DNA from: Romanomermis culicivorax
Lineage: Eukaryota > Nematoda > Enoplea > Mermithida > Mermithidae
DNA: 64,000 nt
Reading direction: 5' to 3'
Assembly: GCA_963922205.1 (NCBI GenBank)
Contig: CAWUHX010000254.1
Coordinates: forward strand, 248,001 to 312,000
This document shows, piece after piece, positions 1 to 64,000 of the stretch. The notes beneath the pieces are model-generated. The model made no database searches, was not told where the DNA came from, and saw only the letters and a program-made list of their open reading frames with translations. How positions within the stretch are numbered: the stretch's first letter is position 1; every line of letters begins with the position of its first letter. The translations under genes and the position numbers were made by a program.

Positions 1-849
1 ATGTTTTTACAATATTTTTTAGAGTTTCATGTGAACGTCCATCAAAATAAAGCTTTCTCCGGTTCGACCTTGTTTACCACATTTTTATTACTGGTGCCTT
101 CAATTTTCTCTAGCATTATTATTTTTATATTTGCATAAATCATCAGTATTACAGTAAGTATATGGAGGCTATAGGTCCAGGCATTGCTTGCTTGCAGACA
201 TCATTGTTGTATGGTAACATACAACATTCCACCCACAGGATTGATGTTTCAGCCAATCCACAGGTTCCGACACCAGCAATTTTTTTGAGCCCCGGCTAGG
301 ATGGTCACACCTACCCCAACATTGGCCAGTGGTCGGATAACTCTGGCACCACTCAACAAGCCCTTTAACATCAGGTAGGAGACCTACCATTGAGGGACTC
401 TTCTATGCAGTTCCTACCAGTGGTACATTTTCTCTTGGAGTCTACGACAGCTCCTCTGTGAGGGTCCAACTATTTGTTATTGTTTGTTGTTGCCAGGTCT
501 AGGCAAAAACTGGTGCACTAAATCTGAAGCCTAACCAAAGAGTAGTTCTAACTAGTCTGACCGACTATAGTTCCTTCCTATCGTCAAGGAAAGATCTGTA
601 CAATACACACCTTATCATCAATATGCCATCTGGGCTTAGTGAAACTGGACGAAAAGCGTTTCAAACTTGCCTACACAATTTATCGACTCCCTAAGGATGA
701 CAGGCTGTGTTGATCTTAAATGGTCCAGTGTGCATCACACTCGATCATTATTATGTTCTTGTTCTGACTGAGCATTACCTGAACACATTTTACTCAATTT
801 TTATAAAAAATGTGGCTTGTTGAGGTTAGTTTTTACTGTTGGGAACTCC

Positions 850-2815
850 TCAAAACAGGCTGCATGTCAATAGTCGATTACCCTTTCATCATACAACAAT
901 AAAAGTTTTTAATTTAGGGTTTTCTAGCACAATGTACCGAAATTCTACTACGCAAATATTGGGAGTTTTGAATTTTCATGCTTAGAAGCATGGGAAAAAT
1001 TGTCATGTCAACCATTCTGCAGCAAAAATGGTATAATACCGAGGGTTAGATTTGCTTCCTTACAGTAGCATATGAGGAATTCCTCCAGTAGAATTTAAAT
1101 CTTCAGAATTATTTTTGACATTTTCACTGATGACTTGTGCAAATTCTTATCTCACAAGTTTAATTAGCTTGAGGTTTTATAGATTTTCATGCCACAAATG
1201 AGTACATATGAGGATAATGGGTGGATACCAACATCTTGCATCTTTCAATGCTGATTTCTTGGATTTAGTACTTAATAATTTTATGTGAAAAACTGTAGAT
1301 ATAGGAAATTTTATATTGTGAGTTGGAAAAACTGAATGAATAAATTTAATGAGGTATACTTAGTCCTTGAAATCGGATGCAGGTACCAAATATCTTCATG
1401 CTCCAGTTCTCGTCCACGATCTAGTCGAGTTTTATTTGTTTTATAGTTTTGTTTGCGCAGTACCCAGGGCCTTTAGTGGGTCTGTGGATAAATATTTTGA
1501 CTATAACGCAGTCGATTTTGGCTTGAATTATTGACATTTTCACTAAATGGGACATAAATTTGCATGAGAAGTTTTTTTCAACAACATCGAAAATCTGTTT
1601 CACTTTGTGTAATTTCCCATGTATAACCAAACTTCATGGTTATCGTCGTGGTCAACATGAAATCCATACATGAACAACGAGCTGAACTTGCTGATAAACA
1701 TTCTTCATGATCAAAAATTACCCTGCTAAGTTGTATATTCATCAGTTCGAAGAGGAATTAGTTATAATATCTTCTAGATGGAATCAATTGTTATCATGGG
1801 CCAGATTTTAGCCCAATTGAGCTTTAAAAACTTTTGTCTGAAAATTTAGGGAAAATTCTGTTAGCAATGAATCTTACATTATAATCACACGTATGCTCTG
1901 TTTTTTATAAAATACTTCCACATTGAAAGGTCACAAAAATTACTGTCATCAAAGTCGTTTACATAGAAACCTCCAGTGAAATTTTTTCAATTGAAATATT
2001 GCCCAGGGTTATTGGAATGCTCACAGATTCTCAGTCCTGTATAACATAGTCATTTGAAAATGGGAATAGTCTGAAATATTATTTTTTTCCAGTTTTATCA
2101 TTGAGAAGCGTTTCAGTAGAAACAGACCTGATGTTTTAAAAAATTGACCATCTTCCTTTCTTGACTGGCATGAAAAAGCGAAAAAAATTGTACCCAACTG
2201 AGCCTAGTTACAGCTGTGTTTTCTCTCTATTTCTTTTTCAAGTATATTTTCCTTTTCAACCTTCTCTATTTCCTTTTCAAGTATCTACCTAGAATGGTCG
2301 AATTTGCTTAATAATTAGGCTATCAATTTTTCCTGTTTTTCCACTCTTTTGCGAAATTTCTCTTGACAGTCGTTTCTTTATATTTTACGGCAGCAGTTTC
2401 AAATTTTTTTTACAAATTGGCGTTTAATTTTTTCCATGTTATGAAAATAAGACTAATGAAAGAGCTTGTAACATATTGCTATACTCTATTTCATACACAT
2501 AATTGGAGAGAGTGCTATAGGAACACTCCCCCCCCAGAAATTGTCGGCAATATTTGCCATTCCGCGACCCCAGCATTGTGTAATTCTATGGCTAGTCATA
2601 TAGTAGTCATAGGAATCCTAATGCTTTTTTTCGTAAAAATACTGAAAAACTTCAGTTTTTTGATGAAAAAAATGTCAATTTTCGAACAAAAAATGATTAA
2701 AAACGTCAACTTCCTTGGTGCTTCCAGCCATGAATACATTTTTTATGGTTCTTAGACAAAACCGTTTTTAAACTTTTCGGTGAAAAAATCGAATAGCCAG
2801 CTCACCTCCATTATT
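850..2815. other. Unit-0-specific segment of about 2 kb, no gene recognised
   Basis: Units 1 and 2 pass directly from sequence like that near 850 to sequence like that near 2820, so about 1.96 kb is extra here or was lost from the others. I see no terminal repeats, no recognisable protein and no long ORF (best 130 codons at 2363-2755, AT-rich and unlike anything I know). A run of eight C lies near 2527. Around 2500-2590 there is weak similarity to the region at 51880-51990. Confidence 0.5.
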
Positions 2816-3437
2816 ACTTCGTTTTTGTATTTTCGTTGTATATGGGATTGGACATTCAAGTATATGCTTGATATGGTAACTTGCATTGTTTTGTGAGCAT
2901 AGGGGAAGATATTTGTAAGTTCAGGTTATTGGAGACTTGGGTAGGAACCTTCTCACTGACTTCAAAGTGTGCTGCAGGCTCAAGGAGTTACCTGATTTAG
3001 CCTCTCTACGTCTGGTTGGAGAATTTTCAATTTGCTTATTGTTAGCCTGTGGTTGAACTGTTGCAACTTTCTTTGTGTTAACCCAAAGGTCAGTCTCATC
3101 CTGTTAAACCCACAGCAGCCTAACAATTTACACACTTTGCTCTTTCATTTCAGTTCCTCTCTGATATATTGATATCTCTTCTTCAAATAAATCTTACTGT
3201 AAGGCCCAAACTTTTCCAAACTATTCCTAGTTTATTCCGACATAACTATTTTGCTTTTTGAAATACAGACTTTAGAATAAACGGGGAATAAATAAAGTAC
3301 AAAATAAATTCGATATAGCTATTCCGAGTTTATCCTGGAATATCTTTATTCTACCTTTATTTATTCTTACTTTATTTAGCGTTCTGGAATGTGGACCTAA
3401 GTCTCATATGTCATACTCTTTAAGGCAAAGGAACTTC

Positions 3438-3441
3438 CTTA
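3438..3441. repeat. Target-site duplication of element A, left copy (CTTA)
   Basis: CTTA stands before the TG of the LTR and again after the CA at 16739-16742. The empty site in unit 1 (around 26443-26450) has the tetramer once. A 4-bp duplication is usual for Ty3/gypsy integrases. Confidence 0.85.
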
Positions 3442-4275
3442 TGTCGTATTAAGGTGCTCGTATGCCCTCGGCTGCCTACCTGCGGTTCTTGGGAGATCCA
3501 ATCTGGTACGACCCCTGATGCTAACCCGGTACTACAAACGGTCCTACTGCTGTGAGTTGAGACTTGATGTACGTGAACGTTTATTGGTGAGCGAAACACA
3601 ACAGGTAGTAGAATACAACGATGAATGTAAGTACGAACCAAAAGTGCAGAGTGCCAAAAGTACAAACGCTGACGCCTTCAACCTCCCTAGTCGGCTGATC
3701 CTTCTTTTGTCCCTGAGCAACGAGCCACAGGGCCAATAGGATATCTCAGGCCACAGCCTAAGCTGAAACTCTACCAAAAATAAGTAAGCTAACTCAAACC
3801 ACCACTCACTGGTTCCTTTCCTCAAGATGGAACGTCGCAAACGTCTCAGGCCGCGTCACTACTCAAATTCGCCCGCGGCGCGTACCACGAAATACAAATA
3901 AACAAAACGGCGATCCTTTCCTTCGTCACCACCATCAAAATAACACAGCGTCCGAATGCTACGGAGCAGACGCCAATATCACACACGGGAGAGGCGATTC
4001 TCCAGACGAAAAATATTATTCACAATAATAATAATAAGAAGAATAAGAAGAATGAATAAAAACGCTGCCGCGTGTCTAACATCGACCTGCAAGTGATATG
4101 CAAAACATTTGCGCCAACCATTTATTTATTTTTGACCAAAAATATGAGTGACACAAACCGTTTTATCGGTTTGTTTACCTGAGAATAAATGAAAACACTT
4201 TAGCAATAAATGAACTTTAGAAAATGAAATGATGTAATTAGAGGACCAAAGGTCAGAGGAATTGACCCTCTGACA
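3442..4275 (-). repeat. Element A 3' LTR (834 bp)
   Basis: Starts TGTCG and ends CTGACA on the plus strand. It is colinear with 15905-16738 without gaps and differs at 11 sites. In the sense direction it follows the polypurine tract, so it is the 3' LTR. AATAAA-like sequence is present in sense orientation near 4125. Confidence 0.95.
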
Positions 4276-4287
4276 TCCCTCCCCCCC
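4276..4287 (-). promoter_or_regulatory. Element A polypurine tract
   Basis: On the minus strand the 12 bases touching the 3' LTR are GGGGGGGAGGGA, the expected primer site for plus-strand DNA synthesis. Element C has nearly the same tract before its LTR at 50456-50468, which ties the two elements together. Confidence 0.9.
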
Positions 4288-5439
4288 AAAGGCAAGACTT
4301 TTCCCGCCAGCGAAGGGAAAAGTCAGGAGGTCCCCCAAGGGCCCCAGACTGTTGACCCCGACGATCGGCGCCTCCAAATGTTCCAACCAACGACGCTACG
4401 CCCCGTTGACGCAATTATAACCAATAAAAAATAAAATATCCGTATCGAACGGTATCGTTACACTTTGGGCCAATGGCGCCGGATGCTACCCCCGACGCTA
4501 CAAAGTTCACTAATAAAATGCCCTGTGGGCTCGTGGTCCCGAATCAAAGAATAAAAAATGTTCGAACGAATAGCGTTCGCGGCACTCGGGCCGAATTTGA
4601 TCAAGATAAAAATAAAAACGTTTTATCGGCGGCGACCCCCGCGGTGCCCGAGTTAGGTTGTGGGCTGCTCCCCACTGCCGTCGATGTATTTCGTATCGGC
4701 GGCTCCTCCATCACGGATTGTGGCATTCGTCTCCGTCCTCTCCGGAGGGGGGGGTTGTACATTATGGAGAGCCCGCATGACTTTTGAACTTCCGCCGCCG
4801 TTGCTCCTCTGGCCCCTTGGCCGGACACTGGCCCCCCCAACGCCTTTGGTATTATCTGCCCCCAGGGAGAAGGGATGCCCGAAAACCAAATCCTCTGGCC
4901 CTTTGGCTGTCTAGATTTTGAACCAAAAATATTTATGGTATTTATTGCTAAAGTGAATTTGCCTTATTGAGAGGTAAACTTAAACCCATAACACGGTCTG
5001 TGCCACGAAAAAAAAATTTTTGAATGAAAATGTGTTTTGGAAAAAAGATGGAAAAAATATGAAAATGGCAACGCAAAGCCTGCTACCCTTGGGTGATGTC
5101 AGTTGGTGACTTTTGTCGGAAAGGAACAAAATACCCGAGATTTAAGAAAATACAAAAAATTGCTTGATAATTTCCAGATTCGCAAAAAAAGAAATACGAT
5201 ATATCTCCGTGGAGATTCGAACAAAACACAAACGAAAAAATAAATGAAACAAATTGAGATTAGTACAAGAGGCAACTTTAAGGCATAAAAAGGTGGCACA
5301 ACCGGTTTCGATTTTGTAATACAGACGCTCAAAACGGAAAAAATAGGTAACTTTTGCAATATCGAAAAATTTTACCGAACGAAATAACTATCTTTATAAT
5401 GACCTCACGGAGAGCGGGGTCATCTGAAACATAAAAAAT
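4288..5439 (-). other. Element A 3' untranslated region
   Basis: About 1.15 kb between the end of the accessory frame and the polypurine tract. Short ORFs occur on both strands but none is recognisable or shared with element C. I see nothing else in it. Confidence 0.6.
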
Positions 5440-6177
5440 TTACTTCCTCCTATGACCGCTATGGTCCCGTCCCGGTTGACCAATACCGGTTTCCCGTTTA
5501 AGCGGCGAAATATAATCGGGGTTTTCGGTCGACGGGGGTCTCTGGGGCAGTTGCGTACTCGTAGACGTCCCCGGGATATCCATCCTTTCCTCGGTTTGCA
5601 CATTACGCACTGGTGGAATCATCGTAGGCGGAGGCATCTGCATGCCCGGCCGAACTAAGAACTGGTGGTAAAATTGCGGTTGCCCGGGCTGGAATTGCAT
5701 GACCGGAAACTGCGGCATTTGATAATGTGCCGGCGGCGGCACCATTGTATTTGGAAATACTTGTCCTGAAAAAAGAGGGCGGTTTATACAATCAACACCC
5801 ACCATTGGCAGCCCCGGATAATTCGGCGGTAAATAAGGTAATTGCTGCTGCTGGGCCTGCATCATCACGTTCGGATCGGCCATTGACACTCCCTGTTGGG
5901 TTGTTTCTGTGGCCCTAGACCTATCCAGTGAAGTCTTTCGACTGGAGTAGGCCACGTCCACTCTATCATTGTGTTGGTAGTATGCCGCTGTCCTTCTCCT
6001 ACTTCGAGACTCTCGGCCATCCTGGTGTTCTTTCGCTTCTTTCCTTTCCTTTTCCTTTCTTTCGTAAGCCATTTCGTAATCGTCAATTTCTTTACGCCAA
6101 CTTTCTTCTTCAGCTTCCTTCCGCTTCTTTTCTCGCGACATCGATTTCTCGTGACGACTTTCGTCTCTGTGTCGACT
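5440..6177 (-). pseudogene. Element A accessory ORF, segment 4: basic and Pro/Gln-rich tail with DYISPL motif
   Basis: This is the last part of the long accessory frame, in the same frame as the three segments before it and separated only by the TAA at 6178-6180. Translation past that stop stays Arg/Ser/His-rich, so the reading frame is evidently continuous. It holds a Lys/Glu-rich helix-like stretch, a Gln/Pro/Met-rich low-complexity part and a conserved DYISPLKRE motif close to the C-terminus, ending in a basic tail. Element C has DYISPLHRD in its accessory protein. The function is unknown; an RNA-binding or nucleocapsid-like role is a guess from composition only. Confidence 0.6.
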
Positions 6178-7374
6178 TTAGTGCCTTCTCTTTCTGTCTT
6201 TTTCCGGCGTTTTCGATTTCTCCCTCCTTTGCGTATCACTTTCTTTTCTAATCCATCTTTTGGATACCTTACTGGTTGCAGGCCTAGCGTGGGCGTGCCT
6301 AACCCGGTATCCGACTCTCTTCTTCAAACTTTTCTCAACTTCCAGAATATCGCGAGCCTTCTTTCGATCGATGACCTCCCAAAACTGTATTCGGGGGTCG
6401 GTATTGTCAATTTCCTTCTTCCAAACTTGTATATTCGCGTATTTCGGTTCAGGGTCCTTCTTGTCTTGTAGAACGGCCTTAGCAATCGTATACGCTAACC
6501 CCAATGCCTTTGCCTGGCATGAGGAGTATAACGTATGAAAATTACTCCCTGCTCCTCCTTGCCTAGCATTGAACTCGCGGCGCCATTTCATCGTAACATA
6601 CGCATGGGCTTGGTAATGGAATCCAGCGAAATTTTGGGGAATCCTGCCCAATCTCGACAATTTCATAAATAGACACGCGCAAGCCCATACGGCGGCTTCA
6701 TAAGCTTTCTCCGAAGACCGTGTTGTACTCCATTCGGCTAATTGAAGCTCGAAAATACTCCACAATTTTTCTGGCAAGTTCACCTGTAGAACGTGAAACT
6801 GTAATTCGTAATATCGTATAGTTTCGATTTCGATCCCGGCATTGTCGTACACACGGTTTATCAAATCTGTCGTCATTAGAGCTACCTCCTCATCCAAAGT
6901 GGGATCCATGTGCGCGAGATACTTCTGGACACATGGATTTGACAGAGATACTCTCCCGTATTGGAAGTCGACGACGTACTTTCCTTCCTTTAAGGCTTTG
7001 TTCAGAACCTGCCCCCGTTTCCCGAGGCCTCGCCGATATTTAACTTTATCATTTGGATTTCCGGCTGGCTGTTGGAACTGCCCGCTCTTTACTTTGTCCA
7101 GTTCGGCTTTATTCTCTTCGCGATCTATTTGTTTCTCTGCAGCTTGCCCCTTCAATTGCACCACCTTCGCAAATTTTCCCGGATTCTTGATATTCTCTAC
7201 ATTCTGCCCACCGGCTTTTGCATAAACCGGCGGCGTGGGCAAAACGTTATCCGTAATTTCTTCGTCATCGCTACCGATCTCGGATACCACCTCCACGTAG
7301 GGTTCTTCGCTCGTCTCTTCTTCCTCGGGATTGACATCTTCTAATTGCTTTGCTAATTCGATTGCGGCTTTCCC
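6178..7374 (-). pseudogene. Element A accessory ORF, segment 3: uncharacterised helical domain (domain Y)
   Basis: Open from just after the TAG at 7375-7377 to a TAA at 6178-6180, in the same frame as the exonuclease segment. It begins acidic, continues into a largely helical domain of about 200 residues with several aromatic and cysteine residues, and ends in an Arg/Lys-rich stretch with SR dipeptides. By eye the helical part resembles the C-terminal 200 residues of the element C accessory protein: both start near an H-(I/M)-D-P motif and share spacing of hydrophobic blocks. I do not recognise a known family. The stop is one base change from a Gln codon, so it was probably one polypeptide before the mutation. 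Confidence 0.55.
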
Positions 7375-8229
7375 CTACTTTTCCTTTTCCAAAACTTCTA
7401 TTTTCTCTTTCATTTCTTTTATCTGGTTGGTTAACTTCTCCAGATCGGGTTGGGTTTCTCTTTCAGTTTCGACTATTTCCATGAGTTTCTCCTCCTCTTC
7501 AACACCTTTACTCCCATCAGCGGGTGTACTGGCGATAGGGGGATCCGTGATGATCACAACTACGGGTTTCTCTTGCTCCATCTCGGTACCTGAAACATTC
7601 GAATTATCTATTGTAGAGGGCACTGTTACAGTCTGCTCCTTCGAAGTTTCTTCCATAGGGCCCTGGCTAGCGGGGACGACAACTTCTACTTGCGGAATCA
7701 GATCTGAATCGTCCCACTTAGCTACAGATTTAAAAGTTGCAGAGGTGCTAGGGGCCCATAGGTCCTTAGCCTCGAATATGGACGCGGAAACATTCCAATA
7801 AATGAGGTTCTGACTTGCGGCATGGATATTCAGAAAATGAAAAACATTATAAAAGTTACAGTTCATAAAATAAATAGAATTATCGCGCAAATTCGTCTCT
7901 ATTTCTTCGATAGGTTCTTTGCAGGAACGCGGTATCCATCTTATAGGTAGTACGCAAAAGGTATTTTGGATCGATTTCTGCGTACGTATCTTTGGATACC
8001 GTTCCATCATCTGTTCCATTTGATCGGTAATTTTGTCGTTCACGAGATCCTGGCCCATCCATTTCATGAATTCAATTCGTTGATGTTCGGTTCTCCACAC
8101 AGAGGCCCACATACCAGACGTGAATCCAGGAACCCAGGCTCTCCACTCTTGCGCCGAGTGAGGCCACAAGAAGTAAATGATTGGGTTTACGTTTTTCTCG
8201 TACAAATCTTTGACTATTGGCACGATCGA
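7375..8229 (-). pseudogene. Element A accessory ORF, segment 2: uncharacterised domain (domain X)
   Basis: Follows the exonuclease segment in the same frame; only the TGA at 8230-8232 separates them, so the listed start (GTG at 8223) is not a real start. The first 140 residues match the element C accessory protein after its lysine-rich linker: an N-P-I/S-T-I-x-F-L-like block, tryptophan-rich spacing, and I-E-E-I-E aligned with V-E-E-V-E-I-D before an F-x-F block. The rest is acidic and ends in a short coiled-coil-like Lys/Glu stretch. No known family is recognised and its role is unknown. Confidence 0.55.
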
Positions 8230-9507
8230 TCAGTTGATTTTGGAGTGATAATGGTCCTTAAGTGACGACACTTGTTCTCGTATAATATTGGTAAAGTGGA
8301 TCACTTCTTTAGGCCATTTCCCTTTTTTCATTTCCATTTCTCGGGGTTCAATTGGCCGTCCGAATTGCTGTGCCGCCAAGATATCCTCTAAATCCCAATC
8401 GTTTGTCGGTCCTTCTTCGGAATCGTCAGTATCCTTTCTTTTCCTTGACGCTTTCACCTTTCTCTCTATCCACGGGAACCAACCGTTGGGCACTGGCTGT
8501 GGCTCGATATCGCAATTGGAGAAATGCGGGGGACAATGAAAAGTCCCGGGTGCCATTTCCTCCGACAATTTGTAAGTCGCGATAGCTTCTCCCCGCATCA
8601 TGAAATACAGCGCGTCGGTGTTATCCGTTACCTCTTCTACTCCGTAAGCGCCTTTCCACTGTGGATCCGTATATCTACCTTCGAATGTATCTCTAAATCT
8701 TCGTGCTAGATCGGCGACTAATTCCGGCTCCATCGTGTCGTGTGGATACAACTGGAAACAATTTTGAATGTCCGTCCCGAATCCGTAGCGAAGTAACGCT
8801 AAAAAACATAAAAGGGACCCGCGCGCGTCGAGCGTCGCGTATCTCAAAACTTCTATGTTCAATTTATCGGCCTCCATTAGTTGTCGAAACTCTAGGGAAC
8901 TCAACTGTCCCCACAAAATCTTGAAGGCGTCGGCCCATAAAAACAAAACTTCCGTCATGAGGGCTTTCAAATTGAGACCTTCGGGGCTGATTCCGATTAC
9001 TCTTGCTTTCGACTTGTCCTTCATCTCTGCCAACACAATCTCCAAATCGTAAACGCAGCACAATAAAATATAATCTATGTTGTCCCGTCTTTTCCGAACT
9101 AGTTCCTTTTCCTGATCTAAATATCCGAATTTAGTCAGAACTAACGTGATGTCCTCTTGAATGTGGAAACCGACGATGATGTTTTCGCGGCGAAATATCG
9201 TTCCATATACTTTGTGGAAATGTTCTTTGTCCCAAAATTTCAAATCGATTATAAAGTTCTTTCCGCACATCGTTGAAATCGTTAAAAGTCGCAATGCGTC
9301 GCTAGGCTTCGATCCTGGGGTTTTTGGCTTCCTCCCACTCTCTGTATCCAACGCTATTACTATACGTCCTCGAAACTTCGAATAGTTTATCGCTTTAATA
9401 AATGCTTTCAAATTCTCGGGCACCAAAAATAATGGTTCTTCGATAACCGCATGAGGCGCACCGAACAACGACGTGAAATAATTAGAAATATCCGTTGAAC
9501 GTACCAA
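8230..9507 (-). pseudogene. Element A accessory ORF, segment 1: DEDDy 3'-5' exonuclease domain
   Basis: The first 425 codons of the accessory frame encode an RNase D/WRN/MUT-7-type 3'-5' exonuclease fold. Visible motifs are Exo I ALDTES (D54, E56), Exo II GFHIQED (D119) and Exo III YATLD (Y223, D227), so all four metal-binding acids and the DEDDy tyrosine are present. A basic stretch (SRKRKD) and an acidic run follow. Such enzymes trim RNA or DNA 3' ends with two metal ions. The domain looks catalytically complete, but the full protein is cut by a TGA at 8230-8232. The start is uncertain: TTG at 9507 opens the frame and no in-frame ATG precedes the domain, so a spliced leader exon or frameshift is possible. 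Element C has the homologous domain. Confidence 0.8.
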
Positions 9508-10157
9508 TCTTCGAACATTGTAATCTTAAAATTTTCATACAATTTTCTAACTACAAATTTTTTGGCCATAATTTCGAAACAAAACGACTCAAATGCACAA
9601 GAATAAATTTGGACGAAGGGGAGTTGATCAGGCTCTCAAACACCTAAAATCCTCGGCATATAAATTGCCGGCCGGTCAACTTAGAGTCCTATTCCGAAAA
9701 ATTTCAACATATATTCTACCTTTCCCACACTTACTACTAAGTTGAAAATTCGTATTATCTTGCCGATCTTGCGGCTGCCCGAAGGTGCTATCAATTTCGA
9801 CGATACTGGACGTTGCCATATCGCGTTCGGATTCGAATTTCTTGAAATCTCCAATCGACGAAAATTACTAATATGCTAACGCTTTGCAAACTAAATCTAA
9901 AAAATAACTCCATAATTCTTCGAATTCAGGGACTTTAATAATTCGGGGACAATTTTTCCGGGACTTATAAACCTTTAATTTTCTCACACTAAGCGCGTGA
10001 AAAAATATTATTTCGCCCATTAAAATTTTCCAGCATCGTAATTTTTTGGTAAATGCCTAAAACTTGCCATAAAATTGCCAAAAATAAGTTAGCATAGTTA
10101 AAAATTGAAAAAAGAAGAAAAAGGGAAAGGGTTAGAAAAAATACAATACATAGGGCA
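9508..10157 (-). other. Element A spacer between pol and accessory ORF
   Basis: About 650 bp without a recognisable coding region. Element C has a spacer of about 810 bp at the same place. The separation suggests that the downstream ORF is made from its own or a spliced transcript, but no clear splice acceptor could be proven here. Confidence 0.5.
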
Positions 10158-13100
10158 TTAGAAAATACACATAAAATTAGTCCCAAACAAAACGCGCAAC
10201 AAAAACGATAAAAATGAATTGTTAGTTACAGTAAAAATCGGGTGTTCGCGTAACAAAAGGCATAACAAAAGGGGGGAATTTTTCGTTGTTTTGTGAGGTG
10301 TAATCTGATACGCAAATAAAATCTGCTCGAGATAGTGTGGCCAATCGTCCGGGTCGGTTATTGCGACTCTCCTAATTTGCTCGATTAACGTTCTATTGAA
10401 TCTCTCCACCATATCATTGCATTGCGGGTGGTATGGTGTCGTATTTATTTTCTTTATTTTTAGGAGATCGCACACGTTGCGCATTAACTCGGACATATAC
10501 GCTGAGCCTTGGTCACTCAGCAAATGTTTCGGTGTTCCATGAGTATAAATGATCTTCTCCATGAACGCTTTCACTATTGTATCGGCCTTTTGGTCTGGAA
10601 TGCATTTTGCCTCGACCCATTTCGTGAAATAGTCCATAAATACAATAACGTATGGTCTTTTTTCTCGAAGAGGCGAAATACTGACCACATCAGTTGCTAC
10701 TATCTCCCAAGGGTACGAGACATGTATTGGGTTAAGTGGTTGGATCGGATTTGCTATGGGGCGGCACAGTTGGCAAACGACGCAAGATTTTATCCATTTA
10801 ATAATGTCGTTTTCCATATTTGGCCACCAAAACTTGTTTCCTATTGCAGCGATAATCCTGTCTATTCCCTGGTGCCCCATTAATGTATTGCCGTGATATT
10901 GATGTAAGATGAGGTGTCTAAGTCTTGATGGGATCACTAGTTGGCTTTTTCCATGGGCATTTTCGCGGTATAATACTCCGTTTTCTAAGTGAAAACTATT
11001 AAAGTATTTTTTCGAACTATTTTCGCCAACGTTCCGAAAAATGTCCACCAACTTCGGATCCAATTGTTGTTGCCTCTTAACTAGTTCCAGAGAAAACAGT
11101 TCGGAATCTTTTTTCACTTCCTTCGGTGTTTGATCTATTTCTTGTTGCGTCGGCAGTGGGGGATCAATGAATGTTTCTTGAGTCTCGGGTTCAAGCATTT
11201 GTCTCGTCATGGCTCGAGTTACTGCCATGCATTCAGGTTCCGTACTCAATTTCCCCTCTTCGATTTCTTCCTTTGTTTCTTGTCTCTTGTTTCGAATTTT
11301 TTCCTTTTCTTCGGATCGTGATAAGAAATCTGCGAAAGCGTTTTCTCGTCCCGCTACGTATTCGAATGTATAATTGAATTGACCAAGATATAAAGCCCAT
11401 TTTAACAGCCTTTGATTTTGTTGTTTCTCTGCGGAGAGCCATGTGAGTGGTTTATGATCTGTCCTGATTGTGACCCTAAATCCCATCACGTAGTGCCTAT
11501 ACTGCTTGAACCCGTAAACTACGGCTAAACATTCTCTCTCCGTTGTTGAATATCTTGTCTCGGCGTCATTTAAAACTCTACTCGAGTAGGCTATTGTCCA
11601 TCGATCATTTTCCGTTTCCTGATACAAAATTGCCCCTATCGCTGTTCCTGAGGCATCTGTTTGAATTACAAATCTTGCCGACCCGTCAAATACTGGATAT
11701 CGAAGGAAGGGTGCTGTCATTAGGGCATTCTTTACACTTTCAAAAGCTGCTAACTGCTCCTCTGAAAGTTCAAACTTTTCCTTCCTATTTTTCTTTACGA
11801 GAGCTTTAAATAAGGGCTGGGCGATAAAGGCTAAATTATGAATGAAACATTTAGACCATTGTACTAATCCCAAGAACTTTTGCAGCTGCTTGATGGATTT
11901 AGGTACTTCGAAATTTTTTACCGCTTCTATCTTTTGTGGATCGACTGACATTCCATTCTTGTCCAATATGTGGCCCAAAAATTTCACACTGGCTGGCATA
12001 AAGGAATATTTGTCAGGTTTTAATGTGAGGTTCGCGTTTGTTAGGCATCGAAATATTGTCTCCAAATTTTCTATATGCTCTTCGACAGTTTTGGAAAAAA
12101 TTATGACATCGTCGATATATACTAGGCATATTTTCCATACGTATGGGTACAAAATTCGTTCCATTAGTCGTTGAAATTCCGCGGGAGCATTCTTTAAACC
12201 GAACGGCATCACCTTAAACTGGAACAAGCCTTCTTGACATATAAATGCTGTTTTTTCTTTTGATTCGGAGTGCATCGGTACCTGCCAATACCCCGACTTT
12301 AAATCCAATGTGGAAAAGTACCGTGCTCCTCCTAGCGCATCTAAATAATCATCGATTCGAGGTATCGGAAATTTATCGTCTTTTGTCACTTGATTGATCC
12401 CTCTGTAGTCGACTACTGGTCTCCATGTGCCATCTTTTTTGCCTACTAAAAACAATGGCGCAGCCCAAGGGCTTCTAGAAGGCTCGATGACACCTTTCTC
12501 CATCATATCTTTCACATGTTCTCGAATTATATCCCTTTGCATAATTGGAGCTCTCCAGTAGTGTTTCTGAACAGGTAGTGCGTCTCCTGTATTGATCTTA
12601 TGCTCTGCTTCGTGGGTCATTGTTAAAGGGTCGTTCTTCATGCTAAATGCGTGCCTATGCTTGAGTAAGACATTCATAAGCTGTTGTTGTCCTTCTCTAT
12701 CGACGCTCGATTCTTTTACCAACTGCGTAACAATTTTGACGAATTCTGGTTCGATTTGCCATTGAGTTTGAGGCTCCGATTGCAGTTGATGTATTTTTTC
12801 GTCAAATTCTGGCCCCACGAACTTCGTTTTCGATTTCGCTATCAACTGGTTGCTACGCAATTTGATTCCTTTGTTTGTCTCATTTATGAGTAGGATACGA
12901 AAATTATTGTCTCTAGCGTCCACGATTGAGGCATCGACGTCAAATAAGGTATCTTTCCCCGTCTCTTCCACCACTATGGGACCCTTTGCCCAATCTTTCT
13001 GTGGCCAAACCACAGCTTGCACAAAGGAAGTGGTATTCGGGGGGATATACGTTCCGTTTTTCGTCCAAATAAAGGTTTCTTCGTTCATTTCGGTAATTCG

Positions 13101-14789
13101 CATAACTTGTTCTTGATCCTCGTCACTTTCTAACTCAGGTAGATCTTCTTCTTTGCCTTCTTCTTGTAGAGGTACGTAATCCAGAACCATGGGATTCGTA
13201 GGAATCGGCAAACGCGATGGTATTTGCGCATCGTCGAATAATGTCTCACTAATAATTTGCTTCTCTACATTTGCTAGACGTATGTGGCCGTTTCGAAAAT
13301 CGATAGACGCCTGTATACTAGGATGGGTTAGAAAATCTAGACCCAATATAATACCTTCATTTAGGTTATCTAGTAATGCGAATCTGGCCAGAAAATTCCC
13401 AAAACCAGTTCCGACGTACACGAATGTAGGACCATATGTTGTCACTCGTTTTCCGACAGCCGTTACTACTGAATTTAAGATAGGGAATTTTGTCTTAGGC
13501 GTATTCAGTAGCCTCGACGCTGTATCTGTCCTCATAAAGCTAGATTGCGCTCCCCTATCGATTAGGGCTTTAAATTCTTCTCCACGTATCCTAACGGGTA
13601 TCAATAACGGTTGACATTTGCGGAAATTCTCCAAAAATAGGTGCTCGTTATCATTGGCGAGTCTAGGTTTCGTCTCTGAAGTAGAATTGATAACGTTCCC
13701 CAAGCCTAACTCGTAATTCTCTATCAAAACTCTATCTAATGCTATAATTTCCGGCTTATCTTGTTTTTTAGCCTCTTGTGAATTTATAACATTTACGGAA
13801 TTATTCGGAGGGTTATTCACCGGTTGCGTTGGTGTTACTGGTACAACATTTGGCGGTGGCTGCGGGACGCTATTTTGGCGGTAATAATATGCCACATTTG
13901 GATTCTGTTCGAGGTTATTATTGTGATATGGCACTCGTTGGCCGAAATTCGCAAATCCTGCTCTTCCAGGATTTACAAAGCCGCCGCGATGGTCAAAATT
14001 TCGATTATAAAAATTATTGCCGCGATTCCACGACCTCCCTTGATCCGTTGGTTGGATCAATTCCGGGTGCAGGATAAAACAATTTTCAGACGAATGACTA
14101 TTCGATTTATGGTATGAACAATATGGTCGACGATACGGATTTCCCAAAATTCTATCAGGTAAATTATTATTATATGGTATATTATTAGGATTATTACTGA
14201 CTCCCCAATGATTAAGAGCTTGAGGGCCCTGATTCCTAATTGCTTCATTAACCATTTTCATAATATCCTGTTGAGATAAAGGAGTTTGAAATGCTGGTGG
14301 CGGCGGGAAAACTTGCTGAGGCCGTATAATCTGTTGCTGTTGACCTGTATTACTATCCTGCGGACAAATATGTAAATTATTAAATCTTTTATTTTCATAG
14401 ACTCTATTCAACCGATCATCTTCGCCATCTTCTTGGTCCTCGCTAAATTCCTTCCAGGCCGTCGTATCGGCTTTCAATTTGTTTACGAATTCCGCCAAAG
14501 AGGCGATATTTTTGAATTCGTGGAGCCGACCTTCCATTCGAGTTTGGACGTAAACTGGAGCCCTGTGAAAGTACGTTTCGATAACAATTCTATTCCGTTC
14601 ATTTTCCGTTTTTTGGTAATTCAATAAATGAACATAGTTCTTTATTCGTCGTAGAAAATCCTTTGTAGTCTCCCCTTTGCGTTTTTTCATATCATGTAAC
14701 TCCCTTCTAAGTGCAGGAGTGTCCATTTTGGGGGCAATCATTCTTATCACGCTCGCCTTTCCTTCTTCGTAGCTACTATTCTTGTCCAC
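10158..14789 (-). pseudogene. pol: Element A gag C-terminus and pol (protease, RT, RNase H, integrase)
   Basis: A 1,543-codon frame, open a little upstream of 14789. Order: C-terminal capsid region (residues 1-115), zinc knuckle of the C-x2-H-x4-H-x4-C type (224-237), Gly/Arg/Asn-rich stretch, aspartic protease (about 400-500), reverse transcriptase with YIDD (891-894), RNase H (TDAS 1044, E1084/1086, TDH 1110), and integrase with HHCC zinc region (H1299, H1306, C1336, C1339) and D1367, D1426, E1462. Odd points: the protease motif reads D-R-G-A (411-414) instead of D-S/T-G-A, and the integrase breaks off after the S-P-L/F block, lacking the roughly 140 residues with the GPF/Y-like module seen in element C. 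The copy is probably non-autonomous. Gag and pol are fused here without a stop. Confidence 0.93.
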
Positions 14790-14829
14790 ATACGTCGAAG
14801 TTTCAAAATCGCAACATCGCCAAAGTACT

Positions 14830-15873
14830 TCAATTCTTAGGGTTCTGTATCTTCAGGCTTGAATGTGCCTTCCAAGAGAAATTGAGTATTTCTGCGGCCT
14901 CCATTTTATCCGATATTTCCTTATTCTTCATTCGACCCAAAATTATCTTGATTCTTTTCTCGGGATCTTCACAATATCGTCCATAATCTTGTTGATTCCG
15001 AGGAATACTTCCCGATATAGGTTGTTCCATTCTGCGATTCCACGACGTCGTTGGTATTTCATCCTCCATCCTTCGATATTGTGCACCTTGAGCCTGAGCC
15101 TGGGCGAGGTGATTTTCAAACCAATTTAATTTTCTTTCTAAACTTCTGTCTAAATTGTCTTTAACCGGTTCAGACTGAAGTACTTCCGTATTTTCATGAT
15201 TCAATATTCTTTCGTCGGGCCTCTTATCCGTTTTCTTCATCAATTCTGGCATTTGCTTTTCTACTTCTTCCATTATCTTTCTTGAGTTTTGCTGTTCTTG
15301 TTCCCGAAATTTTTCCTCCCATAACTTGCGTTCCGCTCTTTCTCGCATGAGTTGCTCCAATATTTCTTGTTCTCGTGTCGCCGCCTTTGTTCTTTCCACA
15401 TTAACGGCATTCGTCGATCTATCCACGGCTCTTTGCATTGATTCCAGGATGGCTAAAGTGGCCACATCCTGCAAATTTCCTTTCGTCGGACTTTCGGTTT
15501 CATTCCTCGATTTGGTTTCAATATCAACTTTCGCGTCGATTTCCGGTATTGTAGGCGTATATTTCAAATTATGAAATGATACCACATTCGTTTTCGGAGT
15601 TACATTAATCTTCTCGAAGGATGATACTGAACCCGAGGACGTCTGTATCCCCTGATCCGCATAATCATATGTCTCTGCGTCAATAGTCTGATCTTTGTTG
15701 CTATCATCGGGTGAATTTGCAAATTTCTTTGCTACTTGTTCAATCGTTGCTTCCATGTTTGCCATTTGTTCAGCTTGATCCTCTTTATTCAATTCCGTTT
15801 GCGATAATGTTACTTTCGGTCGTCGTCCAGGTTGCTTTCGTACCGTTAATTTCGGCTTCGATACTTTCTTCAT
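14830..15873 (-). pseudogene. gag: Element A gag, N-terminal part (frameshifted)
   Basis: 347 codons from an ATG 30 bases after the primer-binding site. It is charged and coiled-coil-like (long Arg/Glu/Gln-rich stretch around residues 150-230) and ends at a TGA at 14830. The capsid homology with element D Gag continues in the next frame (+1 relative), which is open from about 14857, so the two frames overlap by about 25 nt. Because the shift falls inside the capsid domain, a one-base indel is more likely than programmed frameshifting. The strongest support for gag identity is colinearity with the intact 669-codon gag of element D. Confidence 0.75.
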
Positions 15874-15887
15874 CTTTTACCTTTGTA

Positions 15888-15903
15888 GCTGTACAAGTCA
15901 CCA
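15888..15903 (-). promoter_or_regulatory. Element A primer-binding site (putative)
   Basis: One base after the 5' LTR the minus strand reads TGGTGACTTGTACAGC. It begins with the TGG that pairs with the CCA end of a tRNA. I cannot name the tRNA. Confidence 0.6.
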
Positions 15904-15904
15904 A

Positions 15905-16738
15905 TGTCGTATTAAGGTGCTCGTATGCCCTCGGCTGCCTACCTGCGGTTCTTGGGAGATCCAATCTGGTACGACCCCTGACGCTAACCCGGTACTACAA
16001 ATGGTCCTACTGCTGTGAGTTGAGACTTGATGTACGTGAACGTTTATTGGTGAGCGAAACACAACAGGTAGTAGAATACAACGATGAATGTAAGTACGAA
16101 CCAAAAGTGCAGAGTGCCAAAAGTACAAACGCTGGCGCCTTCAACCTCCCTAGTCGGCTGATCCTTCTTTTGTCCCTGAGCAACGAGCCACAGGGCCAAT
16201 AGGATATCTCAGGCCACGGCCTAAGCTGAAACTCTACCAAAAATAAGTAAGCTAACTCAAACCACCACTCACTGGTTCCTTTCCTCAAGATGGAACGTCG
16301 CAAACATCTCAGGCCGCGTCACTACTCAAATTCGCCCGCAGCGCGTACCACGAAATACAAATAAACAAAACGGGGATCCTTTCCTTCGTCACCACCGTCA
16401 AAATAACACAGCGTCCGAATGCTACGGAGCGGACGCCAATATCACACACGGGAGAGGCGATTCTCCAGACGAAAAATATTATTCACAATAATAATAATAA
16501 GAAGAATAAGAAGAATGAATAAAAACGCTGCCGCGCGTCTAACATCGACCTGCAAGTGATATGCAAAACATTTGTGCCAACCATTTATTTATTTTTGACC
16601 AAAAATATGAGTGACACAAACCGTTTTATCGGTTTGTTTACCTGAGAATAAATGAAAACACTTTAGCAATAAATGAACTTTAGAAAATGAAATGATGTAA
16701 TTAGAGGACCAAAGGTCAGAGGAATTGACCCTCTGACA
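15905..16738 (-). repeat. Element A 5' LTR (834 bp)
   Basis: Gap-free match to 3442-4275 with 11 differences, 9 of them CpG against TpG or CpA. It is the promoter-bearing LTR because the primer-binding site lies directly below it. Confidence 0.95.
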
Positions 16739-16984
16739 CTTATGTGATCCATAGAAGCTCTGAGCGAGGCAAACACGTGTGACGAACAAACTGTGCACCA
16801 CTAATTTACACATCCGAAGACTAGTCTGATAAGGTGAAGGCTAACGTTTGAAATTATGTATGATTCGTTCTTCACGAAATTCTGGAAATCGGAGAATGAC
16901 ACAAAGATGTACTGATTAGAAAATCGTTTAGATGACGCTTCTACCGTAGGATTTTGATTTTAAACTTTAAGCGATGGCCTCACA

Positions 16985-17965
16985 AATGGGGTATTCTCAT
17001 GTGAGCGATTCTCAAATGAGCGGATCCCCAAGTGGCCGAATTCTCAATTGAGCGATTCTCATGTGAGCGACTCCCATTTAAGCGAATTCCCAAATGAGTG
17101 AATTCATGGTTGGGCGATTCTAAACGAGCGATATCGAGAATGTAATAACACTTTCTTCGTATTTTCCTTCTTTACCTTATATTTTTCTCTGTATGTGTTT
17201 CTTTTTTCTTTCGTTTCTGTGTATTGCTTATGTTTTCGTTTATGTATGTTTTTACATTTTCATCTTGTGTCTCTGCTTTCTTTCCTTTTCGTTTTTCTTT
17301 TTATCTTCTTTTTTCCTTTTTGTTCCACTACAAATTACAAGTTGTCATTTTTAATAAGGATAGCCTCTCTTATAGTACTTATACAATGCATCATGCTCTA
17401 TTTCCTTTATAACTTTATCCATTGCGATTTTTTCTTCATGACTTTTCATCTTAAATTTTTCCTGATTCATTCTTTTTATTGTTCTTTTTCACATTTTTTC
17501 TTTCTTCTTTCTTGCCACTGTTTTCCTGGTTTTTTTAATGCTTTTCCATCTATTTTCACTTATCTTTAATGTCTTCATTTTTGTTGACGTTTGCTTTCTC
17601 TTGATGTTTTGTTTCTTCCAGTATTCTTTTGTTTATGTTTTTATGATGATATTCACACAATGATCAAAGACACAAGCATGTCAAACTGTACAAGAATTAT
17701 ACAGGAGACTGCGGCTATTTAAAATGACAGCTTGTAAGGTGTTGTTTCATGAGCATGCCAAAAAAAACAAAAATAAAACAAAGTAAAGAGAAAAGATGAA
17801 ACGTTGAAACATACATAAACGAAAACATTAACAATACACCCAGAAAAGGAAAGAAAAAAGAATCACATACAAAGAAAAATAAAAGATAAAGAAGGAAAAT
17901 AGGAAGGAAGTGTTATTACATCCTCGATTAAGGATTCGCTCACTTGGGGGTCACTCAACTGGGAA
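16985..17965. mobile_element. Foldback-type element with long inverted arms
   Basis: The left arm (about 16985-17400) and right arm (about 17660-17965) are inverted copies of each other. The tips are made of direct repeats of about 17 bases built on GAGCGATTCYCA; inside follow ATCGAGAATGTAATAACAC and a long T/C-rich part. A loop of about 250 bp remains. No transposase is encoded. Such arms with tandem-repeat tips are typical of foldback elements. It lies in an insulin-like gene intron and has a counterpart at 26699-27625. Confidence 0.65.
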
Positions 17966-18269
17966 TATACCTCGCAAATCTTCAGTAGCAGCAATACAAC
18001 AGTTAATGCTTTGTGATTTTACTGCTTAGAATTTACAGTATTTTGACATGTGAAAAAAATCCCCGAAGAGATTTACTCATAATTGAAGTCAACAATCTCC
18101 GAACGAGATCAAACCTCTACTCAAGGATGAATATGTTTGCAGAAGTTCAACCTATAATTTTTTCTAGAAATTTTGTGCATGAACTTTCCGTTCGCGGCTC
18201 AACACAGCATACAGGCATGTTTACCAAATGCTTGAAATTTGACTTGACAGATGAAAAAGTTCTGCTTAC

Positions 18270-18441
18270 TGGACCGCTGCCGGTTCGCAGTCAAACATTT
18301 ACAGAATTTATGGAGCAGTATCACCAGTCGTTCGCCGCAACGTTGATATTGTTGCATTTCTGGTTTCTCTGCTGACGACTGCGTTGTAAATAATTGCGTT
18401 ATCATTAACACCAAAGCCGGCGAATATTGTATCAATAGCAT
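18270..18441 (-). CDS. Insulin-like peptide gene ILP-a, exon 1 (signal peptide and B chain)
   Basis: ATG at 18441 opens 57 codons plus one base and ends at a good donor (A then GTAAGCAG), phase 1. Residues 1-24 form a hydrophobic signal peptide with likely cleavage after SSA. The B chain follows with CGERLVILLHKFCKC: C-G-x2-L and C-x11-C spacing as in insulin B chains, plus an extra cysteine (C35, C47, C49). The B chain is identical to that of ILP-b exon 1, while the signal peptide differs. Its exon 2 would lie left of the window: the intron contains the foldback element, all of element A and unit 0. Insulin-like peptides are secreted ligands of insulin-receptor-type kinases controlling growth and metabolism. 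Whether this copy is still expressed across a huge intron is unknown. Confidence 0.85.
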
Positions 18442-18744
18442 TTTTTAAATTTTCTGAGAATAGTAAAAAACTCAAGAGCTAGATTATTGAGTCACATCCA
18501 GAACTCCTTTTCTCAGCATAGCAGAGTGTGAAAGATTCAAGCCTTTTCCATTTTTTTCATTCCCTGAATTTTCATTGATGGCAAAGAGAACCTGGAGGGA
18601 AAATTTTCTTTTACCATTCAAAAAAGCCTATCAATTAATATGGAATTTGTTGCCTTTTAGAATAAAAAACTGTGAATTGTTGAGAGTGGCCACAGCAGAC
18701 ACCTCAACTGAGATCTGTTGCAAATCGAGAGCACTTTTTCGGTC

Positions 18745-18813
18745 GCTCTCGGTTGGTTAGAGCATGTAGACGGTAGCTACAAGGTCCATAGTCCGAGTCC
18801 CGGACCGAGCCCA
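18745..18813 (+). pseudogene. tRNA-like sequence
   Basis: About 69 nt with a B-box-like GTCCGAGTCC, a D-arm-like GGTTGGTTAGAGCA and ends that can pair (GCTC...GAGC). It is repeated at 28408-28474 with changes in the T arm. It could be a decayed tRNA or the head of a tRNA-derived SINE. It lies about 300 bp upstream of the insulin-like start codon, on the other strand. Confidence 0.35.
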
Positions 18814-21683
18814 GCTTTTACTGATGTCCCTAGCAACGGGAATAGGTTGCCTCGATTGACTTCATCATTAGTTCATAAACTATTCTCTGATATTCCCCAC
18901 AATGGTATACGATATGCATATTTGTCAGATTTTCCTCGTGCGGACTAATGAAACATATCTCAAAATTTTGCTCACACATGGGGTCTTCCATAACTACGCA
19001 CGATCAGTCAGTCTGAGTGGGGTTAAACTGGGATTTTGTCGGGTAGGTAAATAGTAAATATATATTAACTGGTTTTCTTTGAGAATACCCAAGCAAGAAA
19101 GCTTAAACGACCCAAATCTGTTAGTAGCAACTTGGTTCCTGTCAAAAAAGTGCAAATCGATTAGCCTCTGTGTTACATCGACTGGTAGCAACTCAAACAT
19201 GGTTTCAAAAAACCAGGCAGTAAATGCTCATCTGCCTAAAATCCATGTGTGGTGAATGAGCATCCTCTAGACCTGGTAGGGGTAAAACCCTCAAGGAGGT
19301 GTGGCCTTCAGCACCCATCTCCATGGATTGACCCCATGCAGACTATCTTGGCTCCATACAGAATTTTGGCTGACCCCAAGCGTATATCAGCTCCAGTAGA
19401 TTTTAAGTTTGCTTTTTCACACAGGTTACCTTTCTCTGATCGAACCTACAAGGAGCACTAGGATCTAAATATCAAATACGAATGATGAACTTAATTCAAA
19501 AAGCTAAAAACTGCTGCTAGATAAATTAACTCGTTCATTGGCTCGGAAATTTCTGAGTGTGATAATCGACAAAAGCCACTAAGTGTACATATGCGCCAAT
19601 CAACTGAATGGGCTGGTGAGTTGCATATAATTACGGAATTGGAATACAGTAAACCAGCAGCATTTTAATACTTTGCATAACAGGCGAAAAGAATTCGATT
19701 CTAAGAGCATATTTAACATTTTAGAAAGCTATCGGTCATGAGTGGTTCAAAATTCAAATTTAGTGCTATGGTTCACCTAAATAGAGAATTTTTCGAATTG
19801 TTGAAATTCTAAAAGGACGAGGAGAACTTCAATTGTGAATACTACTTACGACAACATAAAAAAGAATGTGATTTTCGACATGCAGAGCTGAAGGCTAAAC
19901 AGTGGGAGTTTTGTTATGCTATATATTTACTCTACTGAATATCATAAAAGACTACGGTCCATCACATTAAATGATACTCGTATATGAAAAATATACCAAA
20001 GACAGGATGATGTCAGCCATCTTTCTAACCAAAAAAATATTCACCCCCCTGTAAGTTCCCAAGTGCATAAAAGGTACCGTTTGTTCTTGCTTTTGGTCAT
20101 TGTTTTATTTTTTACCAAGAGGGCAATAAATCAATTTTGAACAAATAAAATGTCGTGTATATTATTCATGTAGTTATGTAACGCTTTCAGTGAAAAATTC
20201 GGCTTAATTTCAGTGAAAATTAATGTAGACTCAATAGTTTTGCCAATTCCAGGTTCGTTAATCAGGTCCTTTATAATTTTGATGATCTAAATACATTTAC
20301 ATTTAAGCGTAAATAGACAATAGACAATAATCGATTAATGATCAGAAATTGCGCAAGTAACCTTTTTGAAAATTTCTTGCACAAAATTGTTCCACAAAAT
20401 TACTAAAGGCAAAAAACGGTGCTCTGGATCCATTAACTCAATGTGTTTCCGATTCTCCTTCCTATTTATAATAACTATACTGTAAATAATTCAGTCAGTC
20501 AGGTACCAGTCATGTTCCAGTTTAGGGTAGATCTACAATCTATTTTCTGAATGGTGCTGTGCGATCGAAATTCCATATTTACACAAGAAAGTGTCATATA
20601 CTAACTACCGCAGCCTGGTAACTTGGCAATTGCACAAAAAACAAGAGAATGAAAATTTGAATTCAAAGCTATATAAAGTACATACATCAAAATTCAGGTC
20701 ATTTCCATACCGTTTATTCGTTAAAAGGCAGCAAAATAGACCGATGCCCAAATGGAATTTTCATGAAAATTATCATTGGCAGGGTAGGAAAGACTTCACA
20801 GTAGAAATTAAAATGCTTTCGATTATCTCTTACGCACTAATAATGCCATGGCATAAATTTGTAATGGTACAAGCGAAAAATACGTTTCCACAATGGCAAA
20901 AGCCATATGGAATTGACGTGATGTGGCAGGAGCAAGGTATAGGTAACCAAAATGTGTGCTGAAACGTGCTGATGGTGAAGTAGTCGTCTCTAGCTCATCC
21001 GCCAACTGCCACATAAAATTAGCACATCTTTCACATTGATCAATGCTAGTCCCGACCTTTGGCCTAATTTTCAGGGTTAGTGACTTTCAAATGAGCAATT
21101 CCCAAGTCAGCCATTCACATCATACATGTAGTTAGAGGGAAGTGCTATTGGAAATCCCTGCCCTCAAGGTAAATCGTCATCATTTGGATAGCCATTGGGC
21201 AACCCTAGCCCCAGGATTTCCCAATTATTCGTCTTAACAATGCGTGATCAGGTTCTAAAAAATGCAGGAAAAAGTTTCTATATTGTGTCAAGCGACAAAA
21301 AATTTGACTTTGTTTGCACTTTTTGACTAAAATTGGATTATTTTCAGCTTAAAAATTGACATTATTTCTTCGCTTTTCTCTTGTTTTTCTGTAATCAAAT
21401 GCACTAGTGAATCTAAAAATTAACTACACATGAAAAACATGAAGAGACGCTCTCCAGGAACCACCCAGAAAAAAACTGAATTTTTTCACTCTGGTCAAGT
21501 GAGAACTATGATCAAAAATAAATTTACATGGAGAATAATTGGACATAGTTTATATTTTTGTTCAGAAAAAAAGATAGAGACGAAAGGAGGTGAAAAATAC
21601 TCAAAAGTGTCCCTATACGCGGTTCTAAGGAGGGGAAGGAACGGTTAATAGCCACGTGCTCCAGGCCCATACAATAAACCTGT

Positions 21684-22024
21684 GGTCGGTTTCATCAAAG
21701 AGACTTAAGCTCCAGTTGAGCTGCAGCTTAAGCTTTAGCTTAACTCTCTATGCTATACCATTGCCGTTAGGCTGCAGCTCACCTGTAGCTTTACTCATAC
21801 ACACAAAACATATAGGGAAAGTTAAGCTGCATCTGAGCTGCACCTTAACGACAATGTTATAATATACAGAGTTAAGCTATAGATCAGCTGCAGCTTAACT
21901 TTCACAATATGTTTTGTGTGCATGAGTTAAGCTACGGCTGAGCTGCAGCTTAACGGCAATGGTATAACATACAGAGTTAAGCACCAGCTTAAGCTGCAGC
22001 TCAAGTCTCTTTGATGAAACCGCC
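21684..22024. mobile_element. Hairpin (snap-back) element of about 340 bp
   Basis: The left half is the near-perfect reverse complement of the right half. Ends read GGTTTCATCAAAGAGACTT and its inverse, and the interior repeats AGCTGCAGCTTAAGCT-like motifs around an AAAACATA block. It has no coding capacity. It resembles a snap-back MITE. A second copy is at 52473-52825. Confidence 0.7.
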
Positions 22025-22558
22025 CCTCCCCCCGTTCTTAACTTTGTCTATCGGTATCCCGAATGTGTTCATATCCCAAATGTGTCGGCGAACCCAATGT
22101 CTCAATATCCCAATTAATGAATTAATTCTCAGTATCCCAAACATTTATTTTTTATTATGTCACATTGACTAATTCCCGTCATTCCGAATACACATTTTTT
22201 GTTCATATTGTTGACTCTCCTTTTGCTCGAACTTCTCAGATGGGGCTAGGGCTTTAGGATTACGACTTGGCTTTGGCTTTGACATTCTTCATGGTGCCGA
22301 AACGTTCGGCTCTAGTGAGAATATTAGTTTTTGTGTATAAGACTATTCGGCATATTGATACATTCGGCATACTGATACTTGCAGGCATACTGATACGTGC
22401 AGCCTATAATTCCCTACAATGAAGGTAGATTGTTTATGAGTAGCAGCTGAAATATGATACGGAATAAGTTCTAACCAACGCTAATTTTTTCATCTGTCAT
22501 TTTCAACTGTATCAATCATAGTGCTGAAATTCCATCAAAGACACAAATGTCCACTGAT

Positions 22559-22915
22559 CACAGTGGTCTATTCCCAAGTGAGCCATTCTCAATTGAGCGA
22601 ATTCCCAAGTGAGCGAATTCTCAATTGAGCGATTCCCATGTGAGCGATTCCCAATTGAGCGAATTCTCAAGTAAGCCAGACGATTTCAAGCGAGTGATCG
22701 AGAATGCAGTAACACTTTCTTCATATTTTCCTTCTTTACCTACCTTTTTTTTTTTTTTTTACCTACTTTTACCTACTCTTTGTATTTTTTTCGTTTTTTG
22801 TGTGTATAATGTTTTTTCGTTTATGTATGTTCTTACGTTTTCATCTTGTGTCTCTGCCTTCTTTTATTTTCGTTTTTCTTTTCATCTACTTTTTTTTTTG
22901 CTCATGAAAGTTTAA
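22559..22915. repeat. Single arm of the foldback family with GAGCGA minisatellite tip
   Basis: Seven or so degenerate copies of a 17-18 base unit (GAGCGAATTCTCAATT and variants) run from about 22570 to 22690. The same T/C-rich arm as at 17120-17330 follows, but no opposite arm was found nearby. Near-identical copy at 53359-53690. Confidence 0.6.
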
Positions 22916-23852
22916 ATATTTCTGCCATGTTTATATTAATTTATATTGAACAATCAATGAAAAAGGGCATTTGATATATTTTGTGGGTGATATACATTTT
23001 GTGGGTATGATTGACTTTTTGCAGTAAAACTATCCTACTGTAGAAATGGACAAATACGTGCATCATAAATCTATTTGGCTAAATAATAAAAAGACAATAC
23101 AGCTGTGCTTTACATTATGGTCATAGCTATGACTGAGGGGACCAATCAAATTTCAATTTCAGTGAAAATGACGCAGTACCAATCATATTCAACCTCAACT
23201 TTTGATGGTAACATCTGATTGACACTAGTTTCTCAAAACATATTGGCTTTTACTTGCTTAAAGAATGCTCCAACACTTTGCTAACACGAAAGTAATGAAG
23301 GCGACTCAAACTTCGAACATACACCTTGTACATACTTGCCATCAACACTTTTCAGGAAGATGGCATTTCAAAAACCAGACTATAGATGTGTTGCAGTTAA
23401 AGACCACATTTGGCGCAAACATACCACAAATTGTTCAAGTTTAGTCTAATAATTTCAAAATGGCTCATTGCAATCCAAAAACAGTAAGTTCAGCATAGGA
23501 AAAATTATAAGTCTATAAAAATCGTCAATCATCAGTAAATAAACCAACTAATAAGCCCTTTCGATGTGTCTTTCTTCTACAGTATAGGCTTTGCTCTGTG
23601 AAAGTTGGGCATAAAATCGGATTTGCTATTTCATTTGTCGTGCGTCTGCTATTGCAAAAAAATGTAATATAACAATTTTAACATATTTCGTGTAGAATGT
23701 GCCACATAAACGTTATTCACTCACATTAGCCATCATAATTGTAATCGCATAAATTATGGACTGATAGTCGAAAAATATTGACCATTAAAAACAATGTGAA
23801 ATACATTCAGAGTGCTAAATCAATAACATATTATCTGAGTGATTGAAATATC

Positions 23853-24422
23853 TACAGGGTGGTCCAAAAAATAATAAACTCATCTGAGTCAATCGAGCTT
23901 AAGTATGCCTATTAAACTCATTAGATAGCATATTTATTACAGTTCTTCATCTTGAAATTTGATATCTACAGCTATAGTACACAATGAGCTCATAGTAAAT
24001 CACTGCTTTTCTATCTAAATTTTTACTTTTTCTTTCAAAATTAAAAAACTTACTTAACTTTGATGACCATCAACAAATATACTGCTTCCTGAAAAATTAG
24101 TACTTTTTAAAATTTCCGATACTTCTTTAATTCTGAACTACAGAATAATTCTAGTATAGTTAAACAAATTTAAATCAAATTTTAATGCAAAAAAATATCC
24201 GTGACTTTTTAGAAGTTTCCAGCAGTTCTGAAAATAATATTTTATGAAGATCCACAAAATTTCAACTCAAGCTCTACCAGCCGAGCTGAATTTTTCGACT
24301 GTGACTAAAGTTTCAACACACAATACTAGAATAATTTTATTATCAAACAGTGAAGATTGGAACATCTGATTACTGTAGATGAATAGCACTTTTAGGCAGG
24401 CCATTTTCCCGCACACCCCGTG
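23853..24422. mobile_element. Possible mariner-like MITE
   Basis: The left end TACAGGGTGGTCCAAAAA resembles mariner terminal repeats. The right end, read inverted, gives ACGGGGTGTGCGGGAAAA, an imperfect partner. It contains no ORF and is present at the same place in unit 2 (54626-55206). The right terminus is weak. Confidence 0.3.
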
Positions 24423-24470
24423 TTTTCATGGTGCTAGTAGCACTGGTCATTCATCATAGCACATACAAAA

Positions 24471-24706
24471 TTATTCGGCGCAAATCTTTTCACAATAAGA
24501 CATCAGTTCGTTATGTGAGCATGCTCTGTGGCAACACATTTCAACAATACTAAGCGACGGAGTTCTTTTGACTCGGATAGGAATTCTTCCATTGTGAACC
24601 TGTTGATCTACTGAATTTTTCGATGGAATGGTGTCACGTTTTCGTTTTTGAGAATAAATGTTCAACATTTCGCCATCATAATCATATGGGGAATGGCCAC
24701 CATGAC
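24471..24706 (-). CDS. Insulin-like peptide gene ILP-b, exon 2 (C-peptide and A chain)
   Basis: Begins after a strong acceptor (TTTTTTCAACCCAG) at 24707-24708 and ends at TAA 24471-24473. It enters with two bases completing a split Ser codon, so the intron is phase 1, as is the conserved intron in the C-peptide of insulin genes. Encoded are a C-peptide with a KRKR processing site and an RVKR furin-type site, then an A chain with IVEMCCHRACSHNELMSYC: the canonical CC-x3-C-x8-C insulin spacing, plus a further cysteine (EKIC). It joins exon 1 at 27932-28103 to give 135 residues with eight cysteines (three in B, five in A). A possible AATAAA lies at 24336-24341. The A chain is identical in the unit 2 copy. 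Confidence 0.92.
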
Positions 24707-27700
24707 CTGGGTTGAAAAAAGATGCAAATTTCAGATGATTATAATATGGTCAATGTCATTTTTTAGCAGGGGGCTTTTTAGAATATCCAGCATCATTTAC
24801 CATGAAAAAGAATTTTGTTGTGCCAGTCATACCATCAATTTGTTTTTCAATTTTCGCAGGTACATCTCTACCCATTTTCCTACAGCTGGAAAGGAAGACC
24901 TTACTATATGTTCATAAGTGCTCACCTTTTATGAGACTTGTTCCTTATACTCTTAGGGTGCTTCTAGCCCCCAAATGGAGACCATATTCCACCGGCCAGC
25001 TTCTGCTTAGCAAAGCAGGGCCTGTTCCACTATCTAACCATAAATGTGGTCTGCCTCTTCTTTCCTCACGTGTTGGACACCCTATTAATGCCCATTTCAC
25101 GATTGGGAAGTCAACATGCAAATCAATGATGGGCGTCTGGCAGGGGTGTACAACTTTGCATGACAACGGAGCGCCAAAGAAAAAAGAAAATGATTGTGAA
25201 AATGACTTCATGTTTTTATAATATATTTTGAGGGTTTCAAGCCGACACCGACCAAAATAAAGCTTTCTCCTTTTTCTGACATTGTTATTATTTTTATATT
25301 AGCATAAATTATCAGCATTAAAGTAAGTGTACAGGGGGCTATAGGTTCAGGCATTGCTTGCTTGCTGACGTCAGGTAGAAGACATAACATTGAGGGTCTC
25401 TTCTATCCAGTTTCTACGAGTGGATTTAGATCTTTCTCTGGGAGTCTATGACATCTGCTCTGTTAGGGCCCAACTATTTGTTATTTTTGTTGTTGCCAGG
25501 TCTGGGCGAGAACTGTTGCACTAGATCCGAGTTCTAGCCAAGAAGTAGTCCTAACTAGTCTCACTGACTATAGTTATATAGTAAGTGAGACTTGTTAGGA
25601 AAGACGCGCACAACACACACCTTATCAGGCTAACTGGGCTGAGTGAAACTGGGCAGGAAGCATTTCAAGCTTGCCTGCATAATTTATTGACTCCCTAGGG
25701 ATGAAAGACTGTGTCTGCCTAATGATAAACCTGCTTGTGAATAGGTTTTTTTTTTGCTCCATAATTCCGAATCCCCAACTATGAAATCTCTGGGGAACTC
25801 CTGGATAATTTTTGTTGTGCATGTCTCATTGTTTTTGTATTTTCGTTGTATACGGGATTGGACGTCCAAGTATATGCTTGATATGGTAACTCGTATTGTT
25901 TTGTGAGCGTAGGGAAAGGTATTTGTAAGGCCAGGTTATTGGAGATTGGGGTAGGAATCTTCTTGCTGACTTCAAGGTGTACTGCAGGCTCAGGGAGTTA
26001 CCCGGTTTAGGCTCTGTGAGTCTGGTTGGATGATTATCAGTTTGTTTATTGTTAGCCTGTGGTCGAACTGTTGCAACTTCCATTGTATTAACCCAAAGGT
26101 CAGTCTCATCCTTCCAAACCCACAGCTACCTAAAAATCTTGACGCCCTTTCATTTCAGTTTCGCTCTGATATATTGATGTCTCTTCTTCAAATAAATCTT
26201 GCTGTCAGGCCCAAACTTTTCCAAACTATTTCTAGTTTATTCTAACATAACTATTTTGCTTTTTGAAATACAGACTTAAAAGTAAACGAGAAACAAATAA
26301 AGTACAAAATAAATTCGATATAGCTATTCCGAGTTTATCCTGGAATATCTTTATTCTACCTTTATTTATTTTTACTTTATTTAGCGTTCTGGAATGTGGA
26401 CCTAAGTCTCATATGTCATACTCTTTAAGGCAAAGGAACTTCCTTATGTGATCCATAGAAGCTCTGAGCGAGGCAAACACGTGTGACGAACAAACTGTGT
26501 GCCACTAATTTACAGATCCGAGGACTAGTCTGATAAAGTGAAGGATAACGTTTGAAATTATATATGATTAGTTCTGAACGAAATTCTGGAAAATCGGAGA
26601 ATGACACAAAGATGTACTGATTCGAAAATCGTTTACATGATGCTTCTACCGTAGGATTTTGATTTTAAAATTAAGCAATAGTCTCAAAAATGAGGTATTC
26701 TCATGTGAGCGATTCCCAATTCAGTGAGTTCCCAAATGAGTGAATTCACAATTGGGTGATTCCAAACGAGCGATCGAGAATGTTATAACTCTTTGTTCAC
26801 ATTTTACTTCTTTACCACATTTTTTTCTTCGTGTATTTCTTTTTTCTTTCGTTTTCTGTGTGTATTGCATATGTTTTCGTTTATGTATGTTTTTTACGTT
26901 TTCATCTTTTGTTTGTGCTTTCTTTCATTTTCTTCCTTCTTGAGATCTAATTTTTTCTTTTTTCGCTCATGCTTCAATACACTACAAGTCGTAATATTCC
27001 GTATAATTCTTGTACAGTTCGGCATGCTTGTGTCTTTCATCGTCGTAAATGTGGAATTTTCATAAAAAATATAAGACAAAAAATTGCAGGAAGAAATAAA
27101 CATCAAGATTAAAGAAACGTCAACAAAAAGGCAGACATCCAGAATAAGTAAAAATAGATGGAAAAGCATTAGAAAAAGACAACAAAACATGAAAAAGTGA
27201 CAAAAAAGGAGAAGCAAGATAGAGAAACCAGCAAGGAAGGAGGAGAAAAATGTGAAAAAAGAAAGAATCAGGAGACTAGAAAAAGAGAAAGACGAAAAAG
27301 TAAAAGCAAAAAACTAAGATGAAAAGTAAATAAGAATGAAAAAAAAATCACAAAGAATGAAATTAATCGGGAAATAGAGCATGCCGGATTGTATCAGAGT
27401 TATATTGGAGACCATACTTATTAAAATGGCAACTTGTAATGCAAGGATAAAAATGCAAAAACATGCATAAACGAAAACATAAGCAACACACAGAAAGAAA
27501 GAAAAAAGTATATACAAAGAAAAATATAAAATAAAGAAGAAAAATATAAAGAAAGTGTTATTTCATTCTCTATCGTCCGTTAGAAATCGCCCATTTGAGA
27601 ATATGCTCTATTGGGAATCGCTCACGTGGGAATAGACAGTCTCACAAACCTTTAGTACGACAACAATACAACATTTCATGCTTTGTGATTTTACTGCTTA

Positions 27701-27931
27701 GAATTTACAGCATTTTGACAAATGAAAAAAATTGCTGGAAGGGATCTGCTCATAATTGACATCGAAAATTTTACGAGTTAGATCAAACCTCTACTGAAGG
27801 ATCAGTATGTATGCTAAAGTTCAACCTAAAATTTGTTCTAAAAATTTTTTGCATCAACTCGCTATACAGCACACAGGCATGCTTACTGAATGCTCGAAAT
27901 ATAACTTGGCAGATGAAAAAATTTTGCTTAC
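24707..27931 (-). other. Intron of ILP-b (3,225 nt)
   Basis: Donor GTAAGCAA-type at 27931 and acceptor CAG at 24707, phase 1. It spans the junction of units 1 and 2 and contains the foldback element at 26699-27625. An ORF of 139 codons on the plus strand at 24802-25221 starts with a hydrophobic stretch; the unit 2 copy (55576-55914) is shorter by exactly 27 codons. I do not consider it a gene without more evidence. Confidence 0.8.
26699..27625. mobile_element. Foldback-type element, unit 2 copy
   Basis: Counterpart of 16985-17965. The left arm starts with CATGTGAGCGATTCCCAA-type repeats, and the right arm ends with their inverse near 27590-27625. The T/C-rich arms are inverted and the centre differs somewhat. 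It sits inside the ILP-b intron. Confidence 0.65.
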
Positions 27932-28103
27932 TGGACCGCTGCCGGTTCGCAGTCAAACATTTACAGAATTTATGGAGCAGTATCACCAGTCGTTCGCCGC
28001 AACGTTGATATTTTTGCATATCTGGTTTCTCTGCTGACGACTGCGTTGTAAATAATTGCGTCATCATTAACACCAAAGCCGGCGAATATTGTATCAATTG
28101 CAT
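27932..28103 (-). CDS. Insulin-like peptide gene ILP-b, exon 1 (signal peptide and B chain)
   Basis: ATG at 28103 is chosen because it is the start shared with ILP-a; an additional in-frame ATG at 28127 would add eight residues and is blocked by a stop in ILP-a. There are 57 codons plus one base before the GTAAGC donor (phase 1). The signal peptide (1-24) is followed by the B chain with C35, C47 and C49. Compared with ILP-a there are four amino-acid changes, all in the signal peptide and the first residues after it, and none from the first B-chain cysteine to the donor. With exon 2 at 24471-24706 it gives a complete preprohormone: signal, B, C (cut at KRKR and RVKR) and A. Element B is inserted about 460 bp upstream of the start, possibly in or near the promoter. 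Confidence 0.9.
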
Positions 28104-28407
28104 TTTTTCAACTTTCTGAGAATACATGAAACATTCAGATGATAGATTATTGAGTCACATCCAGAACTCCTTTTCTCAGCATAGCAGAGTGTGAAAGATT
28201 CAAGCCTTTTCCATTTTTTTCATTCCCTGAATTTTCATTGATGGCAAGGAGAACCTGGAGAGCAAATTTTCTTTTACCATTCAAAAAAGCCTATCAATTA
28301 ATATCGAATTTGTTGCCTTTTAGAATAAAAAACTGTGACTTGTTGAGAGTGACCACAGTAATCACCTCAACTGAGATCTGTTGCAAATCGAGAGCACTTT
28401 TTCGTTA

Positions 28408-28474
28408 GCTCTCGGTTGGTTAGAGCATGTAGACGGTAGCTGCAAGGTCTAAAGTCCAAGTCCCGGACCGAGCC
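28408..28474 (+). pseudogene. tRNA-like sequence, unit 2 copy
   Basis: Copy of 18745-18813, with the B-box changed to GTCCAAGTCC. Same doubts apply. Confidence 0.3.
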
Positions 28475-28556
28475 CAGCTTTTACTGAGGTCCCTAGCAAC
28501 TGGAATAGATTGCCTCGAGTAACTGCATCATCAGTTCGCAAACTATTCTCTGACGT

Positions 28557-28563
28557 CCCCATA
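28557..28563. repeat. Target-site duplication of element B, left copy (CCCCATA)
   Basis: CCCCATA stands before the 5' LTR and after the 3' LTR (38719-38725). BEL/Pao usually duplicates about 5 bp, so part of this match may be chance. Confidence 0.65.
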
Positions 28564-28968
28564 TCGCGGAATTCGCGATTTTCGTTATTTTTTCATGTGT
28601 ATTTGTTTATTCTATCATATTATATAATTTTTCCAGTCATAAGTTTAAAAGTAACCTTAATCATTTTTGGTAACCTTTCTTTACGAGTAGGCTTTAAGGT
28701 TAATTTGACGGTATCATAATCACCCTTTCATTTTTTTCAAAAAAAATATATTCAAGAAAAATCTTATCTAAGAAAATGAATACATTATCCTTATATGTAA
28801 CCTTTATCCACTTTCATATGAAAGTGTGAGTTTTCCGTGTATTAGGTGTAGTTGTTGTTCTTTTCGTTATCACATTACCAGGGATTTTTAGCAGCAATCA
28901 TTGGTTTCAGAAAATTAAATTTCGTGTTTTTTATCGAACTGGGCGTTTTCGGGTCAATCATAGCCACA
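28564..28968 (+). repeat. Element B 5' LTR
   Basis: Begins at TCGCGGAATTC and ends at ATAGCCACA, the limits of its similarity to 38331-38718. The edges are approximate because the canonical TG...CA is not visible. A TGG at 28976 could begin the primer-binding site. Confidence 0.75.
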
Positions 28969-29169
28969 TCGTTTTTGGTGATTCCGCCAAGGAACCATAG
29001 ATCAACAAAGGTCAGCTACAAACTGTCAGTACAGTCCCTAAATTAAACAGTAGCATCAAACATTGGTTTCACTTCTTGTTCTACTCCTATCAGGCAACTT
29101 ATCACAGTGGTACAAAAGAGATTCCACAGTTGTTTAACTGATCTCCAACCTACAGATTTACAGATCAAG

Positions 29170-30480
29170 ATGGATACTAATAGAAGTAATCAAGATCATG
29201 TCAATGATTCAGATAATCTGGAATTCATAGCAGAAAATTTTATCAAGCGTATAAAATGGGCAGTTGAGATTTTGATGAATCAAAACAGAGAATGGTTGAG
29301 CATTCAGAAGAGTTTATCACAAAGTCAATTGACTCATGAAGTGGACTTGTATAATCAATAGTGTAATCAATCAGGCAGCTTTCCAGAGGATATTTGTAGT
29401 GGAAATGAAACAATCTCTAATCTTGAATCAAAGCTAGCAGAATATAAATCATTTATCACTCAGATTCGAAAAGCAGAACCCAATATTTCACAAGCTCAGC
29501 CTGCTCCATTGATGAATAGTAGTGTTATTCAACCGATGTATAATGATTTCCATCTTAGTATTTATCTGTCAAAACTACAACTCCCTCTGTATCATGGAGA
29601 TCCTTTGAAATGGACAGAGTTTTGGGATTCATTCGAATCAATTGTTCACAATCAAACAATCCCATCAGTTCAAAGGTTCAATTATCTTCTCAGTATTTTG
29701 AAAGGATCAGCATATAAATCTATAGAAGGGATATCAGTCACGAATTCAAATTATTTAGTGGCTATAGAAATCTAAAAACGTTTCGGCGATCCTAATGTTA
29801 TCAAACGATTTTTGTATGCTGAATTACGTAAGATTCCATCATCATCAAATATAACTTTCGAATTAAGACAAACTTTGAAAGCTATAGAGCGTATCATTCG
29901 TCAGTTATCTTCCTTGAAAGAAAACTTGAATCAACCAACTCTGATCATGTTGATCCTCGAAAAGTTACCTAATACAATTCTGATCGAGTTAGGCAAATCA
30001 AAGACCGATTCTTTCTGAGAAATGCATAATTTGTTAGAAAATCTCAATAAGATAATTGTTGTTCGTGAGGAAGCTTTCCAGATATCATCTACATTAGGCT
30101 TTAGAGAAAATGAGTCACGACCACAAAACAGAGCTCCAGCTCAAATACATCAAACCGTTGATCAGGAATTGGAAGACAGCTATCAATCATTAGTAGCAGC
30201 TAGAACTAGAAATCAGCGACATCAAAAATTCAATGTGCATTTTGTCAGGAGAGACATTTTAGTGATCAATGTAAAAAATTTGAGAAAGGAAAAATCTAAT
30301 CAGTACTCAGCAAACAGAGCCTGTTTTTACTGTCAAGGAAATCACAATCGCACCTTGTGTCTGAAAAATGAACCATCAAAATTTTCAGTTCCTGCATCTG
30401 AAACGCACTATCGTGGTTCAAGTGAAATCAACCATAATGAACCTTCTACATCATACAATGAGAATATAATTACAGTGAAC
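29170..30480 (+). pseudogene. gag: Element B gag (BEL/Pao type)
   Basis: From an ATG at 29170 the same frame runs on through isolated stops (29361, 29775, 30018). It carries the BEL/Pao Gag signature L-Q-L-P-x-Y-H-G-D-P-x-x-W-x-x-F-W-D-S-F near 29575-29630 and the helical region that follows. The CFYC...H...C zinc knuckle lies near 30321. Gag of this group assembles the particle and packages RNA. It is non-functional here. Confidence 0.85.
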
Positions 30481-33190
30481 AATACTTCAAATAATTCATC
30501 ACCTAAACTATCTCATGTAGCTCTTATGCTTTGTGAAGTTGAAGTTGTAAATTTGAAGAACAGATCATGTCCGATTAAATCATATGCATTTTTTGATACG
30601 GGTAGTCAAAAAACATATATCTCAAATCAATTATGTGCACAATTAGTTTTAGATTCGCCAATGAATGAAATTCTACAAATCAATACTTCCGGATCAACTA
30701 CTTCTAAGCAAATTTCCAGTTTTCCAGTAGCTTTCGGTATCATTTTGAAAGATGGATCTTGTAAAGAAATGAATGCGTCTTCTGTCGAAACTCTAACAGG
30801 GCATCTTATTACGCTACTGTTGAAGGAAGAAGATGTATGGGAGATAGAAATCAACAATCTTGACGGAATGGAAAAGACTTTAGAAAATCTAATCTCAAAT
30901 AGAAAGATCATTCCAGATATTCTAATTGGTATGGATTACTTCTGGGACTTCATTAATACAAATTCTATTTATCCGTTACCTTCAGGCTTACATTTGATAA
31001 AAACGAAAGTAGGTCCAATCTTTTCAGGAAATCAAACTGATAACTGGAATCATTCTTACAATATAAGTGTGATTCCATCATCATCCTCTGCTGAAGAGAC
31101 GGGTTTTGAAGTAGCACAACAAACAGAGATCACATCTGATGATAAGGATCTTGTGAAGTTTTGAGATCTAGAAACTATTAGTATCAAAGATGATCCTGAA
31201 GTCAAAGTTGACGATCTAGGTTTAAAGAAATTCAATAGTTCGATCAAATTTGATTAAAATCGATATTGTGTTAAATGGCCTTGGTAACCAGATCAAGTTG
31301 ATCTACGAGATAATTACTCATTATGCTTAGGCAGACTGAAATCACTATCAAAACGACTTTTTGATGATACGAGTACAAGTATGCTAGAGAATTATGATCA
31401 AGTTATCAAAGATCAATTATCAAAAGAGATCATTGAAAAAATCCAACCGTTTGAAGCATTATTTACCCCATTATGCAGTTATCACCCCTCAAAAATCTAC
31501 GACTAAAATCAGAGTAGTTTATGATGCATCTGCAAAGATTACTAAAAGAGATAAATCCTTGAATAAATGTTTGTATCGCTGTTTGTTTGTCCAATCATGC
31601 TACCTGATTTGTGCGGTTTGCTAATTCGTTTTAGAACAGCTCATATTGTCGTCACCGCTGATATAGAGAAAGCTTTTCTACGAATCACTTTACAAGAAGA
31701 AGATCATGATGTGACACGCTTTCTGTGGTTTAAGGATCCAAAACTTCCATCAGTTGAGAATAACATACAAGTCTATCGTTTCTGCAGAGTACCATTTGGA
31801 ATCATCTCTAGCCCATTCATTCTCAATGCAACTATCAGATATCATCTTAACAAAAGTAATAATCTATTAGCTAAGAAATTAAGGGAAAATATTTATGTTG
31901 ATAATCTAATCATTGGAGCTAAAGATCTCGAACAAGCATCGAAGATTTATCATGAAGGCAAACAAATTTTCAAAGATGCCAGTATGAATCTTAGAGAAGG
32001 GTTATCAAATTCTTGTGCGTTCAATATCGATGTAGATCCAATTGACAGAGGAAACAAATCATAAATCAAAGTACTGAGTATCTCGTGGGATACATTAAGT
32101 GATGCAATCCAATTAACAGTAACAGTCAATGCAGGAAATGTAGCTGTACTAACAAAGAGGCTGGTATTGGAACAAGTAGCACAAACTTTCGATCTTTTGG
32201 GATTATTATCACCTATTTTTTACCCGGAACAAAAGCTGTGGAAAATAGATTTATCTTCATCATCCAATAGCTTTTACAGGCGCATCACAGTCTGCGTATG
32301 CTGTTGTAGTTTATCTGTCTGGCATCTAATAAAAACATCACAATTCCTCGTTTGGAACTTCTTGGAGCAGTGATAGGTTTGAGAGCCATCAAATTTATTC
32401 AAAATCAAATAGCTATCAGCATAACATCAAAATTTTTGTTTATCGATTCAGAAATTGCTATTCATTGGATTAGAACATCAAAACTACAACGTGTTTTCAT
32501 TGAAAATCGAATAAAGTTCTTCAGAGAAAATCCAGACATTCAAATCAATCATGTACTAGGAACTGAGAATCCAGCAGATCTTGCCACAAGAGGTATATCA
32601 AGTACAGAGTTAGAAATCAGCAGCAGTTGGTGGTCTGGACCCAAATGTTTGAAAGAGCCTAAAGAAAAATGGTCAACATCAAATATAATGTTAGATAAAA
32701 AGTGCCTGAAACATGAAGAATCATCATCATCATTTCAGAATATTGTCAGCTTCTCAAATCACGAAATACAAAAGCACGACCCTATCTTCAATTTGAATCG
32801 ATTTTCAAATCTCAAAAAGGCATTAAATATTGTATCATATATCTGTCGTTTTATCAAGATCAAAGTTTGGAGCCGAATAGGTGATGATCATCTATTTAAA
32901 GTCCAGCATCCTAGACTAAAATCATTCTTCTTGGAAATCAAATCACATAGTCATTTCTCAGTGAATGAGTTGATATCACCCGAAACCATCCTAATTAAGG
33001 AATCACAGAAACTTTTTTATCAACACCTCTTAGATGATGAAAATCATAAGGAAGTGAAATTGAAACATCTCGGAATCAAAAAAGACATATCGATTTTTTA
33101 CCGAAATTTTAGCCAAACGTCAAAGTGTCGTGCATTTTGGCTTGAATCATACTCTATCAGAAGTGAGACGCGAATTCTGGATTACTAAAG
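30481..33190 (+). pseudogene. pol: Element B protease, reverse transcriptase and RNase H region
   Basis: The protease shows FFDTGSQKTY near 30590. The RT has RVVYDASAK near 31515, V-T-A-D-I-E-K-A-F near 31650 and a catalytic box reading YVDNL near 31900, where BEL/Pao RTs have YVDD, so it is dead at this residue. A QTFDLLGLLSP block near 32175 and the RNase H-like region with N-P-A-D-L-A-T-R-G near 32570 follow. Stops occur at about 31164, 31256 and 31284, and the frame changes several times after 31450. Order and motifs are typical of BEL/Pao. Confidence 0.88.
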
Positions 33191-34276
33191 GTCGATCTGT
33201 TGTGCAGACAGTTATCAAAAATGGTTTCATATGCAGAAAATATCATAGCGCACCTTATCAATTACCCAAGATGCCTCCATATCCAAAATAATGAGTCACT
33301 AAATCGAGACCTTTTAAGTTCACTGGTTTGGATTATCTCGGTTTATTCTGTGTCAAAAATATGGAGAAGATCAAAATATGGATTTGCCTCTTCACTTGTC
33401 TAAGTACGCGAGCAGTACATCTTGAATATATTATTGATCTTTCAACTCAGACTTTCCTGATTTGTATGAGACATTTCAAATCTAGACGAGGGAAACCAGA
33501 AAAAATAATATCTGACAATGCATCACAATTCAAGTTAGCTCATCAAGTGCTAGATCAAATTTGGGAATTCATCCAAAATGATGTAAATATCATCACATAT
33601 TGTTCAAGCCTAGGAATTAAATGGCAGTTCATCGTGGAATATTCTCCATGGCAAGGAGGTTTTCACGAGAGACTGGTAGGAATCGTGAAGTAGGCTATAA
33701 AGAAGAGCATCGATAAACAGATCTTATCATTCGATGGTTTTTTGACCCTTTTGGTCGAAGTGGAGGCTGTTGTCAACAGCAGACCCCTTATTTATCCTGA
33801 GAATGACGTCGATGTTCCTCTTATCTTGAGGCCACTAGATTTCATCAATCCTCTTGCTGAAATAGGCATACCATCTTTTGATCATAACCTCAATTTTGAT
33901 CCTGATAAGGAAGAAAATGAGGAAATATCTTTGATCCGTCATGATTACAGTACTACTCAAAAACTGATATTATATTGAAAAACAGTCAGAATACCTTGAA
34001 TCATTTTTGGAAATTGGGGCATGATAACTATCTTCTCAATTTGAGAGAAAGATCACCAATGTTTCACTGATCACCAAGGACGCGTAGTGTCACTGAACCC
34101 AAAGAGAATGAGATTGTTTTGATCAAAGACGAAAATCTACCGAGAGGCTTCTGGAAGTTGGGTCGATTGATTAAGATCAATCAATCCACATCTGATAATC
34201 AAATAAGATCTGCTCAAGTAGAGTTAGCTAACAAAATAATCCTAAATAGATCTATCAATCTATTGTATCCCTTAGA
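33191..34276 (+). pseudogene. Element B integrase with C-terminal BEL/Pao domain
   Basis: The core region shows the first-Asp block near 33325 (G-L-D-Y), then C-L-S-T-R-A-V-H-L-E near 33400, S-D-N-A-S-Q-F near 33515 and a degenerate catalytic glutamate block near 33660 (F-H-E-R-L-V). N-S-R-P-L and R-P-x-D-F blocks near 33775-33835, and L-P-R-G-F-W-K-L-G-R (34140) of the C-terminal domain, complete the typical order. It is broken by stops near 33693 and 33978. Confidence 0.88.
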
Positions 34277-37200
34277 AATAAGGTTATCTAATGAATCAAA
34301 TGAAACAACTGTGACAGAAGTTCATACTATACAATGTGAGAAGCGTATCAAGTTATCAATCCCATCCATGCTTTTAATAATATTATTGATCCTCCTTAGT
34401 TTTCCTAGCTATGCTTTTCAACACATCATTCAAAATCATGAATGTCCAAATTATAACTTAAAGAATGTCATCTATTCACAGAAATGTTTAAAATCAGGAT
34501 TAGTGATTCAGAAGTCGGAGAGCGAAAATCTATGTTATTCAAAATGCCCGAATGGTCATTTATCAGTATCTGGCAAATGTGTTCACAAATTTTCCTGTCC
34601 TTCCTGGGCAGATGATTGTTTATTCTATAGTGGTCTATTACCTGCTGTCATTGGAGATAAGGAATCCATTCTGATTTCTGCTTATCCAAACATCTGTTCA
34701 TTCAAATCAAAACCAGGTTGTGAACCTAAAGCAATACATACAACAGTTCATCAGATTAAACTTTTCGATAATTCAACCCATTTTGTGAATCATCTACAGC
34801 TTGCATCTGTTTCAACATCAAGAGATAATTTTATTTGTGTTGGGGAGGGCCTGACAATTGGTTCTCCAGAATATTGTGAAATCTATCATTGTAGTAAGGT
34901 CGGTAAAAAATTTTGCTTTTTTGATCAACATGACAGAGTGAAATTTGTAAATGAAGAAGATGAAATACCAATCAAAAGTTGGGGAACAGTTTTTATTGCT
35001 ATCTATCCACATAAATCTAAAAAATTAGAAGAAGGTTTTTCTCATTAATGTATCAATTGTTCAATGAGTTGTATTCAAGGTGGCCTAAAGCTCACACTGG
35101 ATCCAAGAATTGGCTCCATTGATATATGTTCAAAACCATTCTGTTATCAGGTACATCATCCAAAATTGAAGCAATTATCCAATTTCCTAAAGAATCAATC
35201 ATAAAACCTCACGAGTTTGATATCAAAATATGGAAAGAAGGCTTCATTGTGAAACAGCTTAGCATCCACTGCCCAGCATCAGTATTCTGTGAAATGATCG
35301 ACTGTTATTTCTGCTTTGAAATCATACATAATCCACAATGTGCACCTAAATTTGCACTATTTTTGAGTATGGTCTTCATCTATTTTGGTTTAGCAATATG
35401 CTATATGATCATAAAAATCGCAAAATCAATATTCAAAATTTGTAATATATGTCTCAAAATTTTTCATAGGCTTTTTAAATTACCATACATTATTTTCATT
35501 GCCCTAAAATGAAACATCTGGAAATTAAAATCAGAAGCAACGTATCATAGTACAGAAACAACTTTATCAGGAAGATTCAAATTTCAACCTAGCTGTCATA
35601 AATATTCCCTGGTCATAATTATTTTCACAATCATGCTGCCAGTAGCAGATCTGTGTGCAGAAGTAACACCAATCACAGTATCCACTTCTTCATGCGCTAA
35701 CTCGAAAAATGGTCTATCGATTGTAGATTATCAGAAATGTTGAGATTATCATTTTACCTCAAGCACAAGACACGTGTATCACAATTCTTGGTGAGAATCA
35801 GGAACCACTTGGAACAATCATTCTACAAGTTAGAGAAATATTATTAGAATGTGAAGTAAAGAATGAATATTATACGAGATCATTTTCCATGCACGAACAA
35901 TCTTCCAAGTGATGCTATCTACGTGGATCATGTTTTGGAGAAAAATGTGTATCAGTAACAACCGATAGCATAATTGAGGAATTGGATGGCGAAGCTAATC
36001 AGCATCCTGGATTTAGTTATTGTGCTGAATCTTGTGGATGTGCTGCATGTGGTTGTATCACCTGCAGTTCAGCATGTCTACTCTATCGAACATATGCAAA
36101 ACCAACATCAGATAAGATATTCAAGGTTTTCTCTTGCCCAATCTGGAGCCTTAAAGTATCAATGAGAGTTGATATAGTTTTCCAAAATTCATCTTATTGG
36201 CACGGGTTCGACTTGAAACCAGAGCTTATCAAAAACTGGAAGAACCTAAAACTCAATATACCTTCATTGGTAAGCCCTCCACTTCCTATTCTAGGGAGTC
36301 AGTTTTTAACAGACAGTCAAAAAACTATCATGATCAAAGCATCAGCATTAGGTCAACCTACGTCAGGAACAATTGGACAATTTCAGTGTGCATCCAGAAA
36401 TACGGCAATTATGTTTGACTGCTACTTGCCACATGATATTTGTAATTGTCAGATGCAAGAATCAAGAGCATCATGTAGTTGCCCTGAGCAGATAATTGAA
36501 CCACATTTTGAGAAAGAGGAGTATCTAATACCAATGATCATAGAAGGTATATCTATCACTGGATCAGGAACTCATATCGAAGCAAAGTATAACAGTTTAG
36601 CTGCAATTGAGTTACAACTATCTATGGAAGGATTTCATCTTCAATCAACAACAAGCAAAAATGAGTGTATCATTAAGTTCATAGAACTAGCAGGATGTAA
36701 CAATTGCTTATCTGGGGCTAAACTCATTTATTCTTGTCTTACTGATTTTGATCAAGCAGTAGCCCATGTCACATGTGGGACTTCGTTTTTTCAACTATAT
36801 GCACTCCTAAAGAATCTACTTATACATCTGTCCTGAACTTTATTCACGCTTTAATCAATCAAACATGCAAAGTCAGTTGTCCAGCTAAAACTACTGAATT
36901 TTTTATAAGGAAAAATAAGGAAATTTCATGTTTGTGTCAAAAGAAAGGATCAATAATATCAGTAATGTTATCACTTTTATCAAAGAAACAAGAACAGATG
37001 ACATTGATATAAAATTTTCTTTATCTTCAGTGATTTTTTCTAATGATCTTCTAACACTGTCTTGTGCTGTGATATTTGTCATCTTTATTTTTCCCTTCAT
37101 CATTTGTTGTATTCCACGTTTATTGCTGTTTTTCAAATCAGATCAATGCAAAAATTGCGCCATAAGCAATTCTAATCCATTTCAGATGTCATCCAGATCT

Positions 37201-37278
37201 CAAAGCCATTCAATAGGATCCACTCAAACTGACAAATCCCAGGAAGATCAAGATCAAGATTGGAAGCGAAAACGATAG
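34277..37278 (+). pseudogene. env: Element B envelope gene, phlebovirus-glycoprotein-like
   Basis: Four overlapping or adjacent fragments (about 34277-35048, 35126-35512, 35982-36836, 36773-37278) are rich in paired cysteines. Near 34368 a hydrophobic segment looks like a signal peptide or membrane anchor. Around 35340-35500 there is another membrane segment. The fragment at 35982 carries a C-G-C-x2-C-G-C-x2-C-x3-C pattern followed by L-x-Y-R, and further C-x-C motifs, as in the G2/Gc class II fusion glycoprotein family of phleboviruses. Near 37030-37130 lies a last membrane segment, then a charged tail. Envelope genes of this origin are known in BEL/Pao elements of nematodes. This copy is broken by frameshifts and stops and cannot make a full protein. 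Confidence 0.75.
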
Positions 37279-37380
37279 CATGGGAATCAAATATCGACCC
37301 CTTTGAATTTCATCAACTATCAATGTTCGAAAAGATCTTTCCATTATCCAATGGAATTTTGTATCGGATGATATCCATCA

Positions 37381-37776
37381 GAAATCCCCATTGATCTCAG
37401 CATCAAAATACTCAAATCGAATCCAAAAACAAATATCTATGGAGCCATTAGATCAGACACTGATCAGTTTGGTAAATTATCTGTCATTGTTTTCCAATGT
37501 AATGAGAATACAGTCGATTTTTCGCTTGACCAGCATCAAATTACGATGGAATTATTGGAATTTTTTGAATCAAACAGCCCCTTCATCAGCGATCACAAAG
37601 ATATGTTATCATCCTTGCATCCTTCTTTAGCTGGTAAAATTTGCATCGATGTCTACAACCTTCTACAGCCTCTGACCAACTTCCAAACATCTTTTTTGCC
37701 CAGCCAATTACTCAAAATTTTGAATTTATTGCTATCAATTGTTTTCAAGCTAGAAATCAATCGATCGAATGTCTAG
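37381..37776 (+). pseudogene. Element B unidentified ORF after env
   Basis: An open stretch of about 130 codons in one frame, ending at 37776, between env and the 3' LTR. It is Leu/Ile/Asn-rich with no cysteine clusters or membrane segment. I do not recognise it. It might be an accessory gene or the remnant of one; it has no obvious ATG at its upstream end. Confidence 0.4.
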
Positions 37777-38330
37777 ATAATGGAAACAAAAATCTTATCA
37801 CCCGAGCAACTAATGCCAGCTTGGCTTTCGATTTTTATGCTTTTTTGGTCGACCATTAGCAAGAAATGGAATTTCACCTATCCATCAATTTTCAAAATTA
37901 CGTCTGATTTTAACAATAATTCTGAAATTTAACCAGAGGATAATCAAGGAAGCATCATCCTCAACTCATCGATCAATCATCCTCCACTATCAAGCATTCC
38001 TAATCAATCAAATCCATCTACAAAAGTATCCAAATTGATGCTCAAATTACCCACAACATCTACAGCCGTACCATCCATCGACGACAAATTTGGAAAATTT
38101 ATTGGTCGAATGGTCGCCGATTTTGTCTAAAATTTTAGCAGTCATTCCACAATCAATATTGCAAGAAACTACTCTCCTTTCCTCAGTCACTGGAAATCCG
38201 TGATGAATCAAGAATTCAGATTATCACCTGATCGTATGAATCAACTGTATTGGCATTTAGAAAGAGCATTGACTAAAGCAATGTAGGAAAATCAAAAACA
38301 TGCCCGAATTCGATCACATCGCTGGCAGTT
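37777..38330 (+). other. Element B region before 3' LTR
   Basis: About 550 bp with only short broken frames. A purine-rich run directly before the LTR is not obvious. Confidence 0.4.
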
Positions 38331-38718
38331 TCGCGGAATTCATGATTTTTGTTATTCTTTGCATGTGTATTTGTTTATTCTATCATATATAACTTTTCTA
38401 ATCATAAGTTTAAAAGATACCCTAATCATTTTTGGTAACATTTCTTCACGAGTGGGCTTTAAGGTTAATTTCTTGGTATGATAATCCCTATACATTCAGG
38501 AAAAATCTTATCTAAGAAAAAGAATACATTATCCTTGTATGTAACCTTTATGCACTTTCGTATAAAAGTGTGAGTTTTCCGTGTAAAGGGTGTAAATGTT
38601 CTTTTTTTTTGTTATTGCTTACCACGGATTTATAGCAGCGATTATTCGTTTCATTGGCGAAAATCAAATTTCGTCTTTTTTTATCAAACTGGGCGTTTTC
38701 GGGTCAATCATAGCCACA
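38331..38718 (+). repeat. Element B 3' LTR
   Basis: Colinear with 28564-28968, with a deletion of about 20 bp and many substitutions. It is followed by the right CCCCATA duplication at 38719-38725 and then by unit 2 sequence. Confidence 0.8.
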
Positions 38719-39753
38719 CCCCATACCCCTTTCATTCCTGGACTTTCGCATGGTACAATATGTAAATTTGTCAAATTTTTCTCATGCGGACGAATGAAAC
38801 ATATTCCTAAATTTTGCACACACATGGGGTCTTCCATTACTATGCACGATCAGTCAGTCTGAGTGGGGTTAAACTGGGATTTTCTCAAGTAGGTAGATAG
38901 TAAGATATATTAACTGGTCTTCTTTGAGAATACCCATGCATAGAAAGCTTAAACGACGCAAATCTATTAGTAGCAACTTGGCTCCTGTCAAAAAATTGCA
39001 AATCGAGTAGCTTCTGTGTTAAATAGACTGGTAGAAACTCAAACATGGATTCAAAAAATCAGGCAGTGAATGCTCATCTGCCTCAAATCCATGGGTAGTA
39101 GATGAGCACCCTCTAGACCTGGTAGGGGTAATACCCTCAAGGAGATGTGGCCTTCAGCGCCCATCTCCATGGATTAACCCTATGCAGAATATGTTGGTGC
39201 TCCAGGCCAGAAAGTGCTCCAGGCCCCAAGCGTATATCAGCTCCAGTAGGTTTCAAGTTTACTTTTTACACAGGTTACCTTTCTCTGATCGAACCTAAAA
39301 GGAGCGCTATGATCGAAATATCAAATACGAATGATGAACCTGATTCAAAAAGACTAAAAACTGCAGCTAGCTAAATTAACTCGTCCATTAGTTCGAAGCT
39401 TTCTGAATGTGGGAATCGACAACAGCCACTAAGTGCACATAAGTGTCAATCAACTGAATGAGCTAGTGAGTTGCATATAATTACGGAATTGGAATACACT
39501 AAACCAGCAGCATTTTAATGCTTTGCATTATAGGCGAAAAAATCCGATTTTAAGAGCATATTTAACATTTTAGAAAGCTATCAGTCATGGGTGGTTCAAA
39601 ATTCAAATCTAGTGCTGGAGAATTTTTCAAATTGTTAAAATTCTAAAAAAATGAGGAGAACTTCATCTGTGAATAATACCTACGACAACAAAAAAAAAAT
39701 TATTTTTGACAAGCAGAGCTGATGGCTAAACAGTGGGAGTTTTGTTATGCAAT

Positions 39754-39793
39754 ATATTTACTCTAATATTAATATTAATATTAGAGTAAATAT
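39754..39793. repeat. Perfect 40-nt palindrome
   Basis: The first 20 bases are the exact reverse complement of the last 20, centred on TAATATTA. The corresponding place in unit 1 (about 19925-19945) has no palindrome, so it arose in this copy. Confidence 0.9.
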
Positions 39794-40313
39794 TGGAAAT
39801 ATTAAAAGAATAGGGTCCAGCACATTAAATGATACTTGTAAATTAAACATATACCAAAGACAGGATGATGTCAGCCATGTTTCTAACCAAAAAAATATTC
39901 ACCTCCTTGTAAGTTTCAAAGTGTAATATCTTTGCACGTTCCATTTGCCGGGGATGGACATAAACCATCTTCAGGTTATAAAAATTAGCCTGAAAGTCGA
40001 CGTGAATCACTCCAATGCTGATTTGCAAGGACAACGTGCATAAAAGGGACCGTTTGTTCATATTTTTGATCATTGTTTTATTTTTTATCCTGAGGTTAAT
40101 AAATCAATTGTGAACATATAAAATGTCGTGTATATTATTCATGTAGTTATGTAAAGTTTTCAGTGGAAAATTTGGCTTAATTTCAGTGAAAATTAATGTA
40201 GACTCAATAGTTTTGCCAATTTCAATTTCGTAAATCAGGCTCTTTTGTAATTTTGGTGATCTAAATACATTTACATATGAATTTAAGCGTAAATAGACAA
40301 TAGACAATAATCG

Positions 40314-43300
40314 TCAGCCCCGGCATCGTCCGTTGGAACGCAACAGGCCGCGCTTTTCAAGATCCCTGTCATATTCGTTCGTCCGTTTGTCAAATTGATA
40401 ATCTCACGCCATCTTCCAAATCGTTTGTTCGCAAGTACGCTTCTACAAGAGCCTTTCAAATCCCCATCAAAATCGGAGCCGTCAAAGCACACGCGCTCAT
40501 CGATACCGGTGCCCAATGCTCCGTCCTCTCATCAGGATTGGTCCAACGCGCTTTCGACAAGCAATCGCTTCAACTCCCGATTTGTGGAAAAATTAAAGTA
40601 GCCGACGGCGCCGTAGTCAACGCTCACGGCCTGGTAGTTGTCACGATGGAATCCGCGTTCGGAGAGCACATGATCAAATGCGTAATCCTTGACGACGACG
40701 GAAACGATCAATTCATCATTGGAACCGACTTCCTCGCGCATCCCGATATCCACGCCATTTTAAATTTCAAAGACAATTATATCGAAATTCAAGACGTTAA
40801 ACTGCCGCTCAAGGTAATCGCCTCGATCCGTCCGCAAACGGAACTGTTTCTCAACGCCGCTAACGATAACGTTTTAGAGGAAATACCAGAGGACGAACGG
40901 GTAAGTTGTTATGATGATAAATCTGATATTTTTAGCCAACCCGAAGAAATCGAAGTTGAACAACCGGTACGGCAGGCTCAACCTAGTCCACACCAACCGC
41001 CCCCTCGGCGGCTGGAGGTTACTGAGCTCGCTGAACCGATTTTTCTCGTCGCCCAAGTTTCCGTTTCAATTTCGCCGCACTGCCAGCAATGGGTCAAAAG
41101 TAGCGTTTTTCCCACAACATCGGCAACAGTGCCCAACGTAATTGTACAACCACTCGCCACGGATAACGTTGCCGCAGAGCTTCCGGTCGAAACCGCAGTG
41201 GTCAACATCACCAACGGCCATTGTCCGCTCCTTTTCATCAACAATACGCCGAACAGTATCAAACTCCGACCAAATCAACTCATTGCGATGGCAAAGCACA
41301 CGCTGGAGTATTCCGAAACCCACGCCGATTGTCAGATAGCAACCGCCGCCGCCGACCGCGACTTAACCGACCACGAGCCGGCCGCATTGGACAAGTCATT
41401 CCCCGGCAACACCGCACAACAAAAGCTGGAATACGCCCTGAACAAAATGACGGAAAAGACGTACGTTTCTACCGCGCAAAAAGCAAAAGCCCTCCGGATG
41501 CTCCGACAGCACCGCGATGTTTTCAGCCTCCCCGGCGATAAACCAACCATCACTAGCGAGTTGACCGTCAGCATCGATACCGGCACCGCAAAACCAGTTT
41601 CCCGCCATTATTACCGCGCCGCGATGGAGCAAAGACCGATTGTCCGCCGTCATATTCAAGAAATGCTTGACAATGATTTTATCGAACCATCCCGCTCACC
41701 TTGGGCCGCACCGCTATTTTTGGTAAAGAAAAAGGACGGCTCGTGGAGACCCGTTGTTGACTACCGCGGAATCAACGATGTCACGCCGAGCGACAAATTC
41801 CCCATCCCGCGCATTGACGACTACTTGGACGCAATGGGACACGCAAAATTCTTCACCACGCTCGACCTCAAAGCCGGGTACTGGCAGGTACCCCTCGACG
41901 TCGACTCTCGTGATAAAACAACCTTCATTTGCCAAGAAGGTTTGTTTCGATTCAAAGTTTTGCCCTTCGGCTTGAAGAACGCGCCCGCCGAATTCCAACG
42001 TCTAATGGAAAGAATTCTCCGCCCGTACATTTGGAAGATTTGCCTCGTGTATATCGACGATATTATTATCTTCTCGAACTCGTTTGAAGAGCATTTGGAA
42101 CACCTTCAAATCGTTTTTGACGCCCTCCGCGCTGCCAACCTTACGCTTCGACCAGACAAATGCGAATTCCTGCCGCCGCAAGTCAAATTCTTGGGACATC
42201 TTCTTAGCGCCCGCGGAATCGCCGCCGATCCCGAGAAAGTCAAAGCGATCGCCGAATACGAATTCCCAAAGACTAAAAAAGGTATGCAGAGTTTTTTAGG
42301 TCTGGTTCAATGGTGCAAGCGATTCATCCCGAATTTGGCGACCTTGTCCAGTCCCTTGTACGGACTTCTACGCAAAGACGCCCAATATTTCGCCACGGAC
42401 GAACACCACGCCGCATTCAAAGGCATCAAAACAGCCCTTACGTCTTCGCCCTTTCTCCGGTATCCCGTCTACGATGGCAAAGCTCAATTCGTTATTCAAA
42501 CCGACGCTAGTACGACCGCCATCGGAGCAATTTTGTATCAGGAAAACGAAAACGATCAATGGGTTATCGCCTACAATAGTCGTGTACTCACCGATGCCGA
42601 AACCCGCTACAGTACAACTGAGCGTGAATGCCTCGCCATTGTATACGGTTTCCGGATGTACCGCCACTATGTGTACGGCCAGAAAGTTATTGTCCGAACC
42701 GATCACAAGCCGCTCGAATGGCTCAAAGACGAGAAACACCGCAATTCACGACTCCAGCGCTTTGCGATCAGCCTACAAGATTACGATTACAAAGTGGAAT
42801 ATGTTAAAGGTAAGGATAACGCTTGCGCCGATTTTCTGTCTAGGAAAGATGATCGCGACAAATGCCCGATCCAGAACGCTGAAAATTTGACCGCAAAGAT
42901 CTTCCGTGAAAATTTTCACCCTGCTGGTGCAACTACGGAAGCCGACCTAACGGTACCGGAAATACGCCCAGCAGTGGCTTCACCACCCACGGAGGTCGAC
43001 GCCGAAATCAACGCCATCACCCGTGCAATGACGAGAAAGACCATCAGTTCACCCACACTCTCTAATTCAATGCCTAAAAATGCCGACCACGAACCGCCTC
43101 CGGCCGAAGTCATTATGATCGCCGCTCACGAAGAAGTTTTAGAAGCTCAAGCCGCAGATCCCGCCATAACGAAAATCATCACCTCTCTCAAAACGGACAA
43201 CGCCGCCAAACACCCGCCGATTTTCTTCCTCGAAGATCAACTTTTATACCGTCAACTTAAAGATGTCAAGCAATTAGTCGTACCCGCCTCCATGGTCGAC

Positions 43301-44393
43301 CAAACTCTTCACCAATTCCACGGCGCAAAAATTTTGAATCACCAAGGAACTAATCGTACGCTAGCAGCCATTAAAGCTCACTTTTGGTGGCCCCGCATGG
43401 AAGAGGACGTTCGGGATTGGATCAAAACCTGTAAAATCTGTCAACTAACAACGCCGCGCACGCCACCGCCTCCGCCATTGTTGCCAATTCAACCCAAACA
43501 CCCATTCGAAATCGTGGCAACCGACATCGTCAACATTTCGCCAGTAGGTGAGAAGCGTCCCTACGTTATTGTTTTTCAGGACTATTTTACAAAGTTCGTG
43601 TCCGCGCATCCGATACCAGATCAAAAAGCCTCAACAATAGTGGAATGTTTTATCAACAACGTCGTCCTCACGCACGGTAGCCCACTTGTACTCCTTTCCG
43701 ATCAAGGTGGATGCTTTATGTCGAAACTCATGCAAGACATCTGTGAACTTCTCAAAATTCGAAAAGTCAAAACAACGGCATACCACCCCCAGTGCAACGG
43801 AATGGTCGAACGTTTCAATCAAACATTGATCGCCCAACTCAAAAAGTATACCGCCGACGATCCAGACAACTGGGAGCGTTACCTGCCTTACGCCATGTTC
43901 GCTTACAATGCCACGCCGCATACAGCCACACGACATTCGCCGTTCAGTTTATTACGAGGATATGAACCGCGCATCACCTTCGACTACGACTGCGCCTGCC
44001 GCCTCACCTTGCTGTTGAATTACGACGCTTATCAACATATTCTAACGCAAGCCCAACTCAAGATGCACGAAAAGATCAAAACTAACCTCGATGCCGCAGC
44101 CGCCGCCAGCAAAGAATATTTTGACCGCAAAGCTCGCCGTCAACGACTTAGTTCTTTTGACCAACACACGCAAAGCCAACAAGATTCAACCCGACTTCAT
44201 CGGGCCTTTCCTCATCACGGACGCCTCCCGCGCAACCGAAAACGTTGTTACCATTGACGCACTCGACGCGCCCGGCCGCCCGCAGACCGTCTCCATAACA
44301 CGTCTAAAACCGTTTGTCCCACGACCGGCAAAGAATGCATTTGACAACGAAGAAGGTGGACCACGCACGCCCCACACTTCTCGCCGGCAATAG
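40314..44393 (+). pseudogene. pol: Element C pol: protease, RT, RNase H, integrase (frameshifted at the end)
   Basis: The frame is open from the breakpoint: protease with LIDTGAQCS (about 40499), RT with YIDD (about 42050), RNase H (TDAS about 42505, TERE about 42618, TDHK), and integrase with HHCC region (about 43310-43440), then D (about 43520), D (about 43700) and E (about 43808). A frameshift near 44131 moves the last part, which holds the GPF-type module, into another frame that ends at 44393. The frame that stays open ends at 44257 with unrelated residues. Apart from this indel and the lost gag, the catalytic motifs are intact. It is closely related to element A and D pol. Confidence 0.93.
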
Positions 44394-45204
44394 TTCGCTT
44401 TGAAATTTTTCTTTTGTGATACGGCGCTCATCACCCCGCGTTGTAAATAATCTTTACGTTTGTTTAATTTAGATCATGGCGACCTCGATAACGAGCAAGG
44501 ATGCACGGCAGTTTCAACACGTTTCCACTCAATCCGTCATTTTGCCTTCAGCCGACTTTACAATGTCAATTTACATCCTGCCCCGGTTCCCACACTTTCG
44601 CAATAGGAGGGGGTTTCTTCTTTAATGTTAGGTTCTGTTTGGCGCGAGGCCATTCGGTTTACTTCCGCCCGACCCTGGCCGCTATCACTCTCATAAGACT
44701 AATTGGGAAAGGTTGATTTTACTCTCCATTAACATAGTGGTGTTTGTGTTGCTTTTCGTAATGATAGTGTTTGCATTTTCCTACTTTACACTTTCTTCAC
44801 CTTTCAGCGGCTGATTCTTTTACTATTTCATTTCCATCTTTCGCTTCCATCAGCAATAGTCGCATTTTCAAGCCGCTCCCAAAAAATTTTATTTTTTCAA
44901 AATGACGACGCCGTCGACCGCATCATCCTCCACGGCCAACGACCCTCCGCCGTATCGCGAATCGATAAACGTAAACGAACGTTACGTCCGCTGGGCCGAA
45001 CAGCAGCCCGACCAGAACGATTTAAGTTTCGCCTGCGACGGTATTTTCTCATTTTATGCTTTTGCTGCTTATACTTGCATGCTTTTGCTTGGGACCCCAT
45101 GAGTTTCTCCCCCTCTGTAGTCTTGGGTCAGAGTTCCATGGTCAGCCGCCGCGATCCCGTCATCGTCAAGTTGTGGCCTCCTCAGTCCACAACCGGCCGC
45201 TGCC
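44394..45204 (+). other. Element C spacer with possible leader exon
   Basis: Separates pol from the accessory ORF. An ATG at 44902 opens a Ser/Thr/Pro-rich frame to a GTATTT donor-like site at 45041, and a CTCTGTAG acceptor-like site ends at 45120. The accessory frame is open from exactly 45121. However, removing these 80 bases does not put the two parts in the same frame, so the exact splice is unresolved. Confidence 0.35.
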
Positions 45205-45315
45205 TTGATTTCCGCATACCACAACTCTCGTTATCTCGCTATCGTAGCCCGATCCAGTTGTCCAAGTGCACCCATCAAGGTGACATCGCCGCCCAAGCCA
45301 ACGCCGCCTCAAAGC

Positions 45316-48300
45316 ATGTGTACTTCTAACGAATTGACAACACCACACCGCCTCCCTCTTCGTTCATGTTTACATCATCCTTCAAACCCCATGTTGTTCA
45401 TTCGACGTGGAGTCCCATGTGTCACTGATGAGTATCGCATTCGCTCTTGTTTAGAAAACAACGTCAAACGCCTAACTCGCGTCGCCGATTTGGAGTCGTG
45501 GTACATTTCCATGTACGCGCGACTCCCGAACGTCTTTCCGCCGCCGATTTTCCTTTCACCCGGAAGTTTGGGGCAGGCCTTGGCCGCCCAACCCACACCA
45601 AACTTCCATGGCTACACGCTGGTCGGCTTTGACACCGAATCCATCTCGGCCGCCGACTTCAAACAATTTCAATGCACCGTTCAAATGCCAGCCGACCCCA
45701 TGGCGTCTAGTTACCCCCGCTACGTTCAACTCGCATTTCCGAATGGCACGATGTTCGTCCTCGAAACGTTCACCGCCACCCCAGAAGACTGGACCGCTCT
45801 TTTCGCCCTAGTCGACGGCGACCACACCATCGTAGTTTCTTTCGATGGAGCCGACGACTGGGCGGGAATCTACGCGCTCCTGGGCACTCAATTCCGAACC
45901 GACCGGCAAAAGAAGAACAAAGATCCCGTCGTGAAAACAATCCACTTCGACGCGTACCGCGTCATTCGCAATATCGACATATCCCCGCCACTGTACGAGT
46001 TGGCACGCCGAATCGGTTTCTTTCCGGAAAAACGCACGCTCAAAGCCACAGTTTCTGCAATGTGGGCGCTAGACGTGTCAAAGCTCACTTTACGCTTTCC
46101 CCACGCTCTCCGCTTTTTCAACAATCCAACAACGTCGTTCCTACAATCCGACGTCCTGGCATACGCGGCCCTTGACGCCTATTATCCGCTACTATTGTTC
46201 TTGGCATTCGGTCGTTACGGCTTCATCCCCGAGGTCTACAACGCGCCCGCGTTGTTTCCCCACGACTCGTTGGACGCCGCCGAAATCGACCATCTTGCCG
46301 AGTACGTCATAGCCACTTTTCACAACGTCGCGCTGTCGGATGTCCTACCTCCCGACTACGCCAACCGAATATACCCGACGACATCGCAAGTGGCCTTGCC
46401 CGCAATCATGCGAGACGAAGTTCTTTCGGCTTATAAATTTTTTATGTATGATTGCACATCGTCCGACCACGGTCGGTCTTTCTGTTTAGGAACGGTTCCC
46501 AACGGCTTCCGGGATGTCAAGACCTTGACGCGAACAACTCACCCGAAGCTTCTCCCCGTTCCGAAAGTGCCGAAAAAGAAGAAAAAGAAACAGAAGGACA
46601 AATGGAACAAGTCACCAGACGTCTCCGACGACGAAGACCCGGCTCTAAAACCGCAGTCGGTGTTCGATGATCCCAAACGTCTTCAAGCAGCCGTCACGTC
46701 GGCCATGAAAAGCAATATCATCCATCGAATCATCGAGCTGCTCAATTTCCCGCTTTCACCGATATACAAGTTGGCCGTCCGCGATCGTATGCCATACAAC
46801 GACCCCAACTTACCGCCGCTTCCTCACGAAGTTGAAGATCTTTGGACCGAACGCGTAGCCGCCGACCAACCCCTCCGCGAGCGCACTTATAGCGGTACCC
46901 ATTATCGTTATCACCCTTCAACCATCCTTAACTTTTTACAGGTTGACGGAGAATGGTTCCGAAAGCTAACGTCTTTTATGCCGTTAGCCGCGCTCCTAGC
47001 TTCACCATGTTCCGCCGCGGAATACGCCTGGGTCAACGACGTCCTCCTCCGCCACGCGCAATCGATGACACCAGATACACGTGCCGCGTTCTACGAGTGC
47101 ATGTGGTACCGCAGCGACGGCAACCCCAATTCGCTTCTCACGAATTGGATGAACCGCATTCCGGAACGCGAGCCCAGTTTTTCGGCCGACCCAAGCACGT
47201 ACATTTGCAATCGCTTTGCGTTACGACCGATTGTGTTCAACGAAGACTTCCATATGGAAACGTCGGTCGAAGAAGTTGAAATCGATGAAAACGATTATAC
47301 GGCCAATCCACATAGCCGTTTCCATTTTTATTCAACGTTCATCGCGCTCATCGACCATCAAAACCATCTTTCATTCCCCGCGCCGGTGTATGCGTACCCC
47401 ATGCCGACTACGGCTTCGGTGCAAACGCTCACCGCCGAGGAACTCCTCGACCGCCCTATCGACGTTGAAGTTGAACCCGCCGACGATGAACTACTCGAAA
47501 CGCCAATCTTCGATCTCAATATAGCGAAGCTGCCGCCGTTAACGGACGTGTCGGCCCTTCCTATGGTACCCGCGCCTTCCGATATTACCGCAACCGCCAC
47601 ACAAATCAACGATTTTCTGAAATTGACACTCGATGAAATTTCCAACATCGCTCCGGCTCCGATGGACGAATCCACACCCGTTCAACCCGCCGCGATTGAC
47701 TCCGAGACGTTGACGTCAGACCAAATGTTGACCGACATACCCGAAGAAAGTACGGTGGATCAATCCACGTCTATGGACGTCGCCTCTACAGAACCAGCCG
47801 CTACGACAATCACCACGGCACCCGCCGTGGATCCACGAATATATTTGGCGACGCCGGCAGCCTTACCGGGACCTCCGATCATTGCTACTGTTGCCGCAGC
47901 CAGGTATAGTGCTCCCGTACGTTTTTCACAACAGATTATTTCAGCCACTCAATGGGACGCCTTGGCCGCAGCCCTGGCCGCGTATCATTTTCCGCCACCG
48001 CCGCCCGGTATGTTATTTCCTGAACACCAGTGGAAAGACTTCCCCGAAGTGTTGAAAGAACAAATCCAACAAATTTTGTTGCCGCAACCGACGTTGATCG
48101 CTCCGGCCCCGCAAGTAGCTCAAATGGCTCCTGCGATGGCCCAACCCGTCGCGCAACCACCGGCCCGGTTACCGCCGCCGGTCATATCGCAACCGCAAAC
48201 GATCCCGCAACCGCCGCAACCAGCGATTCTACCGCCGCCGACGGCGCCTGTGGATGTCCAAACCCCACAGGCATCCAGCACGTCCGTGCCGGCTTTAGAT

Positions 48301-50061
48301 CGCTATGGTAATCCCATCCGAAGACCCGGTCGGTATGAACATTCCATCAAACGAAAACAACAGCTCCAGGACGAATCGGCGTACCGCAAATCTCACAAGA
48401 CAAAAACATCGGACGAACCGAGCACGCGGCGTACGCGGCCACCAAGCACTTCGCGTGCTGAGCGCGGCCGCACGCCCAGCGAACGCACAACTCGACGCCG
48501 CGAACAACGCGATAAACAAAGAACCCGCGAAGAAGCCGAACGCTCTTCGCAAGCCACATCAACGCCAAAACCCAAGCGCGATTCTTCCAAAACACACCAC
48601 GAGTCTCATTCTCGTGATGACCGCCACCGTAAAGAAACGAAACAAACTCCAGCAACCAGCAGGGAAAGCCGCCAACACGAACGCCGCGATGACGCACCGC
48701 CGCATCGTACGCAAAGTGAACAAACACGCAAGGTGCATACGACGGGTTTTTACGAAGAACATCACCGCCACGGTTTCCGCCGTTCACCATCGAAACTAAC
48801 TGACTACATTAGCCCATTGCACCGAGACGCCGAAATCCAGCGCCGCCTGGAAGCTCTAAAGAATCCGCCGAAAGATGAATTTAAAGCTCCGCTCCCGCCG
48901 CCTCCTATGGACGTGGAGCCCGCGACACCCTCGACTACGCCTACGGTAACGTCGCAGCCGCCTACGGCTCCGACAACCGCCATAACGACCACAGTAACCC
49001 ACACCACGTCGCTGCCGCCTACGGCCCCGACGTCGGCTCCGGTTACTGCGGTCAAACAGCCGCAAATGATCATCGCCACTAAACCGGTCCTTGGAGTTCC
49101 GATTCCACCAAGTTCCGCACCAGCCATCAAACCCCGGTTGCCTAGCGAGGCTACGCACTTGCCGAATTATACGCGATTTCGTACTACCGATCAACCGCAC
49201 GCCGTTACGATTGTCACACCGGGCTATCCGCCACATATTGACCCGGCCGTTGAATTCTTCTCACCACGCACGATGCACGAGATGGTGCTGATCAATTTTT
49301 TCGGGCGCCTTCGCATTCATATCATCATGCCCGTGCACATACGCGCCACGAACGCTTCGCTGGCGTTGTACCAATACTTCCGCGACCACTACCGCCCCTC
49401 ATACGTAGAACAGCAACCACCGATTTCGCACGCCGTTGCCACCGTGATATTGAAATGGGTCGCCAGTCTTTGGGCTGAGGAGCTCGGCGTCGTTGACGCC
49501 GTTCACACCGCCCACTTGACTCTTTTTCTATACGAAGCCCGCGGCCTGGATAATCCTTCGTGCCTGCTCCAAGCCTATAACACCGCTGTCGGACTTATCG
49601 ACAGCTGGATGGCTTATCCGAGCTACGCACCGTTTCCACAGCCGCCCGAAATCGCCGACATTCAAAGAATTTATTTGCATTACCACAGCGAGACGGATCG
49701 CCCCGCGCCCCTGCTGCGTCGGCACGACTTTTCTGCCCGGTGGAACCTTTTGCCACCGCGACCGTTGCCGCCAACAGGGACGCCGTCCGACAAACCGTCG
49801 TTAATTGCCACTCAGTTGCCAGCACCGGGTGTGAACCCGCTATCGCCGCTTCCACCTCAAACGTCAACCTCATCGTCGCGCCGCCGGGATACCTCTGACT
49901 ACGGTCGATCCCGTTATTCCCGTAACGTCCGTTTTGATGGTCACGACGACCCGTATGATCCCCACGGCTACGATAGCTACCGACGAAACGAACGCGACCG
50001 CCGCGATCCGCAACGAAATCACCGCTCCGCATCCGACACCCGTTATCGCTGCCGCCATTGA
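45316..50061 (+). CDS. Element C accessory protein: DEDDy exonuclease plus unknown domains
   Basis: Intact frame of about 1,600 codons; ATG at 45316 or 45391 are the plausible starts (the frame is open from 45121). Counting from 45205: exonuclease with FDTES (D143, E145), a DGADD block (D218 aligning with Exo II) and YAALD (Y320, D324); a lysine-rich linker near 455; domain X near 550-730, shared with element A; a Pro/Thr/Ala-rich low-complexity part; an Arg/Ser/Glu-rich stretch with DYISPLHRD; a C-terminal domain Y; and an Arg/Ser tail. No signal peptide or membrane segment is seen, so it is not a classical envelope. It may process nucleic acid in the particle or counter small-RNA defence, but this is speculation. 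It has no stop at all, unlike its homologue in element A. Confidence 0.85.
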
Positions 50062-50455
50062 ACACGAGCTTTTTGTACAGTAACATTGTTTTTCTTCGTT
50101 TTTGTGTTTCTTAACCTCATTTTGATCCGGTTGTTTCATTTCTAATCTCGTTTTGCTTTATACTTTTGTACTAGTTTCCAGCGCACGTGCAGCCGACGCT
50201 GCAAGCACACAGTAAGTTGACCGCCGGTGGCCCGCTACACGCCCCCACTTGCCCCGTTTTGTCCGTACACTCCGCCGCTGGGCTTATGGTCGCTGCCCCA
50301 AAAATCGGCTCAAACTACCCCAACAACTCCGCCGGCCCCGCTGTGTGACGCCGAAGACTCTTCGGCAACCCCGGTGACGGCCTGTAGTGGCGGAGCCCTT
50401 CCCCTTGCATGTTCTTTTCGGTATTTCCTGACGATCGCTTAGGGCGATCTACTGC
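50062..50455 (+). other. Element C 3' untranslated region
   Basis: About 390 bp, with no further gene seen. Confidence 0.6.
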
Positions 50456-50468
50456 AAGGGGGGAGGGG
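50456..50468 (+). promoter_or_regulatory. Element C polypurine tract
   Basis: AAGGGGGGAGGGG touches the LTR start. It matches the tract of element A closely. Confidence 0.9.
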
Positions 50469-51060
50469 TGTTGTAGTGTGTTTTCCGCCGATTTTTCATT
50501 GTTTGTCAAATTACGTCACAGGCCCGCAGGTGGCAAGTGGAGAGAGCAATGCGGACCACCAGTGGCCATCTTACTGTAGCGCACGTCGGTACGCGTGCGC
50601 TGCTCTCTCTCTTCACTTGATTGTTAACGTATATTTTACGTGCGTTTTATTTTTCTTTACTAGTTGTGTGCCCCGCCGGCCACCACTAGTACGTATTAGC
50701 CGCCTCCCACCACGCCTTTTTCGTCTTTGCTCGCCCGTGCGTGGGAGTAGATTTATTATTGTCACTTTATTTTCGCCTCGCTCGTAGCGTTTTGTCACGT
50801 AAGTTTTCGTACGTTATTGTATAGTAATAAATAGGTAGGAAAGCCCTTTTATTTTTAGTTAGTGAGAAGGAAGGGAGACAATTAAAGAAACTAGGCTTTC
50901 TTTGATTGTTGGGATAATTATTGTCGGGGTTTAAGTACTAGTAATTAGGTAATCGGGTAAACGTGGGCGTGGGACGCACGTACATTAAGGACGCGACCTC
51001 GGAATCCCAATCCTGCTCTCGCCGCATCATCTCCGCCCCGACAAAAATCAAGATATAACA
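50469..51060 (+). repeat. Element C 3' LTR (592 bp)
   Basis: Starts TGTTGTAG and ends ATATAACA, directly followed by unit 2 sequence (TAATGATCAC). AATAAA lies at 50826-50831. The LTR of element D also starts TGTTG and ends ATAACA, although the interiors differ. Confidence 0.88.
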
Positions 51061-51240
51061 TAATGATCACAAACGGTGCAAGTAACCCTGTTGAAAATTT
51101 CTAACACAAAATATTTCCAGAAAATTTTTAAAGGCAAAAAACGGTTCTCTGAGTTCATTAACTCAATGTGTTTCAGATTCTCTCTCCTATTTATGATAAT
51201 TATACTGTAAATACTTTAGTGTCAGGTACCAGTCATGTTT

Positions 51241-51287
51241 TAGTTTAGGGTTAGCGTTTAGGGTTAGTTTAGGGTTAGTTAGTTAGC
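51241..51287. repeat. Short TTTAGGGTTAG repeat
   Basis: Three imperfect copies of a TTTAGGGTTAG-like unit; unit 1 has only one at about 20518. It is probably a small local expansion. Confidence 0.6.
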
Positions 51288-52472
51288 GAAAAAAGCGTTA
51301 TGTACTAACTACCGCAGCTTGGGAACTTGGCACTGGCACAAAAAACAAAAAACAGAAAATTTGCATTGAAAGGCTGATCAGTTCATTTCCATACAGTCTA
51401 TTCGAGGGCTGCAAAATAGACCGATGCTCAAATGGAATTTTCATGAAAATTATCATTGGCAGTGTAGGAAAGACTTCACAGTAGACATTAAAATGCTTTC
51501 GATTATCTCTTACGCACTAATAATGCCATGGCATAAATTTGTGATGGTACAAGCGGAAAATACGTTTCCACAATGGCAAAAGCCATACGGAATTGACGTG
51601 ATGCGGCAGGAGCAAGGTATAGGTAACCAAAATGCGTGCTGAGACGTGCTGATGGTGAAATAGTCGTCTCTAGCTCATCCGCCAACTGCCACATGAAATT
51701 AGCACATCTTTCACATTGCTCAATGTTAGACCCGGCCCTTTGCCCAATTTTCAGGCCAGGGACTGGTTCTAGTTCTCCTGTAATCTTTATCGTATGGACC
51801 AGCATGGCTGATCAATCCTGTGCATCGACCTGACCCAAGAGGGGATATATTCATGTGAGAGACTTTCAAGTGAGCAATTCCCAAGTGAGCCATTCACATC
51901 ATACATGTAGTTGGGGGGAGTGCTATTGGAACCCCCTACGCCCCAGGGAAATCGTCATCATAGCCGTTGGGCGACCCTACCCCAGGATTTTCCAATTATT
52001 CGTCTTGAAAATGCGTGATCAAGTCCTAAAAAATTCATAAAAAAGTTTTTATATTGTGTCAAGCGACAAAAAATTTGACTTTGTCCGCATTTTTTGACTA
52101 AAATTGGATTATTTCCAGCCTGAAAATTGACATTATTTCTTTGCTTTTTCCTTATTTTTTTGTAATCAAATGCAGTAGAGGATGTAGAAATTAACTACAC
52201 ATGAAAAGCATAAAGAGACGCTCTCCAGGAACCACCCAGAAAAAAAACTGAATTTTTTCACTCTGACTGTTGCACAAAAACGGTTAAGTGAGAACTATGA
52301 TCAAAAATAAATTTACATGGAGAATAATTGGACATAGTTTATATTTTTGTTCAGAAAAAAAGATAGAGACGAAAGGAGGTGAAAAATACTCAAAAGTGTC
52401 CCTATACGCGGTTCTAAGGAGGGGAAGGAACGATTAATAGCCACGTGCTCCAGGCCCATACAATAAACCTGT

Positions 52473-52825
52473 GGTCGGTTTCATCAAAGAGACTTAAGCT
52501 CCAGTTGAGCTGCAGCTTAAGCTATAGCTTTACTCACTATGCTATACCATTGCCGTTAGGCTGCAGCTCACCTGTAGCTTTACTCATACACACAAAACAT
52601 ATAGGGAAAGTTAAGCTGCATCTGAGCTGCACCTTAACGACAATGTTATAACATACAGTGTTAAGCTATAGATCAGCTGCAGCTTAACTTTCACAATATG
52701 TTTTGTGTGCATGAGTTAAGCTACGGCTGAGCTGCAGCTTAACAGCAATGGTATAACATATAGAGTTAAACTACAGCTTAAGCTGCAGCCCAGCTGGAGC
52801 TTCAATCTCTTTGATGAGACCGACC
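52473..52825. mobile_element. Hairpin (snap-back) element, unit 2 copy
   Basis: Same element as 21684-22024. Here the terminal inverted repeats are longer (GGTCGGTTTCATCAAAGAGA and its inverse with few mismatches). Confidence 0.7.
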
Positions 52826-53358
52826 GCAGATCTTAACTTTGTGTATCAGTATCCCGAATGTGTTCATATCCCAAATGTGTCGGCGAACCCAATGTGTCAA
52901 TATCCCAATTAATGAATTAATTCTCAGTATTCCAAACATTTATTTTTTATTCTGTCACGTTGACTAATTCCCGTCATTCCAAATACACATTTTTTGTTCA
53001 TATTGTTGACTCTCCTTTTGCTCGAACTTCTCACATGGTTCTTGGGCTTAGGGTTACGACTTGGCTTTGGCTTTGACATTCTTCATGGTGCCGAAACGTT
53101 CGGCTCTAGTGAGAATATTAGTTTTTGTGTATAAGACTATTCGGCATATTGATACATTCGGCATACTGATACTTGCAGGCATACCGATACGTGCAGCCTA
53201 TAATTCCCTACAATGAAGGTAGATTGTTTATGAGTAGCAGCTGAAATATGATACGGAATAAGTTCTAACCAACGCTGATTTTTTCATCTGTTATTTTCAA
53301 CTGTATCAATCATAGTGCTGAAATTCCATCAAAGACACAAATGTCCACTGATCACAGT

Positions 53359-53690
53359 GGTCTATTCCCAAGTGAGCCATTCTCAATTGAGCGAATTCCC
53401 AAGTGAGCGAATTCTCAATTGAGCGATTCCCATGTGAGCGCTTCCCAATTGAGCGAATTCTCAAGTAAGCCAGACGATTTCAAGCGAGTGATCGAGAATG
53501 CAGTAACACTTTCTTCATATTTTCCTTCTTTACCTACCTCATATGTTTCTTTGTATTTTTTTCGTTTTTTGTGTGTATAATGTTTTTTCGTTTATGTATG
53601 TTCTTACGTTTTCATCTTTTGTCTCTGCCTTCTTTTATTTTCGTTTTTCTTTTCATCTACTTTTTTCTTTTTTGCTCATGAAAGTTTAAA
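53359..53690. repeat. Single arm of foldback family with GAGCGA minisatellite
   Basis: Nearly identical to 22559-22915, minus part of a T run. Confidence 0.6.
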
Positions 53691-54625
53691 TATTTCTGCC
53701 ATGTTTATATTAATTTATATTGAACAATCAATGAAAAAGGGCATTTGATATATTTTGTGGGTGATATACATTGTGTGGGTATGATTGACTTTTTGCAGTA
53801 AAACTATCCTACTGTAGAAATGGACAAATACGTGCATCATAAATCTATTTGGCTAAATAATAAAAAGACAATACAGCTGTGCTTTACATTATGGTCATAG
53901 CTATGACTAAGGGGACCAATCAAATTTCAATTTCAGCGAAAATGACGCACTGCCAATCATATGCAACCTCAACTTTTGATGGTATCATCTGATTGACACT
54001 AGTTTCTCAAAACATTTTGGCTTCTACTTGCTTAAAGAATGCTCCAACACTTTGCTAACACGAAAGTAATGAAGGCGACTCAAACTTCGAACATACACCT
54101 TGAACATACTTGCCATCAGCACTTTTCAGGAAGATAGCATTTCAAAAACCAGACTATAGATGTGTTGCAGTTAAAGACCACATTTGGCGCAAACATGCCA
54201 CAAATTGTTCAAGTTTAGTCTAATAATTTCAAAATGGCTCATTGCAATCCAAAAACAGTAAGTTCAACATAGGAAAAATTATAAGTCTATAAAAATCGTC
54301 AATCATCAGTAAATAAACCAACGAATAAGCCCTTTCGATATGTCTTTTTCTATAGTATAGACTTTGCTCTGTGAAAGTTGGGCATAAAATCGGATTTGCT
54401 ATTTCATTTGTCGTGCATCTGCTATTGCAAAAAAATGTAATATAACAATTTTAACATATTTCGTGTAGAATGTGCCACATAAACGTTATTCACTCACATT
54501 AGCCATCATAATTGTAATCGCATAAATTATGGACTGATAGTCGAAAAATATTGACCATTAAAAACAATGTGAAATACATTCAGAGTGCTAATTCAATAAC
54601 ATATTATCTGAGTGATTAAAATATC

Positions 54626-55206
54626 TACAGGGTGGTCCAAAAAATAATAAACTGATCTGAGTCAATCGAGCTTAAGTATTCCTATTAAACTCATTAGATA
54701 GCATATCTATTACAGTTCTTCATCTTGAAATTTGATATCTACAGCTATAGTACACAATGAGCTGTATTTATTAATAGTAAATCACTGCTTTTCTATCTGT
54801 ATTTTTACTTTTTCTTTCAAAATTAAAAAACTTACTTAACTTTGATGACCATCAACAAATATACTGCTTCCTAAAAAATTAGTACTTTTTAAAATTTCCG
54901 ATACTTCTTTAATTTTGAACTGCGGAATAATTCTAGTATAGTTAAACAAATTTAAATCAAATTTTCATGCAAAAAAATATCCGTGACTTTTTAGAACTTT
55001 CTAGCAGTTCTGAAAATAATACTTTATGAAGATCCACAAAATTTCAACTCAAGCTCTACCAGCCGAGCTGAATTTTTCGACTGTGACTAAAGTTTTAACA
55101 CACAATACTATAGAATAATTTTATTATCAAACACTGAAGATTGCAACCTCTGATTACTACAGATGAATAGCACTTTTAGGCAGGCCATTTTCCCGCACAC
55201 CCCGTG
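54626..55206. mobile_element. Possible mariner-like MITE, unit 2 copy
   Basis: Copy of 23853-24422, starting TACAGGGTGGTCC. The right end is weak. Confidence 0.3.
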
Positions 55207-55244
55207 TTTTCATGGTGCTAGTATTCATCATAGCACATACAAAA

Positions 55245-55480
55245 TTATTCGGCGCAAATCTTTTCACAATAAGACATCAGTTCGTTATGTGAGCATGCTC
55301 TGTGGCAACACATTTCAACAATACTAAGCGACGGAGTTCTCTTGACTCGGATAGGAATTCTTTCATCGTGAACCTGTTGATCTACTGAATTTTTCGATGG
55401 AACGGTGTCACGTTTTCGTTTTTGAGAATAAATGTTCAACATTTCGCCATCATAATCATATGGCGAATGGCCACCATGAC
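55245..55480 (-). CDS. Insulin-like peptide gene ILP-c, exon 2 (C-peptide and A chain)
   Basis: Same structure as 24471-24706: acceptor CAACCCAG, two bases completing a split codon, KRKR and RVKR sites, and an A chain with CC-x3-C-x8-C plus the extra cysteine, then TAA. Against ILP-b there are three amino-acid changes, all in the C-peptide, and two silent changes; the A chain is unchanged. A possible AATAAA is at 55120-55125. The matching exon 1 must lie in unit 3, to the right of element D and outside the window. Confidence 0.9.
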
Positions 55481-57088
55481 CTGGGTTGAAAATAGATGCA
55501 AATTTCAGATGATTATAATATGGTCAATGTCATTTTTTAGCAGGGGGCTTTTTAGAATATCCAGCATCATTTACCATGAAAAAGAATTTTGTTGTGCCAG
55601 TCATACCATCAATTTGTTTTTCAATTTTCGCAGGTACATCTCTACCCATTTTCCTACAGCTGGAAAAGAAGACCTTACTATATGTTGATGAGTGCTCACC
55701 TTTTATGAGACTTGTTCCTTATACTCTTAGGGTGCTTCTAGCCCCCAAATGGAGACCATATTCCACCGGCCAGCTTCTGCTTAGCAAAGCAGGGCCTGTT
55801 CCACTATCTAACCATAAATGTGGTCTGCCTCTTCTTTCCTCACGTGTTGGGCACCCTATTAATGCCCATTTCACGATTGGGAAGTCTTGTGAAAATGACT
55901 TCATGTTTTTATAATATTTTTTGTGGGTTTCAAGCCGACACCCACCAAAATAAAGCTTTCTCCTTTTTCTGACATTGTTATTATTTTTATATTCGCATAA
56001 ATTATCAGCATTAAAGTAAGTGTACAGGGGGCTATAGGTTCAGGCATTGCTTGCTTGCTGACGTCAGGTAGGAGACATACGATTGAGGGTCTCTTCTATC
56101 CAGTTTCTACGAGTGGATTTAGATCTTTCTCTGGGAGTCTATGACATCTGCTCTGTTAGGGCCCAACTATTTGTTATTTTTGTTGTTGCCAGGTCTGGGC
56201 GAGAACTGTTGCACTAGATCCGAGTTCTAGCCAAGAAGTAGTCCTAACTAGTCTCACTGACTATAGTTATTTCTTATTCTCAAGGAAAGACCCGCACAAC
56301 ACACACCTTATCATAAATATGCTAACTGGGCTGAGTGAAACTGGGCAGGAAGCATTTCAAGCTTGCCTGCACAATTTATTTACTCCCTAAGGATGAAAGG
56401 CTGTTTCTGCCTAATAATAAACCTGCTTGTGAACAGGTTTTTGTTTTTTTGCTTGACAATTCCGAGTCCCCATCTATGAAATCTCTGGGGAACTCCTGGA
56501 TAATTTTTGTTGTGCATGTCTCATTGTTTTTGTATTTTCGTTGTATGCGGGATTGGAACTCCAAGTATATGCTTGATATGGTAACTCGTATTGATTTGTG
56601 AGCGTAGGGGAAGGTGTTTGTAAGGTCAGGTTATTGGAGATTTGGGTAGGAATCTTCTTGCTGACTTCAAGATGTACTGCAGGCTCAGGGAGTTACCCAG
56701 TTTAGCCTCTGTGAGTCTGGTTGGATGATTATCAGTTTATTTTTTGTTAGCCTGTGGTTGAACTGTTGCAACTCCCATTGTATTAACCCAAAGGTCAGTC
56801 TCATCCTTCCAAACCCACAGCTACCTAACAATCTTGACGCCCTTTCATTTCAGTTTCCCTCTGATATGTTGACGTCTCTTCTTCAAATAAATCTTGCTGT
56901 AAGGCCCAAACTTTTCTAAACTATTTCAAACGAGGAATAAATAAAGTGCAAAATAAATTCGATATAGCTATTCTGAGTTTATTCTGGAATATCTTTATTC
57001 TACCTTTATTCTTACTTTATCTAGCCTTCTGGAATGTGGACCTAAGTCTTATACTTTATACTCCTTAAGGCAAAGGAACTTCCTTGTG

Positions 57089-57586
57089 TGATACATAGAA
57101 GCTCTGACCGAGGCTAACACGTGTGACGAACAAACTATCCACCACTAATTTATAGATCCGAGGACTAGTCCGATAGAGTGAAGGCTAACGTTTGAAATTA
57201 TATATGATTAGTTCTTCACGAAATTCTGGAAAATCGGAGAATGACACAAAAATGTACCGGTTCAAAAATCTTTTACATGATGATTCTGTCGTAGAATTTT
57301 GATTTTAAAATTAAGCAATGGTCTCAAAAATGAGGTATTCTCCTGTGAGCGACTCCCAATTCAATGAATTCCCAAATGAGTGAATTCACAATTGGGCGAT
57401 TCCAAACGAGCGATCTTTGTTCACATTTTACTTCTTTACCACATATTTTTCTTCGTGTATTTCTTTTTTCTTTCGTTTTCTGTGTGTATTGCATATGTTT
57501 TCGTTTGTGTATGTTTTTACGTTTTCATCTTCTGTTTGTGCTTTCTTTCATTTTCTTCCTCCTTGAGATCTAATTTTTTCTTTTTT
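57089..57586. repeat. Start of tandem unit 3 with left foldback arm
   Basis: Matches 16745-17330 and 26449-26955. The GAGCGA repeats at 57340-57412 and the T/C-rich arm are cut by element D after the T run at 57586. This is intron sequence of ILP-c. Confidence 0.85.
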
Positions 57587-58183
57587 TGTTGGGGATGTGC
57601 TTACGGCAGTAGCAATCCCACATCTATGCAAAATTGGTGAATCGACAAAGTTACGATTCGACCAAAAAGAGCAATGTTTATCATTCTCGTACTTTGGTGT
57701 GTTTCGGGCGAGTCGCGTCCGTTATAAATTGTATTGTGCTTTTTCGCCTAGTAAAGGCAGACGCTGACAGCCCCACACCATATTTACATATTATTATTAT
57801 AATAATTATTTATTATTTATACTATCATTATTACTCGCGCATTGAGCGGTTGGAGGGAGTCGTCTTACACGGGAGCCAAGCTAAGGTGAAGCCCCAGTCC
57901 TTCTGGATATTATTGAAGTGAGTTCTATTTGTTTGTGTGAACCTTTAGGAGGCATCTGGGGAGACCCTGAGTGCCCTTCGATTGCAAGAGTTAGAGTTTC
58001 CAGTTACTTATTAGTGACTTAAGGTTGTGTTTATTTCTGCTTAAGGACTGTTGCACTGTGTTCAGTTGATTGCCAATAGGAAGCTCCTTTGAGTGACCTA
58101 CAGTAGTCGATTGAGTACAAGCCGATAGGACTTGAGTCATATTGCTGACATCTTCGGATCTAAGCAGAGAAGTAAACATAACA
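57587..58183 (+). repeat. Element D 5' LTR (about 597 bp)
   Basis: The left edge is set by the end of unit 3 similarity (TGTTGGGG). The right edge is set by ATAACA followed by a TGG primer site. TATAAAT lies near 57723. The partner LTR is not in the window, so the right edge is inferred. Confidence 0.75.
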
Positions 58184-58185
58184 AG

Positions 58186-58201
58186 TGGTGGCTTCTGACA
58201 C
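58186..58201 (+). promoter_or_regulatory. Element D primer-binding site (putative)
   Basis: TGGTGGCTTCTGACAC starts two bases after the LTR; TGG pairs with tRNA CCA. The tRNA was not identified. Confidence 0.6.
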
Positions 58202-58277
58202 TTGCAATACGGAAGAGCGCAGAGTCACTCGAGGTGTCACAAAACCTAAAGGTTTTTACAAAGACTTAGGGCTCAAA

Positions 58278-60284
58278 ATGTCCAAAAATACTGAGGATTT
58301 AGCCTCTGGTACGACTTTGCCGAGGACTCCGCCTGGTGTAAGGCATGATGAGTCGGATAAATCTTTCCCACTGCCCGTGGTATCTAATACTACGAGCAAG
58401 CGGAAAGGCTCTGACTCAAGTGCCATAAGCCAGCGGGCTGAGGTAAAATTGGACCCAGTAAGCGCTCCCACTTCCGTAGCGCCTATAATGGCCAGTAATA
58501 ATATCAATAATATGGCCACGGCAAAGGAACTATTGACTGCCGAAGATAGAGACGCTCAATTATTAGCGCCTATTGATAGAAGGCCGAAATTGGCCGAGGA
58601 TCATATTGATCCATTTGATCAATTTAGAGAGGAACGTTTTCGACGACCTCGACAGCGATTTGATACGTATCATCGCGAATACGTCAACGAAAATATGGAT
58701 AATATTATTCGGGACGATTACCGTCATGATCCATTGGACGATTTACGATTCGAAATGAGTCAAAAGGACGACGAAATTCGACGACTAAACGTCAAAATTG
58801 ATAAAATGGCCGATTCGATGGTCGGAGTCCAAGGACTATTGGAAAGATTCGTCCTGGATCAAAAGGAAAGGGATATCCGAGTGAGTATGACTACAGAAAG
58901 ACCATTGCAAACTCAGGATATGTGTAGAACTTTGCCAACGACGTCTGCAACCTGTATTGCCAATGACCAAAGGTTACGGCAGATGGAAGCAGATAAGTCA
59001 GAGCAAAAGTTCACAGTCAAACCTGCTGTGAAATCAAAGGTTTCTACGGAAAAACGGGTAACTGAACCGCTTGCTGTTCAAGAACAAGCAAGTGATATAG
59101 TTGCTCAATTTTTCCAAGAGGCTGATGAGGAAGCAGCAGGTAGTCATAAGGAAAGCAAACATACTACGTCGAAGCACAAACGATCCAAAAAGTCCACACG
59201 AGGAAATTCATCAGATTCTGATGACTCCTCAGTGGATGGATTGGAGCCTACTGTGTCAGATATAGTGAAGGCCGTAAAGCCAAAGCTACTCCTCGATGAC
59301 ATGACTGAGACACAAGTTCTCAGCTTCCTGAATGATTTAGAGGCAGAATTTACTTCAGAAACTACTGATAAAATGAAGCTGGCTGCCTTACGAGCGCTTT
59401 CTAAGGGTGTACCGAAAGCTACTGCCAAAAGGTTCAAAAGTTACGAAAAAGCCCGGAGAAAGTTGCTCAAAGTGCAAGCTCCAGATTCAAATGTCGGTAT
59501 GCAAACAAGGGAGCTGATGAACATAAAGCAGGAATTTGATGAAGCTCCAGTGAAATTCCTCAAGAGAATTAGTGTGCTAGTAGATAGATTGTATCCTAAT
59601 AAGACGGAAGAGTTCAGAGATCGTTTTATAATAGATACCTTTTTGTATAAAGCATCTGAAGAGTATCAGATGGAGTTGCTAGATCAAAGGGAGAAGTATG
59701 AAACATGGCACGATTTAGCAGAGGATGTGCACAAGATTGATAAGCGGAACACAGCTGCTTATAAAAAGAGAGGAACTCCGGAATCTCCAATTGTGATAAA
59801 TGAGGTGACGATGGGTGAAGGGCAAGCTGAAGTGGCTTATGTCGGTAGAAATAAATTTGGCAATGCCCCACAAAGGCAGTTTCAAAATAAAGCTATGCGA
59901 CAGCAAGCAAGGAGAGAGAAGCAAGCCCCGATCCTAGTGTCAGAAAAGAAGGATTCCGATACTTCTATAGAAGAGAATAACTCACAGGGGACTCAAATGG
60001 CTACTACTCCCCAAAAGGGAAAAGAGCCTGAGGAACCTAGCAGTGATTCTGTTCCAGCAAAGTTATCACAGGAGATTGCGAAGTTGGCTCAGTGTTATCA
60101 GGAGATAAGCCAAAAGACTGATGCTAAATTGAATGAAATTTCTGCCAAAGTTAATAAGGGCAAACCCCAAAAACCTGGTGGAAACGAGTTCAGGAAACCA
60201 TATTGTCGATACCATAGAAATAATTCTCATGACACGTCCGAATGTAAAACCCTTCAATGGAAAAATGCACAAGGACGTAATTAA
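58278..60284 (+). CDS. gag: Element D Gag
   Basis: About 669 codons from the first ATG at 58278 (the frame is open from 58185, through the primer-binding site). The N-terminal half is charged; the capsid region lies in the middle (about 59290-59760) and matches the split capsid of element A. Near the C-terminus is a C-x2-H-x4-H-x4-C zinc knuckle (CRYHRNNSHDTSEC, about 60205-60246). It ends at TAA 60282-60284, but translation beyond it continues as a Gly/Arg-rich stretch in the same frame, where element A reads through without a stop. Gag forms the particle and binds RNA. Confidence 0.88.
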   Translation: MSKNTEDLASGTTLPRTPPGVRHDESDKSFPLPVVSNTTSKRKGSDSSAISQRAEVKLDPVSAPTSVAPIMASNNINNMATAKELLTAEDRDAQLLAPIDRRPKLAEDHIDPFDQFREERFRRPRQRFDTYHREYVNENMDNIIRDDYRHDPLDDLRFEMSQKDDEIRRLNVKIDKMADSMVGVQGLLERFVLDQKERDIRVSMTTERPLQTQDMCRTLPTTSATCIANDQRLRQMEADKSEQKFTVKPAVKSKVSTEKRVTEPLAVQEQASDIVAQFFQEADEEAAGSHKESKHTTSKHKRSKKSTRGNSSDSDDSSVDGLEPTVSDIVKAVKPKLLLDDMTETQVLSFLNDLEAEFTSETTDKMKLAALRALSKGVPKATAKRFKSYEKARRKLLKVQAPDSNVGMQTRELMNIKQEFDEAPVKFLKRISVLVDRLYPNKTEEFRDRFIIDTFLYKASEEYQMELLDQREKYETWHDLAEDVHKIDKRNTAAYKKRGTPESPIVINEVTMGEGQAEVAYVGRNKFGNAPQRQFQNKAMRQQARREKQAPILVSEKKDSDTSIEENNSQGTQMATTPQKGKEPEEPSSDSVPAKLSQEIAKLAQCYQEISQKTDAKLNEISAKVNKGKPQKPGGNEFRKPYCRYHRNNSHDTSECKTLQWKNAQGRN

Positions 60285-63086
60285 GATAATCGATATGGTG
60301 GAAACAGAGGTTTCAGGCAACAGTTTGGAGGCTTTAGAGGAGGATATGTTGGCGGGAGCAGTAGAGGTGCTCATGCCGTAGGTTATTATGGTGATACCAT
60401 GGATTATGATACTTATCAACGATTCATGGATTACCAGAATAGATTGCGGAATGAGCAGCTCTATATGGCACCACAACTGCCAGCCCCTAGCCAACAGCTG
60501 ATGATCACAGCTCCCCCTCAAGGTCAGGTTCAAATCAGTAACCCTAGCCCAAGTGTGCAAGCCATTTCCAGTAGTCAACCATCCACGTCCAGTCAGACAG
60601 AGTTGGGATCTGCTGGAGGTGTTAATAGCATTGCCACTACGGGTCAAGGTGTTAGTGAGATAAAATGGCCTGGAGTATTGAAGTGTGCCATGATGAAAGA
60701 AGATTATTCAAAGGTTACAAAAGCGTTCAAGCATGGGATAATTCCTAATCAGGAGGAACGATTAAGGTTTTCTAAATTTCCTCGAACTCTCCCATTTCAC
60801 ATTAATGTGACCGTATGTAATACTAACACCAAGGCTTTAGTGGATACTGGTGCTCAGTGTTCGGTGATGTCTTCATGGTTTCTTAAGGAAGCTTTTGATG
60901 AAGAATATACCGGATATCCTGAGATACTAAAAGTCACTGTTGCTGATGGTGCAGTAGTACATGCACATGGTTACATACAGTTCAAGATGCATTGTGAATT
61001 TGGAGTTTTCTTGGTGAAAGCCATAATCATTCCTAATGCAGAGGAAAATCTCATAATTGGAACGGATTTCTTAGCACATCCGGATGTTGGAGCAATGATA
61101 GATTTTGGTAAAGGTATCATGAAACTTAATGGAGTTGAGAAAGCTATAAGTGTTGTACCTAAAGATCACGCGAGTCATATACAAGCTATTGATTGTATAG
61201 GGGAAGCACCTGTAGTACATTCAAGTCCTGAAGAGGATCAATACCCCAGGATCTGCCAATTAGGTATAGTGGTTCCAGTGGTATCATGTACGAAAGTATA
61301 CGTACCACACGGAACTGATGTGCTTATTAAGGCAAGATTATGGGAACGATCGTCTAAAACAGATCTCAATTGTTTGGTCATAGATGGAAATAAAGAGGAA
61401 AAGAAATTCAGAGTGGATAGCACACTGGTTGATGGTAAACGGGAAGACTTTGTTCTGATGATTTCGAATAATATGGGTTCCGGATGCCAATTGCAACCTA
61501 ATCAGGTTGTAGGCTACTGTGACTCAATATTACAAGAAAATTCAGGAGTATCAGACGTACAAAGTACGAGTTGTGGGATATTTAGTGTTGAAGATAATTT
61601 TAATGCCACTCCCAGAATGTCCGTGCATGATGCATTGGCATTTAGGGAAGCGCTATATAAAATGATCTCCAAGGCTGATATCAATGAGGAATTAAAGGAA
61701 ACAGCTGTAGCAAAACTGTCTAAATACAGGGATGTTTTCAGCTTACCCAATGATCCCTTAACTACAACACCGTATCTTACGTGCAAAATTGATACTGGTA
61801 ATGCAATGCCAGTGGCAAAACATTATTACAGAGCTCCCATTAACCAAAGATCAGGGATTAGAGCTCAAGTCCAAGACATGTTAGATAAAGGAGTTATTGA
61901 ACCCAGCCGGTCACCGTGGGCTGCTCCACTTTTCCTAGTTGGGAAAAAGGACGGTTCCACGAGACCAGTTGTGGATTTCAGAGGTATAAATGAGGTAACT
62001 AAGGACGATAGGTACCCTATACCTAGAATGGATGATTATTTGGATTGTCTAGGTAATGCCAAATTTTATACCACATTGGATCTGAAGTCTGGATATTGGC
62101 AAGTCCCACTTGAGGAGAGTAGCAAGGAGAAAACTGCATTTATATGTCAGGAAGGCCTATATCAGTTCAAAGTTATGCCTTTCGGACTTAAAAATGCACC
62201 TGCAGAGTTTCAGAGAATGATGGAGAGAGTGTTGCATGGTCTAGTCTGGAGAATCTGCCTAGTGTATATTGATGATATCATTGTGTTCTCCAAAACTTAT
62301 GAGGAACATTTGGAGAATTTAGAGTTGGTCTTGCAAGCTCTTCGGAAAGCAAAGCTAACACTTAAACCGGAGAAGTGCGAATTTCTTCCAAAAAGTGTTC
62401 ATTTTCTTGGACACATACTGGACGAAAATGGAATCTCACCAGATCCGAAAAAAGTGAAGGCTATTACGGAATTCGAATTTCCCAACAGCGTTAAGCGTAT
62501 GCAACGATTTCTGGGGATACTGCAATGGTGTAAGAAATTTATCCCAAACCTTGCAAATCTTGCAGAACCGTTGTATAAGCTTACCGCTACGGGAAAGAAG
62601 AAGTTCCAAGCAACAGAGGAACATCGCCAAGCGTTTGAGGAACTGAAAAAAGCACTCACCTCAGTGCCATTTCTACGGTATCCTGTTTTGGATGGAACTG
62701 CGGAGTTCATTCTCCAAACAGATGCCAGTGGAACCGCACTGGGAGCAGTACTTTATCAGAAGACTAAGGATGACCAATGGGTAATAGCCTATAGCAGCCG
62801 AATCCTTAAGGAAGACGAGAGGAAGTGGTGTGCTACAGAGCGAGAATGCCTAGCGGTTGTCTATGGTCTTAAAGTTTACCGGCACTATTTGTTTGGACAA
62901 AAAGTACTGATCAAAACTGATCATAAACCTCTTTTATCTATGAAAGTTAATACTCAAACTAACGATAAGTTGAAAAGATGGTATTCCATTATAAATCAAT
63001 TTAATCATAGGTTGGAGTATGTGCCCGGTAGACAAAACGCAATGGCCGATTTTCTCTCAAGAAAAGATGAACCCGAAGACGCTTAG
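60285..63086 (+). CDS. pol: Element D protease, reverse transcriptase and RNase H
   Basis: Same frame as gag, directly after its TAA; first ATG at 60399. A Gly/Arg-rich start and Gln/Ser/Pro linker are followed by the protease with VDTGAQCS (about 60840), the RT with YIDD (about 62266) and G-L-K-N-A-P-A-E-F, and RNase H with TDAS, TERE and TDHK. All catalytic motifs are intact. It ends at TAG 63084-63086, but the frame stays open beyond it into integrase. Expression of pol would need readthrough of the gag stop, or these stops are inactivating mutations. Confidence 0.9.
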   Translation, partial: DNRYGGNRGFRQQFGGFRGGYVGGSSRGAHAVGYYGDTMDYDTYQRFMDYQNRLRNEQLYMAPQLPAPSQQLMITAPPQGQVQISNPSPSVQAISSSQPSTSSQTELGSAGGVNSIATTGQGVSEIKWPGVLKCAMMKEDYSKVTKAFKHGIIPNQEERLRFSKFPRTLPFHINVTVCNTNTKALVDTGAQCSVMSSWFLKEAFDEEYTGYPEILKVTVADGAVVHAHGYIQFKMHCEFGVFLVKAIIIPNAEENLIIGTDFLAHPDVGAMIDFGKGIMKLNGVEKAISVVPKDHASHIQAIDCIGEAPVVHSSPEEDQYPRICQLGIVVPVVSCTKVYVPHGTDVLIKARLWERSSKTDLNCLVIDGNKEEKKFRVDSTLVDGKREDFVLMISNNMGSGCQLQPNQVVGYCDSILQENSGVSDVQSTSCGIFSVEDNFNATPRMSVHDALAFREALYKMISKADINEELKETAVAKLSKYRDVFSLPNDPLTTTPYLTCKIDTGNAMPVAKHYYRAPINQRSGIRAQVQDMLDKGVIEPSRSPWAAPLFLVGKKDGSTRPVVDFRGINEVTKDDRYPIPRMDDYLDCLGNAKFYTTLDLKSGYWQVPLEESSKEKTAFICQEGLYQFKVMPFGLKNAPAEFQRMMERVLHGLVWRICLVYIDDIIVFSKTYEEHLENLELVLQALRKAKLTLKPEKCEFLPKSVHFLGHILDENGISPDPKKVKAITEFEFPNSVKRMQRFLGILQWCKKFIPNLANLAEPLYKLTATGKKKFQATEEHRQAFEELKKALTSVPFLRYPVLDGTAEFILQTDASGTALGAVLYQKTKDDQWVIAYSSRILKEDERKWCATERECLAVVYGLKVYRHYLFGQKVLIKTDHKPLLSMKVNTQTNDKLKRWYSIINQFNHRLEYVPGRQNAMADFLSRKDEPEDA

Positions 63087-64000
63087 GACAAAAACCCACC
63101 AAAATGGGAATATGTCTTCAAAATTCAATTTCGTAATTTCGGAACTCAAACCAACGAAATTGAAACCCAAGTATTGGTACAACAATTTCAGAGGATGAGG
63201 GACGAAGAGGTTGAAAGTAGAGACGAAAAAATTGTCCCCCAGCAGACCAAGGAATTGACGGATATCCAGGAATTGACGGTAGGAAATGACAATATTGCAC
63301 CAACTACCAAAGATGTATTGCAGAGCAGAAATGAAATGCAGAAGCTTACGGTAGTTGATGCAGTCACAACTAGAAGACAAGCAAAACTTCAGGATCAGAG
63401 TGCACAAAATCAAGAACAGGGTACATCTGTACCAAATGATCCTGAAAACATTGCTTGGCTTTTCCCGAATAGAGAAAAAGAGTTTGAAGAGGTGAAGGAA
63501 GGAGAAAAGGAAGAAAAGGATGATGATAAGATCGATTATCCAATTGATCTAAATGTTATCGCTCAATTGCAAAAAGAAGACACTAATCTTACCCCAATTT
63601 GGGAAAGATTAGGGGTCAAAAGCACTACGAAGTATCATAGTGGATTCTATGAGGATAACGGAGTTCTTTATAGGGAAACTGAGGGACGTGGCCATGATCA
63701 GATCGTGGTCCCGAATTCCCTCAGAGACAGCATACTTCACCAATATCACGGAGCCGTTATAATGACACACCAAGGGTTCAAAAGAACTCTGGGTATTGTC
63801 AAACAGCGGTTCTGGTGGCCTGGCATTGAAAAAGATGTCAGAAATTGGTTGAAGTTTTGCCCTGTCTGCCAAGTGGCTACTCCCGGTAAAAGCTCCATAT
63901 CCCCATTGATACCCATTATACCGGAGGGTCCCTTCGACATTGTGTCTGTGGACATAGTAGGGATTGCTCCCTTGAGGGAACGTCGCCCATATGTCATTGT
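63087..64000 (+). CDS. Element D integrase, N-terminal part (cut by window edge)
   Basis: The frame continues from the TAG without another stop to the end of the window (about 304 codons). A charged linker of about 200 residues is followed by the HHCC zinc region (about 63735-63870; F-W-W-P-G-I and C-P-V-C-Q) and the first catalytic aspartate (V-S-V-D, about 63950). The remaining core lies outside. The linker length and order match elements A and C, which have no stop here. Confidence 0.88.

What the first reader, a model, noticed from the sequence alone, without database searches (positions are those of the whole stretch)
24471..28103. Insulin-like preprohormone gene in a tandem array
Two minus-strand exons fit together into a 135-residue insulin-like precursor: signal peptide, B chain with C-G-x2-L and C-x11-C, C-peptide with KRKR and RVKR sites, and A chain with CC-x3-C-x8-C. 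The donor (A then GTAAGC) and acceptor (TTTTTTCAACCCAG) are good and the intron is phase 1, as in insulin genes. Further exon copies at 18270-18441 and 55245-55480 show at least three genes in tandem.
Basis: partly seen in the sequence, partly recalled or inferred. Interest (0 to 1): 0.92.

Follow-up and report, generated by a model that had tools for sequence, protein, structure and literature searches.

The report
Worm insulin-like hormone gene array
This stretch of DNA from a mosquito-killing roundworm carries what looks like a genuine insulin-type hormone gene in a head-to-tail row of related copies, broken up by jumping genes and wrongly drawn in public databases; it is a new member of a familiar hormone family rather than something of a new kind.

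Summary
Two minus-strand exons (28103-27932, 24706-24471) join in phase 1 into a 135-residue precursor above Pfam's Insulin/IGF/Relaxin cut-off (27.7 bits, cut-off 23). Public matches point to Romanomermis culicivorax, a mermithid nematode parasitic on mosquito larvae, as host. Homologous blocks show three head-to-tail copies: gene 2 is complete in the window, gene 1 shows exon 1 only, gene 3 exon 2 only. Gene 1's exon 2 is probably known: public protein P0001 appears to begin in gene 1's intron at the window's left edge. Retroelements interrupt the array, one inside gene 1's intron with a 4-bp target duplication. Both public models of these genes appear faulty. The precursor has eight cysteines, suggesting a fourth B-A disulfide, in a spacing unlike C. 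elegans INS-1 and INS-6; it falls below the nematode beta-type cut-off. Most likely these are secreted worm hormones acting on the worm's own insulin receptor. No transcript was tested, and the genome search did not complete. New member of a known kind, of moderate interest; mimicry of mosquito insulin is not excluded but unsupported.

The parts
27932..28103 (-). gene 2, exon 1: signal peptide and B chain (57 codons + 1 base)
   Evidence: translation; 98% match over 61 aa to public protein P0002
24707..27931 (-). gene 2 intron, phase 1, 3225 bases, GT...AG
   Evidence: donor GTAAGC kept in copy 1, acceptor CAACCCAG kept in copy 3
24471..24706 (-). gene 2, exon 2: linker, KRKR, C-peptide, RVKR, A chain, stop (TAA at 24471-24473)
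   Evidence: 70% identity to P0001
24336..24341 (-). AATAAA about 130 bases downstream of the gene 2 stop; also present downstream of gene 3
   Evidence: sequence
28116..28124 (-). TATTCTCAG, a splice-acceptor-like site 12 bases upstream of the gene 2 ATG, kept in gene 1; the public model P0002 seems to use it as an acceptor
   Evidence: sequence; P0002 residues KVEK before the ATG
18270..18441 (-). gene 1, exon 1 (168 of 172 bases same as gene 2)
92..116 (-). piece of gene 1 intron that the public model P0001 seems to use as a first exon (MLEKIEGT + 1 base, then GTAATA); ties P0001 to gene 1
   Evidence: (10 residues, 90%, E 0.24); inference
55245..55480 (-). gene 3, exon 2 (231 of 236 bases same as gene 2)
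3442..16738 (-). Ty3/gypsy-type LTR retrotransposon inside the gene 1 intron: LTRs 3442-4275 and 15905-16738 (11 of 834 bases differ), 4-bp target duplication CTTA
   Evidence: type name from domain content, recalled
28562..38718 (+). BEL/Pao-type LTR element about 460 bases upstream of the gene 2 ATG; LTR pair 82% identical, CCCCA on both sides; ends read by eye
40314..51060 (+). insert between the array units with aspartic protease, reverse transcriptase and RNase H; no LTR pair found
57587..64000 (+). region after the end of gene 3 intron similarity, with reverse transcriptase; runs off the window, so exon 1 of gene 3 is not seen
20336..25112 (.). array unit, gene 2 copy: exon 2 and downstream region, homologous to 51061-55886
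   Evidence: 82.3% and 94.5% identity
51061..57586 (.). array unit, gene 3 copy: downstream region, exon 2 and part of the intron

Best explanation
A tandem array of at least three insulin-like prohormone genes of Romanomermis culicivorax (or a very near relative). Each gene is transcribed from the minus strand and spliced at one phase-1 intron between B-chain and C-peptide/A-chain exons. The precursor enters the secretory path through its signal peptide, proprotein convertases cut at KRKR (or KQKR) and RVKR, and a B-A hormone remains, held by the three canonical insulin disulfides and probably a fourth B-A disulfide (Cys49-Cys133). It then acts on the worm's own DAF-2-type insulin receptor. 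Shown here: exon sequences, splice sites, frame, cysteines, basic sites, family score, copies, retroelement interruptions. Inferred: splicing, secretion, cleavage, disulfide pairing, receptor and direction of signal (agonist or antagonist).
For: Pfam PF00049 27.7 bits for gene 2, 36.6 for P0001, 34.9 for the gene 1 composite, cut-off 23. A-chain motif expected 0.05 times per window, seen 2 times, both in the exon 2 copies. Exon 1 differs at 4 of 172 bases between genes 1 and 2 against 75 of 444 aligned in the adjoining intron and 34 of 449 upstream (Fisher p 7e-8 and 0.014, tests chosen after seeing the data). Gene 1 (if P0001 is its exon 2) and gene 2 differ at 23 of 77 exon 2 residues, yet align without gaps and keep all 5 A-part cysteines and both basic sites, KRKR as KQKR; that P0001 has no stop tells nothing, as it is a predicted protein. 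A daf-2 homologue is reported in all 23 other nematodes surveyed, R. culicivorax among them (PMC4924289, passages). In C. elegans, the convertases EGL-3 and KPC-1 remove the C peptides of INS-1 and INS-18 at KR and R-x-x-R sites (PMC3978837, passages).
Against: No transcript or peptide evidence was available. Exon 2 of genes 2 and 3 is no better conserved than its flanks (5 of 236 against 5 of 406 and 17 of 489, p 0.51 and 0.37), so constraint is not shown there. All 4 base changes in exon 1 between genes 1 and 2 are non-synonymous (0 changes at about 38 synonymous sites, 4 at about 133 non-synonymous); in exon 2 of genes 2 and 3 the figures are 2 at 47.5 and 3 at 183.5: too few to judge. Neither public model joins the exons as proposed. 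P0001 is assigned to gene 1 by a 10-residue match (E 0.24) plus matching donor, phase and place, not by contiguous DNA.
Confidence: 0.85

Rival explanations
1. Some or all copies are relics or assembly duplicates (for example uncollapsed haplotypes placed in a row), with one working gene or none.
For: Copies 2 and 3 are 94-99% alike around exon 2. The long-read assembly paper reports oversized assemblies from two of the programs used (PMC10879605, passages). Retroelements sit in the gene 1 intron and upstream of gene 2.
Against: Genes 1 and 2 differ more than alleles usually would (first part of the intron 83% alike; 23 of 77 residues in exon 2 if P0001 is gene 1) and keep cysteines. Three distinct copies lie in order on one stretch. 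The public model P0002 spans the same order upstream of gene 2.
Confidence: 0.1
2. The peptide is sent into the mosquito host as an insulin mimic (a 'doppelganger' hormone).
For: The worm lives in mosquito larvae (PMC10879605, passages). The precursor scores above the insulin/IGF/relaxin cut-off but below the nematode beta cut-off, and the best solved matches to the A chain include a Conus insulin (Con-Ins G1a), human insulin analogues, bombyxin and fly DILPs. A review says that mimics tend to diverge in the active chains and conserve signal and spacer (PMC12962067, passages); here the A chain differs at 12 of 30 residues between genes 1 and 2 and the linker through RVKR at 11 of 47.
Against: The B chain is almost unchanged (2 of 34), against the mimic pattern. 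A chain versus linker is not significant (p 0.13). The same A chain also matches C. elegans INS-1 (13 of 26 residues). No secretion-into-host data; no comparison with mosquito insulins was made; insulin signalling is expected in any nematode.
Confidence: 0.05
3. The peptide belongs to the relaxin or Dilp7/8-like branch of PF00049 and signals through a G-protein-coupled receptor.
For: PF00049 covers insulin, IGF and relaxin alike.
Against: Of the solved-structure matches, 33 of 35 and 44 of 47 are insulins, IGFs, bombyxin or fly insulin-like peptides and none is named relaxin; the A chain reads IVExCC as in insulins. The relaxin receptor motif was judged from memory only.
Confidence: 0.04

Closest known systems
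C. elegans INS-1 (P0003) and its Caenorhabditis and Diploscapter relatives
   Same: B-C-A precursor with a hydrophobic N-terminus, a basic site before the A chain, eight cysteines in B and A parts; C-peptide removal shown for INS-1 (PMC3978837, passages).
   Different: 24% identity to INS-1, 22-28% over the 8 relatives aligned (8 of the 9 hits); local match only in the A chain, 13 of 26 residues. Extra cysteines at B C-x4-C and A CC in INS-1, against B C-x1-C and A C-x3-C here. INS-1 passes the Ins_beta cut-off (31.0 bits, cut-off 21), gene 2 does not (8.4).
C. elegans INS-6 (PDB 2kji, 8tk9, 'insulin-like peptide beta-type 5'; the name INS-6 is recalled)
   Same: Canonical C-x11-C and CC-x3-C-x8-C plus one extra cysteine in each chain part.
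   Different: Extra cysteines at B C-x3-C and A CC; the solved chain runs on from B to A.
Strongyloides stercoralis ILPs
   Same: Nematode insulin-like peptides, some with eight cysteines (type beta) and two with predicted cleaved C peptides.
   Different: [quoted passage not shown] the mermithid gene has the intron and an RVKR site.
Insulin genes of other animals
   Same: Intron between the B and A parts, cleavable C-peptide, insulin-like A chain (gene layout recalled, in part from PMC3493385).
   Different: Two additional cysteines and a four-residue stretch between RVKR and the SIVE/GIVE start. Molluscan MIP-1, called type beta in PMC3493385, was not compared.

Membership tests
Insulin/IGF/relaxin superfamily (PF00049) | Profile score above curated cut-off | tested here: met
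   27.7 bits against 23 for the spliced gene 2 protein, residues 34-129
Insulin/IGF/relaxin superfamily (PF00049) | Cysteine framework C-x11-C (B) and CC-x3-C-x8-C (A) | tested here: met
Insulin/IGF/relaxin superfamily (PF00049) | Signal peptide | tested here: inconclusive
   hydrophobic stretch at residues 4-20 in an 11-residue hydropathy scan; no dedicated predictor was on hand
Insulin/IGF/relaxin superfamily (PF00049) | Basic cleavage sites flanking a C-peptide | tested here: met
   KRKR and RVKR in genes 2 and 3, KQKR and RVKR in P0001; cleavage itself not tested
Insulin/IGF/relaxin superfamily (PF00049) | Phase-1 intron between B and A chain parts | tested here: met
   by sequence, no transcript (that this position and phase are typical is recalled, with partial support from PMC3493385)
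Insulin/IGF/relaxin superfamily (PF00049) | Secreted hormone that binds an insulin-type receptor | not testable with these tools
   needs expression and receptor assays
Nematode beta-type insulins (PF03488, Ins_beta) | Profile score above curated cut-off | tested here: not met
   8.4 bits against 21 for gene 2; not listed for the gene 1 composite or P0001; INS-1 as control 31.0
Nematode beta-type insulins (PF03488, Ins_beta) | Eight cysteines | tested here: met
Nematode beta-type insulins (PF03488, Ins_beta) | Extra cysteines in the INS-1/INS-6 spacing | tested here: not met
   10 of 10 comparators (the 9 hits, one a 55-aa fragment without a readable B motif, and INS-6) have the extra A cysteine directly after the fourth; genes 1 and 2 have it after three residues

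The most novel reading that the evidence does not exclude
The array makes insulin-like peptides with a mermithid-specific fourth disulfide that act on the mosquito host's insulin receptor, so that copies with a nearly fixed B chain and a changing A chain let the parasite tune host growth or metabolism.
Probability: 0.05. Interest if true: 0.8.

Novelty: new member of a known kind. Interest (0 to 1): 0.36.

Why it matters
Insulin-like peptides are well studied in C. elegans and its relatives, but a 2016 survey that included R. culicivorax said that a comprehensive survey of these short peptides across nematodes was still necessary (PMC4924289, passages). This locus offers a complete predicted precursor from the Dorylaimia, with an intron between the B and A parts and a cleavable C-peptide, an extra cysteine pair in another spacing than the INS-1 and INS-6 comparators, and tandem duplication. 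It also shows how public annotation can lose such genes when introns and flanks are full of retroelements.

Tried and rejected
Chance ORFs: rejected by the Pfam score, by conservation of exon 1 between copies 1 and 2, and for the A-chain motif by the shuffle control; the B motifs alone would not have passed. A flatworm origin (my first guess, no call): dropped after the matches to R. culicivorax. Orphan exons as a sign of broken genes: not needed, because the missing halves would fall beyond the window edges, behind retroelements. Viral or bacterial relatives: 77 and 411 stretches matched patterns in viral contigs and genome contigs, none confirmed; the patterns came from the signal peptide and its neighbourhood, so these scans say little about the hormone itself. 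A second protein search with a two-row alignment found only the same two proteins. tRNA and Rfam (gathering) scans of the window found nothing; NCBIfam had no match for gene 2. An exonuclease-like ORF suspected in two retroelements had no Pfam family above cut-off in the parts searched. The whole-genome search did not complete, so copy number outside the window is unknown.

Full report
Observation. The minus strand of 28103-27932 reads from an ATG through 57 codons plus one base; 24706-24471 continues in phase 1 to a TAA stop. The join gives 135 residues, with a GT donor and an AG acceptor behind a pyrimidine-rich stretch. The B part has C-x11-C with CG-x2-L, the A part CC-x3-C-x8-C, and KRKR and RVKR lie between. 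In six-frame scans the A motif occurs only in the two exon 2 copies, 2 against 0.05 expected from 100 shuffles; the CG-x2-L-x7-C motif occurs twice against 0.38, and plain C-x11-C 77 times against 63.5, so the B motifs alone are weak evidence.

Family. Pfam's Insulin/IGF/Relaxin profile matches the joined protein over residues 34-129 at 27.7 bits, above its cut-off of 23; C. elegans INS-1 as a control scores 31.9. The nematode beta-type profile scores 8.4 against a cut-off of 21, INS-1 31.0. In the PDB the matches are mostly A chains of insulins, IGFs and insect insulin-like peptides, with weak E-values from 0.012 (gene 2) and 0.0015 (gene 1 composite) upward.

Host. Two protein searches found only two relatives, both from Romanomermis culicivorax, a mermithid nematode of the Dorylaimia. 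P0002 (183 aa, uncharacterised) matches the window in pieces: 40073-39972 (71% over 35 residues), 38126-38052 and 30878-30687 (100% over 25 and 64), weakly 30363-30331 (11 residues, E 0.41), and exon 1 of gene 2 with four codons upstream at 98% over 61 residues. It therefore looks like a model of this locus that runs antisense through a BEL/Pao-type element into the true exon 1. P0001 (86 aa, insulin-like) starts with eight residues and one base that match window 116-92 in the gene 1 intron, where a GT donor in phase 1 follows, and goes on with an exon 2 that is not in the window. The 10-residue match alone has E 0.24; the assignment to gene 1 rests on match, donor, phase and place together. 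One residue differs between P0002 and gene 2 exon 1, so allele, assembly or a very near relative may differ.

Array. Self-comparison orders the blocks. Gene 1 exon 1 lies at 18441-18270, gene 2 at 28103-24471, gene 3 exon 2 at 55480-55245. Upstream and downstream blocks repeat in the same order and strand, so the copies are head to tail; the ATGs of genes 1 and 2 are 9.7 kb apart, while the exon 2 copies of genes 2 and 3 are 30.8 kb apart with two large inserts between. Exon 1 of genes 1 and 2 differs at 4 of 172 bases, against 34 of 449 upstream and 75 of 444 in the intron. Exon 2 of genes 2 and 3 differs at 5 of 236, against 5 of 406 in the intron and 17 of 489 downstream; 2.9 kb further downstream is 96.3% alike. 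The first contrast fits constraint on exon 1; the second shows none. If P0001 is gene 1, genes 1 and 2 differ at 2 of 24 signal, 2 of 34 B-part, 11 of 47 linker/C-peptide (sites included) and 12 of 30 A-part residues. The larger change in exon 2 than in exon 1 (23 of 77 against 4 of 57, p 0.001) and in the A than in the B part (p 0.002) are post hoc tests; A part against linker is not significant (p 0.13).

Retroelements. An element with reverse transcriptase, RNase H and integrase, and protease matches just below the cut-off, fills 3442-16738 in the gene 1 intron; its LTRs differ at 11 of 834 bases and CTTA stands on both sides. Genes 2 and 3 have the uninterrupted sequence at that site. A BEL/Pao-type element (28562-38718 by eye) sits about 460 bases upstream of gene 2. 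An insert at 40314-51060 has protease, reverse transcriptase and RNase H but no LTR pair. The gene 3 intron similarity ends at 57586, and a region with reverse transcriptase follows to the window's end. High repeat content is reported for this genome (47% in the 2013 paper PMC3890508, 68.2% in the long-read assembly PMC10879605; passages).

Cysteines. Eight cysteines: 35, 47, 49 in the B part and 115, 116, 120, 129, 133 in the A part. Cys49 and Cys133 lie next to the canonical pair 47-129, so a fourth B-A disulfide is plausible; it was not modelled. In 8 of the 9 hits (INS-1 and relatives; the ninth is a fragment without a readable B motif) the extra B cysteine follows after four residues, in INS-6 after three, and in all 10 the extra A cysteine follows directly; here the spacings are one and three. 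The comparators are all C. elegans, other Caenorhabditis or Diploscapter; other phyla and other Dorylaimia were not compared, so whether the spacing is new is open.

Function. The likely path is secretion, cleavage at the basic sites and binding to the worm's DAF-2-type receptor. Support comes from general insulin biology, from daf-2 homologues in all 23 other nematodes surveyed (PMC4924289, passages) and from C-peptide removal in C. elegans INS-1 and INS-18 (PMC3978837, passages). Agonist or antagonist cannot be told. A conserved TATTCTCAG 12 bases before the ATG in genes 1 and 2 could be a 5' UTR or trans-splicing acceptor. A host-directed role is possible but the nearly unchanged B chain speaks against it.

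Literature. Eight searches were run, and ten papers opened. 'Insulin' does not occur in the main text of the R. culicivorax genome paper PMC3890508, the long-read paper PMC10879605, the Mermis genome paper PMC10989877 or the R. wuchangensis transcriptome paper PMC5035087 (term counts and passages). PMC5357569 (whole text read) surveys 73 nematode secretomes without naming this species in the text, and its tables were not seen. Of the 12 papers holding both 'Romanomermis culicivorax' and 'insulin' only PMC4924289 was opened (passages); it scored C. elegans dauer-gene homologues, ins-1 and ins-18 among them, in species including this one, but its figures and supplements were not seen, so an earlier partial listing of these genes cannot be excluded. 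PMC3493385, PMC3978837, PMC4741068 and PMC12962067 were seen in passages.

Noticed in passing
window 35913-36836 (+): Inside the BEL/Pao-type element one ORF matches the Phlebovirus G2 glycoprotein fusion domain strongly (206 bits), that is an envelope-like gene; described only.
   Followed up: partly
window 8230-9525 (-) and 45121-50061 (+): Two different inserts each carry a large extra ORF beside pol, with the stretches 'IALDTES' and 'GFDTES' that recall DEDD exonucleases (motif recalled); no Pfam family above cut-off in 8230-9525 or in 45121-46620, the part searched.
   Followed up: partly
window 21680-22025 and 52473-52829: Inverted, partly palindromic repeat of about 350 bases in two array units.
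   Followed up: no
window 16993-17121, 22570-22678, 26712-26770, 53364-53472: Related tandem repeats of about 16/31 bases (ATTCCCAAGTGAGCGA-like) recur in introns and spacers of the array units.
   Followed up: no
window 40000-52000: GC near 50% in this stretch against about 35-36% on either side.
   Followed up: no
window 30878-30687 and 38126-38052 (-): Public protein P0002 (A0A915IDC0) appears to be a chimera of retroelement antisense and insulin exon 1.
   Followed up: yes
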